In this document: positions 1 through 44,037 of the stretch, one piece after another
How the letters are laid out: every line of letters begins with the position of its first letter
Numbering within the stretch: position 1 is the first letter of the stretch
NCBI GenBank assembly: GCA_017550025.1
Contig: JAFYLU010000113.1
Coordinates: 1-44,037 of the forward strand
Length of the DNA stretch: 44,037 nucleotides
From: Bacteroidales bacterium
GTDB lineage: Bacteria; Bacteroidota; Bacteroidia; Bacteroidales; UBA932
Direction: 5' to 3'
The notes under the pieces: generated by a model
Told to the model about the DNA's origin: nothing
The model's input: the letters and a program-made list of their open reading frames with translations, nothing else
Databases searched by the model: none
Translations under genes and position numbers: made by a program

Positions 1-866
1 AGACGGGTGCTTCCCTTCATGGCTTCCATGCTGACCTGCTTCTGCGTATATACCTGCGATGCCCTGTCCTTGAGGTCGTAGAAGGCATTTATACGGTATC
101 TGGCCTTGCCGGTCCTGGCGCAAGGTGTGCTTCGGATCCATTCGAGTTCGCGGCGGAGGATGTTCCTTACCTTGTCTGTCTCTGCATTGTAGTTTGCTAT
201 CCTTTCCTCACGCTTCTCGAGATAGTTCTGATAATTTCCCCTGTATGTATATACTGCGCCATGGTCCATCTCCATTACCGTATTGCATACCCTGTCGAGG
301 AAATATCTGTCGTGGGTTACCATGAGCAAGGTGCATCTGGACCTGCCGAGGTAGCCTTCGAGAAATTCAATCGCATCTATGTCGAGATGGTTGGTCGGCT
401 CGTCCATGATGAAGAACTCTGCCTCTGTGGCAAGCATCTGCGTCAGGGCAACCCTCTTCACCTCTCCTCCTGAAAGTTCTTTCATGAGCTGTTGCGGGTC
501 CGTCAGGTTGAAGTTGGTCAGGAACTTTACGACCCTCAGTTCGTACTCCCATAGATGCTCCTGGTCCAGATCCTTCGTGAACTCCGTGCTTGAAGACATG
601 ATCTGGTCGAAAATCGACTTTTCAGGGTCGAATTCGTATTCCTGCTCGAGGAATGCTATCTTTATGTCCTTGAGGAACATGATCTTTCCGCCTGAATCGG
701 ACTTGTCCTTTCCGGCCAATATCCTCATGAGGGATGTCTTTCCGGTGCCGTTAGGGGCTATAAGGGCTATCTTGTCGCCCTCGTTTATGTTGAAGCCGAT
801 CTTTTCAAAAAGGACCTTCGGTCCGTAGCTCTTTGAGATGTTCTCTATCTGGAGATAACTTGCCAT
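1..866 (-). CDS. uup: ABC-F family ATPase, Uup type (3' end cut by window)
   Basis: The first 288 codons of an ABC-F protein, a cytosolic duplicated ATPase of the group that acts on ribosomes. Domain 1 is complete: a Walker A loop at residues 37-44 (APNGTGKT, with Ala where the first Gly is usual), signature LSGGE at 131-135 and Walker B DEPTNHLD at 155-162. After the switch region (THDRYFLD) the linker contains a WIRSTPCARTGKARYRIN segment, which resembles the WIRQG-KARR linker of Uup more than the EttA arm. The second ATPase domain and any C-terminal coiled coil lie beyond base 1. The start ATG at 866 is preceded by a TATCTTTG promoter box and by the rubrerythrin terminator, so the gene is transcribed on its own. 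The ABC-F assignment is certain; the Uup subtype is inferred from the linker. Confidence 0.85.
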   Translation of the reverse strand, partial: MASYLQIENISKSYGPKVLFEKIGFNINEGDKIALIAPNGTGKTSLMRILAGKDKSDSGGKIMFLKDIKIAFLEQEYEFDPEKSIFDQIMSSSTEFTKDLDQEHLWEYELRVVKFLTNFNLTDPQQLMKELSGGEVKRVALTQMLATEAEFFIMDEPTNHLDIDAIEFLEGYLGRSRCTLLMVTHDRYFLDRVCNTVMEMDHGAVYTYRGNYQNYLEKREERIANYNAETDKVRNILRRELEWIRSTPCARTGKARYRINAFYDLKDRASQVYTQKQVSMEAMKGSTR

Positions 867-893
867 TTGCTTATTTGTTGACGGATAGTGCGG

Positions 894-901
894 CAAAGAT
901 A
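894..901 (-). promoter_or_regulatory. Bacteroidota -7 box upstream of the ABC-F gene
   Basis: The minus strand reads TATCTTTG, an exact match to TAnnTTTG, about 28 bases before the start codon at 866. No good TTTG box is seen at the -33 distance. Confidence 0.6.
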
Positions 902-931
902 CGAAAAGAGACCGACTTTGCAGCCGGTCTC
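902..931 (-). terminator. Rho-independent terminator of the rubrerythrin gene
   Basis: A 7-bp stem GAGACCG/CGGTCTC (908-914 with 925-931) has a 10-base loop and is followed on the minus strand by TTTT. It lies 27 bases after the rubrerythrin stop codon and just before the ABC-F promoter box, so it separates the two transcription units. Confidence 0.75.
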
Positions 932-957
932 ACTCAATTGTGGCTTATATTGCTGTC

Positions 958-1512
958 TTACTTCTTGAAGTAGCGGTTGTAAAGACCCTGGAATCCTGCG
1001 CCATGGCGAGCCTCGTCCTTGCACATCTCGTGTACTGTGTCATGGATTGCGTCGAGGTTCTGCTGCTTTGCAAGTGTGGCGATTCTCTTCTTGTCCTCAC
1101 ATGCGCCCTGCTCTGCAAGCATTCTCTTCTCAAGGTTTGTCTTGGTGTCCCATACGCACTCTCCGAGGAGCTCTGCGAACTTTGCAGCGTGCTCAGCCTC
1201 TTCCCATGCATATCTCTTGAATGCCTCTGCGATTTCAGGATAACCCTCTCTGTCAGCCTGACGGCTCATTGCAAGGTACATTCCCACTTCCGAACACTCT
1301 CCATTGAAGTGGTCACGAAGACCTTTGAGGATCACCGGGTCAACTCCCTGTGCAACTCCGATCTTATGCTCGTCAGCCCATGTGAGTTCGCCGTCAGTTT
1401 CAACGATCTCCTCAAACTGGTCAGGACCTACATGGCAGAGTGGACACTCCTCTGGAGCATTAGCGCCTTCATGAATATAACCGCATACGAGACATCTGAA
1501 TTTCTTTTCCAT
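958..1512 (-). CDS. Reverse-type rubrerythrin (N-terminal rubredoxin)
   Basis: A 184-residue cytosolic non-haem iron protein that in this family reduces hydrogen peroxide with electrons from NAD(P)H through rubredoxin-type carriers. The rubredoxin centre is at the N terminus: Cys7-x2-Cys10 and Cys23-x2-Cys26. A di-iron four-helix bundle follows, with the Glu/His ligand motifs [15 protein letters not shown] and DEARHG. Classical rubrerythrin has the opposite domain order, so this is the reversed form described in clostridia and other anaerobes. It is monocistronic, with its own two-part promoter (1576-1606) and terminator (902-931). It fits an anaerobe that must detoxify peroxide. The exact electron donor cannot be read from the sequence. 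Confidence 0.93.
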
Positions 1513-1575
1513 AATGGTATAGATTTTAATTGTTTATAATTTTTAAATTTGAATCATTCTAAATTGTTTCTGGTG

Positions 1576-1606
1576 CAAAGGTATGGATTTTTTCAATATC
1601 TCCAAA
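1576..1606 (-). promoter_or_regulatory. Promoter of the rubrerythrin gene
   Basis: The minus strand has TTTG (1603-1606), a 19-base spacer and TACCTTTG (1576-1583), matching both Bacteroidota consensus boxes at the expected distance. It lies 64 bases upstream of the start codon. The rest of the gap 1513-1747 is AT-rich and shows no gene; it also holds the oppositely directed promoter of the next operon. Confidence 0.75.
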
Positions 1607-1686
1607 TCTTTTTGCGATAAAATTCGAAAATATTTCTAATTTTATGAAAAGATGCTGATTTTTCAGATGCACTCTTTGCTTGTGCC

Positions 1687-1716
1687 TTGTTTTGGCCAAT
1701 GTCAATATTATATTTG
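1687..1716 (+). promoter_or_regulatory. Promoter of the addB-addA operon
   Basis: TTG (1687-1689), a 19-base spacer and TATATTTG (1709-1716) match the Bacteroidota promoter pattern, 31 bases before the ATG at 1748. Confidence 0.65.
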
Positions 1717-1747
1717 CAGCTGATTTAATCGTGATCATTTTAATGTT

Positions 1748-4717
1748 ATGATACCTTTTCTCAAGCAGGTCGCTGACCATTTCTATTCAAGAGGAGACAT
1801 TGGGAAGATGTGTTTTGTCTTCCCCAACAGGCGTTCCATGGTGTTTTTCAGGAAATATCTTGCGGATGCCGTGAAGAATGCCGGTGGGATGCCTTTGGTG
1901 GTTCCTGGCATGTTTACGATCAATGACCTTTTCTTCAAGGTCAGTGGATGCCATGCGGCGGACAGGGTCAGGCTTCTGCTGAAGCTTTACGAGTGCTACA
2001 GGCAGCTCAATGAAAAGGCGGAGCCTCTGGATGAGTTCATATTATGGGGAGATGTCCTGCTTGGTGACTTCAATGATGTCGACAAGTATCTTGTGGATCC
2101 GAAGCAGCTTTTTGCCAATGTGGCCGATTTCAAGGGCATTCAGGATGACTATGCCTATCTGACGGAAACCCAGAAGAGTGCAATAGAGGCTTTTGTTCGT
2201 CATTTCAAGGACGAGAATGGCAGGCTGACGGTGAATCTTGCCACAGACGACCCGGATATGAAGGGCCGTTTCCTGCATATCTGGAATCTTCTGTATCCTT
2301 TATATTGCAGCTATAATGAACTGTTGGATTCGGAAGGAATCGCCTACGAGGGCATGGTGTACAGGAAGCTGGCGTCGGCTGTAAAGGAAGCAGATATTGC
2401 CGAGCTTATCCGTAAGGACTTTCCTGATGAGCCGGATTTTGTCTTTGTGGGTCTGAATGCGTTGAATGAATGCGAGAAAGTCTTCCTGCGGAGGCTGCGC
2501 GATGCCGGCAGGGCCCGTTTCTGCTGGGATTGGTCCGGCAGTCTGATAAAGGATCCGCAGAACAGGTCTTCGTATTTCATGTCGGAGAATGTACTGGAGT
2601 TTCCGCAGGAGTTCGAGACTGACTCTCATGGACTCGGGCTGCCGCAGGTCAATGTGGTAAGCGTGGCATCTTCTGTCGGCCAGGCAAAGCGCCTGCCGGA
2701 TATCATCAGGCAGATCGCAGATATGCAGACATGCGGGGATATGTCTATGGTGGGTGTCCTTGACCAGGGGAAGGGAACGGACTGTGCCGTAGTGCTGCCC
2801 GACGAGAGCCTCCTCGGCCCCGTGTTGAATTCCATACCGGAAGAGGTGAGGGACATAAATGTCACCATGGGCCTTCCTATGAAATCGAGTGAGCTGAATG
2901 TGATGATGTCCGTGATATCTGCGATACAGCTTCATTCTGTCTGTCGCAAAGGAATCTGGTATTTTTACCACAAGCAGGTCTGGGACCTGTTTTCTTCGCC
3001 TCTGTTCCGGGCGGCATGCGACGAGGAGACTGAAAAGCTGGTTGCGGCAGTAAGGGAAGGTGCGAAATATTACATTCCGCAGTCTGAACTCAACGGAACT
3101 CCGCTTCTGGATACAATATTCCGTCAGGTGATCACCGATCCGAAGAATGCGTCGGTGGAGCAGGTATGGGCATTTGCGGAATATCAGAAGGATGTCTTGA
3201 AGAAGGTTGCTCCTGCCATTGCTGATGACAAGGCTATGGCGCTTGAACTTGAGTATGCGAAGGAATATTATAAGAGTGTCAATGTCCTGCAGCAGATAGG
3301 GCTTGAGGTACTTCCTGTGACATATGTGCGCCTTCTGGGCCAGCTTCTGGGAATGGTTTCAGTGCCGTTCAGCGGGGAGCCGCTCCGTGGACTTCAGGTC
3401 ATGGGCCCCCTTGAGACAAGAGCATTGGATTTCAGGAATCTGGTGGTGATGTCGGTGGGTGAGGGAGTTTTCCCTCACCGGAATGTCAGTTCTTCCTTTG
3501 TGCCGCCGGAACTCCGCAAGGGCTTCGGCATGCCGACTTATGAGTATCAGGATGCTGTGTGGGCGTATTATTTCTACAGGATGATATCCCGGGCCGAAAA
3601 TGTGTGGCTGCTGACGGATTCGCGTACGGAGGGAATCAAGTCTGGCGAAGAAAGCAGATATATCAAGCAGCTGGAGTATCACTTCGGACTTCCAGTGAAG
3701 AGGTATGTGGTGAAGTACGGTTCAATGAAGACTGCTGCTGTCCCGGATATTGTCAAGACTGCGGAAGATGTAGAGAAGATAAAGGCTACCGTTCTCTCGG
3801 CAACGACATTGCAGAATTACCTCGCTTGTCCTGCAAGATTCTATTACAGTACTGTCAAGGGGCTGGAAGCTGAGGAGGAAGTGGCGGAGTCTCTGGACTA
3901 CGGCATGTTCGGAACCGTCTTCCATGATGTCATGAGGGCTCTCTATACGGCTCCGGAAGCCATGGCAGAGGATTTCTTCTTTGATCATGCGGGAGTGAAT
4001 GAAAGGAATCTTCCTTGCAGGCTCGAGAGGATAAGCAGGGATTATCTGAAGATGTGGATCGGTCGTGAGGATGATGTGAGGAAGAAGGTGAAGGCTCTGA
4101 TAACAGACCAGCTGAATGCTATCGAGATAGGGGGCAGGAACCTGGTCGTCACAGATGTGATCGTGCGATATGTCATGAAGACACTTCGCCGTGATTTGGA
4201 GCTTCTGCAGGAGTCAGGACGTGAATATTTCGAGATTCTCGGCCGTGAGATCAAGGTGGGAGGCGAGTTCTGCGGCCAGAGGCTCAAGGGATTCATTGAC
4301 CGACTTGACAGTTTTGCGCCACAGCAGGCGAGGGTCGTGGACTATAAGACCGGAAAGGTTCTCAAGGATGATGAGGACATTCATGACGGAAATGCGGCAG
4401 CGATAGCCGAAAAGATATTCTCCAAGGATGTGAAGGACAGGCCGAAGATCGCCCTTCAGTTCTTCATCTATGACCTTCTCGTGCAGTCCCGTCCTGAAGC
4501 AGAAGGCAGATCGATATTCAATTGTGTCTATTCGATCTCTAACCTTTTCAAGGAGGCACCCAAGGCTGTGCCGCTTAACAGGACCTTCTTTGATGCCATG
4601 TCTGAAAGGCTGAAGCTGCTTCTGGACGAAATGTATGATACGGAGCTTCCTTTCAGAAGGACAGATGACGAAAATGTGTGTAAGTATTGTGATTTCAAGA
4701 CTATCTGCGGACGATGA
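1748..4717 (+). CDS. addB: AddB-like PD-(D/E)XK nuclease subunit
   Basis: A 989-residue protein forming, with the next gene, an AddAB/RexAB-type helicase-nuclease that resects double-strand DNA ends for RecA recombination. The C-terminal third carries a PD-(D/E)XK nuclease: an FIDRLD segment, then VDYKTG with Asp865 and Lys867. The four cysteines of an AddB iron-sulphur cluster are visible: Cys694 (in ACPARFYY) upstream of the nuclease core, and Cys978, Cys981 and Cys987 at the extreme C terminus. The N terminus (MIPFLKQVADHF... then VFPNRRS) has no Walker A loop, so the helicase-like part is probably inactive as an ATPase. The start follows a promoter and no earlier in-frame ATG is needed. 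The stop overlaps the next start by 4 bases (ATGA), indicating translational coupling. Confidence 0.88.
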   Translation: MIPFLKQVADHFYSRGDIGKMCFVFPNRRSMVFFRKYLADAVKNAGGMPLVVPGMFTINDLFFKVSGCHAADRVRLLLKLYECYRQLNEKAEPLDEFILWGDVLLGDFNDVDKYLVDPKQLFANVADFKGIQDDYAYLTETQKSAIEAFVRHFKDENGRLTVNLATDDPDMKGRFLHIWNLLYPLYCSYNELLDSEGIAYEGMVYRKLASAVKEADIAELIRKDFPDEPDFVFVGLNALNECEKVFLRRLRDAGRARFCWDWSGSLIKDPQNRSSYFMSENVLEFPQEFETDSHGLGLPQVNVVSVASSVGQAKRLPDIIRQIADMQTCGDMSMVGVLDQGKGTDCAVVLPDESLLGPVLNSIPEEVRDINVTMGLPMKSSELNVMMSVISAIQLHSVCRKGIWYFYHKQVWDLFSSPLFRAACDEETEKLVAAVREGAKYYIPQSELNGTPLLDTIFRQVITDPKNASVEQVWAFAEYQKDVLKKVAPAIADDKAMALELEYAKEYYKSVNVLQQIGLEVLPVTYVRLLGQLLGMVSVPFSGEPLRGLQVMGPLETRALDFRNLVVMSVGEGVFPHRNVSSSFVPPELRKGFGMPTYEYQDAVWAYYFYRMISRAENVWLLTDSRTEGIKSGEESRYIKQLEYHFGLPVKRYVVKYGSMKTAAVPDIVKTAEDVEKIKATVLSATTLQNYLACPARFYYSTVKGLEAEEEVAESLDYGMFGTVFHDVMRALYTAPEAMAEDFFFDHAGVNERNLPCRLERISRDYLKMWIGREDDVRKKVKALITDQLNAIEIGGRNLVVTDVIVRYVMKTLRRDLELLQESGREYFEILGREIKVGGEFCGQRLKGFIDRLDSFAPQQARVVDYKTGKVLKDDEDIHDGNAAAIAEKIFSKDVKDRPKIALQFFIYDLLVQSRPEAEGRSIFNCVYSISNLFKEAPKAVPLNRTFFDAMSERLKLLLDEMYDTELPFRRTDDENVCKYCDFKTICGR

Positions 4718-7700
4718 TAGAGATTATGAAAGCTTCGGCAGGCTCGGGTAAGACCTACAGCCTTGCCAGAAAATATATAAGCCTTCTCCTGGGAAACAGT
4801 GACAGATATGCATACAGGCATATCCTGGCTGTCACATTCACCAACAAGGCTACCGATGAGATGAAGGAGAGAATCCTGAAGGAACTCCATGTGCTTTCCG
4901 TTTCCCCGGAAAAGTCCGGCTATCGTGACTTTTTCGTTCCGTCTGTCTTTCCGTCGGATGCGGAACTTCAGCAGAAGGCGGAGACGGTCCTGCATGACAT
5001 CCTTCATGACTACAGTGCCTTTGCCGTCAGTACCATAGACAGGTTCTTCCAGCAGACGCTCAAGGCCTTTTCGCGAGAGATCGGTCAGTTCGCATCATAT
5101 CAGGTGGAACTCGACAAGGATTCCCTTGTGGCGGAAAGCGTCGACAGGATATTGGATTCGCTTACAGAGGATGACGGAAGTCTTTTGTCCTGGCTCACAG
5201 AGAATGTGCTAGAACAGATCGAGAACGGAGGCCGATACAGCATGGACGCCAATCTACTGGAGATGGCGAGAAGACTTAAGTCTCCGCAGAGGAAGGATGC
5301 TGCGGAAGCTGCCGGAATAGATCCGGATGCGGTATGTTCAAAGGACAAGCTTATGCAGATCAGGAATCTTTGCCGCGAGCTCACAGCTGCCTTCCGCATT
5401 GATGTGAAGGCGAAGGCGAAAAAGGTTCTTGAGGTTCTGGAAAGTGTCGAGGTCAAGCCTGAAGATACCACAAGGGGATTTCTGAAGGCTTTGTACAAAT
5501 ACGAAGAGCTTAAGGATGCAGATCAGGTGGAACCTCCTACTGATGCATTCATGAGGAATGCATCAGACAGTGACAAATGGTTTGCCAAGGCCAAGGCGAA
5601 GACTTTGCTGCCGAAGGTCCTGCATGTGCTTGAAGGGCCTCTGGATGAGTTCTGCGAGCTTTTCGGTAAGGAATATGATGTCTACAACACAGCGTGCATC
5701 CTTGACGGTCAGATATATGGTCTGGGAGTGGCAGGCGAGCTTGAGAGGACATTCAATGAGCTCATGAAGGAGAAGAATGTGCTTTGCATAGATGATTCGA
5801 ACACTATCCTGCGTGATATAATAGATGCTTCTGACGCTCCTTTCGTATATGAGAAAACAGGCGTCAGGTATGATCATTATCTCCTTGATGAATTTCAGGA
5901 TACGGCCCGTGTGCAGTGGCAGAATTTCAGCCCGCTTCTGAAAGAAAGCGAGTCCAAGGGCGGAGATAATCTGATAGTGGGTGATGTGAAGCAGAGTATC
6001 TACAGGTGGAGAGGTTCGGACTGGAAGCTTCTTCAGGATACCATACCGGAGGAGTTTCCCGCTCACAGGCAGGAAGTGCTTGACACCAATTACAGGAGCT
6101 TATCCAATATAGTCGGCTTCAATAATGCCTTCTTCAAGGCTGCGGCCGGTATTCTTGATTCTATGGCAGGGCATGAGGAGGGCAAGGGACCGATGGCCGG
6201 AATCTATTCCGATGTGGAACAGAAGGTAAGCAAGGCTGACAAGGCTCCTGGCAATGTGAGCCTGACTTTCTGCCCTAAAGAAGATGAGCTGCAGAAGGTT
6301 ATGGATGCTGTGATGGAAGTCATGGCCGCCGGAGCGAGACTCTCCGAAATAGCAGTGCTTGTCAGAAGCAATGCAGCAGGAGAAGACGTCGCTTCATACC
6401 TGATAGACAACGGGATAGCTGTCATGACGGATGATTCGCTCAGGGTCAAGGGCTCGATTACGGTGCGCCGTATTGTTTCGCTTATGTCCCTGATGGAGAA
6501 TCCTGCCGATACGGTCGGAAGATATCTTGCCGATTCTATGGACATTTCCGTTCCGCAGAACTGCAATTCTCTGACTGATATGGCTGAAGCCTTGTTCAGA
6601 AGCATTCGCGACAATGATCCGGAGCAGGTGTGGAAAGGCGAGGTCCTGCATGTGCAGTCCTTTTTTGACCACCTTCAGGATTATGTGAATTCGAACGGAA
6701 ACAGCCTTCGCGGATTTCTTAAATACTGGGAGGACGAGAATCCGTCCATATCTTCTCCTTCTTCCGGAGAATGCGTGAGGGTCATGACCATACATAAGTC
6801 CAAAGGACTGGCCTTCCCGTATGTCATAATTCCTTTTGTGGAGAATGTGACCCTCTATAAGCCTGGCAACCATTGGTGCAGTCCGAAGTTCGAAGGAACA
6901 CCTCTGGCTGGCGTAGCCGACGGAGTGTATGATGTGTCGTTGTCAAAATCTTCGATGAGGACTCTCTTTGCTGATGACTACAGGGTTGAGAATTACCTGC
7001 AGCAGGTGGACAATCTGAACATCGTATATGTGGCTATGACGAGACCTGCCCTGGGCATGCATCTGATAGCATCCGTGCCGCCGGAAAAGTGTCTGTCGAC
7101 TCTGGAGTCGGGAGACCTTTCACAGTTTTCTGACTTCTCACAGATCCTGTACTGGTTCGCATCCTCCGGCTCTGCCGAGGGCGTCAGAAGGACTTCGGAT
7201 GATGAGTCTGTTCGCTTTGATGTCGGGGATGTAGTTGATTTTGCCTCTTTCCGTAAGAGTGACATTGCCGGTGTGGAGGATTTTCCTATGGGTGAATATG
7301 GGGAGTATCCTTCCGTTCCTCTGAATCCGTCAGCTGGTGATGAGCAGACTGATGTCCGCGAAAGGGGAAGGCTCAAATATTCTGCGGATTCGATAGATTT
7401 CTTCTCTGAAGACGGTGATGCCGGCATTGCTGCATCGAACAGGATAAAGGGAGTGGTCCTGCATGACATTCTTTCGAGGATATATGTTGTGTCGGATCTT
7501 GAAGGTGCTGTGGGTGAGGCTGTTGCGTGCGGCGATATTACTGAAGGGGAGGCTGCGCAGATACTGGAGCTCCTTGGCGAAAGGCTTGAGACGGCAAGAA
7601 GCAGAGGATGGCTTCCGGAGGGGGAATGGAAGGTTTACAATGAGACATCCATCATAGGTTCTGACGGTCAGATATATCGTCCGGACAGGGTGGTGACCGA

Positions 7701-7863
7701 TGGTTCCGATGTTGTGATAGTAGATTATAAGTTCGGAGAGCACCACCGTAAATATGAAAAACAGATGCGCATATATGCTGGCCTCTGGCGCAGGATGGGA
7801 TATAAGAATGTCTCGACTTTCCTGTGGTATGTCCATTCTGATGATGTTGTGGAGGTTTTGTAG
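4714..7863 (+). CDS. addA: AddA/RecB-like UvrD-family helicase-nuclease
   Basis: A 1049-residue superfamily 1A helicase with a C-terminal nuclease, the motor subunit of the pair. Walker A ASAGSGKT is at residues 7-14. Further helicase motifs in order are an FTNKATDEM motif Ia, DEFQDT (motif II), VGDVKQSIYRWRGSD (motif III), MTIHKSKGLAFP (motif V) and VAMTRP (motif VI). The C terminus has a second PD-(D/E)XK centre: YRPDRVV, then VDYKFGE with Asp1004 and Lys1006, so both subunits look nuclease-competent as in AddAB. The start is fixed by the 4-base overlap with addB and by the Walker A loop lying immediately after it. No Chi-recognition element can be predicted from sequence alone. Confidence 0.9.
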   Translation: MIEIMKASAGSGKTYSLARKYISLLLGNSDRYAYRHILAVTFTNKATDEMKERILKELHVLSVSPEKSGYRDFFVPSVFPSDAELQQKAETVLHDILHDYSAFAVSTIDRFFQQTLKAFSREIGQFASYQVELDKDSLVAESVDRILDSLTEDDGSLLSWLTENVLEQIENGGRYSMDANLLEMARRLKSPQRKDAAEAAGIDPDAVCSKDKLMQIRNLCRELTAAFRIDVKAKAKKVLEVLESVEVKPEDTTRGFLKALYKYEELKDADQVEPPTDAFMRNASDSDKWFAKAKAKTLLPKVLHVLEGPLDEFCELFGKEYDVYNTACILDGQIYGLGVAGELERTFNELMKEKNVLCIDDSNTILRDIIDASDAPFVYEKTGVRYDHYLLDEFQDTARVQWQNFSPLLKESESKGGDNLIVGDVKQSIYRWRGSDWKLLQDTIPEEFPAHRQEVLDTNYRSLSNIVGFNNAFFKAAAGILDSMAGHEEGKGPMAGIYSDVEQKVSKADKAPGNVSLTFCPKEDELQKVMDAVMEVMAAGARLSEIAVLVRSNAAGEDVASYLIDNGIAVMTDDSLRVKGSITVRRIVSLMSLMENPADTVGRYLADSMDISVPQNCNSLTDMAEALFRSIRDNDPEQVWKGEVLHVQSFFDHLQDYVNSNGNSLRGFLKYWEDENPSISSPSSGECVRVMTIHKSKGLAFPYVIIPFVENVTLYKPGNHWCSPKFEGTPLAGVADGVYDVSLSKSSMRTLFADDYRVENYLQQVDNLNIVYVAMTRPALGMHLIASVPPEKCLSTLESGDLSQFSDFSQILYWFASSGSAEGVRRTSDDESVRFDVGDVVDFASFRKSDIAGVEDFPMGEYGEYPSVPLNPSAGDEQTDVRERGRLKYSADSIDFFSEDGDAGIAASNRIKGVVLHDILSRIYVVSDLEGAVGEAVACGDITEGEAAQILELLGERLETARSRGWLPEGEWKVYNETSIIGSDGQIYRPDRVVTDGSDVVIVDYKFGEHHRKYEKQMRIYAGLWRRMGYKNVSTFLWYVHSDDVVEVL

Positions 7864-7895
7864 GATAAGCGGACAGTTTCTTTGAATCTTTTTAT

Positions 7896-7903
7896 TATAT
7901 TTG
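7896..7903 (+). promoter_or_regulatory. -7 box upstream of the DUF4290 gene
   Basis: TATATTTG matches TAnnTTTG and lies 21 bases before the ATG at 7925. No -33 box is at the expected distance, so this is a moderate call. Confidence 0.45.
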
Positions 7904-7924
7904 CAGGTTGTGTAAATGTAGATT

Positions 7925-8608
7925 ATGAATCAGATGGAAAACAAGGATATAGATACATGCAAGCTTCTGTATAATACCGAACGGGTGAGGCTTTACATCC
8001 CCGAATACGGCAGAAACGTGCAGAAGATGGTGAACTATCTCAAGACGATAGAGGACAGAGAGAAGAGGAACGAGCAGGCACGAGCTATCATCAAGGTGAT
8101 GGAGATTCTGAATCCTTCAGTTCATCTGGAGGAGGATTTCGAGCACAAGCTCTGGGATCATCTTTATATCATTTCAGGTTTTGACCTTGATGTAGATGCT
8201 CCGTATCCGATGCCGGAGCCGGAGATCATGCACCAGAAACCAGAACCTGTCCCTATGAACAGCAAGCCTCTCAAGGCTGTCCACTACGGAAGGAACATCG
8301 AGAACATCATAGATCTTATAGCGGGCAAGGAGGATGGTGAGATGAAGATTGCCATGATCCGTCAGCTTGCCATATATATGAGGCAGCAGTACCTGATCTG
8401 GAACAAGGACAGCGTTTCTGACGAGACAATCTTCCAGGATATCGAGAAGCTTTCCGATTACAGGATCAAGGTTCCGGAAGGAATCCAGCTCAACAAGGTG
8501 GAGTCCGGATCATATTTCCAGAGACCTGGAAACCATCAGGGCAAAGGAAAGCAGCAGAATCAGAGGTTCAAGAACAACAATAGAAACAGGAAACAGCATA
8601 ACAAGTAA
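7925..8608 (+). CDS. DUF4290 family protein
   Basis: A 227-residue soluble protein of a Bacteroidota-restricted family of unknown function. The core starts with the LLYNTERVRLYIPEYGRN segment and is mostly predicted helix. A Pro/Met-rich linker is near residues 95-115 and a Gln/Asn/Lys/Arg-rich tail fills the last 30 residues (GKGKQQNQRFKNNNRNRK), which suggests contact with nucleic acid. It sits one base before ftsK, an arrangement I recall from other Bacteroidota, which hints at a role near chromosome segregation or division, but this is only context. An alternative start is the Met at codon 4. Confidence 0.8.
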   Translation: MNQMENKDIDTCKLLYNTERVRLYIPEYGRNVQKMVNYLKTIEDREKRNEQARAIIKVMEILNPSVHLEEDFEHKLWDHLYIISGFDLDVDAPYPMPEPEIMHQKPEPVPMNSKPLKAVHYGRNIENIIDLIAGKEDGEMKIAMIRQLAIYMRQQYLIWNKDSVSDETIFQDIEKLSDYRIKVPEGIQLNKVESGSYFQRPGNHQGKGKQQNQRFKNNNRNRKQHNK

Positions 8609-8609
8609 T

Positions 8610-11171
8610 ATGGCTGCTAAAAGGAAAACGAATAAAAATGATAAAAGGAAAGAGAAGCTTGACCGCTTCTCGTTCTTTTCTGATATGGATCCTGACAAAA
8701 GATCCGTCCTTCTTAAAGGACTTGGTCTTGTCGTGGCTGTATTTACTGTCTTCACGGCTGTATCGATTCTGTCATATCTTTTCACATGGAAGGCGGACCA
8801 GAGCCTTATGTCTCATCCGGATATGCTGGACAAGGGCGTAGAGGTTGCCAATGCCGGAGGAAAGGCCGGTTATCGTTGGGCGCATTTCCTTGTATGCAGT
8901 TTCCTTGGTCTTGGCAGTCTTCCTTTTGTGTTCCTGCTTGGTGCTGTGGCATACAGGCTTTTCTTCTGGAACAGGAGCATAGGACTTCTGAAGACTACAT
9001 TCGTTACTGTGAGCGGTGCATTCCTCTGCTCGCTGTTTCTTGCTTTCATTTCCATGCTGTTCACTTCCGACACTTTCTTCGGTGGCGGATTGGGAGGTGA
9101 TGCCGGCCATGGAGTGGTGCTTTGGATGACCAATCTGACCGGAAACATAGTGACAGCGCTGATTATTGCTGTCCTCTGTGTCGCGTGGCTGCTTCTTGCC
9201 AGCGGAAAATTCGCACATTGGCTTGCAGTCGCGGGAATGACGCCGAAGGAACCAGAGAAAGTGACTCCGGAACCGGCTGTCAGCGAGGTCGTGGAAGAAA
9301 TAGAGGCAGCAGAAGATCATGTGGATGATACTCCTGCCGAACCCGAGGCGGTAATTCCTGTTATGGATGAACCTGACCCTATGCCGGAATCTTTCCCGGA
9401 TCTGACCTCCTTTGGTGGCGATTTGCCAGATTCATTCCCTGATATCCATATTGAATCAGACTTCGATAATATTTCAGATCCCGTTTCAGAAGATGCCCCT
9501 CTTGATATCCCTTCTGATGCTCCTGTGGCAGATGTGTCTGAACAGAAAGACGAGAATATGAAGGTGATCATAAATTATGATCCGGAAGAGGAGGTGACCG
9601 AAGAGCTTGAGAGAATAGACAACAGGGCCGAGCTTGAGAAATATGAGTTCCCTTCGATAGACCTTCTTGACGATTATGCTGACGGTCAGCATATCGTGTC
9701 AAAGGAAGAACTTGAAATCAACAACAACAGGATACGTGCTACCTTGATGAACTATAAGATCGAGGTCATGCAGGTGACAGCAGTAGTAGGACCTACTGTG
9801 ACTCTTTACAAGGTGGTTCCGGCTCCTGGCGTAAAGGTGTCTGCCATCGAGAATCTGCATAGGGAGATCGGTATGGCGTTGGGAGCGAAGGGCGTGCGAG
9901 TGGTGGTCCTTCCGGACTGCGTGGGTATCGAGGTTGCCAATAGAGAACCGTCGATCGTGCCTTTGAAGAAGACTCTTAACGACGATTCGTTCAGGAATAC
10001 GAAGTTCGAGCTTCCGATTGCCATAGGATATACCATTACGAAGAAGGTCAAGACATTCGACCTTGCAGCCGCTCCGCATCTTCTTGTAGCGGGTGCGACA
10101 CAGCAGGGTAAGTCTGTGGGTCTCAATGTGATCATATCGTCTCTTCTTTATGCGAAGCATCCTTCGGAACTCAAGTTTGTCTTCATCGACCCGAAGATGG
10201 TGGAGTTTACATCTTACAATTCGCTTCTGAAGCATTATCTTGCCGTCATGCCGATGGCAGCAAGTGAGGAAGACGAGCGTGAACATGCAATCGTCAAGGA
10301 CTCAAAGCATGCCGAGCAGGTTCTCAACTCTCTCTGCATCGAGATGGATGAACGATACAAGCTTCTCGCTATGGCAGGTGTTAACAACCTGAAGCTCTAT
10401 AATGAGAAGTATAAGGACAGATATCTGCTCCCGAAAGATGGTCATAAGTACCTTCCGTATCTCGTGGTAGTCATAGATGAGTATGCCGACCTTACGATGG
10501 CGGGTGGTGCCGGCCCTGAAGCGAGAAAGGCTGCAAAGAACATTGAGGCTGCAATCGTCCGTCTTGCACAGAAGGGAAGGGCAGCCGGAATACATGTGAT
10601 CATCGCGACCCAGCGTCCTTCCGTGAATGTGATCACCGGTCTGATCAAGACCAACTTCCCTACAAGAATCGCCTTCAGGGTAGTGTCCAGAGTCGATTCA
10701 GCTACTATCCTTGACACGAATGGCGCAGAAAATCTCATCGGTAGGGGAGACATGCTTTACTATGCAGGTGTGGAGATGGAGCGCGTGCAATGTGCTTTGG
10801 TCAGCATGAAGGAGATCAACAGAATCACTTCTTTCATTGGAGACCAGACAGGATACAAGAAATGCTACAATACTCCTTATTATCTTCCTGTGCCTGAATC
10901 GCAGGACGGTGAGACCAGTGGCGGAAACATCGATATGCAGAATATCGATCCTATGTTTGAAGAGGCGGCACGCATGGTCGTGGCAAATCAGAAGGGATCG
11001 ACATCCGATCTCCAGAGGCGTTTAGGCATGGGATATGCAAGAGCCGGAAGAGTTATGGACCAGCTTGAAGGAGCCGGTATCGTAGGCCCGCAGGAAGGAG
11101 CCAAGCCGCGTCAGGTACTTGTGTCTGATTTCCAGGAACTTGACGAGATACTCATGCATTTCACACGATGA
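8610..11171 (+). CDS. ftsK: DNA translocase FtsK
   Basis: An 853-residue FtsK/SpoIIIE protein that pumps chromosomal DNA at the septum and activates dimer resolution. Four membrane segments are visible near residues 37-58, 93-120, 125-150 and 177-198. An acidic, Pro-rich linker (about 205-330) follows, then the motor. Walker A GATQQGKS is at 495-502 and a Walker B VVIDEYADL lies further on. The C-terminal gamma winged-helix domain, which reads KOPS/SRS orientation sites, is recognisable (STSDLQRRLGMGYARAGRVM). The linker is short compared with E. coli FtsK. The gene begins one base after the DUF4290 stop and is followed one base later by the LolA-like gene, so the three probably share a transcript. 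Confidence 0.95.
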   Translation: MAAKRKTNKNDKRKEKLDRFSFFSDMDPDKRSVLLKGLGLVVAVFTVFTAVSILSYLFTWKADQSLMSHPDMLDKGVEVANAGGKAGYRWAHFLVCSFLGLGSLPFVFLLGAVAYRLFFWNRSIGLLKTTFVTVSGAFLCSLFLAFISMLFTSDTFFGGGLGGDAGHGVVLWMTNLTGNIVTALIIAVLCVAWLLLASGKFAHWLAVAGMTPKEPEKVTPEPAVSEVVEEIEAAEDHVDDTPAEPEAVIPVMDEPDPMPESFPDLTSFGGDLPDSFPDIHIESDFDNISDPVSEDAPLDIPSDAPVADVSEQKDENMKVIINYDPEEEVTEELERIDNRAELEKYEFPSIDLLDDYADGQHIVSKEELEINNNRIRATLMNYKIEVMQVTAVVGPTVTLYKVVPAPGVKVSAIENLHREIGMALGAKGVRVVVLPDCVGIEVANREPSIVPLKKTLNDDSFRNTKFELPIAIGYTITKKVKTFDLAAAPHLLVAGATQQGKSVGLNVIISSLLYAKHPSELKFVFIDPKMVEFTSYNSLLKHYLAVMPMAASEEDEREHAIVKDSKHAEQVLNSLCIEMDERYKLLAMAGVNNLKLYNEKYKDRYLLPKDGHKYLPYLVVVIDEYADLTMAGGAGPEARKAAKNIEAAIVRLAQKGRAAGIHVIIATQRPSVNVITGLIKTNFPTRIAFRVVSRVDSATILDTNGAENLIGRGDMLYYAGVEMERVQCALVSMKEINRITSFIGDQTGYKKCYNTPYYLPVPESQDGETSGGNIDMQNIDPMFEEAARMVVANQKGSTSDLQRRLGMGYARAGRVMDQLEGAGIVGPQEGAKPRQVLVSDFQELDEILMHFTR

Positions 11172-11172
11172 T

Positions 11173-11811
11173 ATGGTAAAAATCCTGAAATATTTCTGTA
11201 CGGCCTTTCTGATCTTGTGTTCAGGAGGGCTGTCTGTCTTTTCTCAAAACCGTCTTGACGGTTTCTTCGGTTTGATTGACAGTTCGTGCGCGTCCTTCAA
11301 ATGTACATACAGTCTTGTCCCTTCGAAGAATTCAGCTATGTCCCGTGTCGGAACAGTCACCGGCAGTGCGTCTGTATGCATTCAGGGTGAGGCTTATGTC
11401 TTTGATGGCGACGGCCTTGTGATAAAGTCTGACGGGAAGGAAATCTGTGTTATTGACAGTAATGCAAAGGAAGCAGTATTCGAGTCTGTGCCCGAAGACC
11501 TGTCAGAAGCAGACTTTCTTCAGAATCCTGCCTTGCTGATCTGTGGATTGAAAGATAATTTCAGATTGAAAAGTTCTTCTGCTGAAGAATTTGTACTTGA
11601 GCCTGTTGTTGATTGCGGAATAGTGGAGTGCAGGCTTCTTTTTTCCGCAAATGCACAGGGGCCGTCTTCTGCCTTCTTCAAGCTTTCTGATGGGGGGATG
11701 CTTGAGGTCAAGATGACAGATTATGCCTTCCATCCGGAAAGGTCTTCCGACTATTTCATCCAGGACCAGTCATCGTTCGATTCCGACTGGATTCTTACAG
11801 ACCTGCGGTAA
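11173..11811 (+). CDS. LolA-like periplasmic lipoprotein carrier protein
   Basis: A 212-residue secreted protein with a clear signal peptide (MVKILKYFCTAFLILCSGGL..., cleavage near VFSQ). The mature part is a small beta-rich domain similar in size and layout to LolA, which shuttles lipoproteins across the periplasm to the outer membrane. Conservation is weak and the assignment rests on size, signal peptide and position right after ftsK, a known Bacteroidota neighbour pair. The start ATG at 11173 overlaps no upstream gene and begins the signal peptide; in-frame ATGs further upstream lie inside ftsK and were not used. It converges on the TPM gene with only 8 bases between them. Confidence 0.55.
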   Translation: MVKILKYFCTAFLILCSGGLSVFSQNRLDGFFGLIDSSCASFKCTYSLVPSKNSAMSRVGTVTGSASVCIQGEAYVFDGDGLVIKSDGKEICVIDSNAKEAVFESVPEDLSEADFLQNPALLICGLKDNFRLKSSSAEEFVLEPVVDCGIVECRLLFSANAQGPSSAFFKLSDGGMLEVKMTDYAFHPERSSDYFIQDQSSFDSDWILTDLR

Positions 11812-11819
11812 TTTTCTGA

Positions 11820-12626
11820 TTACCAGCTTCCGCCGGCTCCACCGCCTCCGAAAGAGCCTCCGCCAAATCCTCCGAATCCGCCACCGAACGAGCCGCCGCC
11901 AAAACCACCTCCGAACGAGCTTCCACCGAATGAGTTTCCTCCGCGGATGATTATCGGTCCTGTGGTGAATACATCGTCATATCTGCTTCCGCCGCTTCCG
12001 CCGCTTCCGCCGTTGTTGCCGTTCTTCATGGCAATGGCAAGGATAAGAAGGATGATGGTTAAAACCACCAGAAATGCCATGATCATGATTATATCATCTT
12101 CTTCGTCAAGGCCATCCGTGGCTTCGGAAATCTCACCGCTTGCAAGCTTCATCAGCATTCCGCATGCTTCGCTGACACCTCCGAAATAATCGTTCTCCTT
12201 GAAATGAGGTATCATCAGATTGTTGATGATCCTTTTTGCATATGCGTCTGGAATTGCTCCTTCGAGTCCGTAGCCCACTGCTATGAAGACCTCTCCCGGG
12301 GTTGAAGTCTTCGGCTTTACCAGAATAACAATACCGTTGTCAAACTTTTCCGAACCGACACCCCATTCAAGGCCTGTCCTTATGGCATATTCCGATGCAG
12401 ACATGCCTTCAAGGTCGTCTACTGTGAGAACTGCGATCTGATTGGATGTGGAATCGCTGAATGCAGTCAGAATCCTCTCGAGACCTGCTTCCTGTCCGCT
12501 TGAAAATAGATCGGCATAATCGTTCACCAGGCGCTCGGGCTGGGGCTTTGCCGGTATAGCTGACAGCTGTAGTGCCATGAATGATGCCACCACAGCCAGT
12601 ATATGTCTGAATGTCCTTGCTATCAT
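11820..12626 (-). CDS. TPM-domain membrane protein with Gly-rich tail
   Basis: A 268-residue protein: signal peptide (about 1-25), a TPM domain (about 30-160, containing RLVNDYADLFS and GYGLEGAIPD), one membrane helix (about 180-200, IIMIMAFLVVLTIILLI) and a Gly/Ser/Phe-rich tail ending in GGGGAGGSW. This architecture matches the YgcG-type TPM family. The family has been called phosphatase-like and linked to photosystem repair in plants; its bacterial role is uncertain. It is last in a lemA-TPM-TPM operon, with a gap of 12 bases to the previous gene. The tail is encoded by a low-complexity stretch near 11826-11950. Confidence 0.85.
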   Translation of the reverse strand: MIARTFRHILAVVASFMALQLSAIPAKPQPERLVNDYADLFSSGQEAGLERILTAFSDSTSNQIAVLTVDDLEGMSASEYAIRTGLEWGVGSEKFDNGIVILVKPKTSTPGEVFIAVGYGLEGAIPDAYAKRIINNLMIPHFKENDYFGGVSEACGMLMKLASGEISEATDGLDEEDDIIMIMAFLVVLTIILLILAIAMKNGNNGGSGGSGGSRYDDVFTTGPIIIRGGNSFGGSSFGGGFGGGSFGGGFGGFGGGSFGGGGAGGSW

Positions 12627-12638
12627 CTGTACGCAGTT

Positions 12639-13076
12639 TTAGTTTCCGAATGATATTTCGTCTGGCTGCTCGTTCACATCATTCTGCTGGTACGGAAAGA
12701 ATTCCTTGAGTTTTTCTCCCACCATCCGTACGGCCTGAGAAAGTCCTTCCGTGAATCTTCCTTCGCGGAATTCTCTTCCCATCAATAAAGATATGTCATC
12801 CCAGAAATTATCAGGCACGATGTCGTTGATTCCCTTGTCTCCCACTATGGCGAAGACCTTGCTGTTACATGCGAGATATATCAGCACGCCGTTCCTGCGC
12901 TCTGTCCTGTGCATTCCCAGATTGCAGAACACTTCTTCTGCCCTTTCTACTGGATTGCCCGTACATCTGCTGTCAATGTGGATGCGGATTTCTCCCGATG
13001 TGTCTTTTTCTGCCAATCTGACCGCGTCCACAACAGTCTGCTGCTGGTCCGCGGTCAGAAATCTATCCGGTCTCAT
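12639..13076 (-). CDS. Short TPM-domain protein
   Basis: A 145-residue TPM-family protein without signal peptide or membrane helix. Recognisable segments are EKDTSGEIRIHID, then NGVLIYLACNSKVFAIVGD, then the C-terminal EGLSQAVRMVGEKLKEFFP. It lies between lemA (12 bases upstream) and the longer TPM protein (12 bases downstream). The pairing of one soluble and one membrane TPM protein with LemA is recurrent in Bacteroidota, which suggests they work together at the membrane, but no mechanism can be read from the sequence. Confidence 0.82.
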   Translation of the reverse strand: MRPDRFLTADQQQTVVDAVRLAEKDTSGEIRIHIDSRCTGNPVERAEEVFCNLGMHRTERRNGVLIYLACNSKVFAIVGDKGINDIVPDNFWDDISLLMGREFREGRFTEGLSQAVRMVGEKLKEFFPYQQNDVNEQPDEISFGN

Positions 13077-13088
13077 ATGTCTGATTGA

Positions 13089-13679
13089 CTAAAACTCTAC
13101 CTTTGGTGCTGTCTCTGCTCCGGCCTGTGCTTCGAAGTATGCCTTTTTCTCGAATCCGAATACTGAAGCGAGGATGTTGTCAGGGAATTTCCTGATAAGG
13201 GTGTTGTAGGCCTTGGCTGTCTCGTTGAACTTCATCCTTTCAGTCGAGATCCTGTTTTCCGTGCCTTCAAGCTGTGCCTGAAGTTCGAGGAACTGCTGGT
13301 TTGCCTTGAGGTCAGGATAATTCTCCTGGATAAGAAGGAGTCTTCCGAGTGCGGATGAAAGCTCTCCCTGTGCCTGGTTGAACTGTGCGAGAGCCTCCTC
13401 TGTAAGATCTGAAGGGTCTACTGTAAGCTGTGTGGCCTTTGCGCGGGCAGCGACAACATTCTCAAAAGTTGAAGATTCATGTGCTGCGTATCCCTTTACG
13501 GTTGCCACGAGGTTGGGAACAAGGTCTGCCCTTCTCTGGTATACATTCTCGACCTGTGACCATGCGGCCTGTACATTTTCGTCCGCTACGACCATATTGT
13601 TGTATGCACCCTTCACCCAGATGAATCCTCCAAGAAGGATAGCTGCTATAATTATAATTGTAAGAAGTCCCTTTTTCAT
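13089..13679 (-). CDS. lemA: LemA family protein
   Basis: A 196-residue inner-membrane-anchored protein. Residues 5-25 form one N-terminal membrane helix (LLTIIIIAAILLGGF). The rest is the LemA helical bundle, marked by NMVVADENVQAAWSQVENVYQRR, read here in two parts, and by DLVPNLVATVKGYA and the C-terminal YNTLIRKFPDNILASVFGF. It is the first of a lemA-TPM-TPM group. Its function is unknown beyond association with cell-envelope processes. No good promoter box is seen in the 21 bases upstream, so transcription may continue from the lipoprotein gene at 14762. Confidence 0.92.
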   Translation of the reverse strand: MKKGLLTIIIIAAILLGGFIWVKGAYNNMVVADENVQAAWSQVENVYQRRADLVPNLVATVKGYAAHESSTFENVVAARAKATQLTVDPSDLTEEALAQFNQAQGELSSALGRLLLIQENYPDLKANQQFLELQAQLEGTENRISTERMKFNETAKAYNTLIRKFPDNILASVFGFEKKAYFEAQAGAETAPKVEF

Positions 13680-13700
13680 ATCGGTTATGGTTTATGAATA

Positions 13701-14762
13701 TCAGTTTTCACGAACGCATCTTACTGATGCTCCGAATGTGTTGATGTTTCCTTTGTTGATGAACATGTCCGGCTGGTCGTCGATGATATATCTGTAATAT
13801 GCCATGTCTTCTTCACCTTCCACCTTGTCTGCAGTCCAGAAAGCCGCGTAGTCATATATTCCGAAGTATGCTGCTGTCGGATACGAACCGTCTGCATTCT
13901 TCGCGCCGAGGTTGGCATATCCGGCAGAGAGTACAGCGAGTTCTGCCTTGTTGGTGATTTCACCCACCTTTGGCCAATATTCCCACATCTTCTGTGAGTT
14001 GAACTCTGCATTACACATCAGGTCAGCGGCTATTCCAGGGATAATCTCATGTTCTGATGCACTGATTCCGGATTTCACAGATGCCGCGAGTGCGACCCAC
14101 TCCGCGTCAGTAGGGAGCCTCCATCCTTCAGGACACGCATTAATCGCTTCGTTATATGAGTAGTATATTCCAAGTACATTTGACATTGCTTCCGCGTTGG
14201 CGTATGGGGTGCCTGCCGAAGGATCTGCAAGATTGTTGCGGAACCAGTCAAGTCCTGCGTGGTTCTTATAATAGTATCTTGTGCCCTTGAACTCTATTGA
14301 AGGGTCAGACTCCTTGATTTCTGTGCCTGTGATACTGCCGTCGATACCACCTTCGACAACAGTGACATATTTCGAGGTGTATGCTGTAGAGTAGCCTTTA
14401 GCGAAGCCGTAGCAGCTCACTGTGTATGTCTTGAGGGTGTCTGGGAATTTGTATGTGAATGAGCCGTCCGACTCCTTTCCACCAGGTTTTGGAGACATTC
14501 CGTTCTCCAGTCTCACAGTGTCGTATGCACTCATGCCAGGAGTTACCTTCCAGTAGTAGCCGATTCCCTTTCCGTCAGGATGAGATATTCCTTTCGGCGT
14601 CATCTTGAGTGTCTGGTGCGGTTCGATAAACTGCTGTGCGTAGAATGTCAGAGCGCCTTCAAGTGAGGGAAGCGCTTCAGATTCATCATCTTTCTTGCAT
14701 GATATTGCAGCGAAAATTGCAGCTGCAGTGAAAATAAGTGGTATCAGTTTGCGAAAATTCAT
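13701..14762 (-). CDS. FISUMP-domain lipoprotein with PKD-like region
   Basis: A 353-residue outer-surface lipoprotein candidate. The signal peptide is followed by a lipobox with Cys near residue 22 (AAISCKKDDE). A PKD/Ig-like beta domain follows (about 50-140, GYYWKVTPG ... TYTVSCYGFAKGYS). The C-terminal half is a Fibrobacter-succinogenes-major-paralogue domain (FISUMP), with the hallmark NACPEGWRLPTDAEWVAL, the YSYNEAINAC segment and the closing ASVRCVREN. The function of such lipoproteins is not known; surface exposure is likely. The start at 14762 begins a proper signal peptide; an in-frame ATG 36 bases earlier would put a charged extension in front of it and was rejected. Confidence 0.82.
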   Translation of the reverse strand: MNFRKLIPLIFTAAAIFAAISCKKDDESEALPSLEGALTFYAQQFIEPHQTLKMTPKGISHPDGKGIGYYWKVTPGMSAYDTVRLENGMSPKPGGKESDGSFTYKFPDTLKTYTVSCYGFAKGYSTAYTSKYVTVVEGGIDGSITGTEIKESDPSIEFKGTRYYYKNHAGLDWFRNNLADPSAGTPYANAEAMSNVLGIYYSYNEAINACPEGWRLPTDAEWVALAASVKSGISASEHEIIPGIAADLMCNAEFNSQKMWEYWPKVGEITNKAELAVLSAGYANLGAKNADGSYPTAAYFGIYDYAAFWTADKVEGEEDMAYYRYIIDDQPDMFINKGNINTFGASVRCVREN

Positions 14763-14826
14763 TTTCTTTCCTGCTGTTTTTATATGACAATCTTGCAAAT
14801 ATCGGTATTTTTGTTTGAAAAACCGC

Positions 14827-14834
14827 TACCTTTG
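14827..14834 (+). promoter_or_regulatory. -7 box upstream of apbE
   Basis: TACCTTTG matches TAnnTTTG and lies 26 bases before the ATG at 14861. A second partial copy, TACTTTG, follows at 14841. The -33 box is unclear. Confidence 0.5.
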
Positions 14835-14860
14835 TACAAATACTTTGCCTTAACGCTGTC

Positions 14861-15922
14861 ATGAAGATAATTATCCGCATTTTTTTATACGTTTTGCTGT
14901 TTTTGCCAGCCTTTTCATGTGTTCCCAAAGATCGCTATGTGACGATTACCGGATATGCGCAAGGTGGTACATATACCGTGAAACTGAACCTCAACGGTCA
15001 TGACGGTCATGTCAGTGCGGAACCCGAGGAAATAAGAGATTCCATAGATTCTATCCTTTCCCGTATCGACAAGTCTTTGTCCGGGTATAACAGGAACTCT
15101 CTTCTGAGCCGCTTCAATGCAGGTGAGCCAGTCTCTCCGGACAGCCTTTTCACTGAAATATATTCTCATGCATGGACTGTATATGACGAGACGGCGGGCG
15201 TGGTAGATGTGGCATCAGCGCCCCTGTTCGACATCTGGGGTTTCGGCTTCAAGACCGGTGAAATGCCTACGGAAGAAGCTGTCATGGAGGTGAAGGCCGG
15301 ATGCGGACTCCGAAGGATGAAAAGAAACATGCCGGAGATGGTCAGCGACGGTGTCCTGAATCCTGCTTCGATGCTTTCGGAGGACGGACCTCTGCCGCAG
15401 CTTAATTATAATGCGATTGCGCAAGGCTACAGCTGCGATGTCGTTGCCCGTTATCTTTATTCAATAGGTGTCAAGGACATGATGGTCGATATAGGCGAGA
15501 TCTTCTGTGACGGATGTAATCCTTCCGGCAGACAGTGGACGCTGGGAATTGACCGTCCCGTGGACGGAAATAACGACCCCGGCGCGCAGATGCAGGGAAT
15601 ATTCCGTGCCCCTGCAGGCCCTCATGGCATCGTGACCTCGGGAAACTACCGTAAATTCTATGTCCGTGACGGCAGGAAATATTCCCACTCTATCGACCCG
15701 CGCACCGGCTATCCTGTTGATCATCAGCTTTTAAGCGCAACGATAGTGGCTGCTGATGCGATGACGGCAGATGCGTATGCCACGTATTGCATGGTTATAG
15801 GACTTGACGCGTCGAAGGAGTTTCTGATGTCCCGCCCTGATCTGGAAGGCTGCCTCATTTATGATGAGGACGGTGTCTTCAGGACATGGTGCTCTGACGG
15901 CTTCGTGCTCGAGGAGATCTGA
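14861..15922 (+). CDS. apbE: FAD:protein FMN transferase, lipoprotein form
   Basis: A 353-residue ApbE protein that attaches FMN covalently to Thr/Ser of target flavoproteins such as RnfG and NqrC subunits, outside the cytoplasm. A signal peptide with lipobox PAFSC places it as a lipoprotein with lipidated Cys near residue 20. Family motifs are visible: GGTYTVKL near the N terminus, YNAIAQGYSCD, SGNYRKFYV, HSIDPRTGYP and the metal/flavin motif DAMTADAYAT. The length is normal for the family. No rnf or nqr genes are in the window, so its target lies elsewhere. It converges with comEC, 4 bases apart, with no obvious terminator. Confidence 0.93.
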   Translation: MKIIIRIFLYVLLFLPAFSCVPKDRYVTITGYAQGGTYTVKLNLNGHDGHVSAEPEEIRDSIDSILSRIDKSLSGYNRNSLLSRFNAGEPVSPDSLFTEIYSHAWTVYDETAGVVDVASAPLFDIWGFGFKTGEMPTEEAVMEVKAGCGLRRMKRNMPEMVSDGVLNPASMLSEDGPLPQLNYNAIAQGYSCDVVARYLYSIGVKDMMVDIGEIFCDGCNPSGRQWTLGIDRPVDGNNDPGAQMQGIFRAPAGPHGIVTSGNYRKFYVRDGRKYSHSIDPRTGYPVDHQLLSATIVAADAMTADAYATYCMVIGLDASKEFLMSRPDLEGCLIYDEDGVFRTWCSDGFVLEEI

Positions 15923-15926
15923 TTCC

Positions 15927-17042
15927 CTACATCGTGGCAATGATTTCAAGCGAGCGGACCAGGGCCGTGACAAGAAATTCCACTCCATTCAGCATGAGTT
16001 CCGGACATATGCCTGCCTGATCCAGCAGCAGTGCAATGAGTGCCCCCGGGATGACCAGTCCCGCCAGAGGCAGGGCAATGAGGTTCGTCAGCAGGAAATG
16101 CTTCGGGAATGTATGGAAATAGAGCCATGCCAGAGGAGCTGTTGTCAGCTGGCAAGAAATGGATAAGGCTGTTGAATTCCATATACGTCGGAGAAAGTTC
16201 CATGATGTCCGTTCTGTATCCTCTTCTTCAGGCCATGCCGATCTCATACCTGGATAAATGAATGCTATTCCGGCCATTGCGGCATAGGATAGCTGAAAGC
16301 TTATGCTGCTTGCCGAATGGGGCGATGCAGCAAGCTGTATAACCATTGATATAAGTGTGAGGAAGGGGAGGCTGCAATGTCGGTGAGTCAGTGTGGATGC
16401 TTCTCTTAATGTGATGAATATCAGTGCTCTGACTGTTGACGGACTTGCCCCGGTGGCCAGCGTGTAGAAACCGCATATCAGGAATGTCATGGCCGAACGG
16501 AAGACTGTGGCCTTTCTCGTGTTGCCGGTCACTGACAGAAAATATCTGACGATGGCATATATGATTCCGAGATGAAATCCGGACAGTGCAAGCAGGTGTG
16601 ATGCTCCGCTTTTCCTGAACGCTGCCGTCAGATGTTCAGGCATGCCTGACCTTTCTCCCGTGATAAAGGCTTTGAGCAGAGCGTTTGTGTTCGTGGATGC
16701 GAACTGCAGCCCGTCTATAGCCGCGCCTATCCTTTCCCCGAATCCTGCTGCCGCTGCCGTCAGACCGCATTTCATGTCGCTTGATGATAGGATGATGTCG
16801 TTGAATCCGCATGATATCCCGGTAAGGAATGCGAGGGCAGTCACGAAAATGAAGGCCTTTCTTTGCAGAAGCCTTCTTCCGCTCTCCGTCAGGATGAATA
16901 TAAGTATTGAATAAATGGTTGCAGCTGAAGTGGCCGCAATGTCTGGAATGCCGTCATGCAAGAGGTTTCCTGCATAGATTGCAGTTGTGACCCCTGCGGC
17001 AAAAGGCAGCGCGAATCCCGCCGTTTCTCTCTCCACTGTCAT
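15927..17042 (-). CDS. Compact ComEC/Rec2-family competence channel protein
   Basis: A 371-residue polytopic membrane protein with the ComEC competence domain, the putative inner-membrane channel for single-stranded DNA in natural transformation. The family core GASHLLALSGFHLG is present, followed by several membrane helices. The N terminus has three hydrophobic segments, then passes directly to the core without the usual OB-fold (DUF4131) region, and the C-terminal metallo-beta-lactamase domain is absent. Bacteroidota ComEC proteins are usually much longer. The start chosen is the ATG at 17042, just downstream of a promoter-like box; an in-frame ATG at 17120 would add 26 residues with no family similarity and would overlap the ackA promoter. 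Competence itself is not shown. Confidence 0.78.
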   Translation of the reverse strand: MTVERETAGFALPFAAGVTTAIYAGNLLHDGIPDIAATSAATIYSILIFILTESGRRLLQRKAFIFVTALAFLTGISCGFNDIILSSSDMKCGLTAAAAGFGERIGAAIDGLQFASTNTNALLKAFITGERSGMPEHLTAAFRKSGASHLLALSGFHLGIIYAIVRYFLSVTGNTRKATVFRSAMTFLICGFYTLATGASPSTVRALIFITLREASTLTHRHCSLPFLTLISMVIQLAASPHSASSISFQLSYAAMAGIAFIYPGMRSAWPEEEDTERTSWNFLRRIWNSTALSISCQLTTAPLAWLYFHTFPKHFLLTNLIALPLAGLVIPGALIALLLDQAGICPELMLNGVEFLVTALVRSLEIIATM

Positions 17043-17055
17043 TTCGCACCTGTTT

Positions 17056-17088
17056 TTTGCGAAAGTAGCGATTATTTTTATAACTTTG
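17056..17088 (+). promoter_or_regulatory. Promoter of the ackA-ptb-buk operon
   Basis: TTTG (17056-17059), a 21-base spacer and TAACTTTG (17081-17088) fit the Bacteroidota pattern, 70 bases before the ackA ATG. Confidence 0.65.
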
Positions 17089-17092
17089 CAAA
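17060..17092 (-). promoter_or_regulatory. Possible comEC promoter overlapping the ackA promoter
   Basis: The minus strand has TTTG (17089-17092), a 21-base spacer and TACTTTCG (17060-17067), one mismatch from TAnnTTTG. It would give a leader of only about a dozen bases before the ATG at 17042. It is interleaved with the oppositely directed ackA promoter. Confidence 0.35.
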
Positions 17093-17158
17093 GATGGACC
17101 GGAAATTCTTCCGGATTCATATTGAAAACGGAAAATCAAGAATCAAACAACAGATAAA

Positions 17159-18370
17159 ATGATCATTTTAGTACTCAATTGCGGAAGCTCATCACTTAAG
17201 TATCAGCTCCTTGATATGAAGAATGATGAGGTGTACGATCTTCTCGCCAAAGGTATTGTCGAGAGAATCGGTATGGAAACAGGCTGCCTCAAGCATCAGG
17301 CGACCGGAAAAGAGAAACTTGTAAAGGAAATGCCTATCGAGGACCATACTGTCGGTATCAGGGCGGTGATGGATGCTCTCCTGGACAAGGAGTTCGGAGT
17401 CCTTTCTACACTCGAGGACATCGAGGCTGTAGGACATCGTGTGGTTCATGGTGCAGAAGAGTTCGTTTGCAGCCAGCTCATTACGGATAAGGTTGTCGAG
17501 CAGCTTGAGAAGTGCTCGGTGTTCGCTCCTCTCCATAATCCTGCAAACATCCTCGGAATCAAGGCTGTGTCGGCTGTTCTTCCTACAGTACCGCATGTGG
17601 GTGTGTTTGATACAGCATTCCATCAGACCATGCCTTCATATGCCTATATGTATGCTCTTCCGTATGAGTATTACGAGAAATATGGTATCCGCCGTTATGG
17701 ATTCCACGGAACCAGCCACAGATATGTGTCTGCAAAGGGTGCGAAATTCGCCGGACTGGACATCAATTATTCGAAGATCATCACATGCCACCTCGGAAAC
17801 GGCAGCTCTATCGCTGCAGTGGTAAACGGTAAGTCAATCGATACTACAATGGGTTTCACTCCGCTTGAAGGACTCATCATGGGTACACGATGCGGAAGCA
17901 TTGACCCTGAAATCGTTACATATCTCCAGGAAAAGGAAGGTCTCACTCCTTCTGAAATGAGCAGGATCCTCAACAAGCAGAGCGGTTTCCTCGGTCTTTC
18001 ATGCGTGTCATCAGATGCTCGTGACCTTGACGATGCTGCCAATGAAGGCCATCCGAAGGCAAAGCTTACACTCAAGAAGCTTACATATGAGATCATAAAG
18101 TATATCGGTGCATATACAGCTGCGATGAACGGTGTAGACCTTATCGTGTTTACAGGTGGAATCGGCGAGAACAACAGCAGACTCCGTCGCAGGGTATGCG
18201 AGAACCTTGCTTATCTTGGTGTTAAGTTCGATTACGATGCAAATGTGGTAAGAGGCGTTGATACTATCATCACTCTTCCTGATTCAAAGGTGAAGGTTGC
18301 ACTCATTACAACCAATGAGGAGCTTATGATCGCCCGCGATACAATGAACATCGTTCAGAACGAGGAGTAA
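17159..18370 (+). CDS. ackA: Acetate kinase
   Basis: A 403-residue ASKHA-fold kinase interconverting acetyl phosphate + ADP and acetate + ATP, the ATP-yielding last step of acetate fermentation. Motifs: LVLNCGSSSLKYQL at the N terminus (phosphate-1 loop), VVHGAEEF, VFDTAFHQTMP, GFHGTSHRYVS and TGGIGENNS. The length is standard. The gene has its own promoter and is followed 20 bases later by the phosphate acyltransferase gene. The usual partner Pta is not next to it; the adjacent acyltransferase looks like the butyryl type. Confidence 0.96.
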   Translation: MIILVLNCGSSSLKYQLLDMKNDEVYDLLAKGIVERIGMETGCLKHQATGKEKLVKEMPIEDHTVGIRAVMDALLDKEFGVLSTLEDIEAVGHRVVHGAEEFVCSQLITDKVVEQLEKCSVFAPLHNPANILGIKAVSAVLPTVPHVGVFDTAFHQTMPSYAYMYALPYEYYEKYGIRRYGFHGTSHRYVSAKGAKFAGLDINYSKIITCHLGNGSSIAAVVNGKSIDTTMGFTPLEGLIMGTRCGSIDPEIVTYLQEKEGLTPSEMSRILNKQSGFLGLSCVSSDARDLDDAANEGHPKAKLTLKKLTYEIIKYIGAYTAAMNGVDLIVFTGGIGENNSRLRRRVCENLAYLGVKFDYDANVVRGVDTIITLPDSKVKVALITTNEELMIARDTMNIVQNEE

Positions 18371-18390
18371 TATCAAACAATCAGTCTATT

Positions 18391-19299
18391 ATGTTTACAG
18401 GTTTCGATGAGATATTTGCCGAGCTTCAGAGCAGAGGCGCGAAGAAAAGAATGGTTGCGGCATGGGGCGTGGACAGCCACACCATAGCTGCTGCCGGAAA
18501 GGCTGTCGCACTTGGTCTTGTTGAGGTGACTCTTGTCGGCGATCAGAAGCTGATAGAAGAGGCATGCAGGGAAGAGGGCGTGGACATGTCATGCTTCACT
18601 ATCCTGCATAATCCGGACGAAATTCCGTCTGTTGCTCAGGCAGTGCAGATGGTACGCGAAGGACAGGGCGATTTCCTCATGAAGGGACTTTGCTCTACTG
18701 ACAAGTTCCTCCGTGCCGTGCTTAACAAGGAGACAGGTCTTCTTCCTCCGAAGGGTACTCTTACCCATTGTACGACTTTGGAGATTCCAAGCTACCATAA
18801 GCTTCTTTTTGTAGGAGATGTGGCTGTGATTCCGGCTCCGGACTTCAAGCAGAAGCAGATCATCATGGACTGTCTGGTCAAGACAGCCAAGGCTGTGGGA
18901 GTGGAGAAGCCGAAGGTTGCCATAATTGCTGCAACTGAACAGGTGCTTACAAGCCAGCCGGCTACAGTCGAGGCTGCAATGCTCTCCAAGATGGTTGAGC
19001 GTGGTCAGATCAAGGGCTGCATAGCCGACGGTCCACTTGCACTCGATGTTGCCATAGATAAGGAATCTGTAGAGATCAAGGGCCTTGTCAGCCCGGTTGC
19101 AGGAGATGCAGACTGCCTTCTTTTCCCTAACATAGAATCGGGTAATGTCTTCTATAAGGCAAACTCGAAGCTGGTGCAGGGTGTCAGACAGGCAGGTATT
19201 CTGGTGGGAGCAAAGGTTCCGTGCGTACTTTCGAGCCGTGCGGACAGCATAGATACGAAGCTCAACTCCATTGCCATTGCCGCCATGTCCGCTAAATAA
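18391..19299 (+). CDS. ptb: Phosphate butyryltransferase (PTA/PTB family)
   Basis: A 302-residue phosphotransacylase converting an acyl-CoA (butyryl-CoA or branched-chain acyl-CoA) and phosphate to acyl phosphate and CoA. Its length (about 300) and the absence of any N-terminal DRTGG/AAA domain fit Ptb better than Pta. Segments supporting the family: FLMKGLCSTDKFLRAVLNKE, AAMLSKMVERGQIKGCIADG, GPLALDVAID and ANSKLVQGV. It lies between two acyl-phosphate kinases, acetate kinase (20 bases upstream) and butyrate kinase (41 bases downstream). Acyl-chain specificity cannot be decided from sequence; use by either kinase is possible. Confidence 0.88.
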   Translation: MFTGFDEIFAELQSRGAKKRMVAAWGVDSHTIAAAGKAVALGLVEVTLVGDQKLIEEACREEGVDMSCFTILHNPDEIPSVAQAVQMVREGQGDFLMKGLCSTDKFLRAVLNKETGLLPPKGTLTHCTTLEIPSYHKLLFVGDVAVIPAPDFKQKQIIMDCLVKTAKAVGVEKPKVAIIAATEQVLTSQPATVEAAMLSKMVERGQIKGCIADGPLALDVAIDKESVEIKGLVSPVAGDADCLLFPNIESGNVFYKANSKLVQGVRQAGILVGAKVPCVLSSRADSIDTKLNSIAIAAMSAK

Positions 19300-19340
19300 T
19301 TAGTTGACTACGGATTAATAACGATATAATATTGAAAAAT

Positions 19341-20456
19341 ATGAAAGGTAGAATACTGGTAATCAATACCGGCTCCACCTCGACAAAGATCGCTGTCTAT
19401 GATTCGGGCGAGATGATGTTTGAAAAGAACCTCACTCACTCGGCTGAAGAGATTGCACAATACGAATCCGTGATGGATCAGACGCCTATGCGCCGTGATA
19501 CCATCACGGATTTCCTTTGCGAGAAGGGAGTTGAACTTGAAACTATTGATGTGGCTATGGCCAGAGGCGGACTCATTACTCCTATCAGAACCGGAGTCTA
19601 TGAGGTCAATCAGGAGATGCGTGATGCCTTGATGGCTGCAAAGGAGGGTGCACATGCATGCAACCTCAGCGCTCTGATTGCTGATGATATCGCTGTTATG
19701 GTGAATGAAGCCCGCGCGGCAAAGGGTGTGACTGAAAAATGTCGTGCCTTCATTGCGGACCCTCCTATGGCGGACGAGATGCTTCCGGAGGTGAAGGTGG
19801 GAGGACTTCCTGAATTCCCGAGAAGGACTCTCTTCCATGCGCTGAACTCGCGTGCGATGGTACGAAGGTATGCCCGCAGCGTAGGAAAGACCAATAAGGA
19901 GGTCACAGTGATCGTGGCCCATATGGGTGGAGGCTCGTCTGTGTCCCTTCATAGAAACGGCCTTGTCATAGATACGAATGACGCATTGGGCGGTGACGGC
20001 CCTATTAGTCCGGAAAGAGCCGGTTCTGTTCCTGGATTCCCGCTTGTAGAGATGTGCTTCAGCGGTGAGTATACCAAGGATCAGGTGAAGAAGAAACTTG
20101 TTGGACGTGGCGGAGCTGTATCTTATTTCGGAACCAATGACATCCGTGAGATAATTGCCCGTGCCGAATCGGGTGATGAGGCTTGTGAAACATTCCTCAA
20201 GGGCTTCAGTGTCTCTGTGGCCAAGTATGTCGGTGCTCTTGCAACCGTTGTAGGCGGCAAGGTTGACGCGATCGTGCTTACAGGAGGAATCGCTCACGCG
20301 AAGTCTATTGTCGAAGATATCAGAAGCAGGGTAGAGTTTATCGCTCCTGTTGAGGTATATGCCGGTGAAAATGAACTTGAATCGCTTGCAGAGAACGGAT
20401 ATGGCATCCTTGCAGGTGAGTTTGACATAAAGTACTATCATCCGGACCATTTCTGA
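19341..20456 (+). CDS. buk: Butyrate kinase
   Basis: A 371-residue ASKHA kinase forming butyrate (or a branched-chain acid) and ATP from the acyl phosphate. The N-terminal phosphate loop LVINTGSTSTKIAVYD, the AHMGGGSSVSLH loop and the GGDGPISPERAGSVPG segment typical of Buk are present, as is LTGGIAHAKS near the C terminus. The ATG at 19341 is preferred; a TTG three codons upstream is in frame but adds only Met-Lys-Asn. With ptb it forms the classical ptb-buk pair. In Bacteroidota such pairs may serve branched-chain acid formation from amino acids as well as butyrate; the window does not decide. A terminator overlaps its stop codon. Confidence 0.93.
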   Translation: MKGRILVINTGSTSTKIAVYDSGEMMFEKNLTHSAEEIAQYESVMDQTPMRRDTITDFLCEKGVELETIDVAMARGGLITPIRTGVYEVNQEMRDALMAAKEGAHACNLSALIADDIAVMVNEARAAKGVTEKCRAFIADPPMADEMLPEVKVGGLPEFPRRTLFHALNSRAMVRRYARSVGKTNKEVTVIVAHMGGGSSVSLHRNGLVIDTNDALGGDGPISPERAGSVPGFPLVEMCFSGEYTKDQVKKKLVGRGGAVSYFGTNDIREIIARAESGDEACETFLKGFSVSVAKYVGALATVVGGKVDAIVLTGGIAHAKSIVEDIRSRVEFIAPVEVYAGENELESLAENGYGILAGEFDIKYYHPDHF

Positions 20457-20474
20457 TCCGGATGTTTCCTTTAT
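20439..20474 (+). terminator. Rho-independent terminator of the ackA-ptb-buk operon
   Basis: A perfect 8-bp stem CATCCGGA/TCCGGATG (20439-20446 with 20457-20464) has a 10-base loop and is followed by TTTCCTTTATT. The loop contains the buk stop codon. Confidence 0.8.
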
Positions 20475-21751
20475 TCAAACAGGTTTCTTGCCGGCAGCTT
20501 GTCGCTGTAAAGTTCCCGGCACTGTTTGAAGAGGGCATCAGTATATCTGGCCTGACCAGGGCCTCTCCATGTGCTGGTGTTGGTTATCATTATCCAGCAT
20601 TCGCCGTCAGGGAAATATTTTACGAGGGCAGCCGTGCCGGAAAGTGTTCCGGTGCGGCTCCATCCTTTTTCAGGGGCGGTGTCGTTCCATCCCAATGAGA
20701 ATGTATCCTTGTCGAAATATTCGGTCATCTGTGCTACGGCTTCTGGGGAAATGATATCCTTCACTTCAGGCTTTCCGTCTATCGATGCTACCAGACGCGC
20801 TATTTCGGCAGGTGAGCCGCACCATGCTCCGGCTCCTGAAAGCAGAGGTATGTTGTTTCCTCCGTAGCATCTTTCCACCATTCTTCCGCTGCCTGTGTAT
20901 TCCTCCACGAATTTGCCGTCCCCTTCGTGAGTGTAATATCTCACCTCATTCTCCCTCTTGTCACTGTAGTATGAGCCTCCGATATGCATGTCGAAGCAGC
21001 CGGCCGGATACAGGACATCTTCCCTGATGAATTGTTCATATGGCTTGCCAGATACTTTTTCAATTATTTCAGACAGAAGAAGATAGCCGAAGTTGGAATA
21101 TTTCTGCCATTCGCCTGGCATGAATCGCAGCTGTCTGCCGAGCACAAGACGGTAGAAGTCCTCCTTTACCGGAGGACAGTCAAGCTGCATCTGGTTCATC
21201 ACATCCCTTGATGAGAAAAGAGGATCCCTGTAGAAGCCTCCCTGATGACGCAGAAGATGTTCCACAGTTATCTTTTTGTAGTTCCTGTCTCTGATAACAG
21301 ATGTGAATAAAGTATCGTTCAGGATTCCCGACGGACCGAACACCGTATCCTTTATGCTCAATGAATCCCTGTCCTGAAGGACCATTATGCCCGCTGCTGT
21401 GATAAGCTTGGATACGGATGCCATCCTTAATATATGCGACGGCTCCATCTTTATACCCTTTGCCTCCTCTGCCCAGCCGTAACCTTTCGCATAAAGAAGT
21501 GAGTCGTTGCGCATGATGGCCAGGGATGCGCCCTTGATGTGCCACTGCTGCATATATGTCCTGACCTTTCTGTCAAGACCTTCCAGGCCTTCGATTTCCG
21601 ACATCTTGTTGCTTAATGTGTCGTTCAGGTATATGCGCGGCTTTTCAAGCGGAGCCGGCTTCTGCAAAGGCTTATGAATAATTACAAAAGCTGTCGCGAT
21701 TGCGGCAGCTGCTATTATTGATAATATGATGGTTGTAATGCCTTTCTTCAT
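20471..21751 (-). CDS. Serine hydrolase, class C beta-lactamase fold
   Basis: A 426-residue exported or membrane-anchored protein of the beta-lactamase/transpeptidase-like family (AmpC, D-aminopeptidase, esterase EstB relatives). One N-terminal hydrophobic helix (about 5-25) anchors or exports it. The catalytic SxxK is Ser112-Val-Ser-Lys115 and the YxN motif is Tyr218-Ser-Asn220; a late RTGTLSGT segment stands in the position of the KTG/HTG box. True beta-lactamase activity is not implied; many relatives act on peptidoglycan peptides or esters. It is last in the minus operon, 9 bases after the kinase-like gene, and converges with buk. Confidence 0.87.
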   Translation of the reverse strand: MKKGITTIILSIIAAAAIATAFVIIHKPLQKPAPLEKPRIYLNDTLSNKMSEIEGLEGLDRKVRTYMQQWHIKGASLAIMRNDSLLYAKGYGWAEEAKGIKMEPSHILRMASVSKLITAAGIMVLQDRDSLSIKDTVFGPSGILNDTLFTSVIRDRNYKKITVEHLLRHQGGFYRDPLFSSRDVMNQMQLDCPPVKEDFYRLVLGRQLRFMPGEWQKYSNFGYLLLSEIIEKVSGKPYEQFIREDVLYPAGCFDMHIGGSYYSDKRENEVRYYTHEGDGKFVEEYTGSGRMVERCYGGNNIPLLSGAGAWCGSPAEIARLVASIDGKPEVKDIISPEAVAQMTEYFDKDTFSLGWNDTAPEKGWSRTGTLSGTAALVKYFPDGECWIMITNTSTWRGPGQARYTDALFKQCRELYSDKLPARNLFE

Positions 21752-21760
21752 TTTTCTTTA

Positions 21761-22369
21761 TTATAGTCTTCCTGACTTGCGTGCGAAATCTATGATGAAG
21801 TCAGCTGTGCCTTCGATGCCAAGGATGCTTGAGTCTATGCACAGATCATAAGTGGAGGCAACGCCCCAGTTTCCGAATGTGTAGTAGTTGTAGTATTCAG
21901 CTCTCTTCTTGTCTTTCTCTTCTGCGAGTCTTGTCGCCTCGTCAAGTGATATTCCGGCTCTTTCCGCTATACGGGCCGCCCGGATTTCCAGAGGAGAAGT
22001 GAGGAATACATTCAGCGTGCAATCATTCTCGCGAAGGATGTAGTCGGAACATCTGCCGACTATGACTGCCGGACCTTGTTCGGCAATGTTCATTATCGTG
22101 TGACTCTGCATTTTGAAGAGTCCTCTGTCGCTCATGTAGTTTTCAGTTTCGCTGAATCCGTTCGCAAAGATTGAGGAAAGGGAGAAGAATCTTTTCTTCT
22201 CGTCGCTTTCTTCAAACAGTTCTTTGCTGAACCCGCTGTCCTGTGCTGCCTTCCTGATCAATTCCTTGTCATACACAGGGATTCCGAGCTTCCTTCCCAA
22301 TTCGGCAGCGACGCTGTTACCTCCGCCACCGAACTGTCTTCCTATATTGATGATGATCTTCTTGTCCAT
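21761..22369 (-). CDS. Cytidylate kinase-like family protein
   Basis: A 202-residue P-loop-like protein of the cytidylate-kinase-2 group (PF13189-like). The N terminus has INIGRQFGGGGNSVAAELG followed by KLGIPVYDKELI, the arrangement seen in this family, in which the classical Walker Lys is replaced. The GRCSDYIL and RIAERAGISLDEA segments and a lid-like DKKRAEYYNYYTFGNWG are also typical. The substrate is unknown; canonical CMP kinase activity is doubtful because of the altered P loop. It lies between the MATE exporter (12 bases) and the serine hydrolase (9 bases). Confidence 0.85.
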   Translation of the reverse strand: MDKKIIINIGRQFGGGGNSVAAELGRKLGIPVYDKELIRKAAQDSGFSKELFEESDEKKRFFSLSSIFANGFSETENYMSDRGLFKMQSHTIMNIAEQGPAVIVGRCSDYILRENDCTLNVFLTSPLEIRAARIAERAGISLDEATRLAEEKDKKRAEYYNYYTFGNWGVASTYDLCIDSSILGIEGTADFIIDFARKSGRL

Positions 22370-22381
22370 GTCTGTATGTCT

Positions 22382-23770
22382 TTATAACTGACCTCCGAGA
22401 ATTGTTCCCTCTTCTCCGTCCTTAAGCTTGTTGAATTTCCTGAAAAGCTGTCTCAAGAGTACTGCTGTAAGTAATGCGGACAACAGGTCGGAAACAGGGA
22501 AACTCATCCATACTCCGTTAGCTCCATGCCATATGGGAAGGGTGTACAGAAGCGGAAGCAGGAAAAGGATCTGTCTTGAAAGTGACAGTATGACTGACTT
22601 CCTTACCATGCCGAGACTCTGGAAGAAGTTTGTACCGATCATCTGGAATCCTACGATAGGGAATCCTAAAGTAAGTATCCTCAATCCTTCTGACGACATG
22701 TCCAGGAGAGCTTCATCGTGGGTGAATATTCCGGCTGCGAGTCTTGGTATGAACATTCCGATAGCAAAACATATGCAGGTTACGATCGTAGCATATTTGG
22801 CTGTCATCCAGAATACTTCCCTGACTCTTGAATATTGTCGCGCACCATAGTTGTATCCGGCGATAGGCTGCATGCCCTGGTTGAGGCCCATACATATCAT
22901 TATGAACATGAATATGAACCTGTTGCAGATTCCATAGGAACCGATGCCGAGGTCACCGCTGTAGTCGCGAAGCTGCTGGTTGATGAAGAGTGTCACAAGA
23001 CATGCTGCGGCATTCATGAGGAATGGTCCCATTCCTATGGCCAGCGAGTCCTTTGCCACGCGCATATCGAGCTTGAACAGACCTTTCTCGAAGTGGAAGG
23101 CACGGCTCCTGTCGCTGAAGTGTCTCAAGACCACAATCATTGCTGCTGTCTGTGCAAGGACTGTAGCCCATGCTGCTCCTGCTATTCCCAAGTCAAAGAC
23201 AAAGATGAATATAGGGTCAAGAATCGTGTTGAACACCACTGTGAATATGGTCAGTCCCATGGCTTTCTTCGGACTTCCCGACGACCTCATGGCCGCATTC
23301 AGGCCAAAATACAGATGGGTGACTACATTTCCTATGAGGATGATGCTTATGTATTCCTTTGCATATGGGAGAGTGTTCTCGCTCGCTCCGAAGAAATAGA
23401 GGATCGGGTCTATGAATATCAGGGCTATTGCCATGAATATCAGACCGATGATCACATTGAGACTGACTACATTTCCGAGAACCTTGTTGGCGGCCTTATA
23501 GTTTTTCTGACCAAGAAGGACTGACAGCATTGTTGCGGCTCCTGCTCCCACAAGGGTTCCGAAGGCTGTCGAGAGGTTCATCAGAGGAAATGTGACCGCA
23601 AGTCCTGAAATTGCAAGAGGGCCTACGCCCTGGCCGATGAAGATGCTGTCCACCATGTTGTACAGCGAAGATGCTGTCTGCGCGATGATGGCCGGCAACG
23701 CATACTGCTTAAGGAGCTTGCCGATCTTTTCCGTTCCAAGTTCTAAAGGTATTGCTGACTTTTCTGCCAT
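22382..23770 (-). CDS. MATE family efflux transporter
   Basis: A 462-residue cation-coupled multidrug/toxin exporter of the inner membrane with about 12 hydrophobic helices. Family signs: QTASSLYNMVDSIFIGQGVG near helix 1-2, the internal repeat of that layout after residue 235, and NQGMQPIAGYNYGARQYSRV between helices. The sequence resembles the DinF/NorM-like Bacteroidota MATE group. The ATG at 23770 lies one base after the FKBP stop; an in-frame ATG seven codons upstream lies inside that gene and gives no better family match. The substrate cannot be predicted. Confidence 0.93.
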   Translation of the reverse strand: MAEKSAIPLELGTEKIGKLLKQYALPAIIAQTASSLYNMVDSIFIGQGVGPLAISGLAVTFPLMNLSTAFGTLVGAGAATMLSVLLGQKNYKAANKVLGNVVSLNVIIGLIFMAIALIFIDPILYFFGASENTLPYAKEYISIILIGNVVTHLYFGLNAAMRSSGSPKKAMGLTIFTVVFNTILDPIFIFVFDLGIAGAAWATVLAQTAAMIVVLRHFSDRSRAFHFEKGLFKLDMRVAKDSLAIGMGPFLMNAAACLVTLFINQQLRDYSGDLGIGSYGICNRFIFMFIMICMGLNQGMQPIAGYNYGARQYSRVREVFWMTAKYATIVTCICFAIGMFIPRLAAGIFTHDEALLDMSSEGLRILTLGFPIVGFQMIGTNFFQSLGMVRKSVILSLSRQILFLLPLLYTLPIWHGANGVWMSFPVSDLLSALLTAVLLRQLFRKFNKLKDGEEGTILGGQL

Positions 23771-23771
23771 C

Positions 23772-24791
23772 CTAGTCTTCCGGTTTTGCAACTACTTCGA
23801 TCTCGAACACAAGCGGAGAATATGACGGAATACTCGATCCGCTTCCGCTATATGAATAGCCTAACGGTGAGTAGAATACGCCGACTCCTTTTTCAAAGGC
23901 ATGCATATGCCAGAGAGTAAGTGCGAATCCATAGATGATATCAGAGTTGTTTGCTCCCATGGTCAGCTCTGCAGCCTTTTCTCCCCACTTTATCTTTACA
24001 GGCTCATAGGTTTTGCCTGCATTGTAGAGACCGTTGTCCTTTGCTGTCTTCTCGTTGGTGGTGTCGAATACAAGTCCGTTGAGAAGCTTTCCGGTGTAGT
24101 TGATATATATGGTTGTGTCTTTAGGGAAAGCCTTTGTCGTAGTGCCCGGAGTGATGGTCTGGTAGTAGAATCCGGTAGTGTCGTTCACCGGCTTGGTGAA
24201 GACTGCAGGGTTCGCCTTGATGTATTTCTCTATCTGGGAGATTTCGTATTTGTTGATGCTGTCTGTGAAATCAGTTATGGTGATGTCGTAGATAGAGTTC
24301 TCGTATGACGAAGCGTGATTGAGATAGTCTTCAGGCTTGTCGTATTTCGAATAGGTCATGAGCCATCCAGGGATTATGACCTTCTTTCTTCCTCCCACCT
24401 TCATTCCTATGATGGCATCGGCCAGGCCGGCCTGGATGGTGTTGTCGATGGTGGTGATCACTTTCGGACCATAGTATGAAGTCGTGTCATACTGTCCGAG
24501 CTGTTTTGCAGTTTCCTTGTCTGTGAATGATGTGATGTTGCCTTCCAGGTCAGTGATGACGTAGTCTGCATATACAAAACCGTCTTTCTTGACCTCGGCA
24601 CCTTTGCCGGCTTCTTCTTCTATGACGTATATTCCGAGTCCTGACGGCTTCACGTTCGGCCAGTTTGTCTGCATCCATGCATCGAAATACCTCTTCGCAC
24701 TCTCGTTTGGTCCTGGTTCTACAGTCCTTGCGCATGCTGCAGCACCTGCTGCTATGACGATGTAGGCGATTGCCTTGAAAATCTTCTTCAT
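23772..24791 (-). CDS. FKBP-type peptidyl-prolyl isomerase lipoprotein, two-domain
   Basis: A 339-residue lipoprotein: signal peptide ending in AAGAAAC with lipidated Cys20, then two FKBP-like regions. The first (about 55-165) holds the VYADYVITDLEGNI and GMKVGGRKKVIIPGW segments. The second (about 195-335) contains YINYTGKLLNGLVFDTT and FYSPLGYSYSGSGSSIP, with a final FEIEVV strand. FKBP proteins speed proline isomerisation in the periplasm or at the outer membrane. The start at 24791 begins the signal peptide; the in-frame ATG nine codons earlier precedes it with an unlikely extension and lies inside the promoter gap. A TATCTTTG box is found at 24816-24823. Confidence 0.87.
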   Translation of the reverse strand: MKKIFKAIAYIVIAAGAAACARTVEPGPNESAKRYFDAWMQTNWPNVKPSGLGIYVIEEEAGKGAEVKKDGFVYADYVITDLEGNITSFTDKETAKQLGQYDTTSYYGPKVITTIDNTIQAGLADAIIGMKVGGRKKVIIPGWLMTYSKYDKPEDYLNHASSYENSIYDITITDFTDSINKYEISQIEKYIKANPAVFTKPVNDTTGFYYQTITPGTTTKAFPKDTTIYINYTGKLLNGLVFDTTNEKTAKDNGLYNAGKTYEPVKIKWGEKAAELTMGANNSDIIYGFALTLWHMHAFEKGVGVFYSPLGYSYSGSGSSIPSYSPLVFEIEVVAKPED

Positions 24792-24815
24792 TTTAATCAG
24801 TTGAAATTGAACCTG

Positions 24816-24823
24816 CAAAGATA
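24816..24823 (-). promoter_or_regulatory. -7 box upstream of the two-domain FKBP gene
   Basis: The minus strand reads TATCTTTG, an exact TAnnTTTG match, 25 bases before the start at 24791. It suggests that the FKBP-MATE-kinase-hydrolase genes can be transcribed separately from the upstream pair. Confidence 0.55.
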
Positions 24824-24842
24824 GTAAAAATTGTCATTAATG

Positions 24843-25574
24843 CTAATCGTTGGATACACTGACTACCCAAATCTGAAAAGCCAGGGCGGAATTAGCAGGA
24901 ATCATGCCAAATGTGCTGTTTCCGAATGCATCCTTTCCGTTGAAGAGAATGTCGCATTCTTCTCCCGCCTTGACGCCGATCAGGCCGTAATGAAGTCCCT
25001 TCAGAAGCTCGGTCTCCCCAAGGTTCACCTCGTAAAGTGAATAATCCGGGTCGGTCAGGTTGAATCCGTTGCTTTCGGCTGTCACCTGGTGGTTTGTGGT
25101 GAACAGGCCGGACCTGTCTATTTTGCCTGAAAATATATAGCCTGCATAATAGAAGGAAACGGATCCGTCTGGCTTCAGTTCCGGTCCCTCTCCCTCTTTC
25201 TTGACAAGGCGTGCGGATCCGTTGTTGTGGACTACTCTGGGCGTTACTGTCCATGAGGTGTCTCTCGAGACAGTCTCGTAAACGGTGTCTATCCTTTCGG
25301 TCGAGTCGATCTTCATCGTCTCTTCCGGTTCACCGTATTCGTTTGTTCCGGTGACATAGGTGGTGTCATATACCGTTACTGTCTGGGTGTGGAATCCCAA
25401 TGTGTCGATGATAGTCTCGTCGAATGTCTTTGTGTTACTGGTGATGTAGCTGTTGACATACGAGTCGATCTGGGTGTCCTGCTTGTTGTAGGCTTCTTCG
25501 AGCTTCGCCTTTATGCATGAACTTGCAGCGATGCACAGAAGCAGTATTGCAAATATTCTATTCTTTATCTCCAT
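24843..25574 (-). CDS. FKBP-type peptidyl-prolyl isomerase lipoprotein, single-domain
   Basis: A 243-residue lipoprotein with lipobox IAASSC (Cys near residue 20). The region after it is Thr/Asp/Glu-rich and unlike known domains (about 30-125). A C-terminal FKBP domain follows (about 135-243), visible as SFYYAGYIFSGKIDRSG, KGLHYGLIGVKAGEECDILF and FGNSTFGMIPANSALAFQIW. The start at 25574 gives a good signal peptide and overlaps the upstream DHH gene by 17 bases, suggesting coupled translation. It likely works with the two-domain FKBP encoded next. Confidence 0.82.
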   Translation of the reverse strand: MEIKNRIFAILLLCIAASSCIKAKLEEAYNKQDTQIDSYVNSYITSNTKTFDETIIDTLGFHTQTVTVYDTTYVTGTNEYGEPEETMKIDSTERIDTVYETVSRDTSWTVTPRVVHNNGSARLVKKEGEGPELKPDGSVSFYYAGYIFSGKIDRSGLFTTNHQVTAESNGFNLTDPDYSLYEVNLGETELLKGLHYGLIGVKAGEECDILFNGKDAFGNSTFGMIPANSALAFQIWVVSVSND

Positions 25575-26625
25575 TTTCTTCCTTGAGAAATATATGTGTA
25601 TGTGTTTCAATGTATTCTGCTGCATCTTCCATGCCTTTGATGTCTTCCGGGATGTGGAGCTTTCCGCCGGCGGCGTTTTCGTGTCCTCCTCCGTTGAAGT
25701 ATCTGACTGCGCATCTGTTTGCTGAAGTCCCCCTCTTCGACCTGATCGATACTCGTACCTTTCCCTCGTCTTCCTTTAACAGAAAGCTCATCCTCACCCT
25801 GTCTATTGACAGCGGGATATTTACAAATCCTTCAGTGTCGCCTTCCTTGATGTCGTAATCATCCATTGTCTTCCTGTCGAGGATTATATAGGCCACGCCA
25901 TCGTCAGTGACAGTCATCAGGTCTTTCAATACATGTCCCATCAGCCTTATCCTGTTTTCGCTGTACTGGTTGTAGAGGCGCATGAGTATGTAGTCTCTGT
26001 CGACTCCTGTGGTAAGGAGCGCAGATGCCATCTTCAGTGTTGACGGGAATGTCGAGTTCGCAAAATTGTTCGTATCTGTTGTCATTCCTGTCATCAGTGC
26101 CGTGGCTGACATCGGAGGCAGCGCGGAAGGGTCATGTGCAATCCTGCGCGTCTCGATCAGGACGGAGTATAGCAGCTCCGAAGCGGATGATATGTCGGTT
26201 TCGGAAAACACCAGGTCAAAGTCCTCTCTCTTCGGATTCAGGTGATGGTCTATGAGTATCTTGTCTGCCTTGGATTCGGCCAATGCCTGTTCAAGACTGT
26301 CGGTCCTGTGGAATGCGTTGAAGTCAAGGCATAATATCAAGTCGCTGTCCTTCAATAGAATGTGAGCTTCCTGCGGGAGCTCTGCACTGATGATCAGGTC
26401 TGATGTCGGAATGCTGTCTGCAAGAAAGTCGAGGTATGCGGGATGTCTGTCGTTAAGGATGATCTTTACGCCCGATTTTCCGCATGCCTTCAGGTAATGG
26501 TACAGAGCTGTGCAGCTGCCGATCGCATCACCGTCCGGCTTCATGTGTGTGACGATCGCGATTCTACGGGCACCGTCAATCATTTTCTCGAATCTGTCTA
26601 TGTTGAAGGAATTGATGTCTTCCAT
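25558..26625 (-). CDS. nrnA: DHH/DHHA1 phosphoesterase (NrnA-like oligoribonuclease/pAp phosphatase)
   Basis: A 355-residue cytosolic DHH-family enzyme. Metal-binding motifs in order: HMKPDGDAIGS (motif I), the Asp of LCLDFNAF (motif II), DHHLNP (motif III, the DHH triad) and MTGMTTDTNNF (motif IV). The C-terminal DHHA1 domain has the GGGHENAAGG substrate-binding loop. Relatives degrade oligoribonucleotides and dephosphorylate pAp; some hydrolyse cyclic di-AMP products. The length matches NrnA. A TAATTTTG box lies 25 bases upstream. The 3' end overlaps the FKBP gene by 17 bases. Confidence 0.88.
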   Translation of the reverse strand: MEDINSFNIDRFEKMIDGARRIAIVTHMKPDGDAIGSCTALYHYLKACGKSGVKIILNDRHPAYLDFLADSIPTSDLIISAELPQEAHILLKDSDLILCLDFNAFHRTDSLEQALAESKADKILIDHHLNPKREDFDLVFSETDISSASELLYSVLIETRRIAHDPSALPPMSATALMTGMTTDTNNFANSTFPSTLKMASALLTTGVDRDYILMRLYNQYSENRIRLMGHVLKDLMTVTDDGVAYIILDRKTMDDYDIKEGDTEGFVNIPLSIDRVRMSFLLKEDEGKVRVSIRSKRGTSANRCAVRYFNGGGHENAAGGKLHIPEDIKGMEDAAEYIETHTHIFLKEENGDKE

Positions 26626-26649
26626 TGTTTTATGTCATTGTTTCGGCTG

Positions 26650-26657
26650 CAAAATTA
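26650..26657 (-). promoter_or_regulatory. -7 box upstream of the DHH phosphoesterase gene
   Basis: The minus strand reads TAATTTTG, matching TAnnTTTG, 25 bases before the start codon at 26625. It is divergent from the promoter at 26668-26698. Confidence 0.5.
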
Positions 26658-26667
26658 CAAAATTATA

Positions 26668-26698
26668 TTGCATTTCATAAATCAATTTCCTAACTTTG
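26668..26698 (+). promoter_or_regulatory. Promoter of the six-gene plus-strand cluster
   Basis: TTG (26668-26670), a 20-base spacer and TAACTTTG (26691-26698) fit the Bacteroidota pattern, 38 bases before the ATG at 26737. It is the only good promoter seen for the genes up to 32878. Confidence 0.65.
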
Positions 26699-26736
26699 TC
26701 CGGCATTTTGGAAAGAAAAATATAAACACTAAAATA

Positions 26737-27441
26737 ATGGGTTCAATAATTAGAAAGGTATTTACCTACTTGCTTCTCCCGGCAGCTATCGCGGGATTGA
26801 CTTATGCTCTCGTTAAAAGTATCATGGAGCCTGTGGAATTCAACAAGCACAAGGATTACAGAACAGAGATCGCAGTACAGCGTCTCAAGGACATCCGTGA
26901 TCTTCAGGTGGCTTTCAAGAATGTAAACGCGCGTTACTCGCCGACAATTGACTCCCTCATCTGGTTCTACAACGAAGGCAGCATGACTATTACCCTTCAG
27001 GTGGGTTCAAAGGACGACTCTCTCGCAATGGCCAACACTGACCGCGTAAAGAAGCAGTTCCGTAACCTCAAGGGCGAGAAGCTCAATCAGAAGCTTCATG
27101 AGCTCTATCTCGCAGGTGAGCAGAACCTCGTGTTCCAGGTAAACAGCAAGATTCCTGTAAAGGACACGCTCTTCACAGACCGTCATGGTTTCGTTGTTGA
27201 CTCGCTCGCATTCATTCCGTTCAGTGGTGATTCAATCATCATGGAGTCTACTATCAAGAAGGTTTCTGGTGTGAATGTTCCTCTCTTTGAGGCTTCAATG
27301 CCATACAAGAGCCTCCTCAAGGGACTTGACAATCAGCTTCGCGTCAACCTCGATGCAGAACAGGAAGACAAGGGACGTTACAAGGGTCTTCAGGTCGGCA
27401 GTATTACAGCACCTAACAACAATGCAGGTAACTGGGAGTAG
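26737..27441 (+). CDS. Conserved membrane-anchored protein of unknown function
   Basis: A 234-residue protein with one N-terminal membrane helix (about 8-28, YLLLPAAIAGLTYALV) and no lipobox. An amphipathic segment follows (EIAVQRLKDIRDLQVAFK), then NARYSPTIDSLIWF, a long middle region, and a Ser/Asn-rich end. The helix-plus-(Y/F)xxxxDSL layout recalls pseudopilin-like proteins, but no prepilin peptidase site is present, so this is only a resemblance. I recognise the pattern from Bacteroidales genomes as a conserved hypothetical. It is first in a tight cluster, 9 bases before the DUF3822 gene. An upstream extension of the frame overlaps the divergent nrnA gene and was rejected in favour of the ATG that begins the membrane helix. 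Confidence 0.8.
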   Translation: MGSIIRKVFTYLLLPAAIAGLTYALVKSIMEPVEFNKHKDYRTEIAVQRLKDIRDLQVAFKNVNARYSPTIDSLIWFYNEGSMTITLQVGSKDDSLAMANTDRVKKQFRNLKGEKLNQKLHELYLAGEQNLVFQVNSKIPVKDTLFTDRHGFVVDSLAFIPFSGDSIIMESTIKKVSGVNVPLFEASMPYKSLLKGLDNQLRVNLDAEQEDKGRYKGLQVGSITAPNNNAGNWE

Positions 27442-27450
27442 TCGCTGACT

Positions 27451-28131
27451 ATGGCAAATATGAAAGACAGGATATCCATTCAAGTCGGCTTGAGTGGATA
27501 TTCTTTTAAGATACAGGCCGATGGTGTGACGCGTTCTTCCGGATGGATGGGCGCAGAACGCATTTTTACCACTGCGGAGCTGCAGAGGAGATATGAGGAT
27601 GTGGATATTGCTGTATTCACGCCCAAATGGACGCTCGTTCCTGCACAGTTCCATCATCCGATGCATGTACGTAAGATGCTGGCTGAAGTGGTGGATCTTT
27701 CAGAAACCGATCCTGTAGATTCTGTCGAGGTGCCGGAGTTTGCCGCAGTGCTTCTTTATTCAAATGCGATAGGGGAGACCCTGTCAAAGATGCTTTCAGA
27801 GACAGTCGTCAGGACAGACGGCTCAAAGGCCCGTCCTCTACCGGAAATATTTTATATGTTGGGAAACCTCAAGGATATTCCTGACTATAACAAGATCCTG
27901 GCTTCTTTCAAGGACGGATGCCTTCATCTTGTAATCGCCCAGGGCAAGAGTCTGCTTCTTTGCAATTCCTTCCAGGCTCCGGATTTCACGACTGCCGAGT
28001 ATTTCATCTTTCTTGCGATGAAGAAGCTTCAGCTCAATCCTGAAGTTTCAACGATATTTTTCCGCACGGAACTTACTGATGAGCAGGAAATGTCGCTCTA
28101 TCGTTATTTCAGGAATGTCGAGCAGATATAA
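27451..28131 (+). CDS. DUF3822 family protein
   Basis: A 226-residue soluble protein of a Bacteroidota family of unknown function. Its layout fits an actin/FtsA-like fold: a short RISIQVGLSGYSFKI strand pair at the N terminus and a second half ending in TAEYFIFLAMKKLQL. I assign DUF3822 from overall pattern and position directly before rsmD, a neighbour pair common in this phylum. No catalytic motif is visible. The Met at codon 4 is an alternative start. Confidence 0.72.
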   Translation: MANMKDRISIQVGLSGYSFKIQADGVTRSSGWMGAERIFTTAELQRRYEDVDIAVFTPKWTLVPAQFHHPMHVRKMLAEVVDLSETDPVDSVEVPEFAAVLLYSNAIGETLSKMLSETVVRTDGSKARPLPEIFYMLGNLKDIPDYNKILASFKDGCLHLVIAQGKSLLLCNSFQAPDFTTAEYFIFLAMKKLQLNPEVSTIFFRTELTDEQEMSLYRYFRNVEQI

Positions 28132-28143
28132 TATAGGTATCAT

Positions 28144-28686
28144 ATGAGGATAATCGGAGGAAAATACAGAGGCAAGACCATTCTGCCACCTAACGGATAC
28201 AAGGCGAGGCCTACGACAGATTTTGCAAAGGAAGGTCTGTTCAATATACTTAATAATGAATATGAGATGGAGGGACTGCAGGTCCTTGACCTTTTCGGTG
28301 GTACCGGAGCAATCTCCTTCGAATTCGCTTCCAGAGGAGCTTCCATGGTCTATTGTGTGGAAATGCTGCCTCTTCATGCCAATTTCATCAAGAGCCAGGC
28401 TGCAAAGTTCGGAATGAAGAACCTGACAGTTGTCAGGCATAATGTCTTTGAATTCCTTGAGATTTGTCGTGAGAAGTTCGACATTATCTTTGCCGATCCG
28501 CCATATGCTCTTGAGGATCTGGCAACTATTCCGGACAAGATATTTTCAAAGGATATACTGCATCCGGGTGCATATCTTATCCTTGAGCATCCTGAAGAAT
28601 ATAATTTCGAGTCTCATCCGAGATTTGTAAAGGAAAAGAAATACGGTAATGTGCATTTCAGTTTCTTTGAGATGCCTTCCGAATAA
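28144..28686 (+). CDS. rsmD: 16S rRNA (guanine(966)-N(2))-methyltransferase RsmD
   Basis: A 180-residue SAM-dependent methyltransferase modifying G966 of 16S rRNA in the 30S head. The N terminus MRIIGGKYRGKTI with ARPTTDFAKEGLFNIL is diagnostic of RsmD. The SAM-binding loop is DLFGGTGAISFE (49-60), and the catalytic DPPY is at 118-121 with FADPPYAL around it. The length matches the family. It lies 12 bases after the DUF3822 gene and 22 bases before the secreted DUF4861-like gene. Confidence 0.95.
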   Translation: MRIIGGKYRGKTILPPNGYKARPTTDFAKEGLFNILNNEYEMEGLQVLDLFGGTGAISFEFASRGASMVYCVEMLPLHANFIKSQAAKFGMKNLTVVRHNVFEFLEICREKFDIIFADPPYALEDLATIPDKIFSKDILHPGAYLILEHPEEYNFESHPRFVKEKKYGNVHFSFFEMPSE

Positions 28687-28708
28687 TATGACACCTGAAT
28701 TTATGCCT

Positions 28709-29566
28709 ATGAAAAAACTATTTTTAACAGTTTCGATTCTGATATTTGCTGTTCTGTCAGCTTATGGACAGAACACGGCCTCAAGCCTTTTCTGGAAAAG
28801 CGATTCCCTTCAGGTGGGGGAGATCGTGTCAGAGAGAGCTGATCTCTTCGATGAGGTGGGACATAACGGTCCGGCATTGGAGAACAGCCATATGGTCTTG
28901 CGCCTGTATTATGATGACAGCGGTGCCGTTGATGTCTATTCGAAGAGCGGCAGAGGAAAGGAACTAGAAAGGTATCTCTGGTATCCTGATTCCCTGCAGC
29001 AGGCTGAACATGGAGCAGGTGCCGATGCTTATGTGGTAGGCGAGACTCTCGGTCTTGGTGGTGTGGCCCTTTGGGATGGAGAAGAGGTTGTCCGCCTTGT
29101 CGCGACAAAAGGAAGGACCGCCCGTAGAGGCATGACCAAAAACGGCAGTTACATGGAAATGGTTGCATATGGGGTTGAATATATGTCCGGTCTTGTCGAC
29201 ATTTCCATCAGAATCGATGTGACGGCCAAGGACCGCAATGCAAAAGTGACAGCACATGAGCTTTCGGGAAAGAAGGTTCAGTTCGTTACCGGAGTGAACT
29301 GGCATGAAGGACAGCACGTGTCATTTGACGAAAGCCATATATGTGTCTGGGGTACACATCCCTCGGACACTACCGTATCCTCTTTCCCTGTCGGTGCAGG
29401 AATGCTTTATTCCGCAAAGTCGTTTCCGGTAGTGGAAAAGACAGTAGATATGGTAAGGATCATTTCGAAGCATACGGATAAAGTCAGTACAAGTATCGTG
29501 GCCGCTTCCACAAAGGAGGCGGAACTCAACAGCCTCAGGCGTTTTGAGGCATATCTTAAAAAGTAG
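28709..29566 (+). CDS. Secreted DUF4861-like protein
   Basis: A 285-residue exported protein with a signal peptide (MKKLFLTVSILIFAVLSAYG, cleaved near GQN). The mature part is beta-rich and resembles DUF4861, a family found with polysaccharide-degradation genes: RADLFDEVGHNGPALENSHM, then MVLRLYYDDSGAVDVYSK, the GLGGVALWDGE turn and VTGVNWHEGQ. The function is unknown; sugar or cell-surface polymer processing is possible by association only. The ATG at 28709 starts the signal peptide; the in-frame ATG at 28688, two bases after the rsmD stop, would add seven residues and remains possible. No other carbohydrate genes are nearby. Confidence 0.65.
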   Translation: MKKLFLTVSILIFAVLSAYGQNTASSLFWKSDSLQVGEIVSERADLFDEVGHNGPALENSHMVLRLYYDDSGAVDVYSKSGRGKELERYLWYPDSLQQAEHGAGADAYVVGETLGLGGVALWDGEEVVRLVATKGRTARRGMTKNGSYMEMVAYGVEYMSGLVDISIRIDVTAKDRNAKVTAHELSGKKVQFVTGVNWHEGQHVSFDESHICVWGTHPSDTTVSSFPVGAGMLYSAKSFPVVEKTVDMVRIISKHTDKVSTSIVAASTKEAELNSLRRFEAYLKK

Positions 29567-29584
29567 TGTGTAAATTAAGTAGTT

Positions 29585-31294
29585 ATGAAAACTAACCTGA
29601 AAGACGTGTTTCAGCCCAAGCTTTTCGGGCTGTTCAAGAAAGGAAACTATGACGGCAAGAAGTTTACTTCTGACCTGATCGCCGGTATAATTGTCGGTAT
29701 TATCGCTCTTCCTCTTGCCATAGCATTCGGTATTGCCAGTGGAGTGACTCCGCAGCAGGGTCTCATTACTGCCATCGTGGCCGGATTCCTGATTTCATTC
29801 TTCGGTGGTTCCAACTTCCTTATCGGAGGTCCTACCGGAGCCTTCATCGTGATTGTTGCAGGTATCGTCGGACAGTATGGAATGCAGGGACTCATCATCG
29901 CTACAATCATGGCAGGTGTATTCCTCGTGCTCATGGGAGTATTCAAGATGGGAGTGATATTCAAGTTCATCCCATATCCGATCGTTGTCGGATTCACCAG
30001 CGGTATTGCCCTGACGATCTTCTCTACACAGATGAAGGATTTCTTCGGCCTTCCGCTCGACCTGCAGGTTCCTGCAGGATTCATTCCGCAGTGGATATGC
30101 TATTTCCAGAATATCGGCAGCATCAACTGGATCGAGTTCGCAATGAGTCTTGTATGTCTTGCCATCTGCTTCAGCTGGGGTAAGGTGACAAAGAAGGTTC
30201 CGGGTTCACTCATTGCATTGATTATCGGTACATTGGTGTCAGTCCTTCTCCATAAGTTTGCAGGAATTGAGCTTGCTACCATCGGATCGAAGTTCCCTGA
30301 ACTTGCAAACGGACTGCCTATGCCGAAGCCTGTCGCTCCGGAGTTTGACTATGAGACAGTAAAGGGACTTGTTTCCCCAGCATTCACCATCGCTATCCTC
30401 TGTGCCATCGAGTCATTGCTCGCAGCCATGGTTGCGGACGGTGCAACAGGTAAGCGCCATCATGCAAACACAGAGCTTATCGGACAGGGAATTGCAAACA
30501 TCGTCACCCCGCTTTTCGGAGGTATCCCGGCTACAGGTGCCCTTGCCAGAACTATGGCCAGCATCAATAATGGAGGAAAGACACCGGTTACCGGAATCGT
30601 ACATGCACTTGTACTTCTTCTCATCTACCTCTTCCTGATGCCTTATGCCATCTATATCCCGCTTTCATGTCTTGCAGCCATCCTCGTGCAGGTTGCATAC
30701 AACATGAGTGAGTGGCGTACATTCAAATATCTTCTCCGTGGCGACAAGTCAGATGTTGCGGTGCTTCTTATGACATTCTTCCTTACTGTGATCGTTGACC
30801 TTACCGTTGCGATCGAGGTGGGAGTAGTGCTCGCAATCGTTCTTTTTGTGCGTCGTGTCATGCAGACATCAAGTATATCTGTTCTTGACGGACATCGTCT
30901 TGCAGCTACAGAGGATGATGAGGTTGCGTCAATGGAAAATACAGACAAGCTCGATATTCCGGATGGTGTAGAGGTGTATGAGATCGACGGACCATTCTTC
31001 TTCGGTCTTGCGAGCCGCTTCGAGGAGCTTGAGCAGATGAAGAAGCCTGGAACAAAGGTCCGTATCATCAGAATGCGCAAGGTTCCTTTCATTGATTCGA
31101 CAGGTGTCAACAACCTCCGTAATCTTTGCGAAAGAACCCGCAAGAGAGGTGTTACTGTCATCCTTTCCGGAGTTACAGACCAGGTTAAGGCTTCGCTCGA
31201 GAAATTTGGAGTTGACAAGGAAATCGGTGCGGAGAACATTTTCCCACACATCGTTCCTGCTCTTGCCAAGTCTGCGGAGATAGTAAGAAAGTAA
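29585..31294 (+). CDS. SulP family anion transporter with STAS domain
   Basis: A 569-residue inner-membrane protein of the SLC26/SulP family, which moves sulfate, bicarbonate or dicarboxylates. The membrane part (about 25-440) shows the gate region LIAGIIVGIIALPLAIAFGI near helix 1 and the GGPTGAFIVI loop. A C-terminal STAS domain (about 455-565) has the DSTG motif at residues 504-507 followed by VNNLRNLCERTRKRG. The anion cannot be named from sequence; bicarbonate or sulfate are usual candidates. It starts 18 bases after the DUF4861-like gene. Confidence 0.93.
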   Translation: MKTNLKDVFQPKLFGLFKKGNYDGKKFTSDLIAGIIVGIIALPLAIAFGIASGVTPQQGLITAIVAGFLISFFGGSNFLIGGPTGAFIVIVAGIVGQYGMQGLIIATIMAGVFLVLMGVFKMGVIFKFIPYPIVVGFTSGIALTIFSTQMKDFFGLPLDLQVPAGFIPQWICYFQNIGSINWIEFAMSLVCLAICFSWGKVTKKVPGSLIALIIGTLVSVLLHKFAGIELATIGSKFPELANGLPMPKPVAPEFDYETVKGLVSPAFTIAILCAIESLLAAMVADGATGKRHHANTELIGQGIANIVTPLFGGIPATGALARTMASINNGGKTPVTGIVHALVLLLIYLFLMPYAIYIPLSCLAAILVQVAYNMSEWRTFKYLLRGDKSDVAVLLMTFFLTVIVDLTVAIEVGVVLAIVLFVRRVMQTSSISVLDGHRLAATEDDEVASMENTDKLDIPDGVEVYEIDGPFFFGLASRFEELEQMKKPGTKVRIIRMRKVPFIDSTGVNNLRNLCERTRKRGVTVILSGVTDQVKASLEKFGVDKEIGAENIFPHIVPALAKSAEIVRK

Positions 31295-31309
31295 ATACTA
31301 TATATTATA

Positions 31310-32878
31310 ATGTATACGAAAGATCATGGCCTTTATGTGGCCCACGGCCCTGCCGGCCCCATCTCGATATGCGGAAAGATGGCTAATCGCCATGGATTGA
31401 TAGCCGGAGCCACCGGTACAGGTAAGACAGTGACCCTCCAGGTCATTGCCGAGACCTTCAGTCAGGCTGGCGTACCTTGTTTCATGGCTGACATGAAGGG
31501 TGATCTTTCCGGCATCAGCCAGACCGGTGCGATGAGCGGATTCATAGAGAAGCGCTGTACTGAATTCGGCATTGCTTCCCCGGAGTTCGCCAGTTGTCCG
31601 GTGCGTTTCTTCGATGTCTACGGAGAACAGGGACATCCTATGAGGACGACCGTCTCTAATATGGGTCCCCAGCTTCTCTCCAGACTTCTTCAACTCAACG
31701 AGACGCAGGAAGGCATACTTAACATAGTGTTCAGGATTGCTGATGAGAGGGGACTGCTTCTCATAGACCTGAAGGACCTTCGCTCCATGCTGAATCATGT
31801 CTCCGAGAATGCGAAGAAATATACTGCAGCATACGGAAACATTACCGCACAGAGCGTTGGAGCCATCCAACGTGCGTTGCTGACACTCGAGAACCAGGGG
31901 GCGGACAAGTTCTTCGCAGAACCGTCATTCGATATATACGACCTGCTTCAGTGCGAGCAGGGCAAAGGCGTTATGAATGTTCTGGCTGCGGACAGGCTTA
32001 TGCTCAATCCGAAGCTCTATTCAACCTTCCTCCTCTGGCTCCTTTCAGAGCTGTATGCGCAGCTGCCTGAAGTCGGTGATATGGATCTTCCGAAGCTTGT
32101 CTTCTTCTTTGATGAAGCACATATGCTTTTTGACGAGACATCAAAAGCCTTGGTCGACAAGATCGAGCAGGTGGTCCGCCTGATCCGAAGCAAGGGTGTC
32201 GGCGTATATTTCGTCACTCAAAGTCCGACAGATATACCGGAGGAGATTCTCGGACAGCTCGGAAACCGCGTCCAGCATGCCTTGAGGGCATTCACTCCGA
32301 AGGATCAGAAGGCAGTGAAGACTGCAGCCGAGACCTTCAGGGCAAATCCTTCATTCAAGACTGCCGACGCCATCATGGAGCTTGGCACAGGAGAGGCTCT
32401 CGTGTCTTTCCTTGAGGAGAATGGAGCGCCTTCTGTTGTTGAAAGGGCAAAGATACTTTTCCCTTTAAGCCAGATAGGAGCTGTTTCGCAGTCGCAGAGG
32501 GAACTTATTATCAAGCAGTCTCGCCTTTATGGCAGATATGACAAGGTCATTGATCGCGAAAGTGCATTTGAGGTGCTTATGGCTGAAGCTGAAGAGGCCA
32601 TGGAGGCAGAGCAGAAGATTGCGGAAACAAAGGAAAAGCCTTCGAAAAAGCAGTCATCAGAGAGCGGTTCAGGAATCCTTAAGGGAATATTCGGAGCTGT
32701 TGTAGGTGCGATGGTTACAAGCGTGACAAGTTCTATCGGAAGTGAGGTTTCCAAGAAAGTCACAGGAAAGCAGTCAAAGACTACAGCCAAGGATATAGCG
32801 GGCAAGGCCGTCGGCTCTGCAGCCCGTACAGTCACCCGCCAGCTTACACGCTCGGTGCTGGGAACATTGCTTAAGTAA
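31310..32878 (+). CDS. HerA-like DUF853 ATPase
   Basis: A 522-residue HerA/FtsK-superfamily ATPase of the DUF853 group. Walker A GATGTGKT is at residues 33-40 and Walker B VFFFDEAH includes Asp268-Glu269. Between them are MADMKGDLSGI and the STFLLWLLSELYAQLPE segment; sensor-like YFVTQSPTDIP follows Walker B. The last 100 residues are Ser/Lys-rich and then contain a GILKGIFGAVVGAMVTSV stretch that might touch membrane. HerA relatives are DNA translocases that often pair with NurA nuclease, but no nurA is nearby, and the role of DUF853 proteins is not settled. It is last in the six-gene cluster, converging with nadD 4 bases away. Confidence 0.87.
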   Translation: MYTKDHGLYVAHGPAGPISICGKMANRHGLIAGATGTGKTVTLQVIAETFSQAGVPCFMADMKGDLSGISQTGAMSGFIEKRCTEFGIASPEFASCPVRFFDVYGEQGHPMRTTVSNMGPQLLSRLLQLNETQEGILNIVFRIADERGLLLIDLKDLRSMLNHVSENAKKYTAAYGNITAQSVGAIQRALLTLENQGADKFFAEPSFDIYDLLQCEQGKGVMNVLAADRLMLNPKLYSTFLLWLLSELYAQLPEVGDMDLPKLVFFFDEAHMLFDETSKALVDKIEQVVRLIRSKGVGVYFVTQSPTDIPEEILGQLGNRVQHALRAFTPKDQKAVKTAAETFRANPSFKTADAIMELGTGEALVSFLEENGAPSVVERAKILFPLSQIGAVSQSQRELIIKQSRLYGRYDKVIDRESAFEVLMAEAEEAMEAEQKIAETKEKPSKKQSSESGSGILKGIFGAVVGAMVTSVTSSIGSEVSKKVTGKQSKTTAKDIAGKAVGSAARTVTRQLTRSVLGTLLK

Positions 32879-32882
32879 AGGA

Positions 32883-33470
32883 TTACATAAGCCATTCGGA
32901 CATATCTTGTCCGGAAGCAATGGCATTGCGGATAGTGGTCGACGATATGTCGACCATTTCTGCTTTAAGAATGGTGATTCTGTATGAGCCGTCTTCAGAA
33001 AGAAGTTCGGACCGGATCCCTTCAAGGTCAAATCCTGTGCGAGGGAATACAGCCACTCCGTATTCCTTGAGTATGCGTCTGTAATCGCGCCATCTTCGGA
33101 TATCCGCGAGATTGTCAGCGCCTATGGTCAGGGTAAAGCTGCTTTGAGGCTCTCTTTCGCGAAGTGCGTCGAGGGTTCGGATAGTATAGTGAGGTTCCGG
33201 CATCTGCAGTTCTATGTCGTCTACCTTGACTTTTGTATCCTTGTGTGACGCACTGTCGGAAGATCCTCCGAAATGGCGCTTGACGGCTGCCTGGGCCGCG
33301 TCAAAACGATCTTGACCTGTTTCTCCGGATATGCTGTCCTTCAGAGGGTTCTTTGGAGAGACTATGAGATATACGCAGTCAAATCCGGCCTCTTTGATAA
33401 GATGCCGGATGATTGCGAGATGTCCTATGTGCAACGGATTGAATGATCCGCTGTAGACAGCTATATTCAT
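32883..33470 (-). CDS. nadD: Nicotinate-nucleotide adenylyltransferase
   Basis: A 195-residue enzyme making nicotinic acid adenine dinucleotide from NaMN and ATP in NAD synthesis. The nucleotidyltransferase motif GSFNPLHIGH is at residues 8-17, and the C-terminal ISSTTIR at 175-181 completes the ATP site. The length is normal for NadD. The start overlaps the gmk stop by 4 bases (ATGA), so the two are coupled. Two inverted repeats lie within its 3' end, possibly acting as transcription ends for the convergent operons. Confidence 0.95.
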   Translation of the reverse strand: MNIAVYSGSFNPLHIGHLAIIRHLIKEAGFDCVYLIVSPKNPLKDSISGETGQDRFDAAQAAVKRHFGGSSDSASHKDTKVKVDDIELQMPEPHYTIRTLDALREREPQSSFTLTIGADNLADIRRWRDYRRILKEYGVAVFPRTGFDLEGIRSELLSEDGSYRITILKAEMVDISSTTIRNAIASGQDMSEWLM

Positions 33471-34036
33471 TTTGCTAAAAAATCCCCGACAATCTTTTCT
33501 GCTTCGGCCAATGCGGTCTGAAGATCGTCGTTGATGAGTACATGGTCGAACTTTCCGGCAGCAAACTCCATTTCTGATGCAGCCTTCGCAACTCGTCTTT
33601 CGATGGCTTCTTCCGTGTCGGTGCCTCTTCCGTTAAGCCTTTCACGGAGAACCTCCACTGAAGGTGCCTGGATAAAGATAGAGAAAGCCTGTTCTCCGAA
33701 GATCCTTTTCAGATTCACTCCTCCCTGCACATCTATGTCAAAGATGATCGTATGTCCTTTAGCCCAGATGCGTTCTACCTCCGATCGGAGAGTGCCGTAA
33801 AACGAACCTGCATAGACCTCTTCATATTCCACGAACCTGTCTTCCGAAATCATCTGTCTGAAATCATCAGCAGTGTAGAAATAATATTCCACGCCGTGCT
33901 GCTCCTGTCCGCGAGGTGCTCTTGAAGTGGCCGAAATGGAGAATTCCAGCTCCGGATGAAGCTTCAGGAGATGATTGACAATGGTACTTTTGCCCGCTCC
34001 GGACGGAGCTGAAAATATTATCACTTTATTGTTCAT
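33467..34036 (-). CDS. gmk: Guanylate kinase
   Basis: A 189-residue enzyme converting GMP + ATP to GDP + ADP. P loop APSGAGKS is at residues 10-17. The GMP-binding region has SATSRAPRGQEQHGVEYYF and YAGSFYGT, and the lid/base segment has RLNGRGTDTEEAIERRV. Its order with nadD and 4-base overlap suggest a nucleotide-supply operon. The promoter box at 34081-34088 is directly beside that of the divergent aldolase gene. Confidence 0.97.
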   Translation of the reverse strand: MNNKVIIFSAPSGAGKSTIVNHLLKLHPELEFSISATSRAPRGQEQHGVEYYFYTADDFRQMISEDRFVEYEEVYAGSFYGTLRSEVERIWAKGHTIIFDIDVQGGVNLKRIFGEQAFSIFIQAPSVEVLRERLNGRGTDTEEAIERRVAKAASEMEFAAGKFDHVLINDDLQTALAEAEKIVGDFLAK

Positions 34037-34080
34037 AGGTGAAGATGTATCTATTGTTGGATTTATATTTCAATATTTCA

Positions 34081-34088
34081 CAAAAATA
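34081..34088 (-). promoter_or_regulatory. -7 box upstream of gmk-nadD
   Basis: The minus strand reads TATTTTTG, matching TAnnTTTG, about 45 bases before the gmk ATG. A TTTTG on that strand lies about 22 bases upstream, slightly too far for an ideal -33 box. Confidence 0.45.
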
Positions 34089-34090
34089 AT

Positions 34091-34098
34091 TAATTTTG
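34091..34098 (+). promoter_or_regulatory. -7 box of the aldolase promoter
   Basis: TAATTTTG matches TAnnTTTG, 48 bases before the ATG at 34146; TTTC at 34068-34071 lies 19 bases upstream as a weak -33 box. It is only two bases away from the divergent gmk box. Confidence 0.55.
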
Positions 34099-34145
34099 CA
34101 GAGTTTAAGACAAAAGTAAACGATTTTTAAACAATTTATACGATT

Positions 34146-35147
34146 ATGATTTCTTACAAGGAACTTGGCCTCGTGAACACCAAGGAAATGTTCGCTAAGG
34201 CAATTGATGGCGGCTACGCTATCCCAGCATTCAACTTCAACAACATGGAGCAGCTTCAGGCTATCATTTCAGCAGCAGCTGAGACAAAGTCTCCAGTTAT
34301 CCTTCAGGTTTCAAAGGGTGCTCGTCAGTATGCTAACCAGACTCTCCTCCGTTACATGGCAGAGGGTGCTGTAGAGTATGCAAAGGAGCTCGGCTGGGAG
34401 AATCCGCAGATCGTTCTTCACCTCGATCACGGTGATTCTTTCGAGACTTGCAAGAGCTGTATCGACATGGGATTCTCTTCAGTTATGATCGACGGTTCAC
34501 ACCTCGAGTATGATGAGAACGTAGCTCTTACAAAGAAGGTTGTTGACTATGCACATCAGTATGATGTAACAGTTGAGGGTGAGCTCGGCGTTCTCGCAGG
34601 TGTTGAGGATGAGGTAAGCTCTGACCACCACACATATACAAAGCCAGAGGAAGTTGTTGACTTCGTTACAAAGACTGGTTGCGACTCACTCGCTATCTCT
34701 ATCGGAACTTCACACGGTGCATACAAGTTCACTCCAGAGCAGTGCACAGTTGATCCAGAGACAGGTCTCCTCGTTCCACCTATGCTCGCATTCGACGTAC
34801 TCGAGGGTGTAGAGAAGGAGCTTCCTGGATTCCCTATCGTTCTCCACGGTTCATCATCAGTTCCACAGGATGAGGTTGCTACAATCAACAAGTATGGTGG
34901 AGCACTCAAGGCTGCTATCGGTATTCCAGAGCCATGGCTCCGCAAGGCAGCAGAGTCTGCAGTCTGCAAGATCAACATCGACTCTGACTCACGTCTCGCT
35001 ATGACAGCTGCTATCCGTGAGGTATTCGCTACAAAGCCAGCAGAGTTCGACCCACGTAAGTACCTCGGCCCTGCACGTGACAACATGAAGAAGCAGTACA
35101 TCCACAAGATCGTGAACGTACTCGGTTCAAACGGTAAGGCAGAGTAA
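34146..35147 (+). CDS. fba: Class II fructose-bisphosphate aldolase
   Basis: A 333-residue Zn-dependent aldolase splitting fructose 1,6-bisphosphate into glyceraldehyde 3-phosphate and DHAP in glycolysis and the reverse in gluconeogenesis. Diagnostic segments: PAFNFNNMEQLQAI, the metal-site LHLDHGDSFETCK, GVLAGVEDEV, SIGTSHGAYKF and VLHGSSSVP. The length is typical of Bacteroidota class II enzymes. Codon use differs visibly from the neighbours: Pro is often CCA, Ser TCA or TCT, Val GTT or GTA, Thr ACA, as expected for very strong expression. It is monocistronic, with its own promoter box and a strong terminator. Confidence 0.96.
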   Translation: MISYKELGLVNTKEMFAKAIDGGYAIPAFNFNNMEQLQAIISAAAETKSPVILQVSKGARQYANQTLLRYMAEGAVEYAKELGWENPQIVLHLDHGDSFETCKSCIDMGFSSVMIDGSHLEYDENVALTKKVVDYAHQYDVTVEGELGVLAGVEDEVSSDHHTYTKPEEVVDFVTKTGCDSLAISIGTSHGAYKFTPEQCTVDPETGLLVPPMLAFDVLEGVEKELPGFPIVLHGSSSVPQDEVATINKYGGALKAAIGIPEPWLRKAAESAVCKINIDSDSRLAMTAAIREVFATKPAEFDPRKYLGPARDNMKKQYIHKIVNVLGSNGKAE

Positions 35148-35167
35148 TTCCTGTACTTTAAGATAAT

Positions 35168-35205
35168 AACCCCGAAAGCCGTAAGGATTTCGGGGTTTCT
35201 TATTT
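35168..35205 (+). terminator. Rho-independent terminator of fba
   Basis: A 10-bp perfect stem AACCCCGAAA/TTTCGGGGTT (35168-35177 with 35188-35197) has a 10-base loop and a trailing TTTCTTATTT. It lies 20 bases after the stop codon. Confidence 0.9.
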
Positions 35206-35211
35206 GACGAA

Positions 35212-35243
35212 GCCAAAAGAAAAGGTTCTGGAATCCAGAACCT
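35212..35243 (-). terminator. Rho-independent terminator of ppa
   Basis: On the minus strand, AGGTTCTGG/CCAGAACCT forms a 9-bp stem (35235-35243 with 35223-35231) with a 3-base loop, followed by TTTTCTTTT. It overlaps the ppa stop codon, so the convergent fba and ppa genes each have a separate terminator. Confidence 0.85.
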
Positions 35244-35865
35244 ATTTCTTTGCTATATAGTCGTTGTAGTCTTCCATTGAGCGGGTAATGACCGCTTTTG
35301 CAACATCAGGACCGTATATGCTGATGAACTGCATTCGGCTGGTGTGTTCTCCAGGAATATCCTTGTAAGTGCTGAAATAGTGGATGAGACGACGGATGAT
35401 GTCGGTAGGAACCTGTTCGATGTCGGTCATCATGCCATATACTGCATCACTCTTGAGGACGGCGATGATCTTGTCGTCAGCCTGGTTATGGTCAAGAAGG
35501 CGTAGTCCTCCGATAGGACGGGCATTCACGATGATGTCTCCGTGTGTTACGTCCTTTTCGGTAAGGATACAGATATCGAGCGGGTCGCCGTCACCTTCGA
35601 TGTCAAGGCGTACCAATGCCTTGTTGGTCAGTTCCGCCATTTTAGGACCACAATATGTCCTTGGAAGAAAACCGTAGAGAGACGGTACGATGTTCGAGAA
35701 TTTCTGCGGACGGTCGAGGGAAAGATATCCTGATTCCTTGTCCACTTCATATTTTACTGTATCTGTGGGAACGATTTCTATAAAGGCCCTCACTTCTTCG
35801 GGTACGCTGTTTCCGAGGCTGATTCCATGCCATGGATGAGCTTTATGTGCTTTCTTGTAGTCCAT
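35242..35865 (-). CDS. ppa: Inorganic pyrophosphatase, family I
   Basis: A 207-residue soluble pyrophosphatase hydrolysing PPi to two phosphates and pulling biosynthetic reactions forward. Family I features: KYEVDKESGYLSLDR, then the Asp cluster of EGDGDPLDICILTE and the later DHNQADDKIIAV. The ATG at 35865 starts MDYKKAHKAHPWHG; an in-frame GTG six codons upstream was not chosen. Its own promoter box (35885-35892) and terminator suggest independent transcription, although it follows the uvrB operon by 40 bases in the same direction. Confidence 0.95.
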   Translation of the reverse strand: MDYKKAHKAHPWHGISLGNSVPEEVRAFIEIVPTDTVKYEVDKESGYLSLDRPQKFSNIVPSLYGFLPRTYCGPKMAELTNKALVRLDIEGDGDPLDICILTEKDVTHGDIIVNARPIGGLRLLDHNQADDKIIAVLKSDAVYGMMTDIEQVPTDIIRRLIHYFSTYKDIPGEHTSRMQFISIYGPDVAKAVITRSMEDYNDYIAKK

Positions 35866-35884
35866 CTGAAGAATTTTTATCACG

Positions 35885-35892
35885 CAAATTTA
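35885..35892 (-). promoter_or_regulatory. -7 box upstream of ppa
   Basis: The minus strand reads TAAATTTG, matching TAnnTTTG, 19 bases before the ATG at 35865. No clear -33 box is seen. Confidence 0.5.
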
Positions 35893-35905
35893 ACAAAGAT
35901 TTTTT

Positions 35906-36400
35906 CTATTTGTCCATTTCTGCAATTTTTTCTCCGACAATTCTTGCAGAAATTCCGACAAGTTCCTCACAAGGACGTTTCTTATAGTATTCTGCCGTCC
36001 TGTCAGATGGCTCGGGAGACTCTTTGCTGCAGACATTTCCGCTGCCTATGGGAGTCAGACCGAGGAGTTCCCTGCATATGATGGATCCGTTGATTGCCTT
36101 GAAGCTGTCTGCCATCTCCTGGACAAGTGCGTAATTCCTTGTGCGGTCCACCTTTATTGAAGGATCCTTGGCCGGTGCGATAAGGCCGGCAAGCATGACC
36201 ATACCGCTTACGCTTCCGCATACCTCTCTCATTCTGCCCATTCCGCCACCGAATCCGGATGACATCGATGCTGCCGTATCATCATCGATGCCGAACAGGT
36301 CGTTGTATGCCAGCACTACTGCCTGACAGCAGTTATAACCTTCTTCCTTGAAGAGTCTTTGCGCCTTTGCTACTCTTTCCTCTATGTCTATGTTTTTCAT
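35906..36400 (-). CDS. C_GCAxxG_C_C family protein
   Basis: A 164-residue Cys-rich soluble protein of the C-GCAxxG-C-C family (PF09719-type), thought to bind a redox cofactor or metal, function unknown. Signs are the N-terminal EEGYNCCQAVVLAY, the GFGGGMGRMREVCGSVSG core and the later cysteines in IICRELLG, NVCSKES and KRPCEELV. The start overlaps the RelA/SpoT stop by 4 bases (ATGA), so the two are translationally coupled. The link between a redox-type protein and the stringent-response enzyme is not explained by known biology. Confidence 0.85.
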   Translation of the reverse strand: MKNIDIEERVAKAQRLFKEEGYNCCQAVVLAYNDLFGIDDDTAASMSSGFGGGMGRMREVCGSVSGMVMLAGLIAPAKDPSIKVDRTRNYALVQEMADSFKAINGSIICRELLGLTPIGSGNVCSKESPEPSDRTAEYYKKRPCEELVGISARIVGEKIAEMDK

Positions 36401-38562
36401 GTTCTGCTTATTTTAATGACATTCTTAAGATTGCGGATCTGTGAAGTCACCTTGTCCAGCTCAAGATTGCTCGGTACGGCGATCTTCATGCTTATCTCGT
36501 ATGTGCTCTGTCTGTCATTCTCTATCACGTTGAACATTCTTATTGAAGCCCTGAACGAGTTGACGATATCCATGATTTCGTTGATGACTGAAGGTTCGAG
36601 TGCGGCTGTGACCCTGAGGCCTGTCTGGAAATTGTTTGTGCTCGGGTTGTCACTCCATTTTACCTTCTGTATCCTGTATGGGTACATGTCCATGAGCCTT
36701 CCGGCGTTAGGACATGACATCCTGTGTATCTTGATTCCTTCGGTGCGGGTCACGAATCCGAACACATCGTCTCCGAAGACAGGATTGCAGCATTTTGCCA
36801 TGCGGTAGTCGATGCCCTTGACATTCTTTGCATCGATCACCAGGATATCGTCATTGTTTCCGTTCCTTTCATGGATTCCTGATGACTGCTTCTTTTCTGC
36901 TCCCTGCATGGCTGCGGATGAGTCCGCATTGCGGATTTCGTTGACCATGTTCTTCACTTCCGCCACATCCAGCTCACCTTCTCCTATGGCAGCATAGAAC
37001 GCATTGATGGTCTTGTACGGCAGCTTCTTGAGCATTACGGCCATTGTCTCGTCGTCAATCTCCATCTTCCAGTTCTTAAGCCTTCTGCCGAGAATCTCCT
37101 TGCCGTCAGCCGCCTTCTTGAATTCTGCCTCGCTGAGCTTCTGGCGGATCTTGTTGCGTGCCTTGTTGCTCACAACGATGTTCAGCCAGTCTTGTGACGG
37201 CTTCTGGTTCTTGCCGGACATTATCTCCACTACATCTCCGGTCTGAAGCTTCTCGTTGATCCTGACAGCCTTGCCGTTTATCTTACCTCCGGTACATTTT
37301 ACTCCGAGATTCGTGTGGATGTCGAATGCAAAGTCAAGTACCGTAGCACCGGCGGGAAGCTTGCGAAGCTCTCCTGAAGGAGTGAATACGAATATTTCCT
37401 TTGTAGGCAGTTCAAGCAGTTCGTCTTCGTAATATGCGGCCATAGGGTCACCTTCGGAGCCAAGAGGATTCTCAAGGGCTCTTCGTACGGCTGTAAGCCA
37501 TTGGTCAAGAGTAGCTTCGTGGCGTATTCCCTTGTATGACCAATGTGAGGCCAGGCCGCTTTCGGCCATGTCATCCATCCTCTTTGTCCTTATCTGCACT
37601 TCGAGGAAGCTTCCTTCCTTATTCTTTACCGTGATGTGTAGGGATTCGTATCCGTTTGGCTTCGGGTTGGAAATCCAGTCGCGCAGACGCTTCGTGTCGG
37701 ATTCGTATTCCTCTGTCACATAAGAGAATACCTTCCAGCACAGTGCATGCTCGACACTTCTTTCCTCCTCGCAGTCGATGATGAATCTGATGGCGAACAC
37801 ATCGAAGACTCCCTCAAAAGAAACCTTCTGCTTCTTCATCTTCTTGTAGATAGACAGGGCGGTCTTTGTCCTCACCTTCAGCTTGTATTGAATTCCTTCG
37901 TCAGAAAGTTTCTGCTTCAGAGGCTCTATGAACTGTGTCATGAGTTTCTGCCTGTCTCGTTCTGTGCTCTTGAGCTTGTTTGTGATGGCCCTGTACTGCT
38001 CCGGATCGGCATGGCGGAAATATATGTCCTCCATCTCGCTCTTTATGTTGTAAAGTCCGAGCTGATGGGCAAGCGGTATGTAGAGCATCATGGTCTCGAG
38101 AACCTTCCTTTCGCGGGAAAGTTTCGGGAACATGTCAAGGGAACGCATCACCTCAAGACGGTCGGCAATCTTGAGGACTGTCACCCTCGGATCCCTGGAG
38201 TATGAGACAATGAGCTTCTTGTAATTCTCCGCCTCGAGTCTCGTATCTTTCGGATTGATGGTGGAAATCTTGTTCAGACCGTCAACTATGGTATACACAT
38301 CCTTGCCGAATCCGGCTGAAACAATGTCGGTTTCCGGGAAGAATCTTGTCGCTTCGTGAAGATATACAGCAGCTATGCACTCGGCCGGGAGACCGATTTC
38401 TTCATATGCAATCATTGCTACGGCATCGGGATGTTCGATGAATGGATGTCCGTTGCTTCTTGTATGTGTCTTAAGTGCTTCTGCTGCAATTTCATATGCG
38501 GAACGGATCATGTTCCTTCCGTTCTCGTCAAATCGGGGGAAAAGTTCAGCTGTTCGATCCAT
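36397..38562 (-). CDS. relA: RelA/SpoT (p)ppGpp synthetase with degenerate hydrolase site
   Basis: A 721-residue long RSH protein making the alarmone (p)ppGpp. Order: HD-type hydrolase region (about 20-180), synthetase (about 225-345) with RTKTALSIYKKMKKQ and RLRDWISNPKPNGYESLH (the 292-295 RLRD resembles the basic RxKD class), TGS (389-450, IFVFTPSGELRKLPAG), a Cys-containing conserved domain (MAKCCNPVFGDD, MSCPNA) and a C-terminal ACT domain. In the hydrolase, His44 is kept but the HD pair is His69-Glu70, the expected ED pair is replaced in ATRFFPE, and the usual Asn after ADRL is Val138, so hydrolysis is probably lost. The ATG at 38562 is 22 bases after the uvrB stop; an earlier in-frame ATG lies inside uvrB. 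Confidence 0.92.
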   Translation of the reverse strand: MDRTAELFPRFDENGRNMIRSAYEIAAEALKTHTRSNGHPFIEHPDAVAMIAYEEIGLPAECIAAVYLHEATRFFPETDIVSAGFGKDVYTIVDGLNKISTINPKDTRLEAENYKKLIVSYSRDPRVTVLKIADRLEVMRSLDMFPKLSRERKVLETMMLYIPLAHQLGLYNIKSEMEDIYFRHADPEQYRAITNKLKSTERDRQKLMTQFIEPLKQKLSDEGIQYKLKVRTKTALSIYKKMKKQKVSFEGVFDVFAIRFIIDCEEERSVEHALCWKVFSYVTEEYESDTKRLRDWISNPKPNGYESLHITVKNKEGSFLEVQIRTKRMDDMAESGLASHWSYKGIRHEATLDQWLTAVRRALENPLGSEGDPMAAYYEDELLELPTKEIFVFTPSGELRKLPAGATVLDFAFDIHTNLGVKCTGGKINGKAVRINEKLQTGDVVEIMSGKNQKPSQDWLNIVVSNKARNKIRQKLSEAEFKKAADGKEILGRRLKNWKMEIDDETMAVMLKKLPYKTINAFYAAIGEGELDVAEVKNMVNEIRNADSSAAMQGAEKKQSSGIHERNGNNDDILVIDAKNVKGIDYRMAKCCNPVFGDDVFGFVTRTEGIKIHRMSCPNAGRLMDMYPYRIQKVKWSDNPSTNNFQTGLRVTAALEPSVINEIMDIVNSFRASIRMFNVIENDRQSTYEISMKIAVPSNLELDKVTSQIRNLKNVIKISRT

Positions 38563-38584
38563 ATATGTCCGTTTTGAATATTCA

Positions 38585-40771
38585 TCATTTATCTTTCCAT
38601 ACCTTGAGATACTGCTGCAGCGCCCACATCTCGTCGCGGTATTTCGCTGCTGCCATGAAGTCAAGGTCCGCTGCTGCCTTCTGCATGTTCTTTTTGGCCT
38701 GCTCGACCGCCTTCTCCACCTGTGGTCTTGTCATCGAACGGATGACAGGGTCCTGAAGCACGGCGGCAAGGTCTGCCTGAAGATAGCCGTCGACATAAGC
38801 GGAATTGCTCTCTCTCTTTGAGTCGTGGCCGAGCCCCACGCTGACTGTGCCTCTTCCAAGGTCTGTAGGGTCAGGAATGTAGGTAGGGTCATCGTACGAA
38901 TTGGCTGCACTGACTCGTCCGTTGACGCTGTTTGCCAGTCTCGGATTTCTCTGCCTGCCGTCCTGTGCCTCTGCTCCTGCCTCCTCGAGAAGAACGTTTT
39001 TCTTGACCGCCACCTGGGTAGGTGTTATGCCGTGCAGCTTGTTGTATTCCATCTGTTTCGTGCGCCTGCGGTCTGTCTCGTAGATGGTCTGCTGCATCGA
39101 GTCCGTAATCGTGTCGGCATACATGATTACCAGTCCGTTTACATTTCTTGCAGCTCGTCCGGCGGTCTGGGTCAGAGCCCTGCCGCTTCGCAGGAATCCT
39201 TCCTTGTCGGCGTCAAGGATCGCGACGAGGGAAACCGTAGGGATATCCAGGCCTTCGCGGAGGAGATTGACTCCGACAAGTACATCAAAGAGTCCGTTCT
39301 TGAAGTCTTCTATTATCTCCACGCGCTCCATCGTGTCCACGTCGGAGTGAATGTAGCGGCATCTGACACCCATCCTGGTGAAATATTTTTCCAGTTCCTC
39401 GGCCATCCTCTTGGTGAGGGTGGTGACGAGGACTCTTTCGTCTCGCTCTGCCCTGACTCTGATTTCCTCGAGAAGGTCATCCACCTGGTTCTCTATAGGA
39501 CGGACCTCGATAGGAGGATCCAGAAGTCCTGTAGGGCGAACGACTTGTTCTACCACAAGACCTTCCGATCTTTCGAGCTCGTAGTCTGCCGGTGTGGCAC
39601 TCACGAATACCTTCTGTCCTGTGATGGCCTCGAACTCATCAAACTTAAGCGGCCTGTTGTCTGCTGCTGCAGGCAGGCGGAAACCATAGTCCACGAGCAC
39701 GGACTTACGAGAGTGGTCACCTCCGTACATTGCCCTGATCTGGGGGAGAGTCACATGGCTCTCGTCTATGAAGGTGATGAAATCCTTCGGGAAATAGTCG
39801 ATAAGACAGAAAGGCCTCATGCCTTCGCTGCGTCCGTCAAAATACCTTGAGTAATTCTCGATGCCGGGACAGTATCCCATCTCCTTGATGAATTCGAGGT
39901 CGTACTCGACCCTCTGCTTCAATCGCTTGGCTTCCAGATGCTTGCCTATTTCGTTGAAATATTCGCACTGCGCCGTCAGGTCATCCTGGATCTGGCTTAT
40001 GGCCTTTATGCTGCGTTCCTTCGTGGTGACGAAGTTTCCTGCAGGGTAGATTGAGATTTCTTCAAGCTCGTCGATGAATGCTCCGCTGACCGGGTCTATG
40101 ACCGAGATCCTTTCTACCTCGTCTCCGAAGAACTCGAGCCTTACCGCGTTTTCACCATAGCCTATGCATATGTCTACAGTGTCGCCTCTGACTCTGAATG
40201 TGCCTCGCTTGAATTCGACCTCCGTTCTCAAATAGAGAGCGTCAACAAGCTGATACAGCAGCCTTGTCATGCTCCTTTGCTCGCCCTGCTTCACATGCAC
40301 GGTCTGCGCGTGGAAATCTGCAGGGTTGCCGATGCCGTACAGACATGAAACACTCGATATCACGATCACGTCGCGGCGTCCCGAGAGCAGGGAAGAGGCT
40401 GCGCTCAGACGCAGTTTCTCGATCTCGTCATTAATGCTCAGGTCTTTTTCAATATATGTATCTGTGACCGGCAGATATGCCTCCGGCTGATAGTAGTCAT
40501 AGTAGGATACGAAATATTCTACTGCGTTGTTCGGGAAGAACGACTTGAATTCACCGTAGAGCTGCGCTGCGAGAGTCTTGTTATGACTCAATATGAGTGC
40601 CGGACGCTGCAGTTTCTCGATGACATTTGCCATGGTGAATGTCTTTCCCGAACCTGTAACTCCAAGAAGGGTCACTGCGTCAACGCCTTCATTCAGCGCT
40701 TCGCAGATACCCTTTATTGCTGCCGGCTGGTCACCTGACGGCTTGTATTCCGAATCTATCTTGAATTTCAT
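38585..40771 (-). CDS. uvrB: UvrABC system protein B
   Basis: A 728-residue DNA-damage helicase of nucleotide excision repair, which receives damage from UvrA and recruits UvrC. Walker [11 protein letters not shown] is at the N terminus, the damage-probing beta hairpin region has [12 protein letters not shown], Walker B is [11 protein letters not shown], and the helicase C-terminal part has [16 protein letters not shown] and [11 protein letters not shown]-terminal UVR motif (about 690-725) for UvrC contact is complete. The linker between contains a Gly/Asn-rich insertion. The ATG at 40771 gives MKFKIDSEY; a GTG ten codons upstream was not used. A TATCTTTG box lies 35 bases upstream. It leads the uvrB-relA-C_GCAxxG operon. 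A diverged copy of its first codons lies at 42923-43027. Confidence 0.97.
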
Positions 40772-40805
40772 ATGTATAGTCCGATCACTTGAGGATTGCA
40801 CTATG

Positions 40806-40813
40806 CAAAGATA
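40806..40813 (-). promoter_or_regulatory. -7 box upstream of uvrB
   Basis: The minus strand reads TATCTTTG, an exact TAnnTTTG match, 35 bases before the uvrB ATG. No -33 TTTG is at the right distance. The 111-base gap 40772-40882 is otherwise AT-rich and empty. Confidence 0.55.
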
Positions 40814-40846
40814 CTGATAAAACGTATAATAATCCGATGAAATGAT

Positions 40847-40854
40847 TATCTTTA
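40847..40854 (+). promoter_or_regulatory. Weak promoter-like box before the fimbrillin-like lipoprotein
   Basis: TATCTTTA differs from TAnnTTTG at the last base and lies 28 bases before the ATG at 40883. It is a weak call made only because of its position. Confidence 0.25.
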
Positions 40855-40882
40855 TTCGAGATTTTAAAACTTGAAATTAATT

Positions 40883-42907
40883 ATGATAAGGGATTGTAAG
40901 CTATTGCTTTTATTATCAATTCTTTTGGCAGTATCATGCGTAGATAAACAGCCACAGGAAATGATTAAAAAGTCTTTCACAGCACAGATGGAAGGATTTG
41001 ATCATCCTGTCAAGACGTCCCTCGGGGGGAAAAATAGTGTAATCTGGTCTACAGGGGACTGTATCAGCATTTTTGAAGGTAGCTCACGAGCCGACCAATA
41101 TCTTGTCTGCGACTATTGTGCCGGATCTCCTAACGGGGAGTTCTATAAGGGCACATCTTCCAATAATGGCTTCTTATCCGGAAATGAATTAAATACGAAT
41201 ATTGCCGTATATCCATATTCCACAGAATATGCATGCTACGGAACAGGTCTGAGCAACGGACATGACACATACATGGTTTCCGGTGTAATCCTGCAGAAAA
41301 ATCAACACTACTCACACAAGTCTTTCCCTGAAGAATCATTTGTGATGATGGCAGTCACAGATGGAACTGATGACAGAAACCTGAAGTTCAAGAATGTATG
41401 TGGTGCGCTGAAATTATCTATAAAAGGAACAGGAGAGATCAAGAGTATTACTTTAAAGGGCAATATGGACGAGCCTATTTCCGGTTATGCGCGCATCAGT
41501 TGCAATTATGGAGGTGTTCCATCATATGAATTCTATGATAATATAAAGACATCCATAACCCTTGACTGTGGTGATGGAGTAGACCTTGATGCGTCTGTAC
41601 CTACAGAGTTCATCTTGACAGTTCCACCGGTAAATTTTCAGAACGGATTTACTGTCATTGTAGAAGATACAACTGGAGATACAGAAGAATTACGCACTTC
41701 TATACCACAAGAAATACTACGATCTACTATTCTTGTGATGCCAGAGATTGAAGTATCACTCTCGAAGCCTGAGGCTATAAATATCTCAGAGGCGCTCAAC
41801 AGCAGTGGTATCGTCACAATATCTGGTGTGGTTAAAGCCATCTCGACAACAGGCCTTATCCTCTCTGACAACACAGCCGATATTTTCGTATATTATGGTA
41901 GTTCATTCAGAGGCAGATTTGTAATCGGCGATGTTTTAAGTATTTCCGGCTATACAGAAATATACAAGAATACTTATAATTTCTATCCTCAGACAACCAG
42001 CTGTGATGCATACACCTCAGTCGAATATGGAGAAGCCAGGATCATAGACGAGGAGTTTGTTGAAATGCAGCAGGCGGCCGAATTCAATAAAAATGTACTG
42101 GATTGCGAATATGTGGAATTTGAGGGATATTTCCTCAGTGGAAATTATCTCAGACTTGACAATTCGAATATGATTATCACACTGAGTAATCTGAACGCCG
42201 ACCTAAATTCGCTGGCATCTCAAATGCAAAGATGCAAAGTCAAAATCAAAGGATATACCTATGCTTTGACCAGCTCCACATATCCAAGCATAATTACTAC
42301 ATCTGTCGAACTCATCGGAAACGAAGAGAGAGATCTGGACATTACATTGGGAGAATATAAGGCATCCTTCACCGGAACGGTGACAGCAACATGTAGCAGA
42401 GGTTATGTGCTTGACAATGGTGAGGACTGCTGGTATGTTTACTGTCGCGGAAATTACCCGGGATATTATAACATCGGAGATATTGTCACATCAACAGGCT
42501 TGATACAAACATTCAGTTACGGAAGAGAGATATTCAATGTATATGATAGTCTTGTCGGATATAATGACACCCTCACCCCTGGCGAACCTGAAATAATCAC
42601 AGCAGAAAAGCTTGATACTTATCTGGCAAGTACAGACGGATTCAAGCCATATAAAGACTACCTCCTACCGACCAGATTAATTCAGGCGACAGGTACACTG
42701 CTGAAGGTAAGCACGGAGCAATATGACCTGCTTATTGAAGGCACTGAAAACAGGTTGACCATATTCAGTCCAGAAGCAAGTACCCTTGAATCTGCGGCAT
42801 CTCTTGTCGGCCAGCAAGTAACTTTGACTGGATATATAATCAAGACAGCAAATGAACATGCTGTCAGTGTCATGCAGACATCACTGGGACTATTCCTTTC
42901 AGAATAA
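40883..42907 (+). CDS. Fimbrillin-like/OB-fold repeat lipoprotein, AT-rich
   Basis: A 674-residue lipoprotein with signal peptide and lipobox LAVSC (Cys near 19). The N-terminal part resembles Bacteroidales fimbrillin-like proteins: KSFTAQMEGFDHPVKTSLGG, then NSVIWSTGDCISIFEG, and a later AVYPYSTEYACYG. From about residue 295 on, up to four OB-fold-like units follow, each with a (V/A)TxxGxV strand, a hydrophobic 'L(I/V)LD' turn and a VGDxxxxxG closing strand (for example GVVKAISTTGLILSDNTADI and TGTVTATCSRGYVLDNGED). The role is unknown; surface adhesion or carbohydrate binding is possible. Codon use and composition are more AT-rich than all neighbours. The ATG at 40883 is used; a TTG four codons earlier is in frame. 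It is flanked by uvrB on one side and a uvrB fragment on the other. Confidence 0.75.
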   Translation: MIRDCKLLLLLSILLAVSCVDKQPQEMIKKSFTAQMEGFDHPVKTSLGGKNSVIWSTGDCISIFEGSSRADQYLVCDYCAGSPNGEFYKGTSSNNGFLSGNELNTNIAVYPYSTEYACYGTGLSNGHDTYMVSGVILQKNQHYSHKSFPEESFVMMAVTDGTDDRNLKFKNVCGALKLSIKGTGEIKSITLKGNMDEPISGYARISCNYGGVPSYEFYDNIKTSITLDCGDGVDLDASVPTEFILTVPPVNFQNGFTVIVEDTTGDTEELRTSIPQEILRSTILVMPEIEVSLSKPEAINISEALNSSGIVTISGVVKAISTTGLILSDNTADIFVYYGSSFRGRFVIGDVLSISGYTEIYKNTYNFYPQTTSCDAYTSVEYGEARIIDEEFVEMQQAAEFNKNVLDCEYVEFEGYFLSGNYLRLDNSNMIITLSNLNADLNSLASQMQRCKVKIKGYTYALTSSTYPSIITTSVELIGNEERDLDITLGEYKASFTGTVTATCSRGYVLDNGEDCWYVYCRGNYPGYYNIGDIVTSTGLIQTFSYGREIFNVYDSLVGYNDTLTPGEPEIITAEKLDTYLASTDGFKPYKDYLLPTRLIQATGTLLKVSTEQYDLLIEGTENRLTIFSPEASTLESAASLVGQQVTLTGYIIKTANEHAVSVMQTSLGLFLSE

Positions 42908-42922
42908 CGTAGAATGACGCGA

Positions 42923-43027
42923 TGTAACAGCATCAACACCCTGATTCGGAGCCTCACATATTCCTTTGATCGCCGCAGGCTGGTCACCTGACGGCCTGTA
43001 TTCCGAATCAATCTTGAATTTCGCCAT
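42923..43027 (-). pseudogene. 5' fragment of a second, diverged uvrB
   Basis: Translating the minus strand from the ATG at 43027 gives a product beginning [17 protein letters not shown] and running to a GVDAVT segment at 42923, after which similarity to UvrB stops and an unrelated tail reaches a TGA at 42899-42901. Compared with the intact uvrB start (40771 downwards), the aligned stretch is ungapped apart from one extra Ala codon, with about 20 base differences but only three substituted residues (K/R, L/P, E/Q). The ATG is one base after the stop of the CotH gene (TGA-C-ATG), so the fragment sits where an intact uvrB would be coupled to CotH. It encodes no Walker A loop and cannot be functional. 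Confidence 0.82.
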
Positions 43028-43028
43028 G

Positions 43029-44037
43029 TCAGTTCATTGCGTTGACGGTCTGTGCCTTCACCTCGAAGAAATTCCTGCTGCCCTTTGTCAGGAGCTTGTA
43101 GTCCTGCAGGTTGCCCCAGCTTGCGGCAGCATCATATATCTCCATATCCTCCCCGGTGTCGTTCGATACATAAGGAGCGATCTTTTCCTGCCATGCCTTT
43201 ATCCTCGCGATGCTTGCGTCTACATGGAACAGACCGTTCTCCTCTGATACAAGTTCCTGGAGTGCATTCTTATATATCTGCCTGAACTCGTCGAACCTCA
43301 TCAGCCTTTCCATAAGAAGTCCGCAGTCTCCCCAGTTGTAAGGGTCCTGACGGCCAGGGTCGTTCATCACGCCGACATTCCAGCTGGTGCCGAGGGTGTT
43401 GTCATAATCATACGGCAGGAAGAAGAATTCATATTTGAGCTTGTCTGTGGTATTGAAATACAGATAGAAATTATTACCGTTGTTCCAATGGTCGTCACAC
43501 ATGCCCACGACCACATTGACCGCATATGTCTTGAGGAGGAATTCAACATCGCACACTTCCTTGATCCATTTGCAGAAGCTTTCCTCTCCCTTGCCCGTAA
43601 GCTTCAGGATGAAGTCTTCGAGCTGTGTCCGTGCAGTCTCAAAATCCTCCTCGTCTCCCTTGAATTCGTAGGTGTAGTTCACGCCGTTGTCAAGGTCGGG
43701 CGACCAGCTTCCGTCTGTTCCGTTGAGGTCCGCAGGCCCTCCGCCTGCATATCCGCATTTCCAGAGAAAGCCTTTGTCGCTGCCGAACATGCCTTCAGTA
43801 CGTCTTTCAATGAATTCGTCGTCGATCGGCTCTATCATTTCGTAAACTCCAAGATAGGCCGGTGTCTCGTCACCGATCTGGAGCCATACGCGGCAATATA
43901 CGTCGAAGGCTCCGGTCCATATCCCATACCTGTGGAACAGGTCATAGCAGTAAAGTTCCCTTACATAGTTCGGGTCGTCCTTGAACCATTTGAGATTGAC
44001 TTTCCTGATGCCGTGTATCGTATGGTCGCTGTCCTTG
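43029..44037 (-). CDS. CotH kinase family protein (5' end beyond window)
   Basis: The last 336 codons of a CotH-type protein; the frame stays open to the window edge at 44037. Recognisable family segments are NLKWFKDDPNYVRELYCYD with FHRYGIWTG, then AYLGVYEMIEPIDDEFIE, GFLWKCGYAGG and the hallmark FFLPYDYDNTLGTSW. CotH proteins have an atypical kinase fold; in Bacillus spores CotH phosphorylates coat proteins, and similar domains occur in many Bacteroidota surface proteins. The N terminus, including any signal peptide, is not visible. An internal Met at 43838 is not the start because the homologous sequence continues upstream of it. The stop codon is one base before a uvrB fragment. Confidence 0.85.
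   Translation of the reverse strand, partial: KDSDHTIHGIRKVNLKWFKDDPNYVRELYCYDLFHRYGIWTGAFDVYCRVWLQIGDETPAYLGVYEMIEPIDDEFIERRTEGMFGSDKGFLWKCGYAGGGPADLNGTDGSWSPDLDNGVNYTYEFKGDEEDFETARTQLEDFILKLTGKGEESFCKWIKEVCDVEFLLKTYAVNVVVGMCDDHWNNGNNFYLYFNTTDKLKYEFFFLPYDYDNTLGTSWNVGVMNDPGRQDPYNWGDCGLLMERLMRFDEFRQIYKNALQELVSEENGLFHVDASIARIKAWQEKIAPYVSNDTGEDMEIYDAAASWGNLQDYKLLTKGSRNFFEVKAQTVNAMN

What the first reader, a model, noticed from the sequence alone, without database searches (positions are those of the whole stretch)
42923..43027. Broken second copy of the uvrB start marks a recombination scar
About 105 bases on the minus strand encode the first UvrB residues ([17 protein letters not shown]... to a GVDAVT segment) and then break off. 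The intact uvrB lies about 2 kb away in the same orientation. By eye the two aligned stretches differ at roughly 20 of about 105 bases but at only three residues, so both descend from functional genes that had diverged like genes of different strains or species. The fragment is separated by a single base from the CotH stop codon. The simplest reading is that an ancestral CotH-uvrB operon was cut, and a segment bearing a foreign uvrB and/or the AT-rich lipoprotein gene was joined in, leaving a stub of the old allele.
Basis: partly seen in the sequence, partly recalled or inferred. Interest (0 to 1): 0.72.

Follow-up and report, generated by a model that had tools for sequence, protein, structure and literature searches.

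The report
Leftover uvrB fragment beside whole gene
A Bacteroidales bacterium carries, beside its whole copy of the DNA-repair gene uvrB, the first 35 codons of a second, clearly different uvrB, most simply a scar left when DNA of two lineages was joined there; unusual at this gene but of an ordinary kind.

Summary
Window 42923-43027 (-) is a 35-codon uvrB start, cut off, one base after the CotH stop; the whole uvrB (38585-40771) begins 2151 bp on. They share 79 of 99 aligned bases (16 silent changes, 3 residues changed, one extra codon), a between-species distance. One changed residue is leucine in 33 of 33 UvrB rows.

The predicted undisturbed layout exists: relative G392 has CotH, 20 bp, whole uvrB, relA and the window's gene order, without the lipoprotein gene. 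No other listed match showed it. None of 32 relatives' uvrB stretches has a second 5' piece, though only 14 hold 2.3 kb or more upstream. A recombination scar is the best reading.

The whole uvrB keeps the upstream region of relatives; its 3' half groups with the species' own clade (85/94), its 5' half elsewhere, not significantly (AU p 0.18). CotH is what clearly disagrees with the species tree (p 2e-8). One homologous and one illegitimate join explain it either way. New member of a known kind, modest interest; misassembly unlikely, not excluded.

The parts
42923..43027 (-). uvrB stub: codons 1-35 of a second, diverged uvrB allele
42899..43027 (-). stub open frame (42 aa) ending in 7 unrelated residues; its stop end overlaps the end of the convergent lipoprotein gene
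42908..42922 (.). junction: 15 bp between the lipoprotein gene's stop and the end of uvrB homology; the longest word of 42891-42960 found elsewhere in the window is 12 bp
40883..42907 (+). lipoprotein gene (674 aa; alternative start 40871); N-terminal module common in the genus, no listed match beyond residue 418; GC 41% against 48% for the window; stands where a divergent GH2 gene stands in some relatives
40772..40882 (-). region upstream of whole uvrB, homologous to the uvrB/GH2 intergenic region of relatives, with TATCTTTG starting 42 bp before the start codon
38585..40771 (-). whole uvrB (728 aa)
43029..44037 (-). CotH kinase-like gene, 3' part; runs off the contig end
36397..38562 (-). 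relA/spoT homologue downstream of uvrB, as in G392 and others; used as reference gene

Best explanation
The stub is a dead relic at a recombination join between two uvrB loci of different lineage. One side is a CotH-uvrB operon of the kind seen in G392, broken after codon 35 of uvrB. The other side has the layout of other relatives: a divergent gene (here the lipoprotein gene), the uvrB upstream region and uvrB. They were joined by one crossover in homologous DNA and one illegitimate join of unrelated ends (uvrB codon 35 to the lipoprotein gene's 3' end), the outcome known as homology-facilitated illegitimate recombination. Direction slightly favoured: the CotH-stub side was resident, and the segment with lipoprotein gene, upstream region and at least the 5' half of uvrB came in, with the crossover inside uvrB. 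Shown: the two alleles, their divergence, the unbroken layout in G392, the kept upstream region. Inferred: the two-join mechanism, the direction, and that the stub does nothing.
For: Stub and whole uvrB differ mostly at silent sites (16 of 20 changes), so both diverged as working genes. G392:C216 reads NifU-like (partial), GH2, CotH, uvrB, relA and then four further genes of the window. The stub's proline stands for a leucine kept in 33 of 33 UvrB rows (own copy included, two rows partial), as expected after loss of function. The whole uvrB retains the upstream region of relatives (z 8.9 for G066 and 7.4 for G298 against shuffles; G392, with CotH there, -1.1). The 3' half of uvrB, relA and an AddA-like helicase place the genome with G169, G392 and G298; the 5' half prefers other branches (RELL support for the clade 0.005 over sites 1-1092). 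Homology-facilitated illegitimate recombination is reported for three naturally competent species and for E. coli conjugation (PMC3240628, start of abstract in the listing).
Against: The AU test does not reject the 5' half of uvrB grouping with its own clade (p 0.18), and control rows show segment discordance too (G187 in two of three thirds, G039 in one). The stub's 99 bases do not resolve its origin (best branch weight 0.38). G392 and G000 share CotH-uvrB adjacency, but G298 and G169, both nearer to G392 than G000 is, lack it, so a vertical history of that layout needs two losses. One metagenome contig without read data carries the join.
Confidence: 0.45

Rival explanations
1. Reverse direction: the whole uvrB with its upstream region and lipoprotein gene is native, and a segment with CotH and the first 35 codons of another lineage's uvrB came in from a donor with a G392-like layout.
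For: CotH of G000 and G392 are sisters (99/95), next to G245 of another clade (99/96), and one clade of the CotH of G000, G392, G298 and G169 is rejected (AU p 2.4e-8). The full-length whole uvrB places with its own clade. By my count it needs fewer events.
Against: The stub does not place with G392 or G298 (lnL 13.4 below the best branch), and it leaves the 5'-half signal of whole uvrB unexplained.
Confidence: 0.35
2. Assembly artefact: the contig wrongly joins CotH-uvrB of one organism to lipoprotein gene-uvrB of another in the same metagenome.
For: The bin is 83.5% complete and 6.4% contaminated, and its contig C92 is identical over 7890 bp to a contig of G021, so a foreign contig is present.
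Against: Stub and whole uvrB share no exact word over 18 bp, and the junction no word over 12 bp with the rest of the window, so a k-mer bridge within the window is lacking; sequences outside the window were not tested. The helicase from the far end of the window lies on the same G392 contig as CotH-uvrB, in the same relative orientation.
Confidence: 0.1
3. Old tandem duplication of uvrB in this lineage, with one copy later truncated.
For: Same orientation, near each other; both copies diverged under constraint.
Against: No second 5' piece in 32 relatives' stretches, 14 of them with at least 2.3 kb upstream. The copies lie in two different upstream settings, each known on its own in relatives.
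Confidence: 0.07

Closest known systems
Homology-facilitated illegitimate recombination (de Vries & Wackernagel 2002 and Meier & Wackernagel 2003, seen as references)
   Same: One homologous anchor and one join of unrelated ends, adding foreign DNA and leaving broken resident sequence.
   Different: There it is measured in the laboratory; here it is inferred from one natural junction, and the homologous crossover is not pinned down.
Displaced effector genes and orphan immunity genes in Vibrio T6SS clusters (PMC5361080, passages seen)
   Same: An incoming segment displaces a resident gene and leaves leftovers; the authors say the mechanism could be akin to the same type of recombination.
   Different: There the leftovers are mainly immunity genes in arrays; here the first 35 codons of a housekeeping gene, probably without function.

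Membership tests
Product of homology-facilitated illegitimate recombination | One junction between unrelated sequences | tested here: met
   uvrB homology stops at 42923, the lipoprotein gene ends at 42907; longest junction word found elsewhere in the window 12 bp
Product of homology-facilitated illegitimate recombination | The other junction by homologous crossover | tested here: inconclusive
   uvrB 5' and 3' halves differ in placement, but AU p 0.18 for the 5' half
Product of homology-facilitated illegitimate recombination | One part of foreign origin | tested here: inconclusive
   CotH discordant with the species tree; which side is foreign is not settled
Tandem duplication | Second copy shared by relatives | tested here: not met
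   No second 5' piece in 32 stretches, of which 14 hold at least 2.3 kb upstream
Integrative element that renews a gene's 5' end | Integrase gene within the insert | tested here: not met
   The lipoprotein gene fills the space between the two uvrB ends and has no Pfam match at 0.001
Integrative element that renews a gene's 5' end | Attachment repeats at the insert's ends | not tested
   no repeat search was run on the insert ends beyond the word comparison

The most novel reading that the evidence does not exclude
The uvrB upstream region is a repeated exchange site in this genus: CotH came between the usual upstream region and uvrB and coupled uvrB to CotH, and later a second segment brought back a uvrB with its own upstream region, leaving the coupled copy as a stub (a promoter rescue of a repair gene by transfer between species).
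Probability: 0.15. Interest if true: 0.4.

Novelty: new member of a known kind. Interest (0 to 1): 0.25.

Why it matters
Stubs of diverged housekeeping genes record single recombination events between species and allow their joins to be placed. Here the predicted undisturbed layout was found in a relative, so the event can be dated and oriented once more genomes are at hand. It changes no general view of the gene or the organism.

Tried and rejected
Placing the stub by likelihood: 99 sites are too few. Reading the bin's second uvrB (contig C92) as the stub's source: it is identical over 7890 bp to G021:C13, so most likely a contaminant contig, and 82-83% identical to the stub. Finding the donor from the region upstream of uvrB: relatives inside and outside the clade score alike (G066 z 8.9, G298 z 7.4). 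Seeing whether G392 keeps the usual upstream region before CotH: the score is at shuffle level (z 0.1), although a TATCTTTGCATA box is there. Finding the lost neighbours upstream of CotH in G000: no close GH2 gene (best-scoring match 32% identical) and no NifU-like gene outside C92, so that stretch seems missing from the bin and its absence says nothing. Looking for the junction in IMG/VR: 0 matches. Sigma-70 and terminator scans: at shuffle level. Integrative element: no integrase. Papers: only; the listings of the last two (10 and 5 rows) showed no such uvrB scar.

Full report
What is there. The window is one whole contig (C1, 44037 bp, no N) of a metagenome bin of 2.62 Mb, 83.5% complete and 6.4% contaminated. 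On its minus strand, one base after the stop of a CotH-like gene that runs off the contig end, lie 105 bases coding the first 35 residues of UvrB; then the homology stops and the frame ends seven residues on, overlapping the end of a convergent lipoprotein gene. The whole uvrB begins 2151 bp further on in the same direction, then relA follows. The two uvrB starts differ at 20 of 99 aligned bases; 16 changes are silent, three residues differ, and the stub has an extra Ala2. One of the three is proline for a leucine found in all 33 UvrB rows examined (own copy included; two rows partial).

Relatives. The nearest named records to the whole UvrB are two Bacteroidales MAGs at 83-84% (the window's own and very near records may be left out there). 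In 400 genomes of the window's genus (375 with a match at E <= 1e-15, match list cut) one genome, G392, matched CotH and the uvrB start in one run. There CotH is followed 20 bp later by a 744-aa UvrB, relA and the next genes in the window's order, with no lipoprotein gene. Searches (355 genus genomes of at least 76% completeness, E <= 1e-130; 222 genomes, E <= 1e-125; 200 genomes, E <= 1e-3) listed no second case. These searches overlap in genomes and score two candidates per genome, so rarer or more distant cases could be missed.

Neighbours of uvrB in relatives. I held the uvrB stretch of 32 genomes or records (30 of the genus, 2 named). Each has one uvrB start in the stretch, but only 14 hold at least 2.3 kb upstream and 10 hold under 0.7 kb. 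The nearest divergent neighbour that I searched for is a GH2 gene in 8 of 32, GH2 beyond CotH in G392, a NifU-like gene in 18; in 5 neither lies upstream in the stretch held (families, run on the G169 proteins). CotH lies elsewhere in the relatives examined other than G392; in several it lies beside a gene that looks like rplI, checked by Pfam only for G245.

History. An AddA-like helicase from the far end of the window gives a clear tree: G000 beside (G169,(G392,G298)), 100/99 (19 of the 20 genomes searched). RelA agrees more weakly (SH-aLRT 85, quick tree of 16 rows, three short rows left out). CotH does not: G000 and G392 are sisters (99/95) next to G245, which the helicase tree puts elsewhere, and one CotH clade for G000, G392, G298 and G169 is rejected (AU p 2.4e-8; 25 rows). 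For uvrB codon trees I dropped three distant rows of 33. The whole uvrB places with its own clade over its full length (59/92) and its 3' half (85/94); its 5' half goes with G271 and G343 (84/36), but the AU test does not exclude its own clade (p 0.18). In likelihood placement, the share of site resamples putting G000 in its clade was 0.005 for sites 1-1092 and 0.60 for 1093-2184. Of five control rows, G169, G392 and G026 had their partner as best branch in all three thirds (RELL 0.32-0.99), G039 in two, G187 in one. The stub fits best on branches outside the clade, fits badly on G392 or G298, and is otherwise unresolved.

The upstream regions. The 111 bp before the whole uvrB are homologous to the region between uvrB and the divergent gene in relatives such as G066 and G298, including a TATNTTTGCA box. 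I recall TAnnTTTG as the Bacteroidetes promoter element; it comes from no call. In this genome the lipoprotein gene stands where GH2 stands in those relatives. Its N-terminal module is common (260 of 400 genomes at E <= 1e-5) and also heads the CotH of G392 and G169; no listed match goes beyond residue 418. In G392 CotH sits between GH2 and uvrB, and the usual region is not found in the 240 bp before uvrB; whether it stands before CotH is unclear (score at shuffle level).

Reading. The locus places side by side two uvrB settings known separately in the genus: CotH-uvrB, cut at codon 35, and upstream region-uvrB with a divergent gene. A single event with one homologous crossover and one illegitimate join would give this. 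The homologous crossover could lie inside uvrB (resident stub; incoming lipoprotein gene, upstream region and uvrB 5' half), or upstream of CotH beyond the contig end (incoming CotH and stub). The first is favoured slightly by the 5'-half signal and by the stub's poor fit to G392; the second by the discordant CotH tree and by event counting. A misassembly is unlikely because no long shared word within the window could have bridged the join, but only reads can exclude it.

Comparison. The same kind of event has been described in naturally competent bacteria and E. coli conjugation (PMC3240628, start of abstract) and suggested for T6SS gene displacement in Vibrio, where leftovers of displaced modules remain (PMC5361080, passages). 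I saw no published case at uvrB; the searches were only.

Noticed in passing
G000 contig C92 (L004), 15000-22889: 100% identical over 7890 bp to contig C13 of genome G021; C92 holds another uvrB and the bin's only NifU-like match, so it is most likely a contaminant contig.
   Followed up: yes
40883-41780: The N-terminal module of the lipoprotein gene has matches in 260 of 400 genus genomes, including at the head of some CotH proteins; no Pfam family matches it at 0.001.
   Followed up: partly
42899-42907: The stub frame and the lipoprotein gene converge and overlap at their ends; the one terminator-like site found in 40600-43100 lies at 42865-42844 (-), a number expected by chance.
   Followed up: no
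L179 (G289) 2358-5802 and L083 4006-6957: In G289 and in one named outgroup record dTDP-sugar-type genes (Pfam) stand upstream of uvrB instead of GH2 or a NifU-like gene, so the upstream setting of uvrB changes in this group.
   Followed up: partly
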